This document shows positions 1 through 64,000 of a DNA stretch of 64,000 bases, in pieces (the stretch's first letter is position 1; the number at the start of each line of letters is the position of its first letter). The stretch comes from Parietichytrium sp. I65-24A (Eukaryota > Sar > Bigyra > Thraustochytrida > Thraustochytriidae): NCBI GenBank assembly GCA_012862575.1, contig BLSF01000004.1:682001-746000 (forward strand), read 5' to 3'. The position numbers and the translations under genes were made by a program. The notes beneath the pieces were generated by a model. The model did not search any database. It was not told the DNA's origin and saw nothing but the letters and a program-made list of their open reading frames with translations.

Positions 1-317
1 CGCGTTTCATGCAATTTACGCGACAGACTCGCGAGCTCTTCGTTCACAGACGCGTTCTCCTCGTCGTGTTTGACCCGACTCTTTTGCTCGTCTCGGAATC
101 GCTGCGCTCTCTCCATTTGCAACGCCGCGTTCAGCTGGGCGACTTGCGCTTGTAGAGCTTCAACCTCGGCATTTCCTCCCGACTTTGGAAGATACTGCCC
201 AAATTGACTGAAATCAACTTTTTTCGCGGAGGTGCTTGATCGATCATCGGAAGCTTTGCATTCCTTCTCCTCCTCCAAGCTTGCCCCCGTTCGGTCGGCG
301 GCCTCCCGGCTCTGCAT
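1..317 (-). CDS. Coiled-coil protein, N-terminal part (cut by window edge)
   Basis: An open frame on the minus strand starts at an ATG at 317 and runs without a stop to base 1, so the 3' end lies outside the window. An in-frame TGA lies about 33 bases upstream of the ATG, which fixes it as the first available start. The 105 visible residues begin MQSREAADRTGASLEEEKEC, are Ser/Lys-rich to about residue 40, and then become a charged heptad-like helix rich in Glu, Gln, Lys and Arg (for example ALQAQVAQLNAALQMERAQ), typical of a coiled coil. No enzyme motif is visible and I do not recognise a family. It is divergent from the coiled-coil gene at 970, with about 650 bases of intergenic DNA between the two starts. 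Confidence 0.6.
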   Translation of the reverse strand, partial: MQSREAADRTGASLEEEKECKASDDRSSTSAKKVDFSQFGQYLPKSGGNAEVEALQAQVAQLNAALQMERAQRFRDEQKSRVKHDEENASVNEELASLSRKLHET

Positions 318-969
318 TGTCTCTGAAAACAAAGAGCCCCTATCTCACGCACACCCGCCTGCCTCAGCGCACGCCAACCAGAGCAGTCAAATGCGAGCCG
401 AGACCCCAACACCCACCTGACGGAGCTCCTGCGAATGCCTCAATTCAACTTGCCTCGTCCTGTACCATGACACTCCTCTTGTCTCTTGCGCGCAATCTGT
501 CTCGCTATTCCCTCCATCATCTATTGCACTCACTGTCAATCAACTAATGAGTCAATAATCCATTCAATCAATCAATCAATCAATCGACCAATCAATCAAT
601 CAATCAACACACGTCACGAAATCTTGTTTCAGAAAGTTGAAAATGTGTGATCTCGACGGGACCACTTTCCACTCTTACTTTTTATATCTAATGACCTTAC
701 AGCTGTCCCCTGAACGGATCTATGCACTCCGACAGGAAGATTGGTAAACACCATACCTTATTATAAAGCACATTAGGATCAGGACTCGAGTTGGTGGTGC
801 GCGAAAGGGCACGTGTCTGTCTGTGGCTACAACGCAAGGATAGTGAGGAACGAGAGAAGCAGAGCACTTGTTCCTCCAGCCAGACCAGCCCGCAGATTCC
901 GCCTGGGCGACGCATGCAAAGGCCGAGGAGGCGCTGCGCGGAAGGGTGGGAGGGTAAAGGTTCAGATTA
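318..969. other. Divergent intergenic region with AATC microsatellite
   Basis: This is the presumed two-sided promoter region between the leftward gene at 1-317 and the rightward gene at 970. About 564-606 is a tetranucleotide AATC repeat interrupted once by a GACC-like unit. Short open frames here overlap in several frames and show no family signature. I see no recognisable promoter motif. Confidence 0.5.
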
Positions 970-3750
970 ATGGCCATGGCCAACCTCAAGCAAGGCGCGT
1001 TCCTGTCGGCGTCTCTGCAATCGGAGATTGAATGCTTGGAAGCGAGGCTGGCCGCACGGGTCGAGAATGAGACGGACGAAAAGGGAGATTCGGACGGTGG
1101 AGGTCGCAGACTTTCGGTGAGGCAGCGCACATCGATTGCGGAAACCATCGCGGTGAGAGAGTCGGAAGCCAAATGCGCGTACACTTGTCTCGCGGCTCTG
1201 GAGAAAGCCACGGTCAGGTCCGACGTGATGACGGAAGATATGGTTAAACTGTTACGAACCGTGATGGCTGTGCTTCAGCAGGCGCTTTGCAGAGAAACCA
1301 AGACTGCCGAGGGGAGGTATTTCAGAGAATATTACGCGGTTATGTCGGGGAAAAACCACCTCAAACTGTTGGAGCTTATGGCCAGCACGCGAAACCTGGA
1401 ATCGGAGGTCAGCGTCTCGCGGAACGAATATGTAAAGATGGTCCAACAGTACGCTGAGCTTGAACAAAAGCTGGAACAGGAGATTGAAGAATATCAAGAT
1501 CTTTTCGCGGAGCAGAGTGAAATGGGATCTCTTGTGCAAGGCTTGCAAGAGAGGCTGGACGCGGAGACCAGAAAGCACGAACGGCTGTTGGGACTTATCG
1601 ACGATACAGGGCGAGACCTTCACAAGGCTTCCAAAGTGCTTTATGAAGCCTCCAACAAAAAGAAGACCCTGCGATCAGACGTGAGAACCGTCGCAGAAAC
1701 GTTGGAGGAGTACAAGGCTCAGGACTTCCTCAAGGACGGCAAGGTAGAAATATGTAAGGTCATTGAGGTCCAGAATGAGATCAGTGAATTGAACGACCAG
1801 CTGCAGGCCAAGGAGGCCGCAATTCAGCTCAAGCAAGGAGCCTATGTGGAACTCCTTCGAAAAATAAGGGAGGCTGAAGTACAACTTCAAGAAGTCAAAC
1901 GCGAGATGAAAGCTGCACTCGCGGAAGAGACAAAGCTCCAGCGCAGTTTAACACCAAGGCCAAACTGGGAGATGGGTGCCAATCTTTGCCCGTGGCTTTA
2001 TACCACTGGTGACTCGGACACGGTAAAAGGGAAGAAGTATGTTTTGCACGGCCAGAAGTTGCGAAGGAGGAGCAGCGTTAATGCTTCGAGATCCAGCAGG
2101 AGAAAGAGCGTCTCCTCGTCAAGCAACAATAAACTGATCCCAGACGAGAGTACTGACGCTCAAACAAAGCGTAAGCCCTCGGTGGCCAAACCTCCCGATG
2201 AGCCTGGAAGCAGCAGAGCCGATTCTCGCTCTGAAGAGCCGAGCAAAAAGGACGGCGCCATCAGCCGCCGCGTTTCGAAAGCTGCGCGTGCTGTTAAACG
2301 ACTTCGGCCAACAAGAGAGGCGGCAGAGATGCTGGCGAAGCACATACAAGACCTGGGTCTAGATGGGATGGAAGTGTATGAGGCTCAAAGGCGCCTCCAT
2401 GAAGCTCAAACAACACTTCAAAAGGAGAAAACGAGACTGGAGAAGGCCCGAGCATATCTCCCGACGTCGGTTTTCGAAAAGGGTGTGGAAGAATCTGCTT
2501 CTGAAAAGGCTAAGAAAGCATTCGGAATTTCGGTTCGTGGCGCGATGGCAGCTCTACATATGGCCAAAACGACTCAAGCAGGGAATTCTACGGAAGTGTC
2601 TCCTCAGGGCGTAGACTGGGACATTGGTGTCGCTGTGGACAATGATAGCACGATGGAGAACCCGCAGTTCAAATTTGAGTACGAACGCAGCAAAAAGGGG
2701 GAACTTGTCGTCAACGGGAAGGGCAAAGACGCAGCGGTGCCTGCATACCTACGGCACGAGGGACAGATTGCGCTTCGCCTTATCCCAAGGAGCGATATTG
2801 TTGAGCTTGTGGGCGAGGTATGGAACTACAAGCTTTCCAAGGAGCAACAAAGCAAAACTGCCCAAGACTCGGGCAAAAGGGTTCGCGGCTTGGCGCCCGG
2901 TACACTGTCTTGCGGTGAAGCGTTTCATCAGATACTAAAAAATCGGTACGGGCTGCACAATGTGGTGTGCCGCTGGGCGTACAACATCTTCTTTTCGGTG
3001 CAGCAGTTCATGTGGGATGCCGACCTTGCACTGTTCGACAAGACACTCAAGATGCAGTGCCCCGAAGGAACCTATGTTGACCAGCAGCTCATGCTCTCCT
3101 CACTCCGTATCTTTTTGCGAAAGCTCTGCAACCTTGAGACCGGGAGCGCGCTGGGGGAGGTTTCCAAGGACTCCTTGTTTGAGTCACTCAAGATTTTCTT
3201 TCCGAGCAAGTCGGAGGCTGAGCTTGATGAACTCGAGCTTGCGGTTCATGAGGACCAGCCAATGAGCGTTGTGTTTGTAGATTTGCTTTTAGACGAAACT
3301 CAAGACCTGCGCAACGGGTTATCATTCCTCGCCATCTTGAAACGGCAGCATCTCGAAGAGATCGTGGGCGTCTTTCAGAGCTTGAAAGAACGCCTTTTCG
3401 TCGCTGCGTCCATGTACCAGGCAGAAGATAAATGCAAGCTTGAGGATCTCATCAACACCTTCAAAAAGTGCGACCTGACATTAGATCAAGAGGGTCTGAA
3501 AAACCTCTTGGCCACGTGCTTTCCGGACTCAATCAAAAGCGACGAAGACTTTCTTATGGCTTCCGCAGAGTTCAAGCTTCCCGGGTCCGCTGACCCTGGC
3601 CCGAGTTGGGTCATTATTTCAGAGGTTTTGGAAGCCCTGCGCAACGCTGCCTATAAACCTCAGAGGAATTTTGACATTTTTGCCGAGCCTGTGCTGTCGT
3701 CGCACCATCACACCGAAGCAACCAAATTCTGTTCCCCCAACGCTATGTGA
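970..3750 (+). CDS. Large coiled-coil protein with helical C-terminal domain, function unknown
   Basis: This is a 926-residue single-exon protein starting at an ATG (MAMANLKQGAFL). Residues from about 20 to 330 and 440 to 500 are long charged helices with heptad character (for example EYVKMVQQYAELEQKLEQEI). A Ser/Arg/Lys-rich linker lies between, at about 350-440. From about 650 to 910 there is a compact, hydrophobic, mainly helical domain containing NRYGLHNVVCRWAYNIFF. Near its end, CDLTLDQEGLKNLLATCF resembles a degenerate EF-hand, though the calcium-binding loop is not convincing. Such layouts occur among flagellar and cytoskeletal scaffold proteins of protists, but I do not recognise a named family and assign no function. 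The neighbouring gene at 5078 is on the same strand but more than 1.3 kb away. Confidence 0.75.
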   Translation: MAMANLKQGAFLSASLQSEIECLEARLAARVENETDEKGDSDGGGRRLSVRQRTSIAETIAVRESEAKCAYTCLAALEKATVRSDVMTEDMVKLLRTVMAVLQQALCRETKTAEGRYFREYYAVMSGKNHLKLLELMASTRNLESEVSVSRNEYVKMVQQYAELEQKLEQEIEEYQDLFAEQSEMGSLVQGLQERLDAETRKHERLLGLIDDTGRDLHKASKVLYEASNKKKTLRSDVRTVAETLEEYKAQDFLKDGKVEICKVIEVQNEISELNDQLQAKEAAIQLKQGAYVELLRKIREAEVQLQEVKREMKAALAEETKLQRSLTPRPNWEMGANLCPWLYTTGDSDTVKGKKYVLHGQKLRRRSSVNASRSSRRKSVSSSSNNKLIPDESTDAQTKRKPSVAKPPDEPGSSRADSRSEEPSKKDGAISRRVSKAARAVKRLRPTREAAEMLAKHIQDLGLDGMEVYEAQRRLHEAQTTLQKEKTRLEKARAYLPTSVFEKGVEESASEKAKKAFGISVRGAMAALHMAKTTQAGNSTEVSPQGVDWDIGVAVDNDSTMENPQFKFEYERSKKGELVVNGKGKDAAVPAYLRHEGQIALRLIPRSDIVELVGEVWNYKLSKEQQSKTAQDSGKRVRGLAPGTLSCGEAFHQILKNRYGLHNVVCRWAYNIFFSVQQFMWDADLALFDKTLKMQCPEGTYVDQQLMLSSLRIFLRKLCNLETGSALGEVSKDSLFESLKIFFPSKSEAELDELELAVHEDQPMSVVFVDLLLDETQDLRNGLSFLAILKRQHLEEIVGVFQSLKERLFVAASMYQAEDKCKLEDLINTFKKCDLTLDQEGLKNLLATCFPDSIKSDEDFLMASAEFKLPGSADPGPSWVIISEVLEALRNAAYKPQRNFDIFAEPVLSSHHHTEATKFCSPNAM

Positions 3751-5077
3751 GGTTGTGTGTTCGGTCACTAGTTTCCCAGAGCTTGCTCATTATTATGTAG
3801 GTCCACAGCAGTTCACATGTCAAAATCAAATGACTGGAGTTTTATAATATAGGCGCACAACTTTTGAAAATTAGTCAAGACCAGAAAGCGTCTTTAGTTT
3901 TATTTCTTCAGAGCTCGTTAACTTGCTCGTCATTCGAATTCGCAAATCGTCATCCTCTTCTGCAATATGCGACTCCTTCAAGAACTACTCGCACCAAGTC
4001 GATTCGTGCGTGGCAGTCAACATGCCCTTTTTCAGCCACCTCGACGTCCGAGTCTGACACAGCCTGCAGCTGCAAGTGAAACAGAAATATCTGATGCCAG
4101 TCAAAAACATAAAAACACAGAAACTGCACACTGCTCAGAAACAGCGACTTGGCGATCTCGTCCTCTCCAAGATCTTCCGAGTCGCACTTTCATTCCCAAC
4201 GCACATTCACAATAGCCCGCAAAGCGGCACGCACCGGTACAAGGTGCCGGTACTCCTGGTAGCACGCACCGGCACTACTGACACATACTGGAACTACTGG
4301 CACTGCGCGTTGTGTCATGCGCCTGCCACAGGACGCAGCAGGAATCCCAAATCCCAATCCATATAATTTATACATTTCAGAATCAAGGACTCAGAAAGAT
4401 CCTCACTGATAGATAGACAGATAGATATTCAGAATTCAGAAAATGAATATCTTCCCAATGTGGTGTGTATATTGTGTGTGTTCTGAATCAGAACAAAAAC
4501 TTCGGGATTCGGTAAAATCTTGTTTCGGCTTGCGGATACCTCACTATGGTCACTTAGGGTATCGCTTAACTCGTCCCAGAGCGCTGACAGCTTGTGGTCT
4601 ACCAATCACATAACAATTCTGGTAGTGCCATAGAAAAAGTTCGGAGCAGAAATTTACAAAAAGACTGTCCTGTAAAACGAGAAGCCGTTCTTGATACCGG
4701 ATTTTCTTTCGGAACTTGCCGGTCCTGCAAAGTCAAACTAACTTTCAACAACTTATTTAAATTGATTGAAACGGGGCAGACCGAGAGTTTGTGTTCACTG
4801 ATTCACAGTCAATCAATCAACACTGTGAAAAGTGGAATTCGCCCATAGAAAGAAAGACAAACAAAGAAGTCGGGCTTGCTTGCTAAGCAATCTCTTCCCC
4901 TCTTCATCCCTCTTCCAATTGATTCGAGACTTCCTTCGTTCGGGGACACAGCAACGTCGAACTAACTAGAGACAGCGAAACAGACGAAACAGACGAAACA
5001 GAGGGCCACGCGCTGCAGCAGCTTGCGTGCGAGGGCGGTTAGAGCATTTGAGAGTATTGGACACGGCACGGTGGGGT
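3751..5077. other. Intergenic region, no gene recognised
   Basis: About 1.3 kb holds only short, overlapping open frames without family features. A short direct repeat of GCACGCACCGG followed by T/C-AC occurs at about 4228 and 4262. A small GATA-type microsatellite (TGATAGATAGACAGATAGAT) lies near 4410. The last few hundred bases presumably contain the promoter of the gene at 5078, including ACAGACGAA tandem units at about 4977-5001. Confidence 0.45.
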
Positions 5078-6472
5078 ATGGACGAGCGACATGGGCTGGC
5101 GCACGGAGAGGCAAGCGCCGCAGAGGCGCTGGTGCAGCTGGCGCTGGTGACGAAAACGATGGCGAGGACGAAGATTTCGGGAGACAAGCTGGTCTGGGAG
5201 AGCGGGTTTGAGAAGGTCATGGCTCGGGAGGCAGAGAATGTCATGCATGGAGACAGCGTTTGCGTGGCAGTGGCATTTTGGACGGTACGGGAATGCCACA
5301 AGAGGCACGATGTAGCGGACGCCGAGTATCTGAACTTCTTCGCGCAGAGCCGCAAGCTCCACGGCGACGAACTCGTGCCTGGGCCGATGCGAGACACTCT
5401 GCTTATGTATATGCTTAGAGATGAAACGGCGGACATTACGTTCGTCAAAGACGAGCTCCTTGGGGGCGCGACTGTGTTCCACCAGCTCAATCCGCTAAAA
5501 CGCAACCTTCATGGAGAGACTGCCTTCACAATCTTCATCCGCCGGGCAACTTCTACGTCTTACTTCGAAACTTATCTTGGTGCAGCCGGGACTGGCGAGC
5601 TGCGCTTCCTCCCGCGCGACCTTGTCCTTCTCTTGGAGCGGCTTCTGGAGCTGGGCTACTTTAGCGCACTTTCCAAGCGCGAGAGAGGCGAAATTCTCTC
5701 CAAGGTTCAGAGTGCGCTGCAAAAGTGGTCGAAAACTTACCACGAGATCAGCGACTCTCAAAATATCAAGCGTCATGTTCGGGATCTGTGCTATGTTGGG
5801 GGCGAAGCTCGCTCGGAGAAAGACGCGCAAAGGAGGGCGCGCACGGCACGGGAGCTTCGAAACGCCATGATGTCCCAAGTAGGCGAACGTGATGGCAGAT
5901 ATCGAGCTCTGGTGAGTTTCATGGACTTTTTGCACCAAACGCTTGTGCAAAAGTCAGAAGCGGTCGACCGAGCCAATGTCTGCGCGAAGGCAAAGGTGGA
6001 AGTGCTCTCTAGCAGATGGCCCATGGCCTCATCTCCAGAGGTCACAATACTCCTTTTTGGACTGTGGGAAAGCACACACCTCATTCTGGAAGGGTCGGCA
6101 TACTGCGATTTTCCCACAAGCATTTCCACGCTTCAGCTCGAAGAGAGCAGTTGCACGGAGTGGTTTGTATCAGCCGCAGCACTCTTCGCTCTTTTCGCAA
6201 GTTTAGCGTTGGTAGTGCGAGCTTTCCAGCTGACCTGGCGGTTGTTTGCCTATCTCGCACTTCAGCTGTTTGCGGTGTGCCTAATGTTTGTAAATGTGAA
6301 GCTCTTGTTCTGGACAGGCAGCGAGGTGGACAGTGCTCCGAGTGTGGACTCGTTTGCGCTGCTACGTGGCCTCAGTGCTGCGGTTGATCTGGGCGTGGTG
6401 GTGCTGTGTTGCTTGTTCTTTTATGAAGATTATTATTACTTTTCTGATCTCGATCCAAAAAATGTAGATTAA
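5078..6472 (+). CDS. Unrecognised protein with three C-terminal membrane segments
   Basis: The open frame extends upstream to 5027 only by way of a GTG. The first ATG is at 5078 (MDERHGLAHGEAS), giving 464 residues. Roughly residues 1-330 are soluble, mixed helical and charged. The C-terminal 110 residues contain three strongly hydrophobic stretches: SAAALFALFASLALVVRAF, LFAYLALQLFAVCLMFVNVK and SAAVDLGVVVLCCLFFYE, predicted as membrane helices. The tail ends in an acidic and aromatic stretch (EDYYYFSDLDPKNVD). I see no catalytic motif and cannot assign a family. The gene converges on the FAD oxidoreductase gene, with about 225 bases between the two stop codons. Confidence 0.7.
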   Translation: MDERHGLAHGEASAAEALVQLALVTKTMARTKISGDKLVWESGFEKVMAREAENVMHGDSVCVAVAFWTVRECHKRHDVADAEYLNFFAQSRKLHGDELVPGPMRDTLLMYMLRDETADITFVKDELLGGATVFHQLNPLKRNLHGETAFTIFIRRATSTSYFETYLGAAGTGELRFLPRDLVLLLERLLELGYFSALSKRERGEILSKVQSALQKWSKTYHEISDSQNIKRHVRDLCYVGGEARSEKDAQRRARTARELRNAMMSQVGERDGRYRALVSFMDFLHQTLVQKSEAVDRANVCAKAKVEVLSSRWPMASSPEVTILLFGLWESTHLILEGSAYCDFPTSISTLQLEESSCTEWFVSAAALFALFASLALVVRAFQLTWRLFAYLALQLFAVCLMFVNVKLLFWTGSEVDSAPSVDSFALLRGLSAAVDLGVVVLCCLFFYEDYYYFSDLDPKNVD

Positions 6473-6697
6473 TAACATCGAAACTCTGTAAAACGAAATG
6501 TTCATGCATACAGCTGTGGAGTGTGAGAAAAAGAACCTCGTGCGCGTTTGCGCGTGACCTTGCGGCGAGGCGTGTGAATGATTGTTTGTTTTTGCGAAGT
6601 ACATTTTCGGATGGATTTTCACTAGAGTTATCAGACACTTTCAGTTAAAACAACGGGGATGGCTTTTGGGAATGGTCTGCAGACCACATCCCTCCTT

Positions 6698-8334
6698 CTA
6701 CAACTTGGCGAGCTGACTGCGAGGAATTCGCTGTGTGTCTGGGTTTGTGGAGACGCGTTTTGGGATTTGAGAGAATTCAGTGCCATCGTTCAATTTTGCG
6801 GCGATGATCTCTGCCACCCCTGATCGACATCGCGCCCCTTGACACTCGCCCATGCCAGCACGTGTTCTCCACTTCACAGAGTCCGTAGCTCTAATTGGGA
6901 AACCCGCGGCATCAATAGCAGCTTCAATTTCACTTCTCCTAATGTTTTCGCACAAGCAAATCACTTCGTCCGGGGTTCCATTCAAATGTTCTACAGTTTT
7001 AAATGTAGCACCAGAAGGAAGCGGCTTTTTGGAGTAATTCACTGGATGAAAACGGCGCGGTGCAAATGAGTCCTTGAGCGTTAGGTTTATCTGGCACTCA
7101 GTTTTCAAGATGTCTACTACACGCTTTGCGATTGCTGGCGACGAGGTTAGCCCAGGGCTTTCGATCCCCGCGACATGCACGAAACGCTTCACCTTGGGGT
7201 CCTCTGCGATGATGAAGTCTTGCACGGAGCTTCTAGCACGCAGTCCGGAGAAAGACGTAAGGACTTGCCTTGTGTCCAGATGAGGGACGGACCGCCTTGC
7301 TGCCCAGGCAACATACGCAAGCTCGTGAATGTCGGTGTCCTTGTTGATTTTGTCTTTCTGTTCGGCCGCACTAGGCCCAAGAATTAAATTGCCACGAACA
7401 GTGGGGGAGACGAGAATGCCTTTGCCCCACCTCGCGGTTGGAGTTTGGAAAATTACCGTGTTAGCCAACTCGCGTTGGGATTTCTCCAAGACAACTAAAC
7501 CGCAAGCACGGAAAAACGTCCCCTCCATTCTGTCAGTAATGATGCGCCAGAGTAATACAAAAAGTTGCAAACGAATGTCAACATACCGTACTGCCCCTTT
7601 CGGGCGGAAATAGTGTACCGCAGCTTGGCGTCCACCATCCGGGCAAGGTCGTCAGCGAAGAGGCCCGCACAATTGACAACACTTTTGCATTTGAATATTA
7701 GACCGCTCACCGTGCTCACCCTGAACTCACTTTCGCGGGTCTGCAAGCTTTGAACGTGCGCGATACTTGAGACCTGTTGTCCCACCATGAACTTGACTCC
7801 ATTCTGGAACGCGTTCTCGACGAGGCTAAAGCAATACTCATAAGGCGAAACTACACCAGCAGACGGGCAGAACAAGGCCGCTTTGACGCCAACACTACAG
7901 TGCGGCTCCAGCTTGAGGATCTCTTCGGGCCCGATAATGCGCAAGTCATCCACCCCATTCAACTCGCCGTTAATCTTGAGCTCTTCCAGCGCCTGTACCT
8001 CTTTATCAGTAAAGGCGAGGACGAGCGATCCTGTTCGCTTAAACCCAAACTCTAGCTCCCTCTCCAGTTCATCGAACATCTGATTCCCCTTTCTGCTCAT
8101 CGCACTCTTCACCGTGCCATGCTTTGCATCGTATCCGCCGTGCACAATGCCCGAGTTCGCCTTGGAGGCTCCTTGGCACACATCCGTCTCTTTCTCCAGC
8201 ACCAGCACGCGAGCGTTGTACTTTGCAAGCTCCCTAGCCACCGCCGCTCCTATCACGCCTGCGCCGACGACCAACACGTCCCAGTCCACTTCCTTCTCTC
8301 CATCATGATCTCGCTGCTTGCTCCCCATCTCCAT
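6698..8334 (-). CDS. GlpA-like FAD-dependent oxidoreductase with C-terminal [2Fe-2S] BFD domain (two exons)
   Basis: The protein is read from two exons, 8334-7587 and 7494-6698, giving 514 residues. The dinucleotide-binding motif VLVVGAGVIGAAVARELAKY and the DAO-fold motif KANSGIVHGGYDAKHGT lie at the N terminus. Splicing joins ARKGQY to VVLEKSQ, restoring the conserved DAO segment followed by TARWGKGILVSPTVRGN. The C terminus carries a BFD-type domain with Cys in CLC and in CQGARC, the usual four-cysteine [2Fe-2S] pattern. The family includes glycerol-3-phosphate and 2-hydroxyacid dehydrogenases; GlpA-like proteins with this BFD tail are known mainly from fermentative bacteria and some anaerobic protists. 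The substrate (glycerol-3-phosphate or L-2-hydroxyglutarate) cannot be settled from sequence. Start uncertain: in-frame ATGs also exist at 8379, 8448 and 8508, and a longer start could add an organelle-targeting segment. Confidence 0.88.
7495..7586 (-). other. Spliceosomal intron (92 bases) in the FAD oxidoreductase gene
   Basis: The donor is G|GTATGT with the intron starting at 7586; the acceptor is GGTTTAG ending at 7495. A branch-like TTACTGAC lies roughly 40 bases before the acceptor. Removing it (phase 1) joins the two frames so that the conserved RKGQYVVLEKSQ segment is restored, which is the main evidence. A nearer AG (CTGACAG) would give the wrong frame. Confidence 0.85.
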
Positions 8335-9099
8335 TGCGCAACTTGTACTACTACTCAATGCAACGCCTCCTGCCCCCATCTCCCACCGCGGCTCGCGAAC
8401 GTCTCGCGCGTATGTGTGTGTATTGCAATGTATTGCAGCAGTCTTCATTTGAACAATCAGAATTCCAACATTTTCCAGTTTTGGGAAAGAAAAGCAATAG
8501 CAAAGCATAGCAAAGCAGTGCTTTTCGATGCTTTGCTTCTCGGCACAACCAGCAGGAACGTTTCCAGCATGGACAACTATGGAGGGGTTGAGGGGTACTA
8601 GCGTCGAGGGCTGCGAGAGAACTCTTCCTGTCGTTCGTCGGGAGAACTTGTCCGGGGAGATCCGGGAGGGTAGAAAGAGTAGAAAGTGTGGAATTTGGAA
8701 AGTATGGAAAGAAAGTTCGATTCTAGCACATGGTTGCCTTGCTGTGGGGAGAAGCTGTGGGGAGACGCTGGACGAAGGGGCGGCCTCTCGAGAGGGACTC
8801 GGGCAGATGGAGAGGGCTCGTTGGTGAGAAGATCTTTTTCAGTTCTCTCATACGTTTGCCCGGCTGTGAGGTTTGTGCTGTGCAGAGATGGCTCGTTGAT
8901 AGCAGTGGGAAACGGCCAGCGATGGGAAAAGATCTCTGTCTGGTGGGTGGATGTATGTTTTCGGTTTACAGTATTTAGATGTTTAGAATTTAGGTCGTTC
9001 TCCCTCTCTAGTAGCTAGTGGCGAGCTGCAGTGTTTTGTATTTTACGTGTTTTCATTTTACAGATGACGAGAAGCTGTGTCGTCGTTCTTTAGTGGAGA
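8335..9099. other. Intergenic / 5' region of the FAD oxidoreductase gene
   Basis: The part next to 8334 may still be coding if an upstream ATG is used. At 8499-8508 AGCAAAGCAT and at 8528-8537 its perfect complement ATGCTTTGCT can form a hairpin; AGCAAAGCA at 8509-8517 is an alternative partner. The rest (to the 3' end of the Myb gene at 9100) has open frames with no family signature. Confidence 0.45.
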
Positions 9100-10011
9100 T
9101 TAGGAGAAGTTGGGTTCCAATTTGCTGAACCTGTGTCTCAGCTTCGCAGGATATCGTTTGTCAAAGAACTTGGCGATATTTGTCCAACAATTTTTGCCGT
9201 GTCTTCTCCGGAGCATGAGGAGCTTTGCGTCCTCATACTCGGTCCAGTCGCTTTTATTATCAGCTTTTAAGACGACCCAACGTTGGCGGCATTGCTTGTC
9301 TGATCTGCGAGGAACGGAGGTGGAAATTTCCTTCCACACCCCCCTGCCGTGAACGCCGATCTTCTCGACCGCTTGTCGAAGAAGGTCGTCCTCCCAAGTT
9401 TCCCAGTTTTGCCGTGGGGTCCGTGGTCTCGATACACTCCGCTGAACCTGGTTGCGGCTCTCGGCCGGAAGCGCAGCCACTGAGCCGTCTTTAGACTCCG
9501 TGTTCGCGCTAGAGAACGAGTTGTGCGCGTCATCCCCCAGCTCGTCGTCGCGGTCGCCGTGCTGTTGACTTAACTCATCCCGCAGAACCTCGAGGTAGTC
9601 CAAAAGAGGATCTCTGGCCGTGTCGTCCTCGAGCTGCCATTCCGAAGTATGGCTGAAAGAGGTGCTCGCCGAGTCCCCAAAAAACGAGGTTGATCCGTAC
9701 GAGGAGGCGCTTGATGTTGGCGTCTCAGAGTACGGAAAGGCGTGGGCCGGAGCGTCACTGCTGTGCCAGCACTGCGGATTCATCTGGATGGGTCTTTTGA
9801 ATTGCTCTTCATCGGTTTGAGGTGGCAGACCCTGGCGCCGTTGAAACGACATTGGCGTATGGTCATAAAACGTGCTGGCCGCGTCTCCGAAAGGCGAGGT
9901 CTGTTCGCACGAGGAGGCGTACGATGCTGGAGAGTCATTTTCCAGAGAAGTAGATGGCTCCTCATCATGGTACGTATCGATGAACAGGTTTGGCCTTCTG
10001 CTCGGCTTCAT
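9100..10011 (-). CDS. Myb/SANT transcription factor-like protein (two Myb repeats)
   Basis: This is a 303-residue, intronless frame starting at an ATG at 10011 (MKPSRRPNLFIDTYHDEEP). Two C-terminal Myb repeats occupy about residues 202-300. The first has the spaced Trp pattern (NWETWEDDLL, GVWKEIS, RQRWVVLK) and the second has DWTEYEDAKLL, CWTNIAKFF and RHRFSKL. This is the two-repeat (R2R3-like) arrangement used for DNA binding, so a nuclear regulator is likely. The N-terminal 200 residues are Ser/Thr/Asp/Glu-rich and low in complexity, as in activation regions. Residues about 151-180 are encoded by DNA nearly identical to part of the TOG gene at 15771-15887. The N-terminal coding region is duplicated just upstream (see the repeat entry), so the true start may lie further 5'. 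Confidence 0.82.
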   Translation of the reverse strand: MKPSRRPNLFIDTYHDEEPSTSLENDSPASYASSCEQTSPFGDAASTFYDHTPMSFQRRQGLPPQTDEEQFKRPIQMNPQCWHSSDAPAHAFPYSETPTSSASSYGSTSFFGDSASTSFSHTSEWQLEDDTARDPLLDYLEVLRDELSQQHGDRDDELGDDAHNSFSSANTESKDGSVAALPAESRNQVQRSVSRPRTPRQNWETWEDDLLRQAVEKIGVHGRGVWKEISTSVPRRSDKQCRQRWVVLKADNKSDWTEYEDAKLLMLRRRHGKNCWTNIAKFFDKRYPAKLRHRFSKLEPNFS

Positions 10012-10234
10012 CTGGACGGGTCTTTTGAATTGCTCTTCATCGGTTTGAGGTGCAGACCCTGGCGCCGTTGAAACGACATTGGCGTATGGTCATAAAACGT
10101 GCTGGCCGCGTCCCCGAAAGGCGAGGTCTGTTCGCACGAGGAGGCGTGCGATGATGGAGAGTCATTTTCCAGATAAGTAGATGGCTCCTCATCATGGTAC
10201 GTATCGATGAACAGGCTTGGCCTTCTGCTCGGCT
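9780..10234 (-). repeat. Tandem duplication of 228/227 bases in the 5' part of the Myb gene
   Basis: 9780-10007 (228 bases) and 10008-10234 (227 bases) are head-to-tail copies differing at only a few positions; a third partial copy begins at 10235. The inner copy encodes residues 1-76 of the Myb protein. The outer copy encodes the same residues from an ATG at 10238 (MKPSRRPSLFIDTY) but is one base shorter (GAGGTGCAG against GAGGTGGCAG on the plus strand), so its frame leaves that of the Myb gene and ends at 10008. Either the outer copy is a decayed 5' extension and translation starts at 10011, or the single base is a sequencing error and the protein is about 76 residues longer. Confidence 0.85.
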
Positions 10235-10570
10235 TCATCTGGATGGGTCTATTGAATTCTTTCCTCCCTGCTTGTATTCGGTCTCGCTTCTTGTTTGAGG
10301 TCTGCTGTAGACATCGAAGTCTCTGATTGATGATGAACACGCCATATGAAATCGAACGTGGCCTCTAGGCTCCTAAGGATTAGATCTTTGCGACATCTTT
10401 CTGATTGTATCTTTACGAATACCAATCGATCAATCAGTCAATCAATTGCTCAAAATTTTGTTGATGATCGGTTGTGCTCAATGATAACTTAATCGATCCA
10501 AGGTAAAATTGAAGGCAACGAGAAATCAGTGTTCAGAGTGCACACAAGTTCTTGTTAGCTGCGAAATGCC

Positions 10571-10592
10571 CACTGTACAGTAATGTACAGTG
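10571..10592. repeat. Perfect inverted repeat (9-base arms, 4-base loop)
   Basis: CACTGTACA at 10571-10579 is followed after GTAA by its exact reverse complement TGTACAGTG at 10584-10592. It lies alone in the gene-poor region, so it may be a binding site or a chance palindrome. Confidence 0.6.
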
Positions 10593-11929
10593 TGAGTGAG
10601 TACGAGATGTGGGTATTGGGAACTTGAAGCCCCTCTTACTCCCTTCGTCTACCACGAGCTAGGCATTCCTGGGAGAGGCTCACAATCAAAGAGATGTGTG
10701 CGGTATTCTTCTGAATTCTGAAAACTTCATCCCAGACCGATCTAGCAGCTCATCAAACGAGCACAGCAGCCGAGAAGTGAAAACCCGGAGGAAAGTTTTT
10801 GATATACCAGCAAAGACGTCTATGGCGTGGTCATACTCATCTCTGGAGTGGCTGAGATGTGTTGGTGGCACTCACACTGAGCGACGATTGAATACATGCA
10901 ATTTACAAGTCTGAACAGCAGCCAAGCAGCACGAGAACTGACGAAAGTCCAGGCTTCTCGCTGATTTTGTCAAAGATCTTGGGGGCGCTGCGCTCTATTC
11001 CGCCGAGCGGATGGAAAGATGGTTCTGTTCCAAATAGTTTGCTCCGGTAAGAGATGCATCAAAGCAATAAGTTTCTGCATTCTTCAGTTTGATCTTTTCT
11101 TTTGTTATTTCGATCTTGATCTTACGCTCTTTCCACATCTTTCCACACAGCTCCACTCGGAATTTCACTGTTAAATTAATTCACCATCATTCCAGTGATG
11201 ATCACTGCTATCACTGTAATGCATTGAGACCCGCAAGTCCGGCGACGGAGTATCAGAACGCATTTCTTCTCCCGCTGCGTATCTTACCTCTAAAAAATAT
11301 GAGACCACATTTGCGTGTAAATCCTTCTTTAGAAATCGCCTACATGAAACAAACAGTTGCATGCGTTCACATCATGGCTTCCATTGACGGCATCATCAAA
11401 AGCGCTAAAAAGGTTTCACTGCGGTGCAATGGCTCCATGTGGGCTACTCCCGTTGATGGTTATACCCGCGAGATGGATGTTTTCACTGACATCCATCATT
11501 TGCCTACGGGCTTGCACATGGCGGCTGCGCCACTTGTGCTTGTTTAATGGGCTCGTAGATCCGTCTCTCTATAGATAATTTTTTTTTAACTTGAAAGCAA
11601 CTTTTCAAACATTTGCTATTTGCTAATCCCCCAGCAAGTAGAAACTGTACGGCGAAGGCACATTTCGTTCTACCCACAACCTGCCCCCAGCAGTACCTGA
11701 GCTCAGTATCGGTGCCAGCATGTCAGTAACATGTACGAGCGAATGATTAAACCACAGAATGAATTCCCTCCGGAAGCCAATCTTTCAATCAATCGATTTT
11801 GTACACTTTGATTCACACTAAGCTTAACCCATACACTGGCAGGAGAGGCAGATCAAAAGATCAAACAATCTATCTACTAAAATAGAGCTAAGATACCACG
11901 AGGATCCACAGGATGTTTCTGACTATTGG

Positions 11930-12106
11930 CTAGCTCTTAATTCTGGTCCCAGGAAATCCAGGAAGAAGAACTTTCTCGTCCGAGTCGAAGAGAAAAAAAG
12001 TTCAAGGTCCGAGCTTCCTAGCTAGCTCTAAATTCTGGTCCCAGGAAATCCAGGAAGAACTTTCTCGTCCAAGTCGAAGAGAGAAAAAGTTCAAGGTCCG
12101 AACTTT
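11930..12106. repeat. Direct repeat of about 87 bases, two adjacent copies
   Basis: Two adjacent copies begin with TAGCTCT(T/A)AATTCTGG at about 11931 and 12022 and run through CCAGGAAGAA, CTTTCTCGTCC and TTCAAGGTCCGA to about 12016 and 12106. They differ by a few substitutions and a 3-base indel. Neither copy is coding. A recent local duplication is the simplest reading. Confidence 0.7.
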
Positions 12107-15071
12107 CAAAGAGAATGAAAGCCTCACTTGATGACACTTGACGCTGATTGCTTGTTGCAATCCAGATGCACCGAAAAAAAATTCTCAGTTTGTCACCACA
12201 CTGACACTTTCGGGCGCGCCAAAAGTTCTCACTTGACCGCCCGTCATTTGCACCCCACCTTCCGATAGGGTTTGTTTACGCTCTCACTTCGTGGCTTCAC
12301 TTTGCGTCATTTGGACATGTGGGGTCTCGCCAAAAGGCGAATGGAATTAGATGAAAAGGAGCACGGCTACCAAGCTACTATTACAGCTGCCGTAAAAAAA
12401 TGATTATAATGGTTTTATGTACGCTTGTTTTTCATGGCTTACCTGCCTTGCACAATAAGGGAGCGTGACGAGAGGCTTTCAGGCACATCAGAATTTGGTT
12501 GGACAGGCAGTAAGGTGTCGCGGAGATCGAGGGCACACTCCAAAACCATCGTCTTTCGGAGTGCTCGCCCACCCCGATGCATACCACAGAAGTTGGCAAA
12601 TGCTGTGTTATCTATAGAGTGTCGGGATGAGCTATACTGCTGGCAAGAACCACAGAGCTACCTACACTCACTACCGCTATTCACTCCGAGTCCGAGCATC
12701 ATGTCCGAGCCTTCCGCTTACGTAGATGTACCGGTATAGACGTTGCGCAAATTGTGCAGCGCCCTGCTCCCGAGTCTCCCGAGGCGTTGCGAGGCAACAA
12801 GGACCGTGACTCGAGTCAAGCGCAAAAATGCTCGAGCGCAGAGGTCGGAAAAGGAGAAGCAGCAGCTTCGGGCTGCCAACACGCCAGACTGCACGCGTTC
12901 AATCATCCTTCCATCCGTCCATTGTTATTTGCATCTAACTACCTCTGCACTATCGTTTCCAATGCTGCAAGCGCCAGTGCCGGTGGTCAGGCCTGCGGCG
13001 CGCGTGTCCCATAGACGTTGGCGGTTTCTTCTTCCGCACTTCCGAGCTTTCTTTCCCTGTATCATGAGCTCTGTGAACTGCAGAATGTGAATTGTGAATT
13101 GTGAATTGAAAAAATTTAAATCATTATTGCCAAGACCGCGCGCACCAGGATTGACCGACAGCTCGGACGTTGTTGAGCTGCTGTGTAAACGTTCAACAAA
13201 GTTTGAACATAACCACACTTCTATATGATGATGATGATGATGATGGTGGTGGATGATGAGTGTGCGACAGCTTTCTCGCACTTTGTTTTGTTGATTTGTT
13301 GATGTACTCGGACACTCGGAAACTCGGAGATTTTGAGACTAAGAATTCTAAGAATCTGAATTCTGACAGTGAAATCATTCACTCTTTTTTTTTATTCGTT
13401 GGCGAGAGACTGACCGTGACCGTGACCGTGACTTACCGTGACCGTGACAGTGACAGTGAGTCCTTAGAGTCCTTAGCGAATTAAATAAACTAACAGTAAG
13501 TCACTGAGTCAACCAATTTTGCTACTAGAATGCATTTTAGTGTTCACTACTAGTGCGATCGCATGAAGGATACGTTTCTACCGTAGTCGTCGTTAATATA
13601 CTGTTACTGAAATTTTGAACCACAACGTTAAGGTTTCTTGTAATACTCGTCCTTTGTGATATTCCTTGTGCCACCTCCGACCAACAACCAACCACGGGAG
13701 CCTACCGAGATACATAGAAGACCGTTAAAGCCCTCCCGCCATCCCCTCTTAGCATGTTTTTACTGTTTGGAGTAGGCTGTCAACGAGCTTGTAACTTTTC
13801 CGGTCAATGTTTACGATAGGTATATCTTTAGTCGCCTTCGCAGAATCCAACTCCCATCTGTGCGATCCTACCAATTTCACTGACCGTCCAGTAGAGCTCG
13901 TAAATAGCAGTCACTCGTACTTGGCGGGTAGGTGCGGAGTAGGAGTGAGGGGTAGGAGAAGTACCGGCAAGTGGCGAGTCAACTTGAACTTTGATTTCTT
14001 TGAGTTTGAATTTGCCTTGGTTTAGCGGTGGCGGCCAATAATTGACCAAGGCAGAAGTTGCGGAAGCATGCATGGGAGAAGAAGACACATCCACTCACGC
14101 CGACGGAGAAGAAACAAGAAAAGAATCAGAATTGAGAGTTGAGAATTGAGAGTTGAGAATTCAGGTCAGCCAACAGCCATATCGATTGCTTCTCACACTT
14201 CTCACGCCTGAAACACATCGCACTCATCCTTGCGAAACTCCACCATCTCAACATATCTCAACCGTGACTTGCCCTTCCATCCCTCCATCCATCCCCATCC
14301 AACAACTCTTTTCTCTCCCACACCGCAACTACTCTAGCCAATAATTCACTTGACCTGCCTCTCTCCCCATCTCTCAACCATCATAACGCCGTCGAAGTGG
14401 CTCATTTACACAGCCATTCCATCGCTCAACCAGATTTCAAAAGCGAACACGGCCAACAACGACAAACAAACTTCGAATCGTTTCCACTTGGGAAAGAAAC
14501 TAACAAACCAAACATCACAGACCAAACAGACCAAACCAAACAAACAAACAAACAACATCACATAACAACGCAACCACGACTACAAACAACAACAACAACT
14601 ACTACAACAACTACATCACACTACAACTACATCAGAACAAGAGTTTCCGCTAAGTGCCACCACCACACTCGTACCGGTGGTTACTTAGCCTTCGCCGAGC
14701 GGTAGCAGACACTACCAACCACCCGCGCACTAGTCTCCGGCGGGAGGAGGAAAGAGGAAAGGCAGAGCAGGGGTACGCGCGCACAGTCGTTCAGCGCGGT
14801 GCTAGTTGCTAGTTGCTAGTTTCTAGGTGATTGGGTAGAGTGCGCACGTTTCGCGGTCCGCGGCAGTGGAGTGTGTGTCGGATCGATCGGCACGTTGTGA
14901 GAGACATAGTCACAGTCATACTTGCATACTTGCATACTTGCACACTCGCAACCCGGCCTCGGCGAAGAGCGCGAAGGAGGGGTCAGTTAACAGGAGAAGG
15001 CAGGCGGACACACACACTCACAGAGAGAAAGAAATAGAGAGAGAGAGATTTAGATTGTACACGGTTTATAT

Positions 15072-16820
15072 ATGCTTGCGGCAGCCGTAGGCGTCGCGGT
15101 AGTAGCTTCAGGAGCGTATTTCTGCGGCGCGAGCCCCGCGAGAAACGGCGAGCAATATATGGACGCCAACGACACGCCGGTTGCGTTCCGCACGAGGTCC
15201 CGGCTAAGGAAGAGGAAAGTGAGCTTGGCCAAAGGTCTCTCGCCGCAGCGGAAGTCCAACGCGACGACCAAAGCCAACGGCACCAACAGCATCAACAGCA
15301 TCAACAGCACCAACACTTCGGCCTCATCGCAGTCATCCGTAGTTCCCGTCTCCATCTCCGTCTCCGCCTCAGTGGCCTCGTCCGCCGCCAGCGACAAGGA
15401 GATCGACGGCGTCAAATCCGCCAGAGGCAGCAGAGTTGAGGACATTCCAAGCGCTAACAAGAGCGTGAAGGAGGTGGCCATTGGCAGCTCGAAGAGGAAA
15501 GGCAGGACCGCCGGTGCAGCCGCAATCTTGGTGGAGTCGGAGCGCAAGGTGGGAGAGTTGGAGCAGGAAGAGGAAGAGCTGCTCAAGGAGAACAGGGGCT
15601 TGGCAGTGGGTAATCTGCGACAGGAGAAGGCCGGAGCAGCGGCGAGCAAGAACAAGAACAAGAAGATCAACGTCGCGAGCAAGAACAAGAGCAAGAGCAC
15701 TCGGCGCGCTGGAATGGAGAAGGATGACAGCCAGGAGCAGAAGCTGATAGACCTTGAAAGCGACGCGCAAAAGCACGGCGACGACGACGACGAGCTGGGG
15801 GATGACGCGCACAACACGAGCTTGAACAGCGGCGAGTCGTTCTCTAGCGCGAACGCGGAGTCTAAAGACGGGTCAGTGGCTGTGCTTCAGGCCAGCGAGC
15901 TCACACCCCTGGAAAGCCACAACCTGGCCGGCGCTGAGGCGCAGATCCTAGAGCTGCTGTCCAGTGCGGACTGGGTCAAGCAACACGAAGGGACCACGGA
16001 ACTTCGCAGACTTGTAATCTACCACCCAGAAGATAGTATCAACCTCGCTCGCTCGAGCTTTGACAACGTGTTGGAGTCACTCAAGACTAGTGTAGAATCT
16101 CTGCGGTCCGCACAGTGCAGGAATGCCCTGTTTGCCATCAGCGAGCTGTTTCAGGCAGTATCTGGGAAAGAAGGGCTCGTGTCCAAGAGCGAGGATGCCC
16201 TTGGGATGCTCATCGACGCTGTTGTGCTCAAGAGCGCAAACGACAAACGGTTTATTGCAGCGGCTGGTGAGGAGGCCCTCGAGACTATGGTGATCTCCAC
16301 ACCATGCTATGAAGTGCTTGCGCCTCTGCTGCGTCACTCGAGCAGCAAGAACAACAAGGTCTGCGGCGTCGTCGCACGCCTCGCTGCGAGATGCCTCCGC
16401 GGAATGATTGGCCCCAAGGCAGCTCACAACAAGGCTGGTTCAGAGATCTTGGACGAGGACGTAATTGTACAGAATGTTTTGCGTTCCTTCTACGAGCTTG
16501 AGTCAAGCAGGTCGGTGGAAGCCAAGCGCCCTTCGCAAGACGCACTCCGGCTGTTGAGCTCTGCACTTCGCACAGAAAGGTTCTCGGCAATGGCACACGC
16601 TGCCTTGTCGCCCGCGGACGCTTCGCACGTTTTGACTATCGTGCGCAAACAGTCTCAGCGCGACTCTAAGAAACCTTCCCTCAGGGAGCTCATGGCTGAG
16701 AAGCGCAAGGAGATGAGCATGAAGAGCACTTCCGGACTCGCCAAGGACGCCTCTTTTTCGTCGACAATATCTACGGAAACGTTTGTGTCCACTTCAAAGT
16801 CTACAAAGTTTGCCCAATAG
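15072..16820 (+). CDS. TOG/CLASP-like domain protein (microtubule regulator)
   Basis: This is a 582-residue single-exon protein starting at an ATG (MLAAAVGVAVVASGAYFCGA). Residues about 60-270 are low-complexity (Ser/Ala/Lys/Asn-rich) with a short Glu-rich helix (VGELEQEEEELLKENRG). From about 286 to 450 a HEAT-type TOG domain is visible, with LLSSADWVKQHEGTTELRRL, SLRSAQCRNALFAISELF, VVLKSANDKRFIAAAGEEAL and the helix after NKVCGVVARL. This matches the CLASP-N/TOGARAM (FAM179) class of TOG domains, which bind tubulin and regulate cytoplasmic or ciliary microtubules. The first 20 residues are hydrophobic and could be a signal peptide or membrane anchor, which is odd for a tubulin-binding protein. 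Residues about 234-272 are encoded by DNA nearly identical to part of the Myb gene. Confidence 0.75.
   Translation: MLAAAVGVAVVASGAYFCGASPARNGEQYMDANDTPVAFRTRSRLRKRKVSLAKGLSPQRKSNATTKANGTNSINSINSTNTSASSQSSVVPVSISVSASVASSAASDKEIDGVKSARGSRVEDIPSANKSVKEVAIGSSKRKGRTAGAAAILVESERKVGELEQEEEELLKENRGLAVGNLRQEKAGAAASKNKNKKINVASKNKSKSTRRAGMEKDDSQEQKLIDLESDAQKHGDDDDELGDDAHNTSLNSGESFSSANAESKDGSVAVLQASELTPLESHNLAGAEAQILELLSSADWVKQHEGTTELRRLVIYHPEDSINLARSSFDNVLESLKTSVESLRSAQCRNALFAISELFQAVSGKEGLVSKSEDALGMLIDAVVLKSANDKRFIAAAGEEALETMVISTPCYEVLAPLLRHSSSKNNKVCGVVARLAARCLRGMIGPKAAHNKAGSEILDEDVIVQNVLRSFYELESSRSVEAKRPSQDALRLLSSALRTERFSAMAHAALSPADASHVLTIVRKQSQRDSKKPSLRELMAEKRKEMSMKSTSGLAKDASFSSTISTETFVSTSKSTKFAQ
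15771..15887 (+). repeat. Segment shared with the Myb gene (inverted copy at about 9474-9561)
   Basis: GAGCTGGGGGATGACGCGCA and TCGTTCTCTAGCGCGAAC are found here on the plus strand and in the Myb gene on the minus strand, in the same order and in the coding frame of both genes. The copies match almost perfectly apart from a 21-base insertion in this copy (encoding TSLNSGE) and a few substitutions. Both proteins therefore carry GDxDDELGDDAHN and SFSSANxESKDGSVA. The rest of the two genes is unrelated. Confidence 0.88.
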
Positions 16821-17584
16821 CAACAATCAATGGATATGTGAGGAGTTGTGAACCCCCCTCTTTCGCTCCTCAGTTAGTCAGGGTTCTCGCTAGACTTCTA
16901 GTGCACGCGGATCGAAACTCGAACGTTTTCCTGCTGCTGCTGCTTGAAGTCGCACGCCCGCTAGTGTCTGTACTTGTCTGTCCATCCGCCCCGCTCGTCT
17001 GTCTGTTTTTACACCGCAATCCGTCGTATTTGTTTGTATGTTTGTTGATTCTTCGCTCGCTGCTGTACAAGTACTTCTCACTTCTTTTGAATTGCTGTAC
17101 GTACGTGCTGTAGGTATGCCGGCATGAAACTGCAAACTGGCTCAGAGAAGTCAAGATGCCTTGTCTCTGGCAATCAAGAACGACCTTCTCTTGCAAGTCA
17201 TGTGTATTGTTCTCCGAAACTCCTTGTCTTGAAGATTTGACGATTGATATGGCCAAAACACTCATTTTTTCTCTACGTAGAAAAGTATTCTCCTATAAAT
17301 CAAAATAAAAAAGTAAAAAAGTTTGCTCAAAGCTCCAACGGTTTGGTCATAGTAGAAAAGCTGACCGCTCTCTTCTTCTTTTTCTTACGATTCGTTTGGC
17401 TCATCAGACCTGACCTAGGGGGATGGATGGATACATACGCCTTCCCTTTGTACTTTTTGTTCTTTCTTTTCTTTTGTGTTTATATGAGTTTTGTTGAAAC
17501 AAACTCGAAACAATGGTGCACAAGGACTGAGGAGGGAGAAATGCTTTTTAGATTTGAAAGAAGAAGAAAATTATGGTTGGTTGT
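16821..17584. other. Convergent 3' region, no gene recognised
   Basis: This is the DNA between the stop of the TOG gene and the stop of the leftward CFAP97-IQ gene. Open frames of 60-130 codons overlap on both strands but lack family features. The stretch from about 17280 is A/T-rich, as expected of 3' untranslated DNA. Confidence 0.45.
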
Positions 17585-20134
17585 TTACTTGTCATGTCTG
17601 TGCGCTGCTTCCACAGACTCCTTGAGCACCTCCAGCTCCGCATGTCGGACCATTTCAATTAGCCTGAGACGGGTTGAGCGGTTGAAAAGAGTGTACCAAG
17701 TTTCAAACCTTTGCAGTTCGAGCTCACTGGAGATTTCAAACCAGCTGGAGCGATTTGCTTTGTACACTTGAAGAACAATCGTTTTATTTGCCACGTAAAC
17801 GTGCACATAGGCGGTTTGACGAGTGGACTTTTCCCTGCCGAGAAGACGGAGTTTGCTCTTCAATTTCGTGCTGCTGACAATCCGGCCTCCGTACTTGAGG
17901 TAGAATGCCCCAATTGTGGACGTTTCTCCTTCTCGGCGATGGAGCAACGTGTTGCAAATCATGTCCATTAGAGCCTCGGGCTCGCGGTACCAAGGCTCCT
18001 TCTTGAACGAAAATGCGAGGACCTGCGACTCCTTCTCTTCCCCGTGCACGTGAATTGCGAGCGCCTTTTGAGAGCCAGTGTGGTTCCGAAGCACGAGACG
18101 GTAATACTTGGAGCCGTACACCACAAGACGCTCTGCCAAAATCGCACGCACTCGGTGACCCCGAAAATGGGTCTGTAACAAAGTGGCGGATCGGTTCAGG
18201 TCAGCGCTCGAGCTCTCCTGGGAAGAACGATCTCTGGAAATTGTGGACAAGGTGCGGTTTCCAATGTTCGAGTTGCCCGGATCACCGCCTTGTCTCCTGC
18301 CGCCGGCTGGAGGCGCGGCGTTCGGAAGATAGGTGTGTCTACGGCCTTGGTACTTGCGGTATTCGCGCTGAAGCAGAGTTGCGTGCTCTGACTTCTTCCG
18401 GAGATGAGTCCGGAATTGGGACTGCAGCACTGAGGCGCTCTTTTGTTCGAGCTTCTCCCTCTCTTCTCGAGCCTTTTCTCTCTGTTCCTTACGCATCTTC
18501 AGTCGCCGCTGCAGGTTCTTTTGTAGCACATTCGCAGCCTCTTCTTTCTTCTTCATCTCTCTTCTAGCTGCGAATCCGCGAAATTGCGCTTGGAGCTTGG
18601 ACGCAGCGTTGCTTTCAGCTGCTTCAGAATTTTCCCCGGACTCGGGAACTCCTGTTTCCAAAGCCGTATTCTCGTTCTCCACTTCCCCGGAAAGGTTGAC
18701 TTCCAGAACCTGGTCTGACCTCGAGGAGTTCGGCGATGCTTCGCCTGACTTGTGGGCAGTAGCAGCTGTCAAAGCGCCTATTGCCGTCGGCCGTCGAGGA
18801 ATGGAGCACGAGGGGCGCGTCATCGACACCTTGACTTGCTCCAGTGCCTGAGCTTCTCTGGCAATTTCCGACGCGCTGTCGTCCATCAATTGCCCGCTTT
18901 TCCACTTTGCAACGATATCTTGCGGAAGAAGACCGAGCACCGGGGACGGGAGTTTCTCCGTAAGAAGGAGTTGTTCGTTTCGAAACCATAGTTTGCGAGT
19001 GAGATTGGAGTAAACATCGTTTTTGTGGGCACCGCGGACAAACTTGAAAACGTCGGTGCAGCCAATGACAATCTGATGGACTCGCTGAAGGTCTGGCGGA
19101 CACCTCACCGTGATTTGCAAGGTGCGGCTTGCCTCATCCAATATAATAGTTGCATTTACACTCTTCAAATCCGTGCCGACGTATCCGTTTCCATCCGTCC
19201 TTGCAAACGGGATCATCACAACTTTGGATAAAACCGGAACTCTTTGCCCTTGCCGTCTCAGCGAATAGCTGCGAGGCGAAGGTCCTTTCAGCACGTTCTC
19301 TACAACTGGGGGGGTTGGAGAGCTCCACTTGGTAGTCTCTGCGGTTTCAGAGTTCTCCATGTATCCGTGTCCCCCAAAACACTGATCCACACTATTGCCC
19401 ACAAGGCACCCAGCTGCATGGTCAGCAACTATTGGACTTGCTGGAGGCGAATGCTGCTGACTGGCTCTCCCGTACACCGAACGAGGCGGAAACATATGAA
19501 GGGGCGGCACTTCCACAGAAAGGGTTTTGGACCCAGTGCTCAACTGCTCTAGACGCCTTGGGCTCTTGCTCTTACTCCTGGCTGACTTTCCCGCTCCAAT
19601 AATGAGTGGATACTCGCACATGGTTTCAATTTTCTGCTTCGTCTTGATCCACTCCTTCTCCATATCCTTGGTTGAGCAAAACGGCCCCGCGCGCTCAAGG
19701 CGCTGGAGAAGCTTGTGGTTCTCATATTCAATCCGCTCCAGCTCCCTTTGCCTCACTTTGGCGTTACGAGCGTCAAACATGCTGATTTTATCGTCTTCCT
19801 TCAAAAATGCGTTGGGTCGGTGCATGATGCTCGCCATCCGTTTGACTAATAAATGATTTTCTTTCGCAATCCTGCCTTGAATGCGCTTGCGTTCTTCTTC
19901 CCTCTTGAGCCTTGATCTGACGTGGGGCATCAAATACGACCGTGGCGTGGATGAGTCCAGGCATGGGGTCGCATTGACCACTCTCTTCCTGTGGTCAGCT
20001 AGTCTTCTGGCAGCCCGCACTTCATCCAACTTTATCCTCTTCTTCGCAATTGGCTTTCCGCTGCCCTTCGAAGTGGCAAACGAAGGCTGCTCCAGCGCTT
20101 CCAACACCGCACTCGCCTCACGCAGCTCCTCCAT
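17585..20134 (-). CDS. CFAP97-domain protein with IQ motifs, cilium-associated
   Basis: This is an 849-residue single-exon protein with its ATG at 20134. The N terminus matches the CFAP97/KIAA1430 (hemingway) family: DSSTPRSYLMPHVRSRLKRE, then IQGRIAKENHLLVKRMASIM, and a second block with RELERIEYENHKLLQRLERA (about residues 55-180). Members of this family act in cilia, flagella and sperm tails. A long linker follows. Then come four IQ-type calmodulin-binding motifs between about 512 and 668: LQAQFRGFAARREMK, LQSQFRTHLRKK, LQREYRKYQGRR and LQTHFRGHRVRA. The C-terminal 180 residues form a compact globular region (YGSKYYRLVLRNHTGS onward) with no family I can name. The fusion of a CFAP97 block to an IQ array and this tail suggests a calcium-responsive ciliary protein; this is inference. 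Confidence 0.82.
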   Translation of the reverse strand: MEELREASAVLEALEQPSFATSKGSGKPIAKKRIKLDEVRAARRLADHRKRVVNATPCLDSSTPRSYLMPHVRSRLKREEERKRIQGRIAKENHLLVKRMASIMHRPNAFLKEDDKISMFDARNAKVRQRELERIEYENHKLLQRLERAGPFCSTKDMEKEWIKTKQKIETMCEYPLIIGAGKSARSKSKSPRRLEQLSTGSKTLSVEVPPLHMFPPRSVYGRASQQHSPPASPIVADHAAGCLVGNSVDQCFGGHGYMENSETAETTKWSSPTPPVVENVLKGPSPRSYSLRRQGQRVPVLSKVVMIPFARTDGNGYVGTDLKSVNATIILDEASRTLQITVRCPPDLQRVHQIVIGCTDVFKFVRGAHKNDVYSNLTRKLWFRNEQLLLTEKLPSPVLGLLPQDIVAKWKSGQLMDDSASEIAREAQALEQVKVSMTRPSCSIPRRPTAIGALTAATAHKSGEASPNSSRSDQVLEVNLSGEVENENTALETGVPESGENSEAAESNAASKLQAQFRGFAARREMKKKEEAANVLQKNLQRRLKMRKEQREKAREEREKLEQKSASVLQSQFRTHLRKKSEHATLLQREYRKYQGRRHTYLPNAAPPAGGRRQGGDPGNSNIGNRTLSTISRDRSSQESSSADLNRSATLLQTHFRGHRVRAILAERLVVYGSKYYRLVLRNHTGSQKALAIHVHGEEKESQVLAFSFKKEPWYREPEALMDMICNTLLHRREGETSTIGAFYLKYGGRIVSSTKLKSKLRLLGREKSTRQTAYVHVYVANKTIVLQVYKANRSSWFEISSELELQRFETWYTLFNRSTRLRLIEMVRHAELEVLKESVEAAHRHDK

Positions 20135-21224
20135 CGTACCCCGTCAACCGATACAGTCCACTACAGAGCACAGAAGAAGCTGTGCTCTAAACTCTTCTGC
20201 ACCCGCCAACGCCAAGGGGCATTTCAATCCGACCGAGCCTTTCTCACGCGAGTGCTCGCGCCCCGTGTTCGCACTGATTCGAAGGACCGGCCAAACCAAA
20301 GCCCTGCGATGGAACGATGCAAGGAGGCAAGGATGAACGAGACTGGATGAGCCAATCGACTGACCGATCTACTAATTAATCTACAAGCCAACGAAAGTGT
20401 GGCAAACTGAACATTGAGCAGTCATGAGCAGACGGTCGACGGTATCAGCATCAGCGTCAGCATCACTATCACTATCAGTACGAGTATCAGCATCGACTAC
20501 ACAAGAAAGACCAGATGCGATGAGTCCAATCCGCGAGCTCAAAGTGCAAAGACACTCGCAGTCAATAAACAGAGCCTTTTCCAAGAGTACGTTTGGTGTT
20601 TTCATTCGGGAAGGCAGCAGAAACTCAGAATTTGGTACAGCACTTCATTGTCAGTCGACGGTGCTGTTGCGTTCGAATGCTTACCCTCTGTCTTCTGACT
20701 TCTTTCTCTTCTTCATCTTCTTCTTATTCTTCGCTTTTCCATTCGACCAAAGCCTGACTTGGCATGTGAGTTGAATAACCTTTCTTTCCGAAAACCAATC
20801 AGTCAATCGAAAGAAATGCATTTCACGCTGGCATTAACCCTCATCCACCCTAAACCTTAAGAACTCTGCTTTGAGCGCAAAATCCGTTGAACGGATCGAA
20901 TTCGACCTAGAACCCAATTACACCCGCTTAACATGGGACCATCTGTGATTCGCATGCGCACCGCAGAAAATACGATACAAAGCCTTGCCTCTCGTCTCGC
21001 TAGCCGTGAATCGCAGCGAGAAAAGTCGTGCACTGGTAATAAATACAGTGGCAGCCGTGCATAGAAGCCGATTCTGCGAGTACGAAAGGGGTTTGCCCAG
21101 CGTGAGCGTGAACTAATAAACGATGTGGAGTTGAAGCAAAAAGTTGGGCCGACCAAGACCAATGTGAACCAAGGTAGCCCGATCTTCATCGCAGACGGAG
21201 CGAAGGACGAAGAAGAAATAGCAA

Positions 21225-21255
<31 letters not shown>

Positions 21256-21506
21256 AGAAGGTAAAGGATATCGACGAGAGAAGCGAAAGAAGAAGGAGAA
21301 GAAGATCACGGCGATTGAGAACATACAGCACGCGGCAAGTCCCAACGAGTTCACTCGACGACCACGACCGTCGAGAAGCTGAATTGGTTTGCAAGCTCAG
21401 AGGCACAACTTCTTCTCATTGTTGACTTGCCGGCGAGTTGTGCATGCTCGCACGGAAAGGGCTGGGCAGCGGAGGGACGGGCCGTGGCAAGCAAGCAAGC
21501 TGTGAA
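20135..21506. other. Divergent intergenic region
   Basis: This lies between the starts of the CFAP97-IQ and formin genes. It has imperfect TATCAGCATC/TATCAC units at about 20450-20495 and a GAA repeat at about 21219-21260; both create spurious low-complexity open frames on both strands. An in-frame ATG for the formin at 21444 falls inside this interval and could be the true start. Confidence 0.45.
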
Positions 21507-24500
21507 ATGGCGGACGCATCGATGGAAGAGCGGCCGCCAGACGATGAGTTGGATAGGATGTACAGACGGCTGCTGGAGGAGCTGAATATACCGGAAAGCA
21601 AGCGAGGAAGCATGATGGCACAGCCCATGCACATGAAGTGGAAACTGCTCTCCAAACACCAGCGGTACGTTCGAGTACAGTCATCGTCGTATGGAAGCTA
21701 CGGCACCGCGGCCAGATGCGTCGCTGCGCTGGACAAGATGCTCCTGGAGGTGGACTCCGTTTCAGAGGCAAACGTGATGGATCTCCGCGTGGAGATGCGA
21801 AGCGAACCAGAGTGGACACAGGTATTTTTAGAGCTTGGGGGCTTGCACAAGCTCGTGAGCTTGCTTGATGCTGCGCAGTTGCGGAAGGAGATTCGGATGC
21901 AGACGGACTTGATCGAATGCCTCTGCATGCTTCTTCAGGCTAGCGAGACTACTCTCAGAGTACTCCTCAACGATGCCGACGCTATTACGATACTTGCAAG
22001 TTGCCTTCCGGCTGTAAATCGAGACACGGCGAAATTGGCCTGCGCTGCAATGCAGGCACTTGATAGTATTGCAAAAACATCTGTGGCCAGTCACAGCCGC
22101 GTCTTGTTAGCCCTTGAGGTGTATCGGGTAGAAAAAAACGAAGCCATGAGATTCGCGACCATTGCACAGTACTTGACCTGGGAGCATGACAGCAATATGA
22201 GCCTGCTCCTGAAGGTGCGCGCTCTAAGCCTCGTCAATTCTATTATCAGCGGAGCAAGTAACATTGAAGATCGCGTTGCTCTCCGAGCCGACTTTTGCCA
22301 CCTGGGAGTTTTACGTGTGCTGGATGACTTGGATGGCCTCTTTACACTTTTTGCAGACGAAGAGGAGATGAGAGGCGATCTTGCGCAAGTGTTCGAGTGC
22401 GTGCAAACATTCCGAACTTTGGCAGCAGCGGACAACGGGAAGTTACTTGATGAAGCGCCAAGCACAGGAAGTTGGCTCTGTGACGAGCACGTGCTTTTTG
22501 AGAAAGTCCATCAAAGCGCCAAAAGCGCGGGAACTACAAGAGAGCTCACAGCCATTTTGCACGCTCTATTAGTGATTCCAACAGCACCAAGTATGGCGTC
22601 GTCTCTTTGGTGTCTTCTTGCAGAAACAAGTCAGCGAATCGTCGCTACCCCGGAGGCGACGCAGATGTCTTTTCGCGAGGTGGAACAGAATTTCTTGAGC
22701 AGAGAAGCAAAGCACGAAACGCAGCAGATGAACGAGCGAAAAATAGTCGAGCTTGAGCGCGAGCTCAGCGATGCCAAAGACGACATCAAGAGTCTTGAGG
22801 AGCAGCTCAAAGTTGCACAGGAGCACTTGTCGGCCCCACCGAAACAAGAGCAGCAACAACAGCAGCAGCAGCAGCAGAAGACTCAGGAGAAACAACCTTC
22901 CAAGTTTGGAAAATACTTGGCCATGCTATCGAAGGGTCTTCCGGAAGGAGCCGTGCAGAATGCGTTAGTACGAGATGGGGTGCCGGAGGAAGATCAGAAC
23001 GAGTTCCTCTCGCTATTGCGGAATCCTCAGTCGCCCGTAAAACTGGAACCGCCCAGCGACCCAAAACTGCAAAAGTACGTCAACATGCTGAATCATGGTC
23101 TACCGATTGGAGCTGTGCAAAATGCCATGCTTCGAGACGGCATTGACGAGGCGGATCAGAAAACATTTATTAGAACACAGGCCGCAAAACACTCGGGGAC
23201 TCCCGCGAATGGCGACCCCGCACTCGATACAGAGGAAGAAGAGTCCAAAGAGAGGGACGAAGATGACTCTAGTGTCCGATCGGCCCGGCAAGATCCAAAG
23301 TTTGAAAAGTACGTAAAGATGCTGGCTGCTGGACTTCCAGAGGCAGTAGTGGAAAATGCCATGGTTCGGGACGGGTTGCACACTAATGACCGGGATGCAT
23401 TCTTCGGCAAAGGAGCGTCCTTTGGCGATTCCCGAAATGTAAAACAAGCTCCAAGCGCAGCATTACCTTCGCCACCGCCGAAGGTTCCACCAAAGACAAA
23501 GGCAGAGCAACGAGTGGCAATGAAGCCTTTGTTTTGGAGCCGTCTTGCGGACGAGAGCGTAGATGGCACTATCTGGATGGATTTAGATGACATGAAAATG
23601 GAGCTCCCGCTTGACGAGCTTGAAACTTGCTTTTCGCATCAAACGCCAGACGCTCGGGCAAGCAAGTCATCTGGCAATAATCAGAATGACGAGGATAGAA
23701 AAGCAAAGGGTTCTGGAAAGGCGGAACCAGCCGTGGTGGAGCTGCTGGACCCAAATCGTCAGCGCAATGTCGGGATCACTTTTGCTCGCCTGAAGATGTC
23801 TCCTCAGATGCTAAGGCTGTGCATTCAAGACCTCGACTTGAAACGGCTAGGTGGTACTGATCGCGTGGGGATGCTCACAAATCTAGTTCCCTCATCGGAC
23901 GAAGTGAACCTGGTCAAACAATTCGACGGCGATAAGAGCAAGCTCGGAAAGATTGAACAGCTTTTCATGGAACTTGCAAACGTGGACCACTTGGAGAAGC
24001 GCATCAAAGCGTGGCAAATCTCCCTTCGACTAAAAGCAGCAGCAGCAGAGAGCAGGGAAAATGTTGAAGTATTTATCAAGGCGTGTGAGGAAGTGGACAC
24101 GTCAAACGCGTTTCGCCAACTCCTTCGGGCAGTGCTGGAAGTAGGAAATTACCTGAACGGTTCAACTGCCCGAGGTGGGGCATATGGCTTCAAGTTAGAC
24201 TTACTCTCCAAGCTGGAGACTGTCCGCTCATCAGACAATAAGACCAATTTGCTGCACTTCATTGTCCGAGAAATGGCAGAGAAGCAGTATCCGGGTATGT
24301 TGCGCCTCCCAAAAGATCTCGAGCATGCCTCTCAAGCAGCCCACATATCTCTCTCGGGACTTTTGCAGGAATGCAAGTCACTTGAGAATGATCTGGGATT
24401 TGTCTCTGGACTAGTTAAGAGTTTGGAAGGGGAGGATTCGGCCACAGTTTCAAAGCTTGAAGGTTTTCTTCAAGACGCTGGAAAGACAATGGTTCACCTA

Positions 24501-24797
24501 CGGAAGGCTATGGACTCGGCTCAAACCAAGTATTTAGCTCTGCTCGACAAGCTAGCAGTTGGTGACGAAGAAGCCAAAAAGGACTCTGAGGGTTTCTTCA
24601 AGTTGTTGGATGACCTGGTCTCCTCGTTCAAGCGTGAGCTTTCCCCTGGAACCACGCGAAAACGAACCACTGCGCTTCTGATATCGAAGCCTAAACTCAA
24701 AGCTTCCGCAGTCGCCAAGCCAAAGATATCCGGTCCGTCCGTTCTCGACGGAATCCGAAACCACAAAGGCCTCCGGAGCACTCGCCGAAACACGTAA
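21507..24797 (+). CDS. Diaphanous-type formin (GBD/FH3-FH2) with three CCDC53-like motifs
   Basis: I chose the ATG at 21507 (MADASMEERPPDDELDRMYR, preceded by GAA and followed by G), giving 1096 residues; an in-frame ATG at 21444 would add 21. Residues about 10-380 resemble the Rho-GTPase-binding/FH3 armadillo region. A coiled coil and a polyglutamine run (9 Gln) follow. Three copies of a KYxxMLxxGLPxGAVxNAMxRDG motif begin near residues 468, 522 and 599, resembling the CCDC53 (WASH complex subunit 3) motif seen in protist formins. FH1 is reduced to LPSPPPKVPPK. FH2 begins at KPLFWSRLADE (about 673) and contains the lasso/knob landmarks and VLEVGNYLNGSTARGGAYGF. FH2 domains nucleate and elongate unbranched actin filaments. 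With so little polyproline, profilin-actin delivery may be weak or come from a partner. Confidence 0.92.
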   Translation: MADASMEERPPDDELDRMYRRLLEELNIPESKRGSMMAQPMHMKWKLLSKHQRYVRVQSSSYGSYGTAARCVAALDKMLLEVDSVSEANVMDLRVEMRSEPEWTQVFLELGGLHKLVSLLDAAQLRKEIRMQTDLIECLCMLLQASETTLRVLLNDADAITILASCLPAVNRDTAKLACAAMQALDSIAKTSVASHSRVLLALEVYRVEKNEAMRFATIAQYLTWEHDSNMSLLLKVRALSLVNSIISGASNIEDRVALRADFCHLGVLRVLDDLDGLFTLFADEEEMRGDLAQVFECVQTFRTLAAADNGKLLDEAPSTGSWLCDEHVLFEKVHQSAKSAGTTRELTAILHALLVIPTAPSMASSLWCLLAETSQRIVATPEATQMSFREVEQNFLSREAKHETQQMNERKIVELERELSDAKDDIKSLEEQLKVAQEHLSAPPKQEQQQQQQQQQKTQEKQPSKFGKYLAMLSKGLPEGAVQNALVRDGVPEEDQNEFLSLLRNPQSPVKLEPPSDPKLQKYVNMLNHGLPIGAVQNAMLRDGIDEADQKTFIRTQAAKHSGTPANGDPALDTEEEESKERDEDDSSVRSARQDPKFEKYVKMLAAGLPEAVVENAMVRDGLHTNDRDAFFGKGASFGDSRNVKQAPSAALPSPPPKVPPKTKAEQRVAMKPLFWSRLADESVDGTIWMDLDDMKMELPLDELETCFSHQTPDARASKSSGNNQNDEDRKAKGSGKAEPAVVELLDPNRQRNVGITFARLKMSPQMLRLCIQDLDLKRLGGTDRVGMLTNLVPSSDEVNLVKQFDGDKSKLGKIEQLFMELANVDHLEKRIKAWQISLRLKAAAAESRENVEVFIKACEEVDTSNAFRQLLRAVLEVGNYLNGSTARGGAYGFKLDLLSKLETVRSSDNKTNLLHFIVREMAEKQYPGMLRLPKDLEHASQAAHISLSGLLQECKSLENDLGFVSGLVKSLEGEDSATVSKLEGFLQDAGKTMVHLRKAMDSAQTKYLALLDKLAVGDEEAKKDSEGFFKLLDDLVSSFKRELSPGTTRKRTTALLISKPKLKASAVAKPKISGPSVLDGIRNHKGLRSTRRNT

Positions 24798-25561
24798 ATG
24801 ACCTCTTAAAAAAACCAACATGAAACCCGCTTGCACCTATTCTAAACTGCTCTCCATATTCAATCACAACTCACCGCGCGAACACACTTTGCGCAGGCGA
24901 GCATCACAGTTCAGAGTTCCCCTATGCAATATACCTCCGCAGCATTGGGTTCTCTCCCACCTCCTTCTCTTTATCTTCGATCGTTTGAACCTCATCCCAA
25001 ACACTGTGGTTATCGAGTCACAACATTCACATATCCTGCTCTTGCTCCTGGTTCTGATCCTCTCAACTTGACCAAATTTCGCAATCCATCCATCGTCGAT
25101 GCCATTTCGTCTTCACCATTCTATAGGACACAGCTACCTCTCGCTACCAGTCCGCCACACACTCCGGCACCCAGCAACACCAAGGTAGTACCCACTACTC
25201 ACATCACTATCATCAACTGCTACGCAAATCGGTAATAACGCCACTAAAATAGGCTAATGCGCCAGGTGTCCTCGCTCGTGGCGAGTCCTAAAGATTCCTC
25301 TATACCGGCGTAGCGAAGAAGAACACGAGCGAAAAAAAAACACCGTCGCGGACATCTCGCCCCGAGTCTCGACCGTGTAGGAATTATATATCTTAGGCGG
25401 AAGCAGTCCCGCGTCTCTCACATCATCCATCCACCATCTGTCCGAGCCACACGGCGAAATCCACATCCAGACCTCCCACTCACTGTCCCGAGTACAGTCC
25501 AAACCTCCCTCACTTCAAGTTCGGAAGTTCGGAGTAACGCCAAAGGGTACGCGCGCACGAT
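24798..25561. other. Intergenic region between the formin and SRP14 genes
   Basis: This holds the formin 3' flank and the SRP14 promoter. No open frame shows a recognisable family and no regulatory motif stands out. Confidence 0.4.
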
Positions 25562-25987
25562 ATGGCGGACGCGCACAGCGAGTTCCTCTCGCGGCTGGCG
25601 AGCATGTACGCGGACACGAAGGCGAGCGGCTCCGTGACCCTCTCTCTGAAACGCGTCTCCGCAGAAACGCTCGCCGGGCCCGCAGGAAAGAAGAAGAAGA
25701 ACAACAACAACAATGATGATGCCGCGAAAGTGTCCGCGGACGAGCAAGTGTACGCGTGCCTTGTCCGCGCAGTGCAGAGTGGCGGGGAGATGGAGCAGAA
25801 GAGGAGGGGCGGAAAGAAGGCCAAGGTGACTGCCATAGTAAAGGGCGCGGACCAAGACGAGTTTCACACTCAACTCACGGCGCTGAACAAGGCAAGCATG
25901 GATGGGTTGAAGAAGAGGCAGAAGAAGAAGAAACAGCAGCAGAAGAAGAAGAAGAAGCAGCAGCAGCAAGCCAAGAATAGCGAATAG
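25562..25987 (+). CDS. SRP14: Signal recognition particle 14-kDa subunit (SRP14)
   Basis: This is a 141-residue protein from an ATG at 25562. It has the SRP14 landmarks: EFLSRLASMYADTKASGSVT at the N terminus (compare the family's FLxELxxLFxxxRxSGSVxxTLK), VYACLVRAVQSG, then KAKVTAIVKGADQDEFHTQL and the near-invariant NKASMDGLKKRQKKK. SRP14 pairs with SRP9 and binds the Alu domain of SRP RNA to slow translation while the ribosome docks at the endoplasmic reticulum. The internal loop is a low-complexity KKKKNNNNNDDAAK stretch. The tail is Lys/Gln-rich, and basic tails occur in other SRP14 proteins. Just after the stop, AGCGAAT-type units repeat (25975-26022). Confidence 0.93.
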   Translation: MADAHSEFLSRLASMYADTKASGSVTLSLKRVSAETLAGPAGKKKKNNNNNDDAAKVSADEQVYACLVRAVQSGGEMEQKRRGGKKAKVTAIVKGADQDEFHTQLTALNKASMDGLKKRQKKKKQQQKKKKKQQQQAKNSE

Positions 25988-26711
25988 CGGATAGCGAATT
26001 GCGGAGAGCGAATGGCGAATTGAATGCGAGGGATGGGTTTTGGGGCAGATTAGATTTTACATCTCTATGGATTGTCCACCTCCTCTAGATGGCTCGCTGG
26101 GCGCGTGTTTCGTGTTTCTTGTTTCGTGTTTCATGCTGGATATCGGCGGCCAGCATTGGGGTTGGTGCTTGAATGATTCGTTTGGTAGTTTCTACGCTCC
26201 GGATTACTGAATCTGGACGCTAGCGGGCTAGGTTCTGGGTTCATGACTTTGGATTCTCTTGACCCGCTGGAATACGTGGATTTGGTGCAAGTAACTGTGA
26301 CTGTGATAATGCGCGTGGATCCTGAGGAAGGGGGCGAAGAGTAAGAAGCGTGCTGCAAAGAGTGTGTTGTGAAGAAAAAAAATTAAACCAAAAACATATT
26401 TCAACTTTTTCTCTCGTGTCTTGATACCACTCCTTGGCCGCCGCGGGCTGCATGTACGTGGGTCCAAGTTCATGTGTTGTTCCCCCTTCTCTCCTTTCGC
26501 ATTTAATTCATAAGTCGGGAAAAAAGTAAAGAAGAGTCTCTAGTGTTTCTATGTTCATCTCTCTCTTCGTCTCCAGGATCTCGCTCTTCGCCACTTTTCC
26601 GTCTCATGCGCACAGCGGCCGCTTCCGCACGCTCCTATCCCACTCTGCATTTTTTCTTGACAGTTCTGCGCGCTAGTGGGCAGGACAGAAGGGAAGAGGA
26701 GGTTCTCGCTG
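25988..26711. other. Convergent 3' region between SRP14 and the BAR-RhoGAP gene
   Basis: AGCGAAT-like tandem units lie directly after the SRP14 stop and a TTTCGTGTTTC-type repeat near 26107-26131. Nothing in it looks coding. Confidence 0.45.
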
Positions 26712-28325
26712 TTACACGAGCTCCTTTGATTTCTCCTCCCGTAGAGTGAAGGATGCGGATGCGGAATCAAGCTCTGCGTCAGAGTCTTCCACGGGGTCGC
26801 TAATGAAGTTCTTTGCCGATCTGCCAAACAATGTGTTTGCGTCAATGTGCTTTTGCTTGGGCCGGGGAAGCTTGGAGGAGTGCTGAATAAACACCTTGAC
26901 TGCAGCAATAGCGGCCTGCATATCCCGTAAGACTTCGTTTGCGGGAGTCTCTTCCGGGGCGCGCATAATACTGGGCGCGAAGCATGTGGCCAGGTTTGCA
27001 GCAGACATTCGGTTGTTTTCTTCGTCGCGTGTAACTTCATTTAAAAAGTTGGCGAGCATACCCAGCAGCTCGCGATGCTCCTTCGGCATGACAAGAACGA
27101 GCTGGATTGCGTTTGTCACGGTCGTTGCCTTCTCCGCATTAAGATCATCCCGCAGGAGCTCCATTAGCGGGCCATAATGCTCGCTTGGAATGAGCGGCTC
27201 TGGAAGCTCGCGAAGCCAGAGCTTGAGCAAGGTGCAAACGTCGTGAACTGAGGCAAACTCAGTGTTGCCGAGCACGTTTTTCTCGCCGGCATCGTATTTG
27301 GCTTTGATCATGTCCACCGTGTCTTTGTGGCCAGGCACCCGGAAAATGCCCTCCGTGGTCAGCCCCGATTTGCGAATATAGGCGATTGCGTCGCACATCA
27401 CCACTGGCGTACTCGAGGTAAGAGGAACGCCAAACACCTCTCCGTTGTTTTTCCGAGAGAATTTCTTACTACGGGAACTAGCCAAGTTGGTGATATGGGC
27501 CACACCTTCCACGTCCAGTTCCGGGCCCTTAGGAGGCTCCTTGTCATACTGTTCCAGAGTGGAGGCAAATATTTCCACGCTTTCAAACATTGGCTTGAGA
27601 GCCTCCAATTTGCGCACGCTCTCCTTCATCATGTGGAGCTGGCACGCCAGCAGCGCGGACATTGGCCCGTCCAAGATTGCACCCTCCAAGCGCTGCTTCT
27701 CCATGTCGTGAAATTGTTCGAGAAGCCACTTGGTGCTCTGATCGACAGCATCCTCTGCTTCCTCCAGTCGCAGTTTCCTCTGCGCCAGCTCTTCTGCGAC
27801 CTCGTCTTCGGACTTTCTGCGACCAAACAGAGTATTCTGTTTCTTCTTCTTATCCTGTTCGGCCAGCTCGGCCTTCGCTAAATTGTCATACTTGCGAAGA
27901 TGAGCGTCGTAGTCCAGCAAGAGCTTCTTCCGGTGCCTGGCCTTCTCCTCCACCTCCGGAAACTGCCACAGCAAAAGCTCAGTTGCGGCTTTGACCTCCT
28001 CTTCGTACAGCCGCTCCACGGAAGACAGATGCACCCTCTCGATCTCGGCATGAGCTTGGCCAAGTGCCACTGTCGCCTTTGCGGCGTCGGTTCCCTGATG
28101 AAACGCCGCTAGCTCCACAGTGAGAGCGGCAGCAGAGTTCTGCATCTGCCTGATAGAGTCCAAGTGCACGGCCATCGACTTTCGCAGGCTCTTGATCGCG
28201 CGACACGTGTTCTTGTACGTGATGTGGTCCTCTCGAAACTCAGAGTCCTCCGTGGCCTCTGCTGCGCCGAGCGCCTGCAACGCCTGCTGCTTCATCCGCC
28301 GTCTCGCATCTTTGAAATTCTTCAT
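26712..28325 (-). CDS. BAR-domain Rho GTPase-activating protein
   Basis: The first ATG is at 28325 (MKNFKDARRRMKQQALQALG), giving 537 residues; the open frame extends upstream only through a GTG. Residues about 15-265 are a helical BAR-like domain with a split in the middle (KKKKQNTLFGRRKSEDE), which binds curved membranes. The RhoGAP domain runs from FGVPLTSSTPVVMCDAIAYI (about 300) to about 480. It contains the arginine finger in EGIFRVPGHKD, the KLWLRELPEPLIP helix and NRMSAANLATCFAPSIMR. Such proteins stimulate GTP hydrolysis by Rho-family GTPases at membranes. The formin two genes away is a plausible downstream effector of the same GTPases, but chance proximity is just as likely. Confidence 0.93.
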   Translation of the reverse strand: MKNFKDARRRMKQQALQALGAAEATEDSEFREDHITYKNTCRAIKSLRKSMAVHLDSIRQMQNSAAALTVELAAFHQGTDAAKATVALGQAHAEIERVHLSSVERLYEEEVKAATELLLWQFPEVEEKARHRKKLLLDYDAHLRKYDNLAKAELAEQDKKKKQNTLFGRRKSEDEVAEELAQRKLRLEEAEDAVDQSTKWLLEQFHDMEKQRLEGAILDGPMSALLACQLHMMKESVRKLEALKPMFESVEIFASTLEQYDKEPPKGPELDVEGVAHITNLASSRSKKFSRKNNGEVFGVPLTSSTPVVMCDAIAYIRKSGLTTEGIFRVPGHKDTVDMIKAKYDAGEKNVLGNTEFASVHDVCTLLKLWLRELPEPLIPSEHYGPLMELLRDDLNAEKATTVTNAIQLVLVMPKEHRELLGMLANFLNEVTRDEENNRMSAANLATCFAPSIMRAPEETPANEVLRDMQAAIAAVKVFIQHSSKLPRPKQKHIDANTLFGRSAKNFISDPVEDSDAELDSASASFTLREEKSKELV

Positions 28326-31300
28326 TTCCGTCCTTCCCTCTCCCGACTTGTCCTGCACACCGCCAACCTTCGTCTGCTTCTCCTCTCCGCTTTAACCAAT
28401 CTTCGTCTGCTTCTCCTCTCCGCTTTAGTCGTCTTCCTAACAACGCACTCAAAGGCACACTCTCCCAAACGAACACGCTCACAAGAGCTCCGACCTACTT
28501 GCAAAGTGCGTAGTCGCGTAGTCGCGTATTCGCGTAATCGAGTAATCGCGGTAAATGCCCAAGTGCGTAAGTGCGTAGCTCCGCCGCACGTCGCTGCGAT
28601 GATACAGGACCCTGATCTTGCGGGCAATTACACTCGCGGACCCTCTCCACGGTACTCGAGTACTCGGTACGATAACTCTGGTCGCCACCCGTCCCAGCAA
28701 TGTAACGCCTTTTGGCCCTCTGGCTGTGCAATGGACGGTGAATTGCTAGTTTAAATTGTAGGGTAGCGGTAGTGATTTCGTTGCCGTGGGCGAGCACAGT
28801 GGGAGGGTTTATGAGAAATGCGACGCGGTAGAGGACCATTTACTGGCAATATTTAATTTCACCAGTCTTGTAAGAGACAATGTCTGGACACCTGCTGCTG
28901 GAAAGTGATACTCATACTTTAGTCGATTGGGTAATCGCCAAGCTCTTATGGACCTAGTCAGTGATATGCATATAACCTCAGGTGGGAGAAAGTTAGCAAT
29001 GTCGGTCAAATCTAGCCTAGAGGTAGGTGATAGACCATCTTATTTTATCCTACTTGATACTCTATGCGTGAAATGGCTCTCCCCATTCTCCTCGTTGAGC
29101 TCGGTTCTCAGCCAAAGAACCGGCGCGAGAACCCACCCGAAAGAAGTTGCAAGGTCTCTAGTAGAGCTAGCTAGCCTAGCTGGTACCGGTACTGTACGAT
29201 GTGAGTAACAGGTAAAAAGGGAGCAAAGCATGAAACATGCGAAAGTGAGTGAACAGAAATGCACTCTCGAGACCTGTTCGACGCTCAACTCATCAGCGTT
29301 GGTCGGCGTTATCAAGATTCAAGATTCAAGATTCCAGATTCAAGATTGGTGACTGCGACGCGGCCCAGCATGACGAGAAATTGCGGAGGTGTACGTACAC
29401 TACTGCGTGCACAATCGCGTATTGACTGACTTGACTGCGAGCGCGACATACCTCCGAGGTGACGACCCAATCGTAGTCGATCTAGATCCAGCCTGCGCAC
29501 GCAGATCTTCCCATCTCCAAGGAACGCTGCTCAGAACGAGAGAAACCGAGCAACGTCTTTTCGAATGATTTGCATGCAACCCGCGAGCATCCTTGTTCGG
29601 GCTACGTTACGTACGGCCTTTACAACTAAGGCCAGGTGCGCCGTTATCCTCAAGGGGCGCGCCGTTCGGCCTGCGAAGGCTGAGTAAATTATTGACAAAC
29701 CTAACACCGCCTCCGAGAAAATCGCAACCGTTGGCTCGCTTCAACGTCCGGAAATGTCGCGCCACAGCTGGTGCAGCAACGTATGTAGTAAACCGCCTGT
29801 ACGCAGGCAGCAATCAGGACTCGCAGGTTTGCTAATTTGGAAATTAGACGGTTGTGAAATCCAACTGACTTGGACAGTGAGTGAGTCGTGGTGCTCACAG
29901 CCCTGAGCACTCCAAGAATGGAAGATTGGATTGGATTAGATTAGAATGGAATGGAAGACTGGGGACTGGAAGATTGGAAGAGTGCTCGCTGCCATTTTCC
30001 AGTCACTTTTTGTGCCTGGGCATGCCTGGGCATGTGTGTCTGTGTCTCTGCCTGTCTGTCTCTCTCTCTATCTATCTATCTATCTTCACATTACGACTCG
30101 TTGTTGCCCAATCTCATTCACTGTCATTTGAAAGCCGAACGTTGAGTGTTGAGGTGCTTTGATTGGGAGACGTTGAGAGTTGAAACAAAAGCTTTTCGAG
30201 CGTTTTCAATTTGAAGACTGAGCTTCTGAGTATCTGAGCCTCTGACTCGGAGTAAACATTTGCAAACGCATAAACATAACACAGCGTACAACCTAGCTAA
30301 GGCGTACGCCTGCTAGAGGGTGTTAAGTTAAGAATTGTTTTAACTGTTCTAACCGTCCTGTCGGCCCGTACGTTCGGGCTTCTAGCGAGGCGCTAAACAG
30401 GGCTATGGCGTGGTATTATTGAGCAGATAGCACAATAGATGACCGGTCTAATCGGCGGCGAATATGTGGGCCACATTGTGACGATCCCTATAGTAGTTAC
30501 TAAATAGGGTCTACTAAAAATGTACATTTTTTTTACATACATCAGAATTCACTGAACAGTAAAAATAACGAAGCTTCATTCATTTTCCAAGTTCTTTGTG
30601 TGATGAACGTCTTTTACAGCTGATCAAACACGAAACTACTCTACGCTATTCGCTGCTGTGTTGAGTGTTGTGTGTTGAGTGTTGAAACGGCGCTCCATTC
30701 TTTCCTTTCCAAAGTTTCGATCAAGCAAAAGCGACCTCCACTCCCAGACATCTCCAAATCTCCTCACAACCGCAACCGCAGCCCGGCCCTACCAGTTTCT
30801 CCCATCCAATCCCTATTCGCAAAGCGTTCCGCACCGCAACGGGCTTGGGCTTCTCTTGCCTCTGTACGGTAGCGGCGGTAGCCCTTCAATACCAAAAACA
30901 CTAACTTCTCGTGGTTCAACCAAACAAAGTGTACCGGCATTTCCGAGTCCCGACAGTGAGTACAGAGACAGACGGTCCTCGTCCCCGCAGCAGGAGACAG
31001 ACAGTCCCATAGAAACAGTTATCAGGACAGTAGCGATCAGGTCCTCGCGTTCTGCGAGTCGGCGTTCCGTGCGCCGTGGTCAGTGTTCCGTGTTCCGTGC
31101 GCCGTGTTCCGGGAGAGTTCCTTGCAGAACGTCAGCATCGAGCTTGCGGCGGAAAAGTGCGAGAAAGTGCGAGCTTGGTACGATATTGCGTGGGCTTACT
31201 GCTGGGCAAGCGTTTGCTGAAGTGTGCGCGCGAGAGAGAGAAACGGGGATGAGAAAAGGGCAGTGAGCGGTGTTGTGAAGAGTATTGCAAAAGTATTGCA

Positions 31301-31476
31301 ATTTGCAAAGAAGAGATTGTAATTTGCAATTCAGAGTATCAGAGATTCAGGAATTCAGGAATTCAGGTCCTCGGTCGGCGGCTGGCTAGCTAGAATTTAG
31401 AAAGCAAGCAATCAAGCAGGGGAAGGTTGGTCGGAGCGCGGGTGCCAGTGCTGCCAAGGCCAGGTTTGTGGGCAGG
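28326..31476. other. Divergent 3.1-kb intergenic region
   Basis: It lies between the starts of the BAR-RhoGAP and the giant surface-protein genes. Near 28367-28427 a unit of about 34 bases containing CTTCGTCTGCTTCTCCTCTC is repeated in tandem. TCAAGAT units (about 29314-29346) and CTAT units (about 30068-30083) are simple repeats. No open frame has a family signature. The A/T-rich stretch at 30520-30650 and the DNA after it presumably hold the promoter of the giant gene. Confidence 0.45.
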
Positions 31477-34400
31477 ATGGTGAAAATCACCCCAGATGAG
31501 ACGGTAGTGGCGGCGAAAGTGCATGAAGTCGGGAAGGAGAATAGCAATGTGGAAGAATTTCTTTCCAAGGTCGACGCCGTCTCGCGAGCTGTGCGCAGAC
31601 TGTCTTCAGCCCAGAGGCAGTTTAGAGATCAGCTGCTGAAGGGATCAACGCCCAGGATTGAGGCGAGGAAACATGTGATAGAAAAGTGGACCCACAAGCA
31701 CCTGGTGTCGCAGCTTGGACTCATCGCTGTCCTCAGCGTGGTGCTGATGGTTTGTGCAAAGATTTCATGGGATGCCGCGGTGGAAGACAAGCTTGGCACG
31801 GGAGTGGGCAAGCTCATGTTCACTTGCGGCTTGCTTATGCTTGTGTCATCTCTGTTAGGAGCGTATGGCGCGCGACGCGTCAGCGCGGACATTCTGCAAG
31901 ATGATGACGGTCTGAAAACTCCCGGACAAAACCTCCTGGAGATTTACTTCCACGTTTCATTTTGCTTTCTGATGGGCGTCTTTCCGGTGTCTCTCGCTTT
32001 GTTAGCTGACTCAAACTCGTTCCTCAACGATGGTACGTACGGGGCGACAGAGACGTACGCTAAAGCTGCTGCAGCTCTTGGTCTAGTGATCTCGATTTTG
32101 ACACTCATCTCGCTTCGGTCAACGGTGATGATCGTCACTTTGTACGAGATCTCCAATAGCTTTCTTGAATGCTTTTCCGCTGTATTGGTCAGTCTGGGAA
32201 TAGCCGGTTTATTCGTGGGCTTCTCTATGCTAGAGTATGGTCAATTTTTAGATGACGACTCGATCAACAACGCTGCGCTGTATTTCTTACGATTTTTTGT
32301 CGTCGTAAACGCAGCTCTGGTTGCGCTCAGTCTTCTAGGGTTTGGCGCATCATTCATCGAGAATACGACGCTTCTCAAGATTCACGCGGGGCTCATGGTA
32401 ATCCTCTTCTTGAGCGTTTTTATTCTCTTTGTTGGCATGGTCAGTGTGGACGTTGACTCTGCAATCAGCAACAGTTGCCGCAGTATTATGCAGATTATGT
32501 CGGAGGAGTGGTGGAGTGAAACTGTGAAATGCCAAAAGTACGGCGGGGCGGTCACAGGCGCGCAAGTTGAAGTTTACAATACCACGCTGGAAAAGTACGA
32601 ATATTCAACCTACGGCGTGGGATCTTCAGCGAGATGCCCGAACATTGAGCAAGTTGCCTTTGCATGGGAGTTGTATTTAGAGGACTCTGCTGCCAGCACC
32701 AACTTGACTACCTCCAATTACGAGGGGTGTTTGAACGAGAGTTGTTGCCAGGTCCTTGTCAATCAGATCAGTCAGCTACGCTCGCTCGTTATCATCGCAC
32801 TCATTCTACTTGCAATCTGCATCGTAATATCAATTGCCGCCGACCGTTGGCTTATTTCGGAGTGTAAAATTTCACAGTCGGAAAAGGTAAAGGTTGTGAG
32901 CTGGACTCGCGCCAAAGTGCTCTTGATAGGACTGACAGTGGTGGTTCTCGCTGCGTTTGTATCGCTTGTGCTCTTCTTTAATATCAGCAGCACGAGAATC
33001 TCCCCGCTTGATGTCGTCTCGCAGCTCGACAAGGATACCGGGCGATCGGATATCGAAAGCAGTACCGAACCGATCCATCTTTGCACCAACCTAGTCAAGG
33101 ACGGGAACGAAACCGACGTCGATTGTGGAGGCTCGGCTAGCCTGGGAGGTTGCACCACGCGTTGTGGTATTGACGCAAGGTGTCTACTGGACTCAGATTG
33201 CCAGTCTGGCCACTGCGATAGCGATACGCTTCTCTGTCGTAAGGAAAAGTTTTGGGAGCAGTGCACCAATGGAGTCCGGGATGGTGCAGAGACTGGCATT
33301 GATTGCGGAGGCGGCGAGTGCTTGTCCTTTGCGCTGGCCGTGCAGGAGGGAACCGTGGATGAGGATGTGCCAGAAGACGTCCTGGAGCGTCTCTTTCTCT
33401 GCGGTCTTCGCCAACCATGCTCACTTGACTCGGATTGCCTCTCCAATTACTGCGACAACAATGTTTGCTCAAGCTGCTATGACGGTGTCAAGAACACCGA
33501 CGAAGGGGACGTGGACTGCGGCTCGCAACGCTGTATGGACTACCTTCGGCTTTACCCCAACTCGAACATGTCCAAATTTCCAAACGCGGACGAGGAGGGC
33601 CTTTGCCTCGATGGTAGGGCTTGTTCGTCGCCGGAGCAATGCTCGAGTGGTGTGTGTCACGATGGGATCTGCTCTTCCTGCTCAAATGATGAAATTGATG
33701 GAGATGAAACCGACGTTGACTGCGGAGGCCGTGTTTGCCAGCGGAGATGCACAGTGGGACAAAAATGTCAACAAATGTACGATTGTATCACCCAAAGATG
33801 CTCATCAAATTGCGCTTCGGGATTTTGTGGACTTGGCGTTTGTGAGACCGTCTATGACGTTTCCGACACGGACGATCCTTTGCTAGCTGAAATGTTTGCC
33901 AACTCTTTTACATTCACAAGCATAGCAACGGAGTGTTCGGATGGCAAGGTCAGCGTTCACGAGACCGACTTGGATTGCGGTGGCTCGCTCTGCCCAACAA
34001 TCGGCAAGACATGTGACGACGGACTCACCTGCTCAGCAAACTCAGACTGCACATCAAACCTTTGCTATAACGCCACATGTGTTTCTTGCGAGAACTCGAT
34101 TCTGGATGGCTCCGAGACCGACGTAGACTGCGGTGGTTCCTTGTGTGGCAAGCGGTGCAGTGTTGGCGCAACCTGCAAAGTGAACTCCGATTGCAAATCG
34201 AGCTACTTTTGCTGGACGCAAGACGATATCGACAGCGCGTTGGACTTGGCAAACAAGTATAATGTGTCCCATCTGCTTCCAGATATCTTTATACCAGCCG
34301 TGAACACTTGTCAAAGCATCAGCCAGGTACAGGTTGACTCGCAAGACGCGTTGCTTGAGGACAACGCCACACTGTTTGAGATTTACTCTGAGCTGCATTT

Positions 34401-37400
34401 GCCATTTCCCGTTGAGCTAGTTGACGCGGAGGATGATGCGGTTTCCACAGACAATGACACTGTGACGCGTAGGAGGAGCCTTGACATATGGACCGAGGCG
34501 AGAGAGAAACGCAGACGATTGACGTCGACCTCTGTCATCGGCGCTTACACCACGAACTACTTTGAACCATGGATGGTTCTATGTGATCTTCAAACTGTGT
34601 TCACTGTAGAAGATGGCAATAAGTTCATCCTTGTCGCAGATAACGGGGCGACTGTCGAGCTCAGCAACGACGACAAGACCATTGCAGTAGGAAGGACCTG
34701 GGGATCGTATGCTCCTGAGATTCGAATACAGCCCACCAAGTGCAACCCAAACCTCGAAGAAGGAATTACAATCACGAGGAAAGACACTCCGTCGTGTTCC
34801 TTTTTCACGATGCTGTACGGATCCAATGTCGCTGTGGCCGTAGTCCAAGTTGCGCGCTCAACGACACTGTACGGAAGAATACTCGATCAAGACGGGGACC
34901 CCATTGTCGGAGCGTTTGTGCGAGTCTGGTCAGTTCGCAGAGGGACTTGTGACAATTTGTCAACCCTCCCTGATGGATGCGATGGTACCTGCAACGAAAT
35001 GTCCAATGTGTACAGCTCATGCGTCGCCGAGCCGTACAGTGACTGCTGCACCTGGGCTGAAACGGAGAATGTTCGCGTGTCGGATTGCTTGGGCAGCTCG
35101 GTAACCACCACAGAGGTCGTGCAAAGTACTGACGAGTCGGGTCGCTACTACTTTATGTTTCCCGAGTTGACACCAATTTTAGCGGATCAACAGTACCGTA
35201 TAGAGTTCGGAGCTACTCACGACGAATACGTTACAAGCCAAGGGAATATCCTCCGAGTGACACCTGGCATACTCACCGCTCTTCCGGATATTTACATGGT
35301 AAAGGCTACACTTGAGGCGTGTGGATGTTCTTCATACGAATCATCCGACATTGAGGAGGACGAGTACCTTTGCAAAAATCCGGTGACCGACTATTGCATT
35401 GCGAGAGAGAGTTCCTGCGCAAATACGTTCGAATACATTGCGTGTGACAACACCATCACTCCCCTTCCAACTAATGCTCCCACGTCCACCCCAACGCAAT
35501 CCCCATCCAAATCCCCGTCAACTTCACCGACTTTCTCTCCAACTGTTTCTCCCACCTCGGCTCCAACGCATGCTCCATCTTCACAGCCCACCGTGTCCCC
35601 GACGAACGCACCGACACCGCCAACCAATGCCCCAACAAGGAACCCAACTCTTTCACCGTCGGCCTCACCAACAGCTAATCCAACCGTGGATCCAACAGAT
35701 GCTCCTACTGTCGCACCCACAAAAGCACCAACCAACAATCCAACAGTGTCACCAACTGACACGCCAACAGCCACACCGTCAGATGGTCCGACTACTTCAC
35801 CAACTCCGGAGCCAACAAGCTCTCCAACTTTAGCGCCGAGTGATGGCCCAACCGAGAACCCAACAAGTGCCCCGACAAATGCTCCGACGGATGCACCGAC
35901 GAATGCACCAACAAGTGCTCCTACGGACGAACCAACAAGTGCGCCTACAAGTTCGCCAACAAGTGCTCCAACGGATGAACCAACGAGCGCACCAACAGAA
36001 TCCCCGACGGACGCACCAACGAAATCCCCGACGGACGCACCAACAAGTGCACCAACGAACGCTCCAACAAAATCCCCGACCGACGCACCAACGAAATCCC
36101 CGACAGACGCACCAACGAAATCCCCGACGGACGCACCAACAAGTGCACCAACGAACGCTCCAACAAAATCCCCGACGGACGCACCAACGAAATCCCCGAC
36201 GGACGCACCAACGAACGCACCAACAAGTTCCCCGACCGACGCACCAACGAATGCACCAACAAGTGCGCCAACCAACGCACCAACCAACGCACCAACCGAC
36301 GCTCCAACCCTTGCACCATCGGATTCGCCGACAAGTGCGCCGACCAGCGCTCCGACCCTTGCACCATCGGATTCGCCGACCAACACACCGACATCATCTC
36401 CGACAGATGGTCCAACTCATCTACCAACTGTGGCTCCAACGATGGCTCCGACTCTCGCGCCTTCAAGCGCACCGACAAGTCAACCTACAGTGGCTCCGAC
36501 GACGTCTCCATCTGATACGCCTACGAAGAACCCGACTCACGCGCCAACTCAGGAACCAACCGCGTCTCCTACAAGTGCTCCTTCTCTTAGCCCAACGCTG
36601 GCACCTACGAAAGCCCCCACACAATATCCATCCTTCAGCCCCACGGTATTCCGGGAGCCTTTTGCAAGTTGGTGTTTTGACAGCATGAGCTTCAGCTGGT
36701 TGCAAGACACTTTTGACGGGGCGCAGTCGGTCCTGAGTGGAATATGTTCATCCGTCACCGGCGAAGCCGATTACGCGAGCATTTCCTCATTCGAGGCCAA
36801 TTGGACCGAGACGTTTGAGATCGAAGTGAGTTTCGAACTCAACGAGACATGTCAAATGAAGTATGCTGAAGTGCAGGAGTCTCTACGACTTGCGAGGTGC
36901 GGAGCTGGGTCGTATGATGCGTGCAAGAGCGTGAGCATGTTTCTTCTGGAAGACAATCTGTTCTCTGTGACCATCGAGCTCCAGGTGGCCAGTCTGGGCG
37001 ATGCTGTTCGGCTTGACAGTAGGGCAACTGCCCCGATGTACGTCATTGCCAACAACAAGTTGGTGTCCGAGTTGAAGGAAACAAAGCTAGCTTGCTGGGA
37101 CAAGTTTGCAAGCGTGGAAGGACCTTCAAATGTGGATGTACGAGGAACTTACTGCATGGATATTACTCTGGAAAGCACGGACGACTCTAAGTACGATGAG
37201 CACACTGAGGGTATCCAGCAGGAGCTTGCTGGCCTTGACTTGACAGACGAAGAATTCTTTCAAGATCTTCCGTCCGCACAGAATGGAACGCTTGAAGTGT
37301 GTCCAGCATCGAGGGATTGCTCTGGCAATGGCAAATGCTGCTCCGTCGAAAACCAGGACAGCATAGGCTGCGAAACTATTGGTCAGTGTTACTGCAACAG

Positions 37401-40400
37401 CGGTTACACAGGATATGACTGCAGCATGGTGCCAACCAAGGCTCCCACAAAGGCTCCGACGTATAGATGCGTCCCAACAGACCTCGTCGGAGGCGTGAGT
37501 GGTGCAAGTGAGATCGTGTGGGCCATGTGCTCTGCCGAGGGCGCCTGCGAAGAAGAAACCTTGTTTTGCGAGTATGACGCTCCCGACGACCCATACTCGG
37601 AGAGTGGATGTACAGATGGAGAGTGGCTAACCGTGTTCTTGCAGAGCGATTGCCGTGTGTACAAGAACCTTGGCCGGGCGACTATAAATGCGCTATTCAG
37701 GCTACGCCCTGTCTGGAGGTATGAGATACAGGATGAGCCATATCTGTACTACAAATTGCTGGATAGCACCATACCTGATGATTTTGACGCATTCGAGATG
37801 ATGCTTGAGAACTGGTCCTCCCGAAGCGGCTCCCATCTTATCAACACAAATTTTGCATTATATTCCAACGGTACGTCCCTGGCTGCAGACACCGATCGCT
37901 GGCAGTACTCCAATTACGACGACGACGTTGGATTCCCACGTGATGCTCGTCCGCTCCTCAGCCTCCCTGCGAGTGACTACCAGTACAAATGGGCAGTGTC
38001 TTATTGCGGAGTCTTGGGGCGAAAGATCTCTCCAGTGTCCAAGTTCTCTTTCAGCTTGTGTGTTCCAGAAAATGAATCAGTTAGTGACAGTGAGACTAGT
38101 TCAGAAGTAGCGGCTGCATCGACGACCTACAATCTCCAGGTTCGTGTTGTCGATGCAGCCACTGGCTTCGGAGTGGAGGCGTCGGTTAGCCTGTACCGTG
38201 GCACAGTTCCGGCGTGGGAGGAGGTCACGCCACTGAAGACGGTCAGTGCCAATTTAGAGTACGACACTGTTAGCAACGCACGAGCAGGAGCGTCTACACT
38301 TGAGGATACCCTGTTCAGCTGCGTATCGGGCGACAGCGAGACTTCCACAGATGCGACAATAATCGGTTCCAGCTACGTTGACTTTGCGGATCTGAGTGTA
38401 GGAACCTATACGATTGTCGTGTCCTATGAAAGTGGCCTTGCGACCGAAGAAAGCGTTCAGTACAACAGCGCTTTCCAGACCAAGATGACGACTGTTATTC
38501 TCTCCAACGCCGACGCTGAAGTTGTGGTCGAGGTGGCAAGAGAAGTTGACGAAGAGGAACTACTGTTGGTGTTTACGACATCGTCGGCGGATCTCGACAT
38601 GGTGGTCAATTTTGTATCCACGGAGGATGGCGAAAGTTGCCGGATCAGCAGCAAAATGCTCTCTGACGGTGCTTGCACATGCAGTGGAGCTCAGTTGCTG
38701 AGGGCGGATTCGCAGCTGCAATCTAACGGGAAGCTAACGCAGGTGATTGCGTTCAAGAACTTTCGGTCCACCATTTACCAGGTGTATATTGCACGGAATA
38801 AGCCAGTGCCAGCATCTTCTTACAAAAAGCACCGCGACGACGGGTTTTGCGGGCCGCTCTACCCCTTGGAAAGCGGTGAGCCTGCCCAGTGTCCTCCGGT
38901 CGAGGTGATGTGGGGCGATGGTACCCGAGACTACCGGCCGTGCTGTCATCTTTTGTCAGGCATATGTGGGGCGACAAGCGTCCAGTGCACTTCTCGATAC
39001 TCGATTGACTACAGCAGGTTCTTGGTTGACGACTGGATGAATGAGACGAGAACAGATGGCAAATGCAATATTCCTGACACTAGTATGCTTTCTGACGCCG
39101 GGACATTGGCGACTTGTCCAGAGTCCAAACCCTGCTGCGGGCCAAACGCCGTATGCGGAAATACGAGTTACCATTGCAGCTCTGAGCGATCCATAGACTA
39201 TACTGATTTTTATCAGCTTGCGGAAGCAAAAGCAAGTGGAGTCGCCAGCTCAAAGCTATGGACGTACGGGATCACCCCAATGGAAGAGTCAAACTCGGAA
39301 ATTACAATTTACAGCTCTGACGGTGAGTCCAAATCCTTTGGCCTACCAGACGCGACGGATACCATAAACTACTTTGACGGCCATCAGTACTCCGAGGGGA
39401 TCGCGACCTCCTCAAGCACGTATATGCGCTCATTCTGTATCGATGGTACTGCTGCCTCACCACAAGTGCACGAGTACTCCGCACCTCGATTCTTTCAGTG
39501 GCAAGCGGAGCTTTTGGATCACTCCCAGGGCTGCCCAGCAACTGGCAGTTGCAGTTATTTGCGCTTAAGCGACCTCCGCGCCGAGTTTACGCGCTCCGAC
39601 GGGGATGTGACGCCGAACTTGAACGGAGTCTACATTAAGCGAGTGTATCCCTCAAGCGGGTACAAAGCGTACGCAGGAATGCACACGTCCACCGACTCCA
39701 CCTGTCGAGCGACTATTACGCATCCCACAACTGGTGCAAGTGAATGGAGAGTGGTTGGTTGGGGTGATGAAGAGATGGACGAAAAGGAATGCATTGCGGT
39801 CTGCGAGGAATCCGAGGACTGTGAATTTGTGTACTACCTGCGGCATCTGAAAAGTAACGGGTACTATGAGTCCATCTGCAGCTACCACAAAAATATCGAG
39901 AATTGTGGCGGATTGCAAATTTACAATAGCGACGAAAACGTACGCATAGTCTACGAGAAACGCTCAAGTAGCAAATCGGGAATGCTTTGGTACACTCAAT
40001 TGGACACTATATTTAAAGAGCCTGGAAGTCAGGTTCATCTTTACCGCGACGAGTCCACTTTGGTCTGGTACTTTGACCACGATCTTGTCCCTGGGAATGG
40101 GTATTTGGCGAAGGCGGCTAGCACCACTTCCTCAGAGCTGCCTCCAGAAGCTGGTTGGCGCTATGTCACGGATATGTCCTCGGAAACGACGGTCCAACAC
40201 ACCACGCCAATATCTGTGCTCACTTCCACGGACGAATGCTACCTTGGCGGGTCATACCCAACATTGGAAAGCACTGCTGAAGAGCTGGGATGTGTTTGCT
40301 CCTCGACAACCATAAAAAACTGTTTTGACAGCAGTTGCGAAGCCTTTCCTATCCGAGTAGAGGACACGAGTATATGTCTCGAAGCTAACCCGTACCGACG

Positions 40401-40815
40401 AAGCCTTATGAGCAACTTGTGCGACACGGAAGCTCTCGCGCAATATTTTATCTACAACAAGGCGTTACAGCATTTAGAGGCACGGGTTCCAATCGATGAC
40501 TCGGATCTAAGCCAAGGGTTTGAGAGATATGTTGTGTATGGGACTACATACACGATTCGGAGCACCTCTTACACGGAGCTTGGCTTGGAGTTGATCGAGT
40601 CCGCAGATCAGGAAGTGGACGATGAAGTTGTCTTTGACTTCACTTCCGAGGGCTACATCTGTGTGTACATCGGAACGAGCCCGGCTGTGAACTCGTACGC
40701 AGATGCTGCGACGGACCAGAGGACCTGCTTGAGCTTAACTGCGGCACCGGGTGATCGTCCGCTGGTTCTTGATTCGGATTACAAGGATTCCTGGTCCACG
40801 TTCGCAGTCGTGTGA
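31477..40815 (+). CDS. Giant multipass surface protein with Cys-rich DGxETDVDCGG repeats and a Pro-Thr repeat domain
   Basis: This is a single uninterrupted frame of 3112 residues from the first ATG at 31477 (MVKITPDETVVAAKVHEVGK). About nine membrane helices occupy residues 75-520 (for example LGLIAVLSVVLMVCA and VLLIGLTVVVLAAFVSLVLF). Residues about 535-920 hold six Cys-rich units built around DGxETDVDCGG. A basic stretch (REKRRRLT) may be a processing site. A carboxypeptidase-regulatory-like beta domain (LYGRILDQDGDPIVGAFVRV) follows. Residues about 1329-1720 are tetrapeptide repeats of the PTxA/PTxS type. Beyond are an EGF-like unit (QCYCNSGYTGYDCS), two Cys-rich units resembling hevein-like chitin-binding modules (CGPLYPLESGEPAQCPP; CCGPNAVCGNTSYHC) and a PAN/apple-like segment near 39700-39960. 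An adhesive or cell-wall-contacting role is inferred; the whole architecture matches no family I know. Confidence 0.85.
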   Translation: MVKITPDETVVAAKVHEVGKENSNVEEFLSKVDAVSRAVRRLSSAQRQFRDQLLKGSTPRIEARKHVIEKWTHKHLVSQLGLIAVLSVVLMVCAKISWDAAVEDKLGTGVGKLMFTCGLLMLVSSLLGAYGARRVSADILQDDDGLKTPGQNLLEIYFHVSFCFLMGVFPVSLALLADSNSFLNDGTYGATETYAKAAAALGLVISILTLISLRSTVMIVTLYEISNSFLECFSAVLVSLGIAGLFVGFSMLEYGQFLDDDSINNAALYFLRFFVVVNAALVALSLLGFGASFIENTTLLKIHAGLMVILFLSVFILFVGMVSVDVDSAISNSCRSIMQIMSEEWWSETVKCQKYGGAVTGAQVEVYNTTLEKYEYSTYGVGSSARCPNIEQVAFAWELYLEDSAASTNLTTSNYEGCLNESCCQVLVNQISQLRSLVIIALILLAICIVISIAADRWLISECKISQSEKVKVVSWTRAKVLLIGLTVVVLAAFVSLVLFFNISSTRISPLDVVSQLDKDTGRSDIESSTEPIHLCTNLVKDGNETDVDCGGSASLGGCTTRCGIDARCLLDSDCQSGHCDSDTLLCRKEKFWEQCTNGVRDGAETGIDCGGGECLSFALAVQEGTVDEDVPEDVLERLFLCGLRQPCSLDSDCLSNYCDNNVCSSCYDGVKNTDEGDVDCGSQRCMDYLRLYPNSNMSKFPNADEEGLCLDGRACSSPEQCSSGVCHDGICSSCSNDEIDGDETDVDCGGRVCQRRCTVGQKCQQMYDCITQRCSSNCASGFCGLGVCETVYDVSDTDDPLLAEMFANSFTFTSIATECSDGKVSVHETDLDCGGSLCPTIGKTCDDGLTCSANSDCTSNLCYNATCVSCENSILDGSETDVDCGGSLCGKRCSVGATCKVNSDCKSSYFCWTQDDIDSALDLANKYNVSHLLPDIFIPAVNTCQSISQVQVDSQDALLEDNATLFEIYSELHLPFPVELVDAEDDAVSTDNDTVTRRRSLDIWTEAREKRRRLTSTSVIGAYTTNYFEPWMVLCDLQTVFTVEDGNKFILVADNGATVELSNDDKTIAVGRTWGSYAPEIRIQPTKCNPNLEEGITITRKDTPSCSFFTMLYGSNVAVAVVQVARSTTLYGRILDQDGDPIVGAFVRVWSVRRGTCDNLSTLPDGCDGTCNEMSNVYSSCVAEPYSDCCTWAETENVRVSDCLGSSVTTTEVVQSTDESGRYYFMFPELTPILADQQYRIEFGATHDEYVTSQGNILRVTPGILTALPDIYMVKATLEACGCSSYESSDIEEDEYLCKNPVTDYCIARESSCANTFEYIACDNTITPLPTNAPTSTPTQSPSKSPSTSPTFSPTVSPTSAPTHAPSSQPTVSPTNAPTPPTNAPTRNPTLSPSASPTANPTVDPTDAPTVAPTKAPTNNPTVSPTDTPTATPSDGPTTSPTPEPTSSPTLAPSDGPTENPTSAPTNAPTDAPTNAPTSAPTDEPTSAPTSSPTSAPTDEPTSAPTESPTDAPTKSPTDAPTSAPTNAPTKSPTDAPTKSPTDAPTKSPTDAPTSAPTNAPTKSPTDAPTKSPTDAPTNAPTSSPTDAPTNAPTSAPTNAPTNAPTDAPTLAPSDSPTSAPTSAPTLAPSDSPTNTPTSSPTDGPTHLPTVAPTMAPTLAPSSAPTSQPTVAPTTSPSDTPTKNPTHAPTQEPTASPTSAPSLSPTLAPTKAPTQYPSFSPTVFREPFASWCFDSMSFSWLQDTFDGAQSVLSGICSSVTGEADYASISSFEANWTETFEIEVSFELNETCQMKYAEVQESLRLARCGAGSYDACKSVSMFLLEDNLFSVTIELQVASLGDAVRLDSRATAPMYVIANNKLVSELKETKLACWDKFASVEGPSNVDVRGTYCMDITLESTDDSKYDEHTEGIQQELAGLDLTDEEFFQDLPSAQNGTLEVCPASRDCSGNGKCCSVENQDSIGCETIGQCYCNSGYTGYDCSMVPTKAPTKAPTYRCVPTDLVGGVSGASEIVWAMCSAEGACEEETLFCEYDAPDDPYSESGCTDGEWLTVFLQSDCRVYKNLGRATINALFRLRPVWRYEIQDEPYLYYKLLDSTIPDDFDAFEMMLENWSSRSGSHLINTNFALYSNGTSLAADTDRWQYSNYDDDVGFPRDARPLLSLPASDYQYKWAVSYCGVLGRKISPVSKFSFSLCVPENESVSDSETSSEVAAASTTYNLQVRVVDAATGFGVEASVSLYRGTVPAWEEVTPLKTVSANLEYDTVSNARAGASTLEDTLFSCVSGDSETSTDATIIGSSYVDFADLSVGTYTIVVSYESGLATEESVQYNSAFQTKMTTVILSNADAEVVVEVAREVDEEELLLVFTTSSADLDMVVNFVSTEDGESCRISSKMLSDGACTCSGAQLLRADSQLQSNGKLTQVIAFKNFRSTIYQVYIARNKPVPASSYKKHRDDGFCGPLYPLESGEPAQCPPVEVMWGDGTRDYRPCCHLLSGICGATSVQCTSRYSIDYSRFLVDDWMNETRTDGKCNIPDTSMLSDAGTLATCPESKPCCGPNAVCGNTSYHCSSERSIDYTDFYQLAEAKASGVASSKLWTYGITPMEESNSEITIYSSDGESKSFGLPDATDTINYFDGHQYSEGIATSSSTYMRSFCIDGTAASPQVHEYSAPRFFQWQAELLDHSQGCPATGSCSYLRLSDLRAEFTRSDGDVTPNLNGVYIKRVYPSSGYKAYAGMHTSTDSTCRATITHPTTGASEWRVVGWGDEEMDEKECIAVCEESEDCEFVYYLRHLKSNGYYESICSYHKNIENCGGLQIYNSDENVRIVYEKRSSSKSGMLWYTQLDTIFKEPGSQVHLYRDESTLVWYFDHDLVPGNGYLAKAASTTSSELPPEAGWRYVTDMSSETTVQHTTPISVLTSTDECYLGGSYPTLESTAEELGCVCSSTTIKNCFDSSCEAFPIRVEDTSICLEANPYRRSLMSNLCDTEALAQYFIYNKALQHLEARVPIDDSDLSQGFERYVVYGTTYTIRSTSYTELGLELIESADQEVDDEVVFDFTSEGYICVYIGTSPAVNSYADAATDQRTCLSLTAAPGDRPLVLDSDYKDSWSTFAVV
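35461..36640 (+). repeat. Pro-Thr tetrapeptide-repeat region (12-base period)
   Basis: About 98 four-residue units of the form xPTx are encoded by a 12-base repeat. Within it a 96-base higher-order unit is nearly perfect: the block starting ACGGACGCACCAACAAGTGC occurs at 36031 and again at 36127. The antisense strand is also open for 331 codons because of the period (VGALVGA-type peptide), which is a by-product and not a gene. Thr/Pro-rich stalks of this kind are usually heavily O-glycosylated and extended. Confidence 0.9.
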
Positions 40816-41335
40816 GCAGGAAAACGTACTTTCGTCGTTTACAATCGATAGCGGCGTTCCCAGTTTCAGAAATATAAATCTAGAATTTGAAATCCAGCTC
40901 TGTCGTACTACCATAACTCTCAGTCCCAGACCGTATTCTCTTTTAAGATTTAAAAGATAATGATCGACAAACTGGGGAAATACGACATCGCACTGATTTT
41001 GGCGTTACATTTTTTCTCTTTCTTTCTTTTTTTATATGTCGACGTAGTGCTTTGTATGAATAGAGATCCGAATCCCCGCAACAGCCTCGCTTTTCACCCC
41101 AAGAAATCTAGGAGTGCAATATTAGCTTTGCGATGATGTGGATTGAAGTTGGGAATGTTGATGAAGGTACAAGCCCATTCCTAACCAGAAGATGCCTTTG
41201 ATAGCCCGTTTGGGTTTTCAAGAGACAGAGCTTGCCATGATTTTACGGGCGCAATCGCTCTTGAGTAAGACTGCGCCGCGTCACATTGTGGTCGAAATGG
41301 TGATCCTCCCTCGCATGTTACAAAGAGAACCCCCT
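40816..41335. other. Convergent 3' region, no gene recognised
   Basis: A/T-rich DNA between the stop of the giant gene and the stop of the leftward RRM gene. The open frame starting at 41192 continues antisense into the RRM gene and is not supported. Confidence 0.45.
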
Positions 41336-43057
41336 TCAAGAGATCATAGTCATGTTGTTGGCTACCCGCGATTGGAACACATTCGAATCGAGGTCTTTCT
41401 TGCCTGGCGAGTATCCTTTGCTACCAGATGCGCTGCCACCTCCAGAGCCTTTCAGTTCGTAGGATTTGCGATAAGTGCCTTCGTCCGCAGGATCCTGATT
41501 TTCCTCTTCTTCTGGCTGTTGCTGGGGAACCTCAGCGTCCACCGTTTTGGCACTCGAAGATTGCTGAGCGTCTGCGGACGGCGACGCAGAAGAGTTGTTA
41601 TTGGTGGTCGCGCTCACCTTCCCTCCTGGGAAAGGGCCGGCTGCGGAAGCGTTGGAAGCTTTCCCCATTGATCTGCCTGGGTCTTGCAGCTCTGTCTCCT
41701 TTTGTTCCTCCTGCCGAGGAGAAAACTGATTGGGTTGCATAGGGTATCCGTGGGGATGGAACCCCATCACGGACGCAGCTGCAGCGGAGGCTGGGTCAAC
41801 AAATCCCCTACCAGCACCCTGCTGAGGTGAGTGCTGCATTGGAAAATACTGCCCATAATACGCAGGTGGTCCGGCAGCCTGAGGGTAGTAAGGCATTTGC
41901 GCCCACCCGGCAGGGGTAGCATACATCATTTGAACGCCGACGGCGCTACCGACAGGAGAAATTGCCGGAAGGTTCGGAGGCGCAGCCAAACCGGGAGAAC
42001 CAGAGGCCATATTCGAGCGGCCTGCATTAAACTTGCCCCAGTCCAGGCGAATTCTGGTGCCTCCAAGTGTGGATCCATGTAGAGTCTTAATAGCTCTCTC
42101 GGCTTCGGCACGAGATGCGTATTTGACAAACCCGCACCCGCGATTTGGTGGAATTTTTATGCTTTCGATGGACCCACAGCCACCAAAATGCTGCTGGATA
42201 GCAGCCTGGTCAACAGTGGGGTCCAGGTTTCCGATGAAGACAGTGGAGGCGTTCTGTTCTGTAAACTGGGGCTGGGCAGGGGCGGCGGACATGGACGGCA
42301 TACCGTAGTTGTACATGGGCGAAAACGCAGCAGCAGCCTGAGCAAGATGAGGCGACTGTGACGTTTGATCCGATTTTCGCTGAGTCGCCTCGCCAATGCG
42401 AATCTGGCGAGTTCCGACAAAGGCACCTTGCATTTCATCCATGGCTTTCAGACTTTCTTGCTTGTCGACAAAACGAACGAAGCCGTACCCTTTGGACTGT
42501 CCAGTGCTGGGATCGATGATTACTTTGGCGTCGACGCATGATGCATACCTCAACTTGAAAGTCTGGAGAAGGATTTGATCAGTCACCTCTGGCGAGAGGT
42601 CTCCGACAAACAGCGAATGCTGGTGAGCACCACTCTGTTGCTGAAGAGGCTGCTGATGCTGCATTTGCTGCTGCGTTTGCTGTTGGTGGTTCGGCGACGA
42701 GCCAGAACCCTTGCTTCGTGTTCCCCAGTTCAGACGGAAGACAAGATTCGTTCCTGGAATGCTGCGACCATTGTACATCTCAAGGACCTGCTTGGCGGCT
42801 TCTTGAGTCTGAAAGTGGATAAACGCGTACCCAGACGGCATTCCTGTCGACGGATTTCGCATGAGCTTGACGCGTACGACCTCGCCGGTGCTAGCGAACA
42901 GTCGGTACAAGAAATTTTCATCCCAGTGAGGTTGAATGGCTCCCATCCAGATGGTGCCTTCGCCACTGCTCGCCGTCGGACTACTTGACACACTTGACGA
43001 GCTATTGTAGTTCATCGCGCCAGACTGTTGCTGTAACTGCGGAGTCCCGGACTGCAT
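41336..43057 (-). CDS. Three-RRM RNA-binding protein of the RBP45/RBP47-Nam8-TIA1 class
   Basis: The first ATG is at 43057 (MQSGTPQLQQQSGAMNYNSS), giving 573 residues; the open frame continues upstream only through a TTG. Three RRMs are clear. RRM1 (about 34-112) has TIWMGAIQPHWDE and SGYAFIHF; RRM2 (about 147-225) has LFVGDLSPEVTD and KGYGFVRF; RRM3 (about 274-345) has VFIGNLDPTVDQAAIQQHFG and GCGFVKYA. Gln-rich linkers and a Gln/Pro/Ala/Tyr-rich C terminus surround them. The opening TIWMGAIQPHWDE and the order of the three RRMs are typical of plant RBP45/47, yeast Nam8/Ngr1 and animal TRNAU1AP (SECp43). These proteins bind U-rich or poly(A) RNA and act in splicing, mRNA stability or stress granules. 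Which of these applies here cannot be told. Confidence 0.9.
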   Translation of the reverse strand: MQSGTPQLQQQSGAMNYNSSSSVSSSPTASSGEGTIWMGAIQPHWDENFLYRLFASTGEVVRVKLMRNPSTGMPSGYAFIHFQTQEAAKQVLEMYNGRSIPGTNLVFRLNWGTRSKGSGSSPNHQQQTQQQMQHQQPLQQQSGAHQHSLFVGDLSPEVTDQILLQTFKLRYASCVDAKVIIDPSTGQSKGYGFVRFVDKQESLKAMDEMQGAFVGTRQIRIGEATQRKSDQTSQSPHLAQAAAAFSPMYNYGMPSMSAAPAQPQFTEQNASTVFIGNLDPTVDQAAIQQHFGGCGSIESIKIPPNRGCGFVKYASRAEAERAIKTLHGSTLGGTRIRLDWGKFNAGRSNMASGSPGLAAPPNLPAISPVGSAVGVQMMYATPAGWAQMPYYPQAAGPPAYYGQYFPMQHSPQQGAGRGFVDPASAAAASVMGFHPHGYPMQPNQFSPRQEEQKETELQDPGRSMGKASNASAAGPFPGGKVSATTNNNSSASPSADAQQSSSAKTVDAEVPQQQPEEEENQDPADEGTYRKSYELKGSGGGSASGSKGYSPGKKDLDSNVFQSRVANNMTMIS

Positions 43058-43718
43058 CTCTCGCACTTCGTTACTGATCGATCGTTTCAATCAAAGTCTT
43101 AAAAAAAACGACAAATCCCAATCTTCGCTCGTTCGAACCAAAAGGAAAGACCCAATCGATCGATCGATCGATCGACCACACCCACAAAAGCTCGAAGCCT
43201 CAAAATGCACAGCTCCGTACAACTGTTCAACTCTCAAATCAGCCGCCAATCGCCCAATGAGAGACGAACAAGCAGGACAATTAGAGACAGATGATCAGAG
43301 GATCAGAGATCCAGCATCCACCGCCGAACGGATAAGAGCCACAGAGGAGACCGACAACCAAAAACAGAGAAAAGAGAAATCAAACTCTACACTCAGCCCC
43401 AACAAATCTCTCAGCCAAAGAGAGACCGCGCGCAAAAAAAGACGGAACCAAATTAAACCAAGCTAAAAAAAAAGAAAATGGGAAAGAAAAATGCAAAGAA
43501 AAAGAAACCAACCAACCAACCAACAAACAAACAAACAAAACACACACAAACGCCTCCCGCCTCACCCGGCGCTCATGCACCTCGCTCCTCTTCTTCCTTC
43601 TCCTCTCCTCTCCCCTTCCTCTTCCCGGTCAGGGGGTACGCGCACAGTCCGTCCTTCTTTCGCTCCTGTTCCTTTTATTCCTGTCGCCTCCGTCTCTCTC
43701 TCTCTCTCTCTCTCTCCG

Positions 43719-43751
<33 letters not shown>

Positions 43752-44812
43752 CTAGTTTCTTGTCTCTTTCTCCGACCGTCCGCGCGTACGGTCCCACAGC
43801 AGCTCCTCACAAGCGGGAAAGTGTCCTCGCTCCCGGTTTTTTTTCGCGACCTTTTTCCTCCTTTTTTCACGCGATTTTGCACAAGATTTTCCTCTCTTCC
43901 CTCTCTTTTCTCCCCACTCCTACTGTTTACGCCGGTTAAACGCTAGCCTCTGGAGACTTGGAGTCAGCCAGCCAGCTGCACTCTTCGAAGACTCTTCCTC
44001 TCGTGCTAGCACTCGGCTACGTGTTGCGGTAGGAAATGTCGGGGTCGCCGTAGGCTGGCGTAATTACGTCTCTTGGTAGATGGTGTTAGATGGCGGCGTA
44101 GTGTGGAAGTGAGACGCTCGGTTGGCGGTCGCTGACGTCAGAGGCCCGGGAGGTAGTGGTCGGATACGGATGGTAGTATTAGGAGAATAGTGGCTGCGTC
44201 ATGCGGAGTGGAAAGAGACAACACTTGCGATCCTGACAAGCGCTATCGGTGTGCTAAGGATATCGCTGAGACTGAGGAGGTGTGAGGGCGTAGATGGGAT
44301 TAATTGGATCGTTAAGAGTCCCGACAAGGAGGCGGCTACGCCTGCCCGCAAGTGCTACCCAATGGACTAGCTGTTGGCTGAGTGGAACGAAGGTGTGGAA
44401 GACTACCCCGATCTTTATGTGGCGCTAGCTTCCTGCGTCCCTGTGTGACAGGCCAAGTTCCTTTAGGCAGGTTTAATCGGCTGCTAAGTAGAGTAAATTC
44501 ATTCGATCTAAATTTCCAGAGTCTCCAATTACCAGCATCACTAGTCTGGGCATGCTCCCTTGTCTTTGTATCATTAAACGTAGAAACGTAATTAAGAACT
44601 CTGTGCGAACTTTTGTTCCAAGTTGAGATTACTCCTAAAGCTAGCGGTTCATTACCATGCTATTATACAGAAAGGTGATAGATTCTCCATAGAACCAAGG
44701 AAGGGTTACTTGACGGTAACTATTTATTAAGGATAGATAATGCCAAGTAGATGCCGAGAACCCAAAGTAACCCAAATGACTCAGATCCAGTTGGTTCTTC
44801 CCATAAGATCAA
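43058..44812. other. Intergenic 1.75-kb region with simple repeats
   Basis: From the RRM gene start leftward to the transposase stop. It has an ATCG run (about 43153-43177), AACC/AAAC units (about 43507-43540), a TC run (about 43694-43716) and TGTC units (about 43722-43745). From about 44050 the composition changes and no open frame longer than 80 codons exists; this part may be non-coding DNA of the transposon, but I could not identify terminal inverted repeats. Confidence 0.4.
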
Positions 44813-46693
44813 TCAACACATAGGTTCGTACATGTCGAGGAAGCCATGTTGTTCGATGACCTTTCGAAAGAATTTCATCATAGCGACTGATTCTGAAGAT
44901 CTTGTCTGGGAGGCCCGCTGCTTTAGCTTTGTAATAGATTCCTCCAATAATTGCTCCAGAATATTCAGGCGATGGTCAAGCTTTTGGCTTTGAGCGACTT
45001 CGGCAACCATCAACTCGTTAACAGAGCGCTCTTGTCTCAAAGTGTTTGCAATGGTTCGGAGCGTTCGGTTGTAGTATTCACAGAGATTTAGCTGAGGAGA
45101 GTTTGGCGGAGCTTTAAGTATTCTAATTTCGCCCCCAGATCGCTCCAGTGCACATTGTAGCCGGTCATAGTGGGGAAGCTCTCGCAACAGCTTGGTCGTT
45201 TGGTTCTTCGGACCATGCTCTGGAGCGTTGCCGATGACAATTATCACGTTGCGATGCGAGATTTGTTCCAAACGGCCATAAAGCTCCACCAGGACAGTGT
45301 CAAGAAAATCCTGAAATGTCTCCTTGTTCCATGCGGCCTTGATGACTGGCTTGGAAAGGTTACCATCAATTTTGAACTTGCTAACCTTCTTTGGTTGGTA
45401 GATCTTGCTCACAAGAAGGCCGTAGTCTGGGTGAACTGCCATCGCCACCTGCGTCCTGCACGCTAGATTCCCGACAGGCGGGACCTTCACTACTGCGCGC
45501 TTCCCTGTCGGCGCACGCCCATAAGTGCGCTTCATGGTCATGTAGAATGGCATCTCATCCAAAAAGACAAAGAAAGTCGAAGAGCTCATCAGCGCTTCCT
45601 CCACAGCATTTGCATAAGCTAGACGCCTTGCTTTCGCGGACTCAGAATTCACGCTCGTTTTCTCCGGTACAACGTGCTTCTTGGTGTGCACCATGCCGTT
45701 TAACCAGTTTGCGACAGTTTGAATGCTCTTGATTTCGCGCTTATGGTACTTTTTCACAACACTTTCAGGAAGTTTTGGTAAGATTTCATCAATCGGTGTC
45801 GGCGTCAAATGCTGTCGCTTCTCAGGTTTGGATCTATTTGGAGATAAATCGATCTCTAGCTCCAGGTCTCCATCACTTTGTTCATGGCGATCCAGGGATT
45901 CAAGGTGATCACCGTCGCCATGCTCTATAGTCGTCGCAGCCTCAAGCAAACCAGGGTCATGCCCCATATCCAGCGGTGGTGGCAACGGCACGCCAGTATC
46001 TTTGAGAATTCTCTTGAGAGTTTCCACGTTGAGGTATCGCCTTAGCTGATCAAGCGTCAAAGTTGGATTCATATGTAGCCACATCTCAAGATATTCCCTG
46101 TGGTACTCGTCCTGCTTTTGGGGGTGCTTCTGTTTCTTGTCTTCGTCAGAGTTTGAGCTCGATTCAGAATCCGAGTGGCGCCAGCGATACATCATATTGT
46201 CCGCCGTTTTGGCAGGCATATGAAGCATCGCAGCAACGCGAAGCCTCTCTTTGCGCCCGCCACGATACTCTGCTTCGATAAGCATCTGTTTCTCTTTTTT
46301 TGTGTAACTGCGACGGTGCAATTTTCTCTTTTTTCGCTTCTTTGGAACTGATGATTCCGTGTCTGAGGTTGTTGCTGGAGCATCACTCAGGAGTTGGCCA
46401 TCATCACCTGGATTTTGAACTCGATCCGGTTGCTCTATTGATCTAGATTTGGCTTTTTCTCCTTCCGATTCGGAATCCGAACTCAGAGGCTCCAGCAACT
46501 CATTCAACAACTTCGAGTTCCACTCTTGCTGCTCTCGACCACTCCTTGAGTTTGAAGGGGTTTCCGGACTGGATTGCCTCCTGTTCGCCCCCGAACCTCC
46601 TCTTTCGTCATCATGATTCTTTTCTGTCTGGGACATCAACAACGCCTCTCCAGCAGCGTCGTCATGGGCAACATCCTGACTGAGCTTCCACAT
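44813..46693 (-). mobile_element. IS630/Tc1-like DDE transposase with altered catalytic triad (DNA transposon remnant or domesticated)
   Basis: This is an intact 626-residue frame from the ATG at 46693 (MWKLSQDVAHDDA); no earlier ATG exists before an upstream stop. The acidic, Ser-rich N terminus carries a basic patch (VPKKRKKRKLHRRSYTKKEK) and a helix-turn-helix-like segment (RLRVAAMLHMPAKTADNMMY). The DDE core is recognisable: first Asp in FFVFLDEMPF, then TYGRAPTGKRAVVKVPP, and the final acidic residue in PPNSPQLNLCEYYNRTL. At the second catalytic position the family has DNAxxH, but here the sequence is IVIGNAPEHG (codon GGC), so the second Asp is Gly. Transposition by this copy should be lost. 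An uninterrupted frame despite this suggests either recent inactivation or use by the host. Terminal inverted repeats were not found by eye. Confidence 0.8.
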
Positions 46694-47700
46694 CTCCTCT
46701 AGCCTTCTCCGTTTCAACGCCGCGCTACAAGTACAAGTGTGTTCTGGATGTCATAAAAAGGATTGTTTGGATTCAGAATAAGGGTAAACTGGAAATAACG
46801 AATTCAAACTGCTGAGTCTGACTATGTCTAAATAATCATATCCCTTGTGAAATTGGAAATTGTCCCTTAAAATGGATATGAAATTGGAAATTGTCCCTTA
46901 AAACCAATGGAAACGTATGGAAACAGCTCGGAAAAAAGAGCAGAATCAGAATGCAGAAGAAATCCTTTGGTATGCGCATCAATCATCTATGTCGCGATAC
47001 AGCAGAAGCATACTTGGCGTGGTGTCGGGCTTCAGGCTGCTCGAGCTTCGCATGCAATCTATTTTCGAAATCAGTGTAGATACGAGATAGTTCTTTTTCC
47101 GAGACTCCTTTGGAGTGATCATTGCACAGGTGCAGAGGCTCGCCAATGTTTTGTTTCTGTGGTGATTTTTATCGTCGTTCGCGCATCAACTCTCGATCGG
47201 CCCGGGCCCATTGCCGTGTGTCCCAAGTGCAAGAATGGTGAAAATGAGAATTGATTATAATTTTGTTTTTTAAAGTTGCCGTTTGCATTCATCGCTGCCA
47301 GTGTCCGAGCACGTCGGAAACACTCATTCATATCGAAACTCGGTACATTTCAGTCTTGACCCGAGCCCGGTGCTTGAATAGAAAGGAGAAAGAGAAAAGA
47401 GGGGAAAGGAAAGGAAATATCGAACACGAGATTCCGAGAAAGATAGGAAAACTAGCAAGACAGTATCACGCCCTAGAAGAGAGGCAAGCGTCGCAGCGGT
47501 CATCAGAGCCACGATAGAAGAAAAGCAGGTTCCGACACACTGGCGTTCAGCAACCAGGAAAAGGTCTTTAAAAAGCAAGATCAGATGGCTCGCGCCTCCT
47601 CGAGATTCAAATCAAAACAGGAGCTTGGAATCTGTCCTGAGCGCTGCACTAAAAGCCGTTCAAGACCCCACGACTGGACCTGAATCAGAAGATGAACTCT
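46694..47700. other. Intergenic region with a short tandem repeat
   Basis: TGAAATTGGAAATTGTCCC followed by TTAAAA occurs twice in tandem, at about 46849 and 46879. No gene is recognised. The 2.15-kb duplication begins inside this interval at 47101. Confidence 0.45.
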
Positions 47701-49245
47701 TTAGTAAGGCTGCATGCGCCCCCGCTGGCCGCGGCCCCTGCCACCTCTGGCTCCACGAGGATTGTATCCGCCGCGAAAACCTCCGCGGCCTCTACCTCTG
47801 CCGCGGCCCCGTCCTCTGCCACCTCTGCCTCCGAGCATGAACCGAGGAACATTCTTGCGCTTGCGGGTGACCTTGATGGGCTTGCCGTTCATTTCTGTGT
47901 CGTTCAATCCAATCGCCAACTCCACTGCATTCTCGTCATCGAACTCCATGTATGCATAGCCTTTCGATTGCCCGGTAAATTTGTCGCAGATGATCGTCAC
48001 ACGATTCACCGTTCCGCAAGTCTGAAAGAATTCCGCTAGCTGCTCAGGATTTACGTCGTCCGACAAATTGCCCACGAAGATTTGCCGGCTCTCGGCATCA
48101 GCTCCTTCGCCGCCGTTCCCATCGTCTCCGCCGTTCCCATCTTCTTCGCCTCCTTGCCCGTTCCCTTCCCCGTCTCCTTCGTCCTCTGCGTTAAGCTTGG
48201 CTGCTTCGGCCTCCATCTCCAGCAGCTTGGCCTGCATTTCTGCGATCTCCTTATCTTCGTCTGACATTCTTCCCGCGTTACACTATTAACCGACACAGGG
48301 CCCTGAACCCGTCAATATCACTGCTCCCGCGCTCACTTGCTTTCCTTCGTTTCCCTTTGCTTTCCTTCGTACAAGACCACCTGAGTCTGCTTTCCGCGCG
48401 CGCCTCGCACCTCTCACAGCCACCAGCGACCGCAGCTCAAGACCCCGTTCCCGCTAAGATTGGCACGCCCGACGGTCGGTGTCCTCGCTATCCCGGCGCT
48501 ACAATACCTCAATAGGCGGTACTATACGGTTCGTGGTAGTGGTGGTAGTGGTGGTAGTGGTGGTGGTGATACCTTTTCGGTCCGCGCACCATTCGCGTCT
48601 CGATCCAGAAGCCACTCCCTAGCGAAGATTTAGAGGATACTGTAGCACTTGATGGGAATGTGGTAAGAAAGGAGTAAGGGAGTAGAGGGGAAAATTCGTG
48701 GTGGAAAGGCGCAGAGAATGGTACAACCTTCTTGTCACAGGTGCGATTCCTCATACGAAGCACCTTTTTTCCCGCCAGCTTTCAAAAGCCCTGTTGTTTT
48801 GAAAACTCGCAAGCATTTTCTATTACCAGCACAACCGTGTCAGCTCTCCCACATTTTTGAAATGACACGTGGTTGTGTGTTTGATGCACCAAAGTCGGTT
48901 CATGCTATCCTCTTGGTATGTAAGACGAAGCCTACTATTTCGACTAGAAAGTCTTAGGGGAGGCGTCCACAGAGAGGGAAAAAACCAAACAAATGAGCGC
49001 AACTCGTTTCAAACATAAACGCGCTGCGGAGCAGAGGGCGCTTGGCGTTTGCAGGAACCGGACACGGACCTCGAGAACCTCAAGAACCGCGAGAACCTCG
49101 AGAACCGCGAGAACCGCGGCCATCATCGCCAGGGCCTCCGGTTCCCGGGTTCTCCGCCCCACAGATCCGCGGATCCGGCGGATCCGGCGGGTCCGCGCCA
49201 CTGCCGGTTCCAACTGATTTGAAGGAAGGCGTCCTCGCAGTGGGA
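47101..49245. repeat. Tandem 2.15-kb duplication, copy 1
   Basis: Starts at GAGACTCCTTTGGAGTGATC and ends at GTGGGA just before the N at 49246. It contains a full PABPN1-like gene and its flanks. It matches copy 2 with an offset of 2148-2149 bases. Differences are few and lie mostly in the non-coding part beyond 48300 (for example GAAGATTTAGAGG here against GAAGGTGTAGGGG in copy 2). Confidence 0.95.
47701..48267 (-). CDS. PABPN1-like nuclear poly(A)-binding protein, copy 1
   Basis: This 188-residue protein starts at the ATG at 48267 (MSDEDKEIAEMQAKLLEMEA). A short N-terminal coiled coil and an acidic Gly-rich linker precede one RRM (about 62-138) with RQIFVGNLSDDV and KGYAYMEF. The stretch CGTVNRVTIICDKFTGQSKG is close to animal PABPN1 (PABP2) and plant PABN, and KRKNVPRFML follows as in that family. 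The Arg/Gly-rich tail (about 145-188) is the usual site of arginine methylation. These proteins coat new poly(A) tails in the nucleus and control tail length. The predicted protein is identical to that of copy 2. Confidence 0.93.
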   Translation of the reverse strand: MSDEDKEIAEMQAKLLEMEAEAAKLNAEDEGDGEGNGQGGEEDGNGGDDGNGGEGADAESRQIFVGNLSDDVNPEQLAEFFQTCGTVNRVTIICDKFTGQSKGYAYMEFDDENAVELAIGLNDTEMNGKPIKVTRKRKNVPRFMLGGRGGRGRGRGRGRGRGGFRGGYNPRGARGGRGRGQRGRMQPY

Positions 49246-49849
49246 NTTGAGACTCCTTTGGAGTGATCATTGCACAGGTGCAGAGGCTCGCCAATGTTTT
49301 GTTTCTGTGGTGATTTTTTATCGTCGTTCGCGCATCAACTCTCGATCGGCCCGGGCCCATTGCCGTGTGTCCCAAGTGCAAGAATGGTGAAAATGAGAAT
49401 TGATTATAATTTTGTTTTTTAAAGTTGCCGTTTGCATTCATCGCTGCCAGTGTCCGAGCACGTCGGAAACACTCATTCATATCGAAACTCGGTACATTTC
49501 AGTCTTGACCCGAGCCCGGTGCTTGAATAGAAAGGAGAAAGAGAAAAGAGGGGAAAGGAAAGGAAATATCGAACACGAGATTCCGAGAAAGATAGGAAAA
49601 CTAGCAAGACAGTATCACGCCCTAGAAGAGAGGCAAGCGTCGCAGCGGTCATCAGAGCCACGATAGAAGAAAAGCAGGTTCCGACACACTGGCGTTCAGC
49701 AACCAGGAAAAGGTCTTTAAAAAGCAAGATCAGATGGCTCGCGCCTCCTCGAGATTCAAATCAAAACAGGAGCTTGGAATCTGTCCTGAGCGCTGCACTA
49801 AAAGCCGTTCAAAACCCCACGACTGGACCTGAATCAGAAGATGAACTCT
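48268..49849. other. Intergenic region across the duplication junction
   Basis: Contains the 5' flank of PABPN1 copy 1, a GGTAGT run (about 48534-48565), GAACCGCGA/GAACCTCGA units (about 49069-49118), the single N at 49246, and from 49249 the 3' flank of copy 2. Open frames here have no family signature. Confidence 0.5.
49246..49246. other. Ambiguous base (N) at the duplication junction
   Basis: The only non-ACGT base in the window lies between GTGGGA (end of copy 1) and TTGAGACTCC (start of copy 2). It marks the spot where two assembled pieces may have been joined. Confidence 0.95.
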
Positions 49850-51413
49850 TTAGTAAGGCTGCATGCGCCCCCGCTGGCCGCGGCCCCTGCCACCTCTGGC
49901 TCCACGAGGATTGTATCCGCCGCGAAAACCTCCGCGGCCTCTACCTCTGCCGCGGCCCCGTCCTCTGCCACCTCTGCCTCCGAGCATGAACCGAGGAACA
50001 TTCTTGCGCTTGCGGGTGACCTTGATGGGCTTGCCGTTCATTTCTGTGTCGTTCAATCCAATCGCCAACTCCACTGCATTCTCGTCATCGAACTCCATGT
50101 ATGCATAGCCTTTCGATTGCCCGGTAAATTTGTCGCAGATGATCGTCACACGATTCACCGTTCCGCAAGTCTGAAAGAATTCCGCTAGCTGCTCAGGATT
50201 TACGTCGTCCGACAAATTGCCCACGAAGATTTGCCGGCTCTCGGCATCAGCTCCTTCGCCGCCGTTCCCATCGTCTCCGCCGTTCCCATCTTCTTCGCCT
50301 CCTTGCCCGTTCCCTTCCCCGTCTCCTTCGTCCTCTGCGTTAAGCTTGGCTGCTTCGGCCTCCATCTCCAGCAGCTTGGCCTGCATTTCTGCGATCTCCT
50401 TATCTTCGTCTGACATTCTTCCCGCGTTACACTATTAACCGACACAGGGCCCTGAACCCGCCAAAATCACTGCTCCCGCGCTCACTTGCTTTCCTTCGTT
50501 TCCCTTTGCTTTCCTTCGTACAAGACCACCTGAGTCTGCTTTCCGCGCGCGCCTCGCACCTCTCACAGCCACCAGCGACCGCAGCTCAAGACCCCGTTCC
50601 CGCTAAGATTGGCACGCCCGACGGTCGGTGTCCTCGCTATCCCGGCGCTACAATACCTCAATAGGCGGTACTATACGGTTCGTGGTAGTGGTGGTAGTGG
50701 TGGTAGTGGTGGTAGTGGTGGTAGTGGTGGTGGTGATACCTTTTCGGTCCGCGCACCATTCGCGTCTCGATCCAGAAGCCACTCCCTAGCGAAGGTGTAG
50801 GGGATACTGTAGCACTTGATGGGAATGGGGTAAGAAAGGAGTAAGGGAGTAGAGGGGAAAATTCGTGGTGGAAAGGCGCAAAGAATGGTATAACCTTCTT
50901 GTCACAGGTGCGATTCCTCATATGGAGCACCTTTTTTTCCTCCAGCTTTCAAAAGCCTGTTAGTTTAAAAAACTCGCAAGCATTTTCTATTACCAGCACA
51001 AAAGTATCAGCCCCCCCACATTTGTGAAATGACACGTGGTTGTGTATTTGCTGCACCGACGTCGGTCCATGCTATCCTCTTGGTATGTAAGACGAAGCCT
51101 ACTATTTCGACTAGAAAGCCTGAGGGGAGGCGTCCACAGAGAGGGAAAAAACCAAACAAATGAGCGCAACTCGTTTCAAACATAAACGCGCTGCGGAGCA
51201 GAGGGCGCTTGGCGTTTGCAGGAACCGGACACGGACCTCGAGAACCTCAAGAACCGCGAGAACCTCGAGAACCGCGAGAACCGCGGCCATCATCGCCAGG
51301 GCCTCCGGTTCCCGGGTTCTCCGCCCCACAGATCCGCGGATCCGGCGGATCCGGTGGGTCCGCGCCACTGCCGGTTCCAACTGACTTGAAGGAAGGCGTC
51401 CTCGCAGTGGGAG
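49249..51413. repeat. Tandem 2.15-kb duplication, copy 2
   Basis: The second head-to-tail copy of the segment at 47101-49245, ending at GTGGGA before GAAAGGGGCG, where unique sequence resumes. The PABPN1-like coding region is the same as in copy 1. The GGTAGT run is longer here (about 50684-50727), and scattered substitutions and one-base indels occur in the flanks. Confidence 0.95.
49850..50416 (-). CDS. PABPN1-like nuclear poly(A)-binding protein, copy 2
   Basis: The 188-residue product is the same residue for residue as that of 47701-48267: acidic N terminus, one RRM with RQIFVGNLSDDV and KGYAYMEF, and an Arg/Gly-rich tail. Role as for copy 1. The identical product in a tandem repeat with flanks that have begun to differ fits a recent true duplication, two alleles joined by the assembler, or gene conversion acting on the coding part. 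Confidence 0.9.
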   Translation of the reverse strand: MSDEDKEIAEMQAKLLEMEAEAAKLNAEDEGDGEGNGQGGEEDGNGGDDGNGGEGADAESRQIFVGNLSDDVNPEQLAEFFQTCGTVNRVTIICDKFTGQSKGYAYMEFDDENAVELAIGLNDTEMNGKPIKVTRKRKNVPRFMLGGRGGRGRGRGRGRGRGGFRGGYNPRGARGGRGRGQRGRMQPY

Positions 51414-51875
51414 AAAGGGGCGCGACTAGGGCCCGCGCAAGTGGCGCGAAGAGGTGGCGGGGTTAAGGTCTGGCGGCACGGAGAAAGAGGGTGGTTGGTG
51501 CATGGAATAGTTTTGTTGTTCTTTTTTTGTGTTGTTTTTTTTCCATTTTTGCTTGACAGTTTACTTGAGCCCGTTCACTGCGTTGCCCTCTCTGGCCCAT
51601 CGGTCTATTTGATCATTTGCTGGTTGGTTCCAAATCAATTCGGAATCAAAATCAATTTGGAATCCAAGTCAATTTGGTATCCAAATCGATTTGAAAAGAC
51701 GAGGGTGTTCGTCGTGCGAAAGCGAAGTCTTTTTTTTGCTAGTCAGAGTTGGGCATTTTAGGTTTTGAATTCTGAATTCTGAATTCTGGAGCTTTCACAG
51801 CCAAAAGGCAATTTGCGAGTTAGGGAGAGCACCGGGACGCAAACGCAGATCGCGGATTCGCGGATCGCGTGGAGA
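50417..51875. other. Intergenic region between PABPN1 copy 2 and the CCDC57-like gene
   Basis: Duplicated DNA to 51413, then unique sequence with T-rich runs and AAATC(A/G)ATTTGG-type units (about 51632-51690). It is the likely promoter region for both divergent genes. The frame at 51441-51761 has no family signature. Confidence 0.45.
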
Positions 51876-54806
51876 ATGGAGCCTTCAAACGATCTTCGGA
51901 AGTTGATATTGGCGAAAGAGCAGGAGCTTCACGAGATGAATGATTGGCGGGTAAGATCGCTGGAAGAAGCTTTGGCCGAGAAGGACGCGCAAGTTCGCGC
52001 GGAGCGATCTAGATTTGGCAAACTTCGCGAGGACTTTGAATACAACCTGTCACTCATCGAAGATCGCGACGCTGAGCTCTCACGGTATGACCAGGCGTTC
52101 GCGCAGATCAAGTCGCTTGTGAAGGATAGGGAAGCTGAAATTAGTGACTTGAACATCCTGGTGGCCGACATGGAGGAAAGGGTGAAGCGGGAGTCTGGCA
52201 AGGTTGGTGAACTAGATGACCACTACAATGAAAAGATCAAGGACCTCCGCGCGGCAATGGACTCGCAAAAGTGGGCGATGGAAGAGACCGCACGGCGCGA
52301 TCGCGAAGCATTTGCTGCCCTTAGAGCTGACCTTGAAAAGCAACTGCGCGAGAAGGATGCGCAAGTTGACATTCAGCGGCGAGAGATGGAGGCGACGTTC
52401 GAAACTGCACATAAAAAGAGGAGCGCCGATTTGCGTCAGACAGTGGAGAGATTGGAGGCAAAGCTTCACGAGGCGCATTTGGAGCAGCGCAATACTGCGA
52501 GAGAGCTCGGAGAGAGCAAGGCGACCATAACCGCGCTTGAGGCAAGGGTCGAAGAACTTTCAGATGCACTTGAACAAAGCGAAAAGCGTTGTAAGACGAT
52601 GAGCTGGGAGTTGGAGGACTCGGAGAAATTGAAGAACGCGAAAATCGCTGACCTTGTCCGGAGCCGCGACGAGGTGGAGCATATGAGGCAGTCGCTTCTG
52701 GACGAGTACGAATCCAAGCTTTCCGACATGATGTCCAATATTCATAGGCTCGAGGTTTCCTCCGTTCAGCAAAGAGAAGAGTACGAGAAGCGCATTACGG
52801 CTGTCAAACAGGAGCGTGACGAGAAGGTGTCCTCACTTTCCAAGGCGCTTGAGCAACGTATTGGGGACCTTGGTAAAACGCTCCAGGTGACTGAGCAAGA
52901 CTTTTTGGGTGCAAAAACTGAATTTGGGCGGGAGAAACGAGAACTTGAGGATCAGCTCAGCACCAAAAGTAAGCAACTCGAGCGGGCCAGCAAGGATCTT
53001 GACAAAGCTCGCGAGACGATTAAAACACTGCAAGATGCCCAGGAAAGTAAAGCACGGGAAAACGAGGAGCTTCTGCTGAATATAAAGACTTTACAAGGGA
53101 CTTTACAAGAAAAGGAAGCGGAGCTACACAGGGCAGTTGAGGAAGCGAGCCAGTCCATACAGGGTATTACCGCTGCTGAGACCAAATTGCGAGAAGATCT
53201 CGAAGCCAAACTGATTGCAAGAGAGCAGGAGATGCAAACAGACCGTAGCGAAACTGTCAGCGCCCTTCAAAACCAGAGAGACCGGTTGCTTGCCAAAACC
53301 CAGGAGCAGGAGCGTGCCATTGTCGAGCTTGAAAACAATGTTACTCAGCTCCATTCACAAGTCAATCAACTCAAGAACGAGCTGAAAACAGCAGTATCTC
53401 GGGCCTCGCTCGAGAATCCCGAAAGAAACGTGGCACATCCGCCGCGGCCGCCGCAGCACGAACAGCTTTTCGAGGGCGATCTGGGCATTCCGTCGCCTGT
53501 GGATTCGTGGATTAGCAATCTGACAACACCGCGTCCAAACTCTGCTTCTGCAAGAACTCCACGTGCCGCGTTTCCGGCCGCACAGAGCGGCGGCGGTGAA
53601 AGCTTTGCTTTCAGTACGAGGGAAGAAGAAATGAAAGTTCGGATCGCAACGCTGGAGCGTGAGAAGGAGCGGCTTTCGGCTGCTCTGAAGGATATGAGAG
53701 GAGAGATGGAATCGCTTGCAACACAGCTCATCGAAGAGCGCAAGCAAATGAGCACGAATGGAGACTTTGAAGGGTTAATCAAGCCTGTTCACCTTTCCGT
53801 TGGTGTGCAAACTATAACGGAGTTCAGCGCAGCTCTACACGATGGCGCGAGAACCGTCTCAGTGGAGAATTTATTGGAGCAAAACAGACTTCTGCATGAG
53901 CAAGCTCAAAATCTGCTTGCGTACATCCAAATTTTGCAAGGCAACGAAGAGATGTCAAATCCACAATCCAAGGACCGCTCGGAATTGTTGATTGCTCGCC
54001 AAGTCCTCGCAAACCAAGCGCAGCAAATCAAATTGCTCAAAGACAATGAACTTGACCTAATCCGGAGAAAGGCTTCGGGGAGCACATCAAGCGGGACCGA
54101 GATGCAAGATGAGCTGCGTGCAGAGCTAGAGAGTGTCCGTGCCGACCTCGAACGGGTCTTAGACGAGCGCGACAAACTTGCGGAGCTAGCCAATAAGCTT
54201 CGCTCCGAGATTACACGCCACCACCCTTCTTCCAGTGTTTCCGCTGAACAGCTCAAGCAGGTGGAGAGGCAAGTCGCCGAAACTTTCCAAAGCAAAATCA
54301 AGAGCGTAGAGCAAGCAATGGAGCAAATTGTCCTTCAAAATAGAATGCTCAAGCAGCAGCTGCGTTCACGGCGGGCCACCGCCTCTGAGATGGTGGCGAA
54401 CGAAACGGACGGGTTGGAGCAGGGGACGGACGACGGACTATCCTCTAAAGGTGCGGCACTAAGAAGCGCAATGTCAATGCGGAGGCGGCAATTGCTGCAG
54501 TCTGATGCCGGGGAAGAGGAGGAGCTTGCCATGGAGATTGAGCACACACGAGCGAACCGATATGGGGATCGTTTGCTAGGTGTTCAAGGCAAATCTGCCG
54601 GAACAGCCGTGCCGGGCTCGAGCAGGGAAGGGAGGTCAAGTGCTCGCCAGCGGTTGGAGGAAGCCAGAAAGAAGCTCGAGCAGACTGGGCGCGTCCCAAC
54701 CTCACAGCGCTCCGGCTCCAAGTCTCCAAAGCCGAAGAGGGAGAACAATGGCCATCAGGTCACAATCGGAAAGCACAGAATTCGAAACTATGCCGTGAAA
54801 GACTAA
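51876..54806 (+). CDS. CCDC57-like coiled-coil protein (centriole/basal body)
   Basis: I chose the ATG at 51876 (MEPSNDLRKLILAKEQELHE), giving 976 residues; the open frame runs upstream but has no conserved look. The N-terminal block LAKEQELHEMNDWRVRSLEE, LREDFEYNLSLIEDRDAELS and RYDQAFAQIKSLVKDREAEI matches the opening of CCDC57, which has the same repeated pattern of an aromatic/Asn-Leu segment followed by a DRDxEL turn. Coiled coil extends to about residue 515, followed by a Pro/Ser-rich linker, then a second coiled-coil region (about 580-840) and a basic tail. Animal CCDC57 works at centriolar satellites, centrosomes and cilia. A basal-body role here is inferred. The gene converges on the deacetylase gene with only about 100 bases between stops. 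Confidence 0.7.
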   Translation: MEPSNDLRKLILAKEQELHEMNDWRVRSLEEALAEKDAQVRAERSRFGKLREDFEYNLSLIEDRDAELSRYDQAFAQIKSLVKDREAEISDLNILVADMEERVKRESGKVGELDDHYNEKIKDLRAAMDSQKWAMEETARRDREAFAALRADLEKQLREKDAQVDIQRREMEATFETAHKKRSADLRQTVERLEAKLHEAHLEQRNTARELGESKATITALEARVEELSDALEQSEKRCKTMSWELEDSEKLKNAKIADLVRSRDEVEHMRQSLLDEYESKLSDMMSNIHRLEVSSVQQREEYEKRITAVKQERDEKVSSLSKALEQRIGDLGKTLQVTEQDFLGAKTEFGREKRELEDQLSTKSKQLERASKDLDKARETIKTLQDAQESKARENEELLLNIKTLQGTLQEKEAELHRAVEEASQSIQGITAAETKLREDLEAKLIAREQEMQTDRSETVSALQNQRDRLLAKTQEQERAIVELENNVTQLHSQVNQLKNELKTAVSRASLENPERNVAHPPRPPQHEQLFEGDLGIPSPVDSWISNLTTPRPNSASARTPRAAFPAAQSGGGESFAFSTREEEMKVRIATLEREKERLSAALKDMRGEMESLATQLIEERKQMSTNGDFEGLIKPVHLSVGVQTITEFSAALHDGARTVSVENLLEQNRLLHEQAQNLLAYIQILQGNEEMSNPQSKDRSELLIARQVLANQAQQIKLLKDNELDLIRRKASGSTSSGTEMQDELRAELESVRADLERVLDERDKLAELANKLRSEITRHHPSSSVSAEQLKQVERQVAETFQSKIKSVEQAMEQIVLQNRMLKQQLRSRRATASEMVANETDGLEQGTDDGLSSKGAALRSAMSMRRRQLLQSDAGEEEELAMEIEHTRANRYGDRLLGVQGKSAGTAVPGSSREGRSSARQRLEEARKKLEQTGRVPTSQRSGSKSPKPKRENNGHQVTIGKHRIRNYAVKD

Positions 54807-54906
54807 GAGATCAACGAGATCATTGCCTAAACTTCTTTTTCATTCGCTTTCGCCCATGAAGTAATTTAATTAATCTTACACAGCCTACAAATGGTCGCTT
54901 TAGTTT

Positions 54907-56310
54907 TTATACAACGCGGAAACTCGCTTCAAAGCGGCCGTGCTCTCTGGAATATGCCTTTCGCCCATTTAGGAACGTGGCCTGCACTTCCAGAGTGTCC
55001 GGGTCCCAAATGACAAAATCTGCATCGGCACCAAAATCTAGCGTCCCTTTCGCCTTTTCAATGCCTAGCACGCGCGCAGGGTGAAGCGTCGCAGCTTCGA
55101 TGGCGCGTTCAACCGAGCAGCCCGTAAATTTGTGAAAGTTTCTCACGCAGGCGTCCAAACTTATGACTGATCCGGCTAAAGTGTCCGTTCCAGCGACAAC
55201 TGCCTTCTTCATTTTGACGTGGAACAACGATTCCACCTCCGTTACCTTTACCATTTGCTCGCCAAGCCGGTGCATCCCAACCGGCAGCCCCATCGCGCTC
55301 ATCGCGTCCGTTACGAGTACTGCGCCATCTGGATGGCTTTGGTATGCCATCGCAACCGAGCTTGGGTCTGCATGGAGCCCATCCGCAATTATGCCATAAT
55401 GAAACCGGTTGAGGTAGTCAAACTTTCCCAGGAGACCGATGATCCCAGGATCGCGGTGATGAAACGACCCCATAGCATTAAACAGGTGGGTGATCATGCT
55501 CGCCCCACTCTCTATTCCCATCGCTGCCTCCTGAAGATTCGCAGATGAGTGCCCTATCGAGACGACTCGACGACCACCGAGCTCTGAGCGGAATGGAATG
55601 CTCTTCAAGACTTCCTTCACCGTATCTAGCGAGCCCGGCAGCTCTGGCGCAAGGGTCATCAGTCGAATTGCGTCCATAGCTGGCCCATACATGCTCTTTG
55701 GCGGGGAGCTGAGCGGCACCCGGATGTTAGCCAGGACATGAGCGCCTATCTTATTGGGACTAAAGTATGGACCCTCTACATGCGCCCCGAGTATAGTAGC
55801 GCCCCTTTCTCCCTCACGCCCCGGCCCCACTTTGCGCTCCCGCAGAGCCGGGAGTAATACAGCGTAATCTTCCGGCCGAAGACTCACCAGCGTAGGGCAG
55901 AAGCTTGTCACGCCTGTGGCAAGTAGCCTTTTAGCGCAAGATTCCACAGCCTCCATGGCCATCGCAGTCTTCTCCGAGTCCGACAAGTCCTCTTCCGGCT
56001 TGCTCTGCCGTATCTCCTCGTCATGTGAACCATCGTCCGACGCTTTCACTTGATCTTCAGAGATGGGAGGACAACCAACTTCGGAAAAGTCTATCCCATA
56101 AGCCCCATTCACCTGCACATCTATCAGTCCCGCGGACACGAGCATGCCTTCGCAGTCCAGCACCGCTGCCTTGTCCATGTCTTCCAGTTGACCGTAGAAC
56201 AGTGGCAAAGGGTCCACCACTTTACCCGTCTCCAAGTCCACCCAAAGATCGTCCTGCTCCATACGCCTTCCGCCACGCACCAGCTGGCAATTCGTGGCTC
56301 GCAAGAGCAT
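54907..56310 (-). CDS. N-acetylglucosamine-6-phosphate deacetylase (NagA/AMDHD2)
   Basis: The first ATG is at 56310 (MLLRATNCQLVRGGRRMEQD), giving 467 residues, a little longer than bacterial NagA because of an acidic insert near residues 85-125. The amidohydrolase landmarks are complete: GLIDVQVNGAYGIDF, the metal-binding Glu in GAHVEGPYFSPNKIGAH, His in SIGHSSANL and THLFNAMGSFHHRDPG, the GIIADGLHADP loop, and the catalytic Asp in VLVTDAMSAMG. The enzyme removes acetate from GlcNAc-6-phosphate to give glucosamine-6-phosphate, feeding chitin or glycan-derived aminosugars back into metabolism. In animals AMDHD2 also limits the hexosamine pathway. No organelle-targeting peptide is obvious. Confidence 0.94.
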   Translation of the reverse strand: MLLRATNCQLVRGGRRMEQDDLWVDLETGKVVDPLPLFYGQLEDMDKAAVLDCEGMLVSAGLIDVQVNGAYGIDFSEVGCPPISEDQVKASDDGSHDEEIRQSKPEEDLSDSEKTAMAMEAVESCAKRLLATGVTSFCPTLVSLRPEDYAVLLPALRERKVGPGREGERGATILGAHVEGPYFSPNKIGAHVLANIRVPLSSPPKSMYGPAMDAIRLMTLAPELPGSLDTVKEVLKSIPFRSELGGRRVVSIGHSSANLQEAAMGIESGASMITHLFNAMGSFHHRDPGIIGLLGKFDYLNRFHYGIIADGLHADPSSVAMAYQSHPDGAVLVTDAMSAMGLPVGMHRLGEQMVKVTEVESLFHVKMKKAVVAGTDTLAGSVISLDACVRNFHKFTGCSVERAIEAATLHPARVLGIEKAKGTLDFGADADFVIWDPDTLEVQATFLNGRKAYSREHGRFEASFRVV

Positions 56311-57150
56311 ACTGCGCACCTTGAATCAGCTGTCCGCCTGCCACTTGCAATTGCAATTGCACTTGCACTTTCGCTTTCCTTCAACTTCCTCTTTCCAGTT
56401 CCCTGCTTCCCCAACCTCTCTCTCACACTTCCAACTTGTGCTTATGACGTTCAATTCTTCTACGATCGTATAGCGGAGACCTACTTGGCTCAAGCCTGCT
56501 TCTCCTGCGCTTTGCCCGAAATTTGTTGTAGTCTTTCCCACACGTACATACATACATACATACATACATACATACGTACGTACACGTGTGTCTATGCAGA
56601 CAGGGTGTACTCGTGTGTATCAATCAGGATTGCTTTCCGCTCAATTTTGGGGGTCTCCAACGCGATTCCGGGGGAAGGGAGGTTACCGGGTACTATGTTC
56701 TCTCTAGCTAGCTAGTCGTCCCATAGAATATTCTGGTTGTGGCTAAGTTATCCGTAAATAGGGAGTCCTAATAGTAGGGATAAGATAAATGGTAATGTAC
56801 CGGTGATGTAATGCAGGCGAGGGAAGATGATGATGTGGACAGAGAGAATGAGGAGGCTCGTGAACGAGAGCTTGTTTGGTGCAGCGTTGTTGCCAAGTGA
56901 ATGTGAATGTGATTGTGATTGTGATTGTGATTGTGATTGTGATCATAAATGTATTTAAATGAAATGGGCATTAGGTGAATTAAGTGCATCATCGTGTGCG
57001 TAATGATTATGTCTGATATGCGAGAGAAGAAGCTGACTCGAAAGTGGTCATGCGCATCAAGCTCGAGTTGAGTCAAGCAATCAGTCCATTGGCCGAGCAA
57101 GAGGGAGTCGGACTATCTCGCGAAAAAGGGTTTGAGAGATGTTTAAGTTC
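56311..57150. other. Intergenic region with simple repeats
   Basis: 5' flank of the deacetylase gene and 3' flank of the transporter gene. A CATA run lies at about 56545-56576 and GTGATT units at about 56908-56940. No coding or regulatory feature is recognised. Confidence 0.45.
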
Positions 57151-59096
57151 TCACTGCTCTTGGGATGTTTGGATCGCGTGATTTACACTGAGATGGGAGC
57201 TGGTGGGAGATCGGTAGTCATTTTGCCTGTCCATCCCTTTGTCGTACGCCTCCTTCTCCTGCGAGGCAGCAATGGGGTTAAAAGCGCCGAGTAAAGCGAC
57301 ACCTACAAGGAAGAAGACAAGGAGAGATGAAAACGCCGCGCGGAAAGAACCCGTCTTGGAACTGACCACGGAGAGTAGCAGCGGCCCTGCCCATGCAGTG
57401 CCCTTGTCGGTAAGCTGGTAGAGCGCGAAAAATTCTGCTTCGTGACCCCTGGGAACGATGCTCGAGAACAGGGAGCGAGTGAATGTAGCAATGCTGCCGT
57501 ACTGGATCGCGAACACCATCACCAAAATATAGAATTCGAATTTGGTCTTCAGAGCAAACATGGCATAGGTGGGCAAACAAGCCATCACCAACAAGTTGGT
57601 CATCAGAATACGCTTTTTGCTCCAGCCATACTTTCTTTGCAGATTTATGAAGCCTAGCGCAGATATTATGCCGCAGATGGACACAACAAAATACGCATAA
57701 ATGATTTCAGTGAAAGACAGATTGAGCTCTTCACTGCCGAATACGGCTGCTGCACCGGTGATTGTACTCACCCCTATGGAGTGACAAAATCATAAAATAC
57801 AAAAATGAGGTCAGTGAGCCCGAATTGTAATTCAGACATGCAAGAGCATTTGTAAAGAGCTTGACGTACCGTCTGAAAACACGAAGTAACTCAGCAGAAA
57901 TCTGAAGAGGTTGGGGAGCTTTTTGGCTCGTTTGAAAGTCTTGCCCAGTTGCACAACTCCGATAGTCAGGTAATTTTGTCCCTCTGGCAATGGCGGCCCT
58001 GGCCTGGGCTTCAAATAATAGTATGATATGACCGAGAACGTCGCCACCCAACCTCCACAGATTAACACCACGATGCGGATTACCTTTCTCTCTCCGAGAG
58101 ATTCCGACAGCGTCAACAGCATGCAGACTGCAAAAGTGAGAAATAGAATTGCACCGGTGAAATTACAGGCAGTGCCGTAACCAGCCAATTTAGCGCTAAT
58201 ATCGCTGCGCACTTTATATCTTGCCTCGGCGCCAGCCTCCCCTTGACTCGAGTTCAATAGCGCCAATGCTTCCGGAGTAGCTGCGCTCAGGAGTGGCAAA
58301 TAAGCGTTAAATAAAATTTGGGCATAGTTGAGAAGCGTTTGCTAAGCGAACGTGGTCAACAATACATTTAGCCTTGCATTCTTTGGTTCAGAGATTCAAC
58401 AAACGAAATAAACTCACTGCTGTCAAGCAAAGCGCCAGGTTATACTCATATGAGGCGTCGTTGGCTCCAAAGTAAATCATAGATATTGCTTCGCAATTTT
58501 TGACATTGCTTCATTAGACTGGAACGGCACGGGAAACATCTTCATGATACAAGTGGCGCGTGAAAGAAATACTTACCGATGCTGGACACAATGTTGGTCA
58601 CTAAGAACAAAGACCTGCGCTGTGCTCCAAAATCGGCGACGGCCCCGAAAAAAATGAACATCAATAACTGCAAAACAATAGATACTGTCGCTGCTGTCGT
58701 ATACGTGGCAGAATATCCAATCTGAAGTCCAAACAGCGGAACAAGCGTAGCGTCGGGCTTCCACTCGGCGTTCCACTCGCCACCTGACTGCACACATGTC
58801 GAGTTGGTCACCAGCGTTTGAGTAAGCCCTACGCAGGTCCCCTCACTCTCATAGTCGCTCGCCCACCCGGTCTCCAGACAGGCATCACCCTTGCCGTCAC
58901 AGTAGCTCTCTTTCGCAAAACCCTCGGCTTGCATCACCGTATAGATTGAGATAAAGTCTTGCGCAGCTGCAAAGAAACCAGCATTTCCGACTTCATACAG
59001 CAGCCAACCTATTATCTCTCGCCTCGTCGTAATCGGGTTGGTCTTCTCGAGCTGCGAAGGCGTGAGAAACTGCACCGAGTGCACTTTCGCACTCAT
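57151..59096 (-). CDS. Atg22/UMF1-like major facilitator transporter (four exons)
   Basis: Four exons, 59096-58577, 58488-58418, 58341-57870 and 57773-57151, join into 561 residues (start MSAKVHSVQF; another in-frame ATG at 59204 would add 36). The family's opening is clear: RREIIGWLLYEVGNAGFFAA, and TTAATVSIVLQLLMFIFFGA followed by VADFGAQRR. The short second exon encodes SMIYFGANDASYEYNLALCL and the third continues LLNYAQILFNAYLPLLS, matching the YNAYLPxL motif of Atg22. Later landmarks include KLPNLFRFLLSYFVFSDG and the spliced GVSTITGAAAVFG. About twelve membrane helices are expected. Yeast Atg22 exports amino acids from the vacuole after autophagy; a lysosome or vacuole location is inferred. 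It is the most intron-rich gene in the window. Confidence 0.9.
57774..57869 (-). other. Intron 3 of the Atg22-like gene (96 bases)
   Basis: Donor GACG|GTACGT; acceptor CTCCATAG before GGGTGAGTAC. Phase 1. Removal joins FVFSDG to VSTITGAAAV. Confidence 0.85.
58342..58417 (-). other. Intron 2 of the Atg22-like gene (76 bases)
   Basis: Donor GCA|GTGAGT; acceptor TTCGCTTAG before CAAACGCTT. Phase 0. Removal joins NLALCLTA to QTLLNYAQILF. Confidence 0.82.
58489..58576 (-). other. Intron 1 of the Atg22-like gene (88 bases)
   Basis: Donor G|GTAAGT; acceptor TTGCGAAG before CAATATCTATG; branch-like TCTAATG upstream. Phase 1. The acceptor is the least certain of the three but is the one that keeps the frame open. 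Confidence 0.75.
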
Positions 59097-60719
59097 TTTT
59101 GTCGCCCGGAAGCGGCAGCTTCTTTGATTGAGGTCTGCTCCGCGCGCCTTGCACTCAGTACCTGCGATCAACTTCGAGTCCCACAACAATGTGCTTCCTA
59201 GCATGTTGCTATTTCTCTGGCACGATCATTGATTATTGATAGCCAGCCTTTCAACGGCTCGCATTAGAGCTCCTCCGATTCGTTCAATTCATCGAGAAGT
59301 GGGCATTGGTGGCACGAAGGTCAGAGAGCACAAAACGTTAAATAGACATACTGTATCAACCGACCATTTCTTCCCAACGCGAGGTCGGTCGGCCATTCCA
59401 CAGCTATATTTTCCGTGCCCAGAGCTTCCTCTTGTCGACCCCTTCACTGGTCGAAAAGTCGGCAACGTCAACTAGGTTCGTTGCACGTCAGATTATGTCC
59501 AGAATCCAAAATCATTTCGGCTTCGCAATTTAAGGGTCCTGCATGGTCCTGCTTTCTTCTTTCTATTGGAATCGTCACATGCTTTGCCGGAGCTTCATGT
59601 CTTCGAATCTGCATGCTACTGTCACCATTCGGACATTTCGCTGTAATTCCAGGTACAAAGCACCTTGTGAAGGTTATCGTGTTCGTTTCTGACAGCTCCA
59701 GTCGCCACAATTTTTGGGGAAAGTAAGCCTCACTCGAACACAAACATTAGTTGCGCTCCGCAACTGGCAAAAAAACATTGTCAGATAGCATCAAATTGCG
59801 AGTTTGACAGGCCCAGGCAGTGAGCAATCGTAACGGCTCTGTCGTGATCAGAGAATCGTTCTCTTGGTTCCCCTGAAAAGAACCGGCTGTCTCCTCCCCT
59901 GGTTCTTCGACCCTTAACTGTTGTCAACTGAAGACTACATGGCTTTGGATCCATACAATCTTTCCCAACTTCCCCATACTTCCACATACTTCCACGCCCT
60001 CCAACAACGCCGCGAGTTCCGGGAACGTTCCTCGGCGAATAAGCGCGCACCGACCCGGTCCGCTAATCGCCGACCGCATTGAGACTAGTGTCGGGAGAGG
60101 ACTGCAGAAGGGAGCAGAAAGAGCAGAAAGAAAGAAAGAAGAAGGAAGGAGGACGAAAAAAGCCGCGCGGGAAATCTCGGCGCGGAAAACGAGGTTCCCA
60201 CTCATAGTGTACTCGGGCACCCTCAGTCCCAGTGCTGTCGCTAGTCCTAGTCCTAATCCTAGTGCTTGGTTGACGGTAACGATAGGAGTGCGGGGACTTT
60301 GGGCTTTTGTTTTTGGTCTTTGGTCTTTTGGTCTTTGGACTTTTGGACTTTGGACTGCGGCGCGAGAAGGACGAATAGATAGAAGGAGGAGAAGGAAAGA
60401 AGGTTTTTGGTGCAAAGTTCTAAACAAGTTGTTGCAGATATTGCATGCAGAGGTGGAGTTCGAATTAAGCTGGGTCACGATCGAAGGTTGTGCGTACTGG
60501 ACAAAGCTTACGGATTGATTGATTTAGAGAAAGAATTAAAAAATTGGCGCCAAGCGGGTTGGGAGAAACGAGATAAAAAGTTGGAGGTTGTCCGGGAAAA
60601 AGGAGATTGAGTTGGGTATTAGCTTGATTGTTCATTGGTCTGCTCAACCGTACTCTGATTCGTGGTTGCCAATCCTGTAGTGCGGAACCATCCGAGCTGT
60701 TCAACGGGAAAGATCAATC
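59097..60719. other. Divergent intergenic region between the transporter and capping-fusion genes
   Basis: About 1.6 kb with overlapping short frames of no recognisable family. CCTAGT/CCTAAT units (60238-60261) and TTTGG(T/A)CTT units (about 60297-60355) are imperfect tandem repeats. The 5' flank of the capping-fusion gene lies at the right end. Promoter motifs are not obvious. Confidence 0.45.
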
Positions 60720-63700
60720 ATGGCTGATTCTGGCATGGAGTGGAGACGGCGTCGCGGACAGGAATCCAGTGGCAATGCCATGGGAGGCACTAGGGGTGGA
60801 CACCAACAAGCCTCATGGGGAAGGGGCGGCTCGCGATCTGGAGGACGCGGCGGTAGGTTCGCGCATCAGTCGCAGCCTCGGAGCAATCCCGCATCTGGAC
60901 CGCAACCACGACAACAACAACATCAGCAGCAGCAGCAACAGTCCAACTTTCACCAACGCCAACGGCCGGGAAACCACCATCGTCAAGGGCCTCAATTTGC
61001 GAATCAGCAGCACAGACAGGGCGAGGATGTAATGACCCTGCATGACTGGGGCGCGCAAGCTGGGGCGGTACAAGAAGGCCAGGAATTCCGGAACTGCCAG
61101 GTCAAGCAGGTAGTGGTTGGTCGAGGTACTCTTGTTTCGCTGACGAAGGACTTGGTCGGGCTAATTCCGGCCATGGAGTTTACTGCGCAGGCAACCAAAG
61201 GCAAGCTTGATGCCGTATTTGTGAAGCGTGTGCACGAGAGCGGTTTAGCGGAAGTGGAGTGGAAGATGCCTGAGCATCCTGGTCCAAATGCTCCACTTCT
61301 AATCCTGGACCTCAACGGCGTTCTTCTCGCGAGGGCACCGTACCGTGACAGGGATGCCAATGTCAAATTCATAAAGCGGAGATACTGCGACGACTTCATT
61401 CGCTTCTGCTTTGAAAACTTTAACGTTGGGGTCTGGTCATGTGGAATGCGAAAAAGAATGGAGATGGAGCTCTTTGAGCCTTACATGGATCGCATTCTGT
61501 TCCAATGGGATCAGGAAAATAGCACCAACCTTTGGCCAAGGACTTCGGTTGTATCCAAGGACAAGCCGCTGTTTCTCAAAGACATAAACAAAGTTTGGGA
61601 AAGCGTGCCAGGGTCCTTCGGGCTAGAGAACACCCTGCTCTTGGACAACCATTCGGAGAAATTTGAGCGCAACTCTCTTTCCTGCTGCATTTTGGTCCCG
61701 GAATTCACCAAAACTTCTCAGAATGATGATGTACTGGCTCCGAGCGGCGAGCTATGGCGCGGATTGGAAAAGTTTGTTGCCGCAAACAGCGTCGAAGAAC
61801 GAGCAACCGCTGTGCAGTCCATGCAGTCCCATCTTTGGCGGGAAAAGTTAGCCACACTCTTCACCTCTAGTGAAGTGATGGCAAGAAATTGTCCCGAGCG
61901 AGACGTTGCGTTCTATATGCGACACCGGGATATTCCCGGTCCGCGCGCTCAACCATTTCGCAGAGCAGCATTGAACCTCATTCTCAAGAGCCACACCAGC
62001 TGGGCGCTCTGCGAGAAATCTAACGGCGTGCGAAGCATGCTTATCGCTTTCCCTGGTGAAGAATCCTGCTTTCTCGTCAATCGCGCTTGGCAATTTTCAG
62101 CCGCGGGTAAGAATGTGTTATCAACCCAGCACCCGGTGCTACTCGATGGTGAAGTCGTAGTCAATGGTGAAAAGAAGATCTTTCTGGTGTTTGATGTCAT
62201 ATGGCTAGATGGCACAGATGTGGGGGCAACAGCAGATGTGCACGCCCGTCTCAAAGCCTGGGAGGATTTTGCGAAAACGCTTTCCCCTCAAGTGCTACTT
62301 GACTCAAACCTTGTCGAAGGCACACCCGTCGTGACTTTGGGCGACATCCATTTGGTCACCAAGAAATTGTTCCCAGTTGCTGCAATTAAGAGCCTCAAAG
62401 AAGCAGTCCACAAACACACCTATGACGTCGTCGGGGAAGTCCCTTGCGATGGACTGGTATTCACTCCCGTCTACAGCAGCTATTACGAATACACGGTCAA
62501 AAAATTCAAACCGTTGGACGAACTCACTGTGGACTTCAAACTATTTGTTTCCGACCTGCGACCTGGCGCAGAGTCCGTTCCGTTGTACTTAACCGTGTAT
62601 GCTCGCCAACCTAGGGAACGCAATAACGTGTTGGACGTTCAGACGGGTCGCGGCGTGGTGAGCGAGGAACTTCAGGCGGAAATTAAGGCCAAGTCGGCAC
62701 TGGAGGCCATCGTGGAGTGTAGTTTTGATACGAGCACAGGTATCTGGGTTGCGCAGCGTGTGCGCCATGATAAGGTCAAAGATAATGGCCTCAACAATGG
62801 CTGGAGTGTGCTTGAATCGATTGCCGAGCATGTGACTGTCGAAAAGCTTGTGGATCTCGTATCCGAGGGGGTTGAAGCCAACCCAGAGCCACCGCGATGG
62901 TCACCAATTGAACAAGATGGAGACCATGTCCGCGATATCGCAAAGCATTACAATGAACGACAAGAGCACCGTAATCTGAATTACAATATAGTGGACATCA
63001 GAATCGAGAACCTCAGGAAGCTGAACAATTGGAGCAAAGCAGTCTTGATTCAGGAGGCTTGCCTCGGCATAACAGAATTTAAAGGTCGCATTCCTCTCTT
63101 TAGCTCTCAGCCCGAAATTCCGAACGAACTGCACGTCAAGGGTCGAGGGCCAAACCTTGCCGGATCGAAGAAGCATCAACCGAAAAGGCCCGTCCCTCTC
63201 AAAGTGCTCGACTTGGCGTGTGGCCGTGGAGGCGACATGAACAAGTGGATGGCGAACGCCGAGCTCCTGCAATATGTGGGCGTAGACATTGCATCCAAAG
63301 CTCTGGAAGAAGCCCGGTGCCGAGTTGCTGACAAAAGGCACTTCGATTTCATCGAGTTCGATGTTACCGACTCCAATCTGCTGGAGGACGAGGCCGTTGC
63401 TGAAGCAAATTTCGACATCGTCAGTTGCCAGTTTGCATTTCACTACTTTTGCGTTTCTGAGGAGCGGTGCCGAAATTTCTTCAAAATCTGCTCCACGACT
63501 CTTAAACAAGTTGACTCGGAGGATCCATATCAGCCGCTGCTTCTCATCTCTACGACAGACGAAGAAATGCTGTTGCGGCGTTTGCCGAAATTCTCGAATT
63601 CAGTCTGCCACGTGAGCTCAAAGAACCCAAACATCTCAGACAACTCCGAGAGCGATTTGGACTTTGGCAACCCGTACTCGTTCTCGCTAGGGGACGCCGT

Positions 63701-63950
63701 GGTGAACTGTGAAGAGTATCTAGTGCCTGTCAGGCGAGTCGCGGAGATAGCCGCAGAGCATGGATTTGATCTAGCCTTGTCGCAGAATCTTGCCTCCTAC
63801 GTGGTTGACAAAATCGCCTCGTATACGCCCATGCTGCATTCCATGGGGGTGATCGGTCGAAAGGCTGAGGGCCGTGCGCCCATTTCGCAGGATGAGTGGG
63901 AGGCCATTCAGCTCTATCGCATGCTCGTGTTTCGTCGTTCGCCTAAATAA
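60720..63950 (+). CDS. Fused capping protein: S1-like + FCP1/SCP-type HAD + mRNA guanylyltransferase + cap guanine-N7 methyltransferase
   Basis: This is one intronless frame of 1076 residues from the ATG at 60720. Residues 1-100 are Arg/Gly- and Gln-rich. Residues about 121-182 look like an S1 RNA-binding fold ([20 protein letters not shown]). At 190-350 is an FCP1/SCP-type HAD domain: [13 protein letters not shown] (D197, N199), [19 protein letters not shown] and [12 protein letters not shown]. From about 395 to 765 is a guanylyltransferase: motif I EKSNGVR (K433), [14 protein letters not shown], IIIa [37 protein letters not shown] and [16 protein letters not shown]. From about 775 is the N7-methyltransferase: [13 protein letters not shown], the SAM motif [15 protein letters not shown] (829 on), [13 protein letters not shown] and EEYLVPV. 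It should add and methylate the mRNA cap in the nucleus. No tunnel-type or HCxxxxxR-type RNA triphosphatase domain is visible. Confidence 0.93.
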
Positions 63951-64000
63951 ATGCTATACAATCGCACACCCCTTTTTTTTTTAATTCGCTGGTATTGCTA
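63951..64000. other. 3' flank of the capping-fusion gene
   Basis: Fifty bases to the window edge, containing AAATAAATGC overlapping the stop and a T run; nothing else is seen. Confidence 0.5.

Follow-up and report, generated by a model that had tools for sequence, protein, structure and literature searches.

The window analysed here is 64,000 nucleotides in length and covers positions 682001 to 746000 of contig C4. Positions 60720..63950 of its forward strand form one uninterrupted frame with an ATG start, 1076 codons, and a stop. The 1076-amino-acid protein matches the Pfam families NIF, mRNA_cap_enzyme, mRNA_cap_C, and mRNA_G-N7_MeTrfase, each above its curated cut-off. An earlier note on this DNA had read the frame as a HAD domain followed by a guanylyltransferase and a cap methyltransferase. 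The three domains, their coordinates, and their order were right, and the profile search places NIF at residues 190-352, where a HAD/NIF domain had been expected at about residues 190-350. An S1-like part in front of the HAD domain was overlooked.

The features below all lie on the forward strand. Residues 1-100 (61019 being the last nucleotide of 60720..61019) form a tail rich in RG and Q, which is probably disordered. RG-rich tails are also seen by eye in the relatives P0002, P0004, P0016, P0017, P0018, and P0029. The probable S1-like OB part follows at residues ~116-185 (61065..61274) and was recognised from predicted strands and from a profile of relatives. Both predicted models agree on five strands in residues 122-181. 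A profile of the region from 7 relatives, with the window copy excluded, matched 18 solved chains, and all 18 are S1-domain proteins (best E 0.0018). P0018 has a Pfam S1 match that is below threshold (E 0.032). The fold-match lists, which are filled by the larger domains, contain no rows for this part. With such weak E-values, the assignment to S1 is given as probable.

The domain between the S1-like part and the guanylyltransferase is a HAD by predicted fold, not a TTM or Cys-phosphatase domain. Pfam matches with E up to 1 likewise include no triphosphatase of either type, a test that is weak for TTM. No kinase or P-loop family and no BRCT domain appear among the matches at the same limit. 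FCP1 does carry a BRCT domain, according to the available portion of PMC4256932. NCBIfam gives a HAD_IIID1 match below its cut-off (E 1.5e-5), and PHROGs gives a single match, to a methyltransferase family. A basic stretch, KKHQPKR, is seen by eye just ahead of the methyltransferase.

Relatives were sought in three protein searches, which gave overlapping sets of 12, 19, and 23 proteins; two of the searches scored the best 7997 and 7999 candidates by shared words. At least 22 relatives have both the HAD and the guanylyltransferase (P0001-P0010, P0013-P0020, and P0026-P0029). At least 15 of these 22 also have the methyltransferase (P0001-P0006, P0013-P0018, and P0027-P0029), which for P0001-P0003 was taken from the database's own Pfam list. 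The source could be traced for 4 of the 22, and all four are stramenopiles. One is the QPX organism, Mucochytrium quahogii (Labyrinthulomycetes). The transcriptome MMETSP0098, from a QPX strain (PMC6011583), is the source of P0002, which has the same domain order as the window protein and so upholds the fusion itself. The others are Nannochloropsis oceanica (P0015, Eustigmatophyceae), Chrysophaeum taylorii (P0029, Pelagophyceae), and Chrysoparadoxa australica (P0026, Ochrophyta, a partial record). Judged from these records, the HAD-guanylyltransferase-methyltransferase layout is a conserved family found in several stramenopile groups, and not a one-off.

The alignment used below has 21 rows. 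P0019, a near-copy of P0018 whose end appears by eye to be out of frame, and P0020, a short relative of P0016, were excluded from it and from the trees. The HAD of P0028 is partial and lacks motif I, and the C-terminus of P0002 is cut. P0026 and P0028 were retained in alignments and trees where letters were present.

The HAD/NIF domain occupies residues 190-352 (61287..61775) and was assigned by Pfam NIF, fold match, and tree. It is of a DLNG type. Its motif I reads DLNGVL (61308..61325) in place of the DxDx(T/V) of NIF/FCP1-SCP CTD phosphatases. Among the rows covering motif I, D197 is invariant (20 of 20) and the second catalytic position is Asn, N199 in the window protein, also in 20 of 20. 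The motif IV region, residues 309-314 (61644..61661), reads DNHSEK, and DNHxEK is present at this site in all 22 relatives with HAD and guanylyltransferase. All 21 rows share K282, K287, D309, N310, and H311; at position 240, 17 rows have Ser and 4 have Thr.

The predicted fold of this domain matches SCP2/SCP1 best, so the label "FCP1/SCP-type" given to it earlier stands by fold. It does not stand by motif, and by sequence it applies less well. In a profile search of solved proteins UBLCP1 is nearest and the SCPs appear only at E 0.3-0.9; a phmmer search with the lone HAD stretch had 4 solved-structure matches with no HAD protein among them, whereas the profile did retrieve such proteins. The NIF fold and the residues of HAD motifs II-IV are shared with SCP1/SCP2, FCP1, UBLCP1, and Tim50. 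The window HAD differs from all of these in having DLNG instead of DxDxT, DNHxEK at motif IV, and a fusion to capping enzymes.

In the HAD tree, the rows of the 21 fused proteins fall on one side of a branch (99/98), where they cluster with free-standing DLNG proteins and apart from ten other NIF proteins of the same genome. The free-standing members of this clade are five named plant proteins, three unnamed ones, and two loci of the same genome, L016 and L017. The placement of L016, L017, and P0025 inside the clade is unsure, as their branches are long. The free-standing proteins differ from the fused ones in having DDS- at motif IV (for example DDSPYK; P0025 is unmatched by the pattern), and Pfam lists no capping domains for them. 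L016 (G000:C21) and L017 (G000:C33) have DDSPEK and DDSFYK at motif IV, respectively, and are relatives of plant proteins of uncharacterised function.

The HAD is the best conserved part of the fused chain. Its mean pairwise identity is 0.53 (13 rows, these being 13 of the 17 rows of that alignment for the HAD column), compared with 0.36 and 0.36 for the two guanylyltransferase parts and 0.34 for the methyltransferase, and 44 of 156 HAD positions are invariant in the 13 rows. With 15 rows and a different alignment, the HAD is again the best conserved (0.51, 0.34, and 0.34). This conservation, together with the retained active-site residues, indicates a domain under strong constraint. By these measures the HAD does not resemble a relic in decay, even though it is without the hallmark of protein-phosphatase HADs.

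The guanylyltransferase occupies residues 404-715 (61929..62864; Pfam PF01331 and PF03919) and contains both the nucleotidyltransferase fold and the OB domain. Its predicted model matches human RNGTT, the yeast enzyme, and other solved capping enzymes. K433, R438, E478, D577, K595, K597, R682, D684, and K685 are invariant in 21 of 21 rows. Motif I, residues 433-438 (62016..62033), reads KSNGVR and contains the catalytic Lys433. The Asp of the usual KxDG is Asn (KSNG) in 3 of 21 rows, the window protein among them. KxNG is found in some related RNA ligases. The cap guanine-N7 methyltransferase, residues 733-1076 (62916..63947; Pfam mRNA_G-N7_MeTrfase), has the PF03291 fold with a SAM motif. GMP transfer and N7 methylation by the window protein can be predicted with fair confidence, with KSNG as the weak point.

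The guanylyltransferase rows of the fused proteins separate from four others (97/88), three of which are on long branches. The methyltransferase rows separate from three others by a weaker split (77/93; 70% of bootstrap trees). Each of the three domain trees puts the window protein together with P0001-P0003, which include the QPX protein (100/97, 100/100, and 100/100). A labyrinthulomycete is therefore the most likely source of the window. The subgroup of the window protein and P0001-P0003 recurs in every tree together with two more, P0004, P0013, and P0015, and P0005, P0006, P0014, P0016, P0017, and P0029. Between the three domains, pairwise distances are correlated (r 0.80, 0.83, and 0.93 in 15 of the 21 rows), with 0 of 5000 permutations reaching each value. 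Since the domain trees agree and the distances are correlated, the simplest reading is one old fusion that was inherited as a unit.

P0007-P0010 look AT-rich and consist of a front part, a DLNG HAD, a guanylyltransferase, and an end without the methyltransferase. In the guanylyltransferase tree they are the first to split off, with a long branch and 97/92 for the remaining 17 rows; the HAD tree does not resolve their place. From this position, the HAD-guanylyltransferase form may be older than the three-enzyme form, or the methyltransferase may have been lost in these four. A viral origin of the family was also considered. Scans of a collection of viral contigs gave 49 pattern matches with the whole-family alignment and 67 with that of the HAD, and in that collection zero were confirmed as relatives.

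The same genome (a 42.5 Mb assembly in 172 contigs) contains a second, ordinary set of capping genes. L004 (C7) is a free-standing guanylyltransferase that matches the full Pfam profile at 123 bits. It groups with a fungal enzyme (97/95, long branches), outside the fused family. L001 (G000:C82:33804-37883; frame 1375-4080 on the reverse strand, about 900 codons) is the other N7-methyltransferase of the genome. Residues 330-383 of L001, ahead of the methyltransferase, have a TTM-triphosphatase Pfam match that is below threshold (18.3 bits against a cut-off of 24), and the best match of its N-terminal part to solved triphosphatases has an E-value of only 0.49. A genome search for the mRNA_triPase family found nothing; it missed L001 as well, and its controls were also silent. 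The front part of L001 is probably a TTM triphosphatase. We know of no described cellular enzyme that pairs a triphosphatase with a methyltransferase as L001 probably does. A six-frame genome search, which can miss split genes, found no third guanylyltransferase or N7-methyltransferase locus. The separate set of L004 and L001 makes the window protein a second capping enzyme, and less likely to be the main Pol II capping enzyme. Two parallel capping sets occur in trypanosomes, according to the available text of PMC11417388. The gene content of the present genome suggests a second capping pathway here as well.

The trypanosome enzyme TbCgm1 resembles the window protein in placing a guanylyltransferase ahead of an N7-methyltransferase in one cellular protein. 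To our knowledge, no HAD or S1 domain has been described in front of TbCgm1. The two proteins differ in lineage. The host genome of TbCgm1 also has a second capping set, as far as the accessible sections of PMC11417388 describe it. TbCe1, which belongs to that second set, combines a phosphate-handling activity with a guanylyltransferase in one protein (same sections of PMC11417388), but this activity is an RNA kinase in place of the HAD and its methyltransferase partner, TbCmt1, is separate. Poxvirus, ASFV, and mimivirus capping enzymes are single chains of three parts with the guanylyltransferase before the methyltransferase, and those of vaccinia are the best-ranked Foldseek matches for the whole predicted model. 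The front domain of the viral enzymes is a TTM triphosphatase, whereas that of the window protein is a HAD. TTM triphosphatase and guanylyltransferase domains were also seen in one chain in P0023, from the diatom Stephanodiscus triporus.

We tentatively favour the reading that the window protein is a second, largely self-contained stramenopile cap-0 synthase, in which the S1-HAD part would act at RNA 5' ends ahead of guanylylation. The guanylyltransferase would transfer GMP to 5'-diphosphate RNA, and the methyltransferase would complete m7GpppRNA. A less certain step would come first: the S1-like and HAD parts may bind the RNA 5' end and trim or check its phosphates. S1-HAD would then occupy the slot that a triphosphatase or kinase has in other fused capping enzymes. 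The likely purpose would be the capping or recapping of a subset of RNA outside the reach of the ordinary set, and the RNAs served are a guess. The proposed role at the 5' end fits the position of the HAD in the chain, its S1-like neighbour, the lack of another triphosphatase in the protein, and a phosphoanhydride chemistry with a smaller need for acid catalysis. Against this role are the Asn at the second catalytic position of motif I, the best fold match to SCP1/2, the weak E-values of the S1 assignment, and the substrates of known NIF-fold enzymes, which are mainly phosphoproteins. The Asn in motif I of the guanylyltransferase counts against a cap-0 synthase as a whole.

The water that attacks the phospho-Asp intermediate of a standard HAD phosphatase is activated by the second Asp, which acts as general acid-base (PMC8069645, in the part available). 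Asn at this position removes the water-activating residue, and hydrolysis of any substrate may therefore be slow or absent. The triphosphatases known from capping are of the Cys-phosphatase and TTM types. It is unlikely, though conceivable, that the DLNG HAD works as a phosphohydrolase on RNA 5' ends, a class of enzyme new to capping, giving a one-chain cap-0 pathway parallel to the ordinary one. The missing general acid would then be replaced by residues of DNHxEK, or be dispensable given the phosphoanhydride leaving group.

The HAD may alternatively bind or dephosphorylate the phosphorylated Pol II CTD, or another phosphoprotein, and so tie capping to the state of the polymerase. Coupling to the CTD was put forward in the earlier note, beside a replacement of the RNA triphosphatase by the HAD. 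The NIF fold fits such a role, and the Asn could act as a trap. We consider this somewhat unlikely, as motif I is not DxDxT, the profile is nearest to UBLCP1 with the SCPs only at the E-values given above, the DNSP that SCPs carry in motif IV is replaced by DNHxEK, and the other guanylyltransferase is present for ordinary Pol II work.

A further reading takes the HAD as catalytically dead, no more than a structural or docking module; the protein would then be an ordinary guanylyltransferase-methyltransferase dependent on the other set for its triphosphatase. Tim50 is a precedent for a NIF fold that serves in docking, and Asn replaces the second Asp in every row that covers the site. SCP1 D98 is this same Asp. 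A structure of the SCP1 mutant D98A has been solved (3l0y, by its title). However, all 21 rows retain the remaining active-site residues, and the HAD is better conserved than both enzymes, which would be unusual for a mere linker; we regard a dead HAD as distinctly unlikely. Of the three roles, 5'-end processing or gating ranks first, a phosphoprotein or CTD role second, and docking only third; any function assigned to the HAD is predicted with low confidence.

Cytoplasmic recapping of decapped mRNAs, in the manner of TbCe1 with TbCmt1, overlaps with the favoured cap-0 synthase and differs in place and substrate. A second set beside an ordinary one (as described for trypanosomes in the available part of PMC11417388) and the S1-like and RG-rich parts agree with it. 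It appears improbable, since Pfam matches with E up to 1 include no kinase family that would convert 5'-monophosphate RNA to diphosphate RNA, and since KKHQPKR could mean nuclear targeting. An artefact, in which an assembly error or a missed intron has joined separate genes, is barely credible: the frame is single and 1076 codons long, and 15 proteins in the databases, including one from the QPX transcriptome, repeat its order of domains.

The earlier note could name no enzyme in which an FCP1-like HAD stands in front. No description of a HAD-fronted capping enzyme was found among the papers listed on capping, RNA repair, and stramenopiles, as judged from listings and the opening lines of abstracts in a library with few subscription papers, and two near matches proved unrelated; members of the family are already public under hypothetical or automatic names. 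By its sequence and its relatives, the window protein is a real and conserved fused capping enzyme that has no description in that literature.

Descriptions of mRNA capping usually give few layouts and a single enzyme set for each genome, with trypanosomes as the known exception. If the favoured cap-0 synthase is correct, with its HAD where a triphosphatase would otherwise stand, a second capping route would exist in a large lineage of marine algae and protists, the laboratory alga Nannochloropsis among them. At stake are a possible use of HAD enzymes in processing RNA 5' ends for capping, and the set of RNAs that would require a second cap synthase.

Three other frames in the window were identified. 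The frame at 31468-40815 (+) is 3115 codons long, and its sole Pfam match (E up to 1e-4) is to PT disordered repeats. The frame at 44813-46717 (-) has a DDE_3 transposase-like match. The frame at 21438-24797 (+) encodes a Diaphanous-type formin (GBD, FH3, and FH2) with a match to CCDC53, a WASH subunit, in between.
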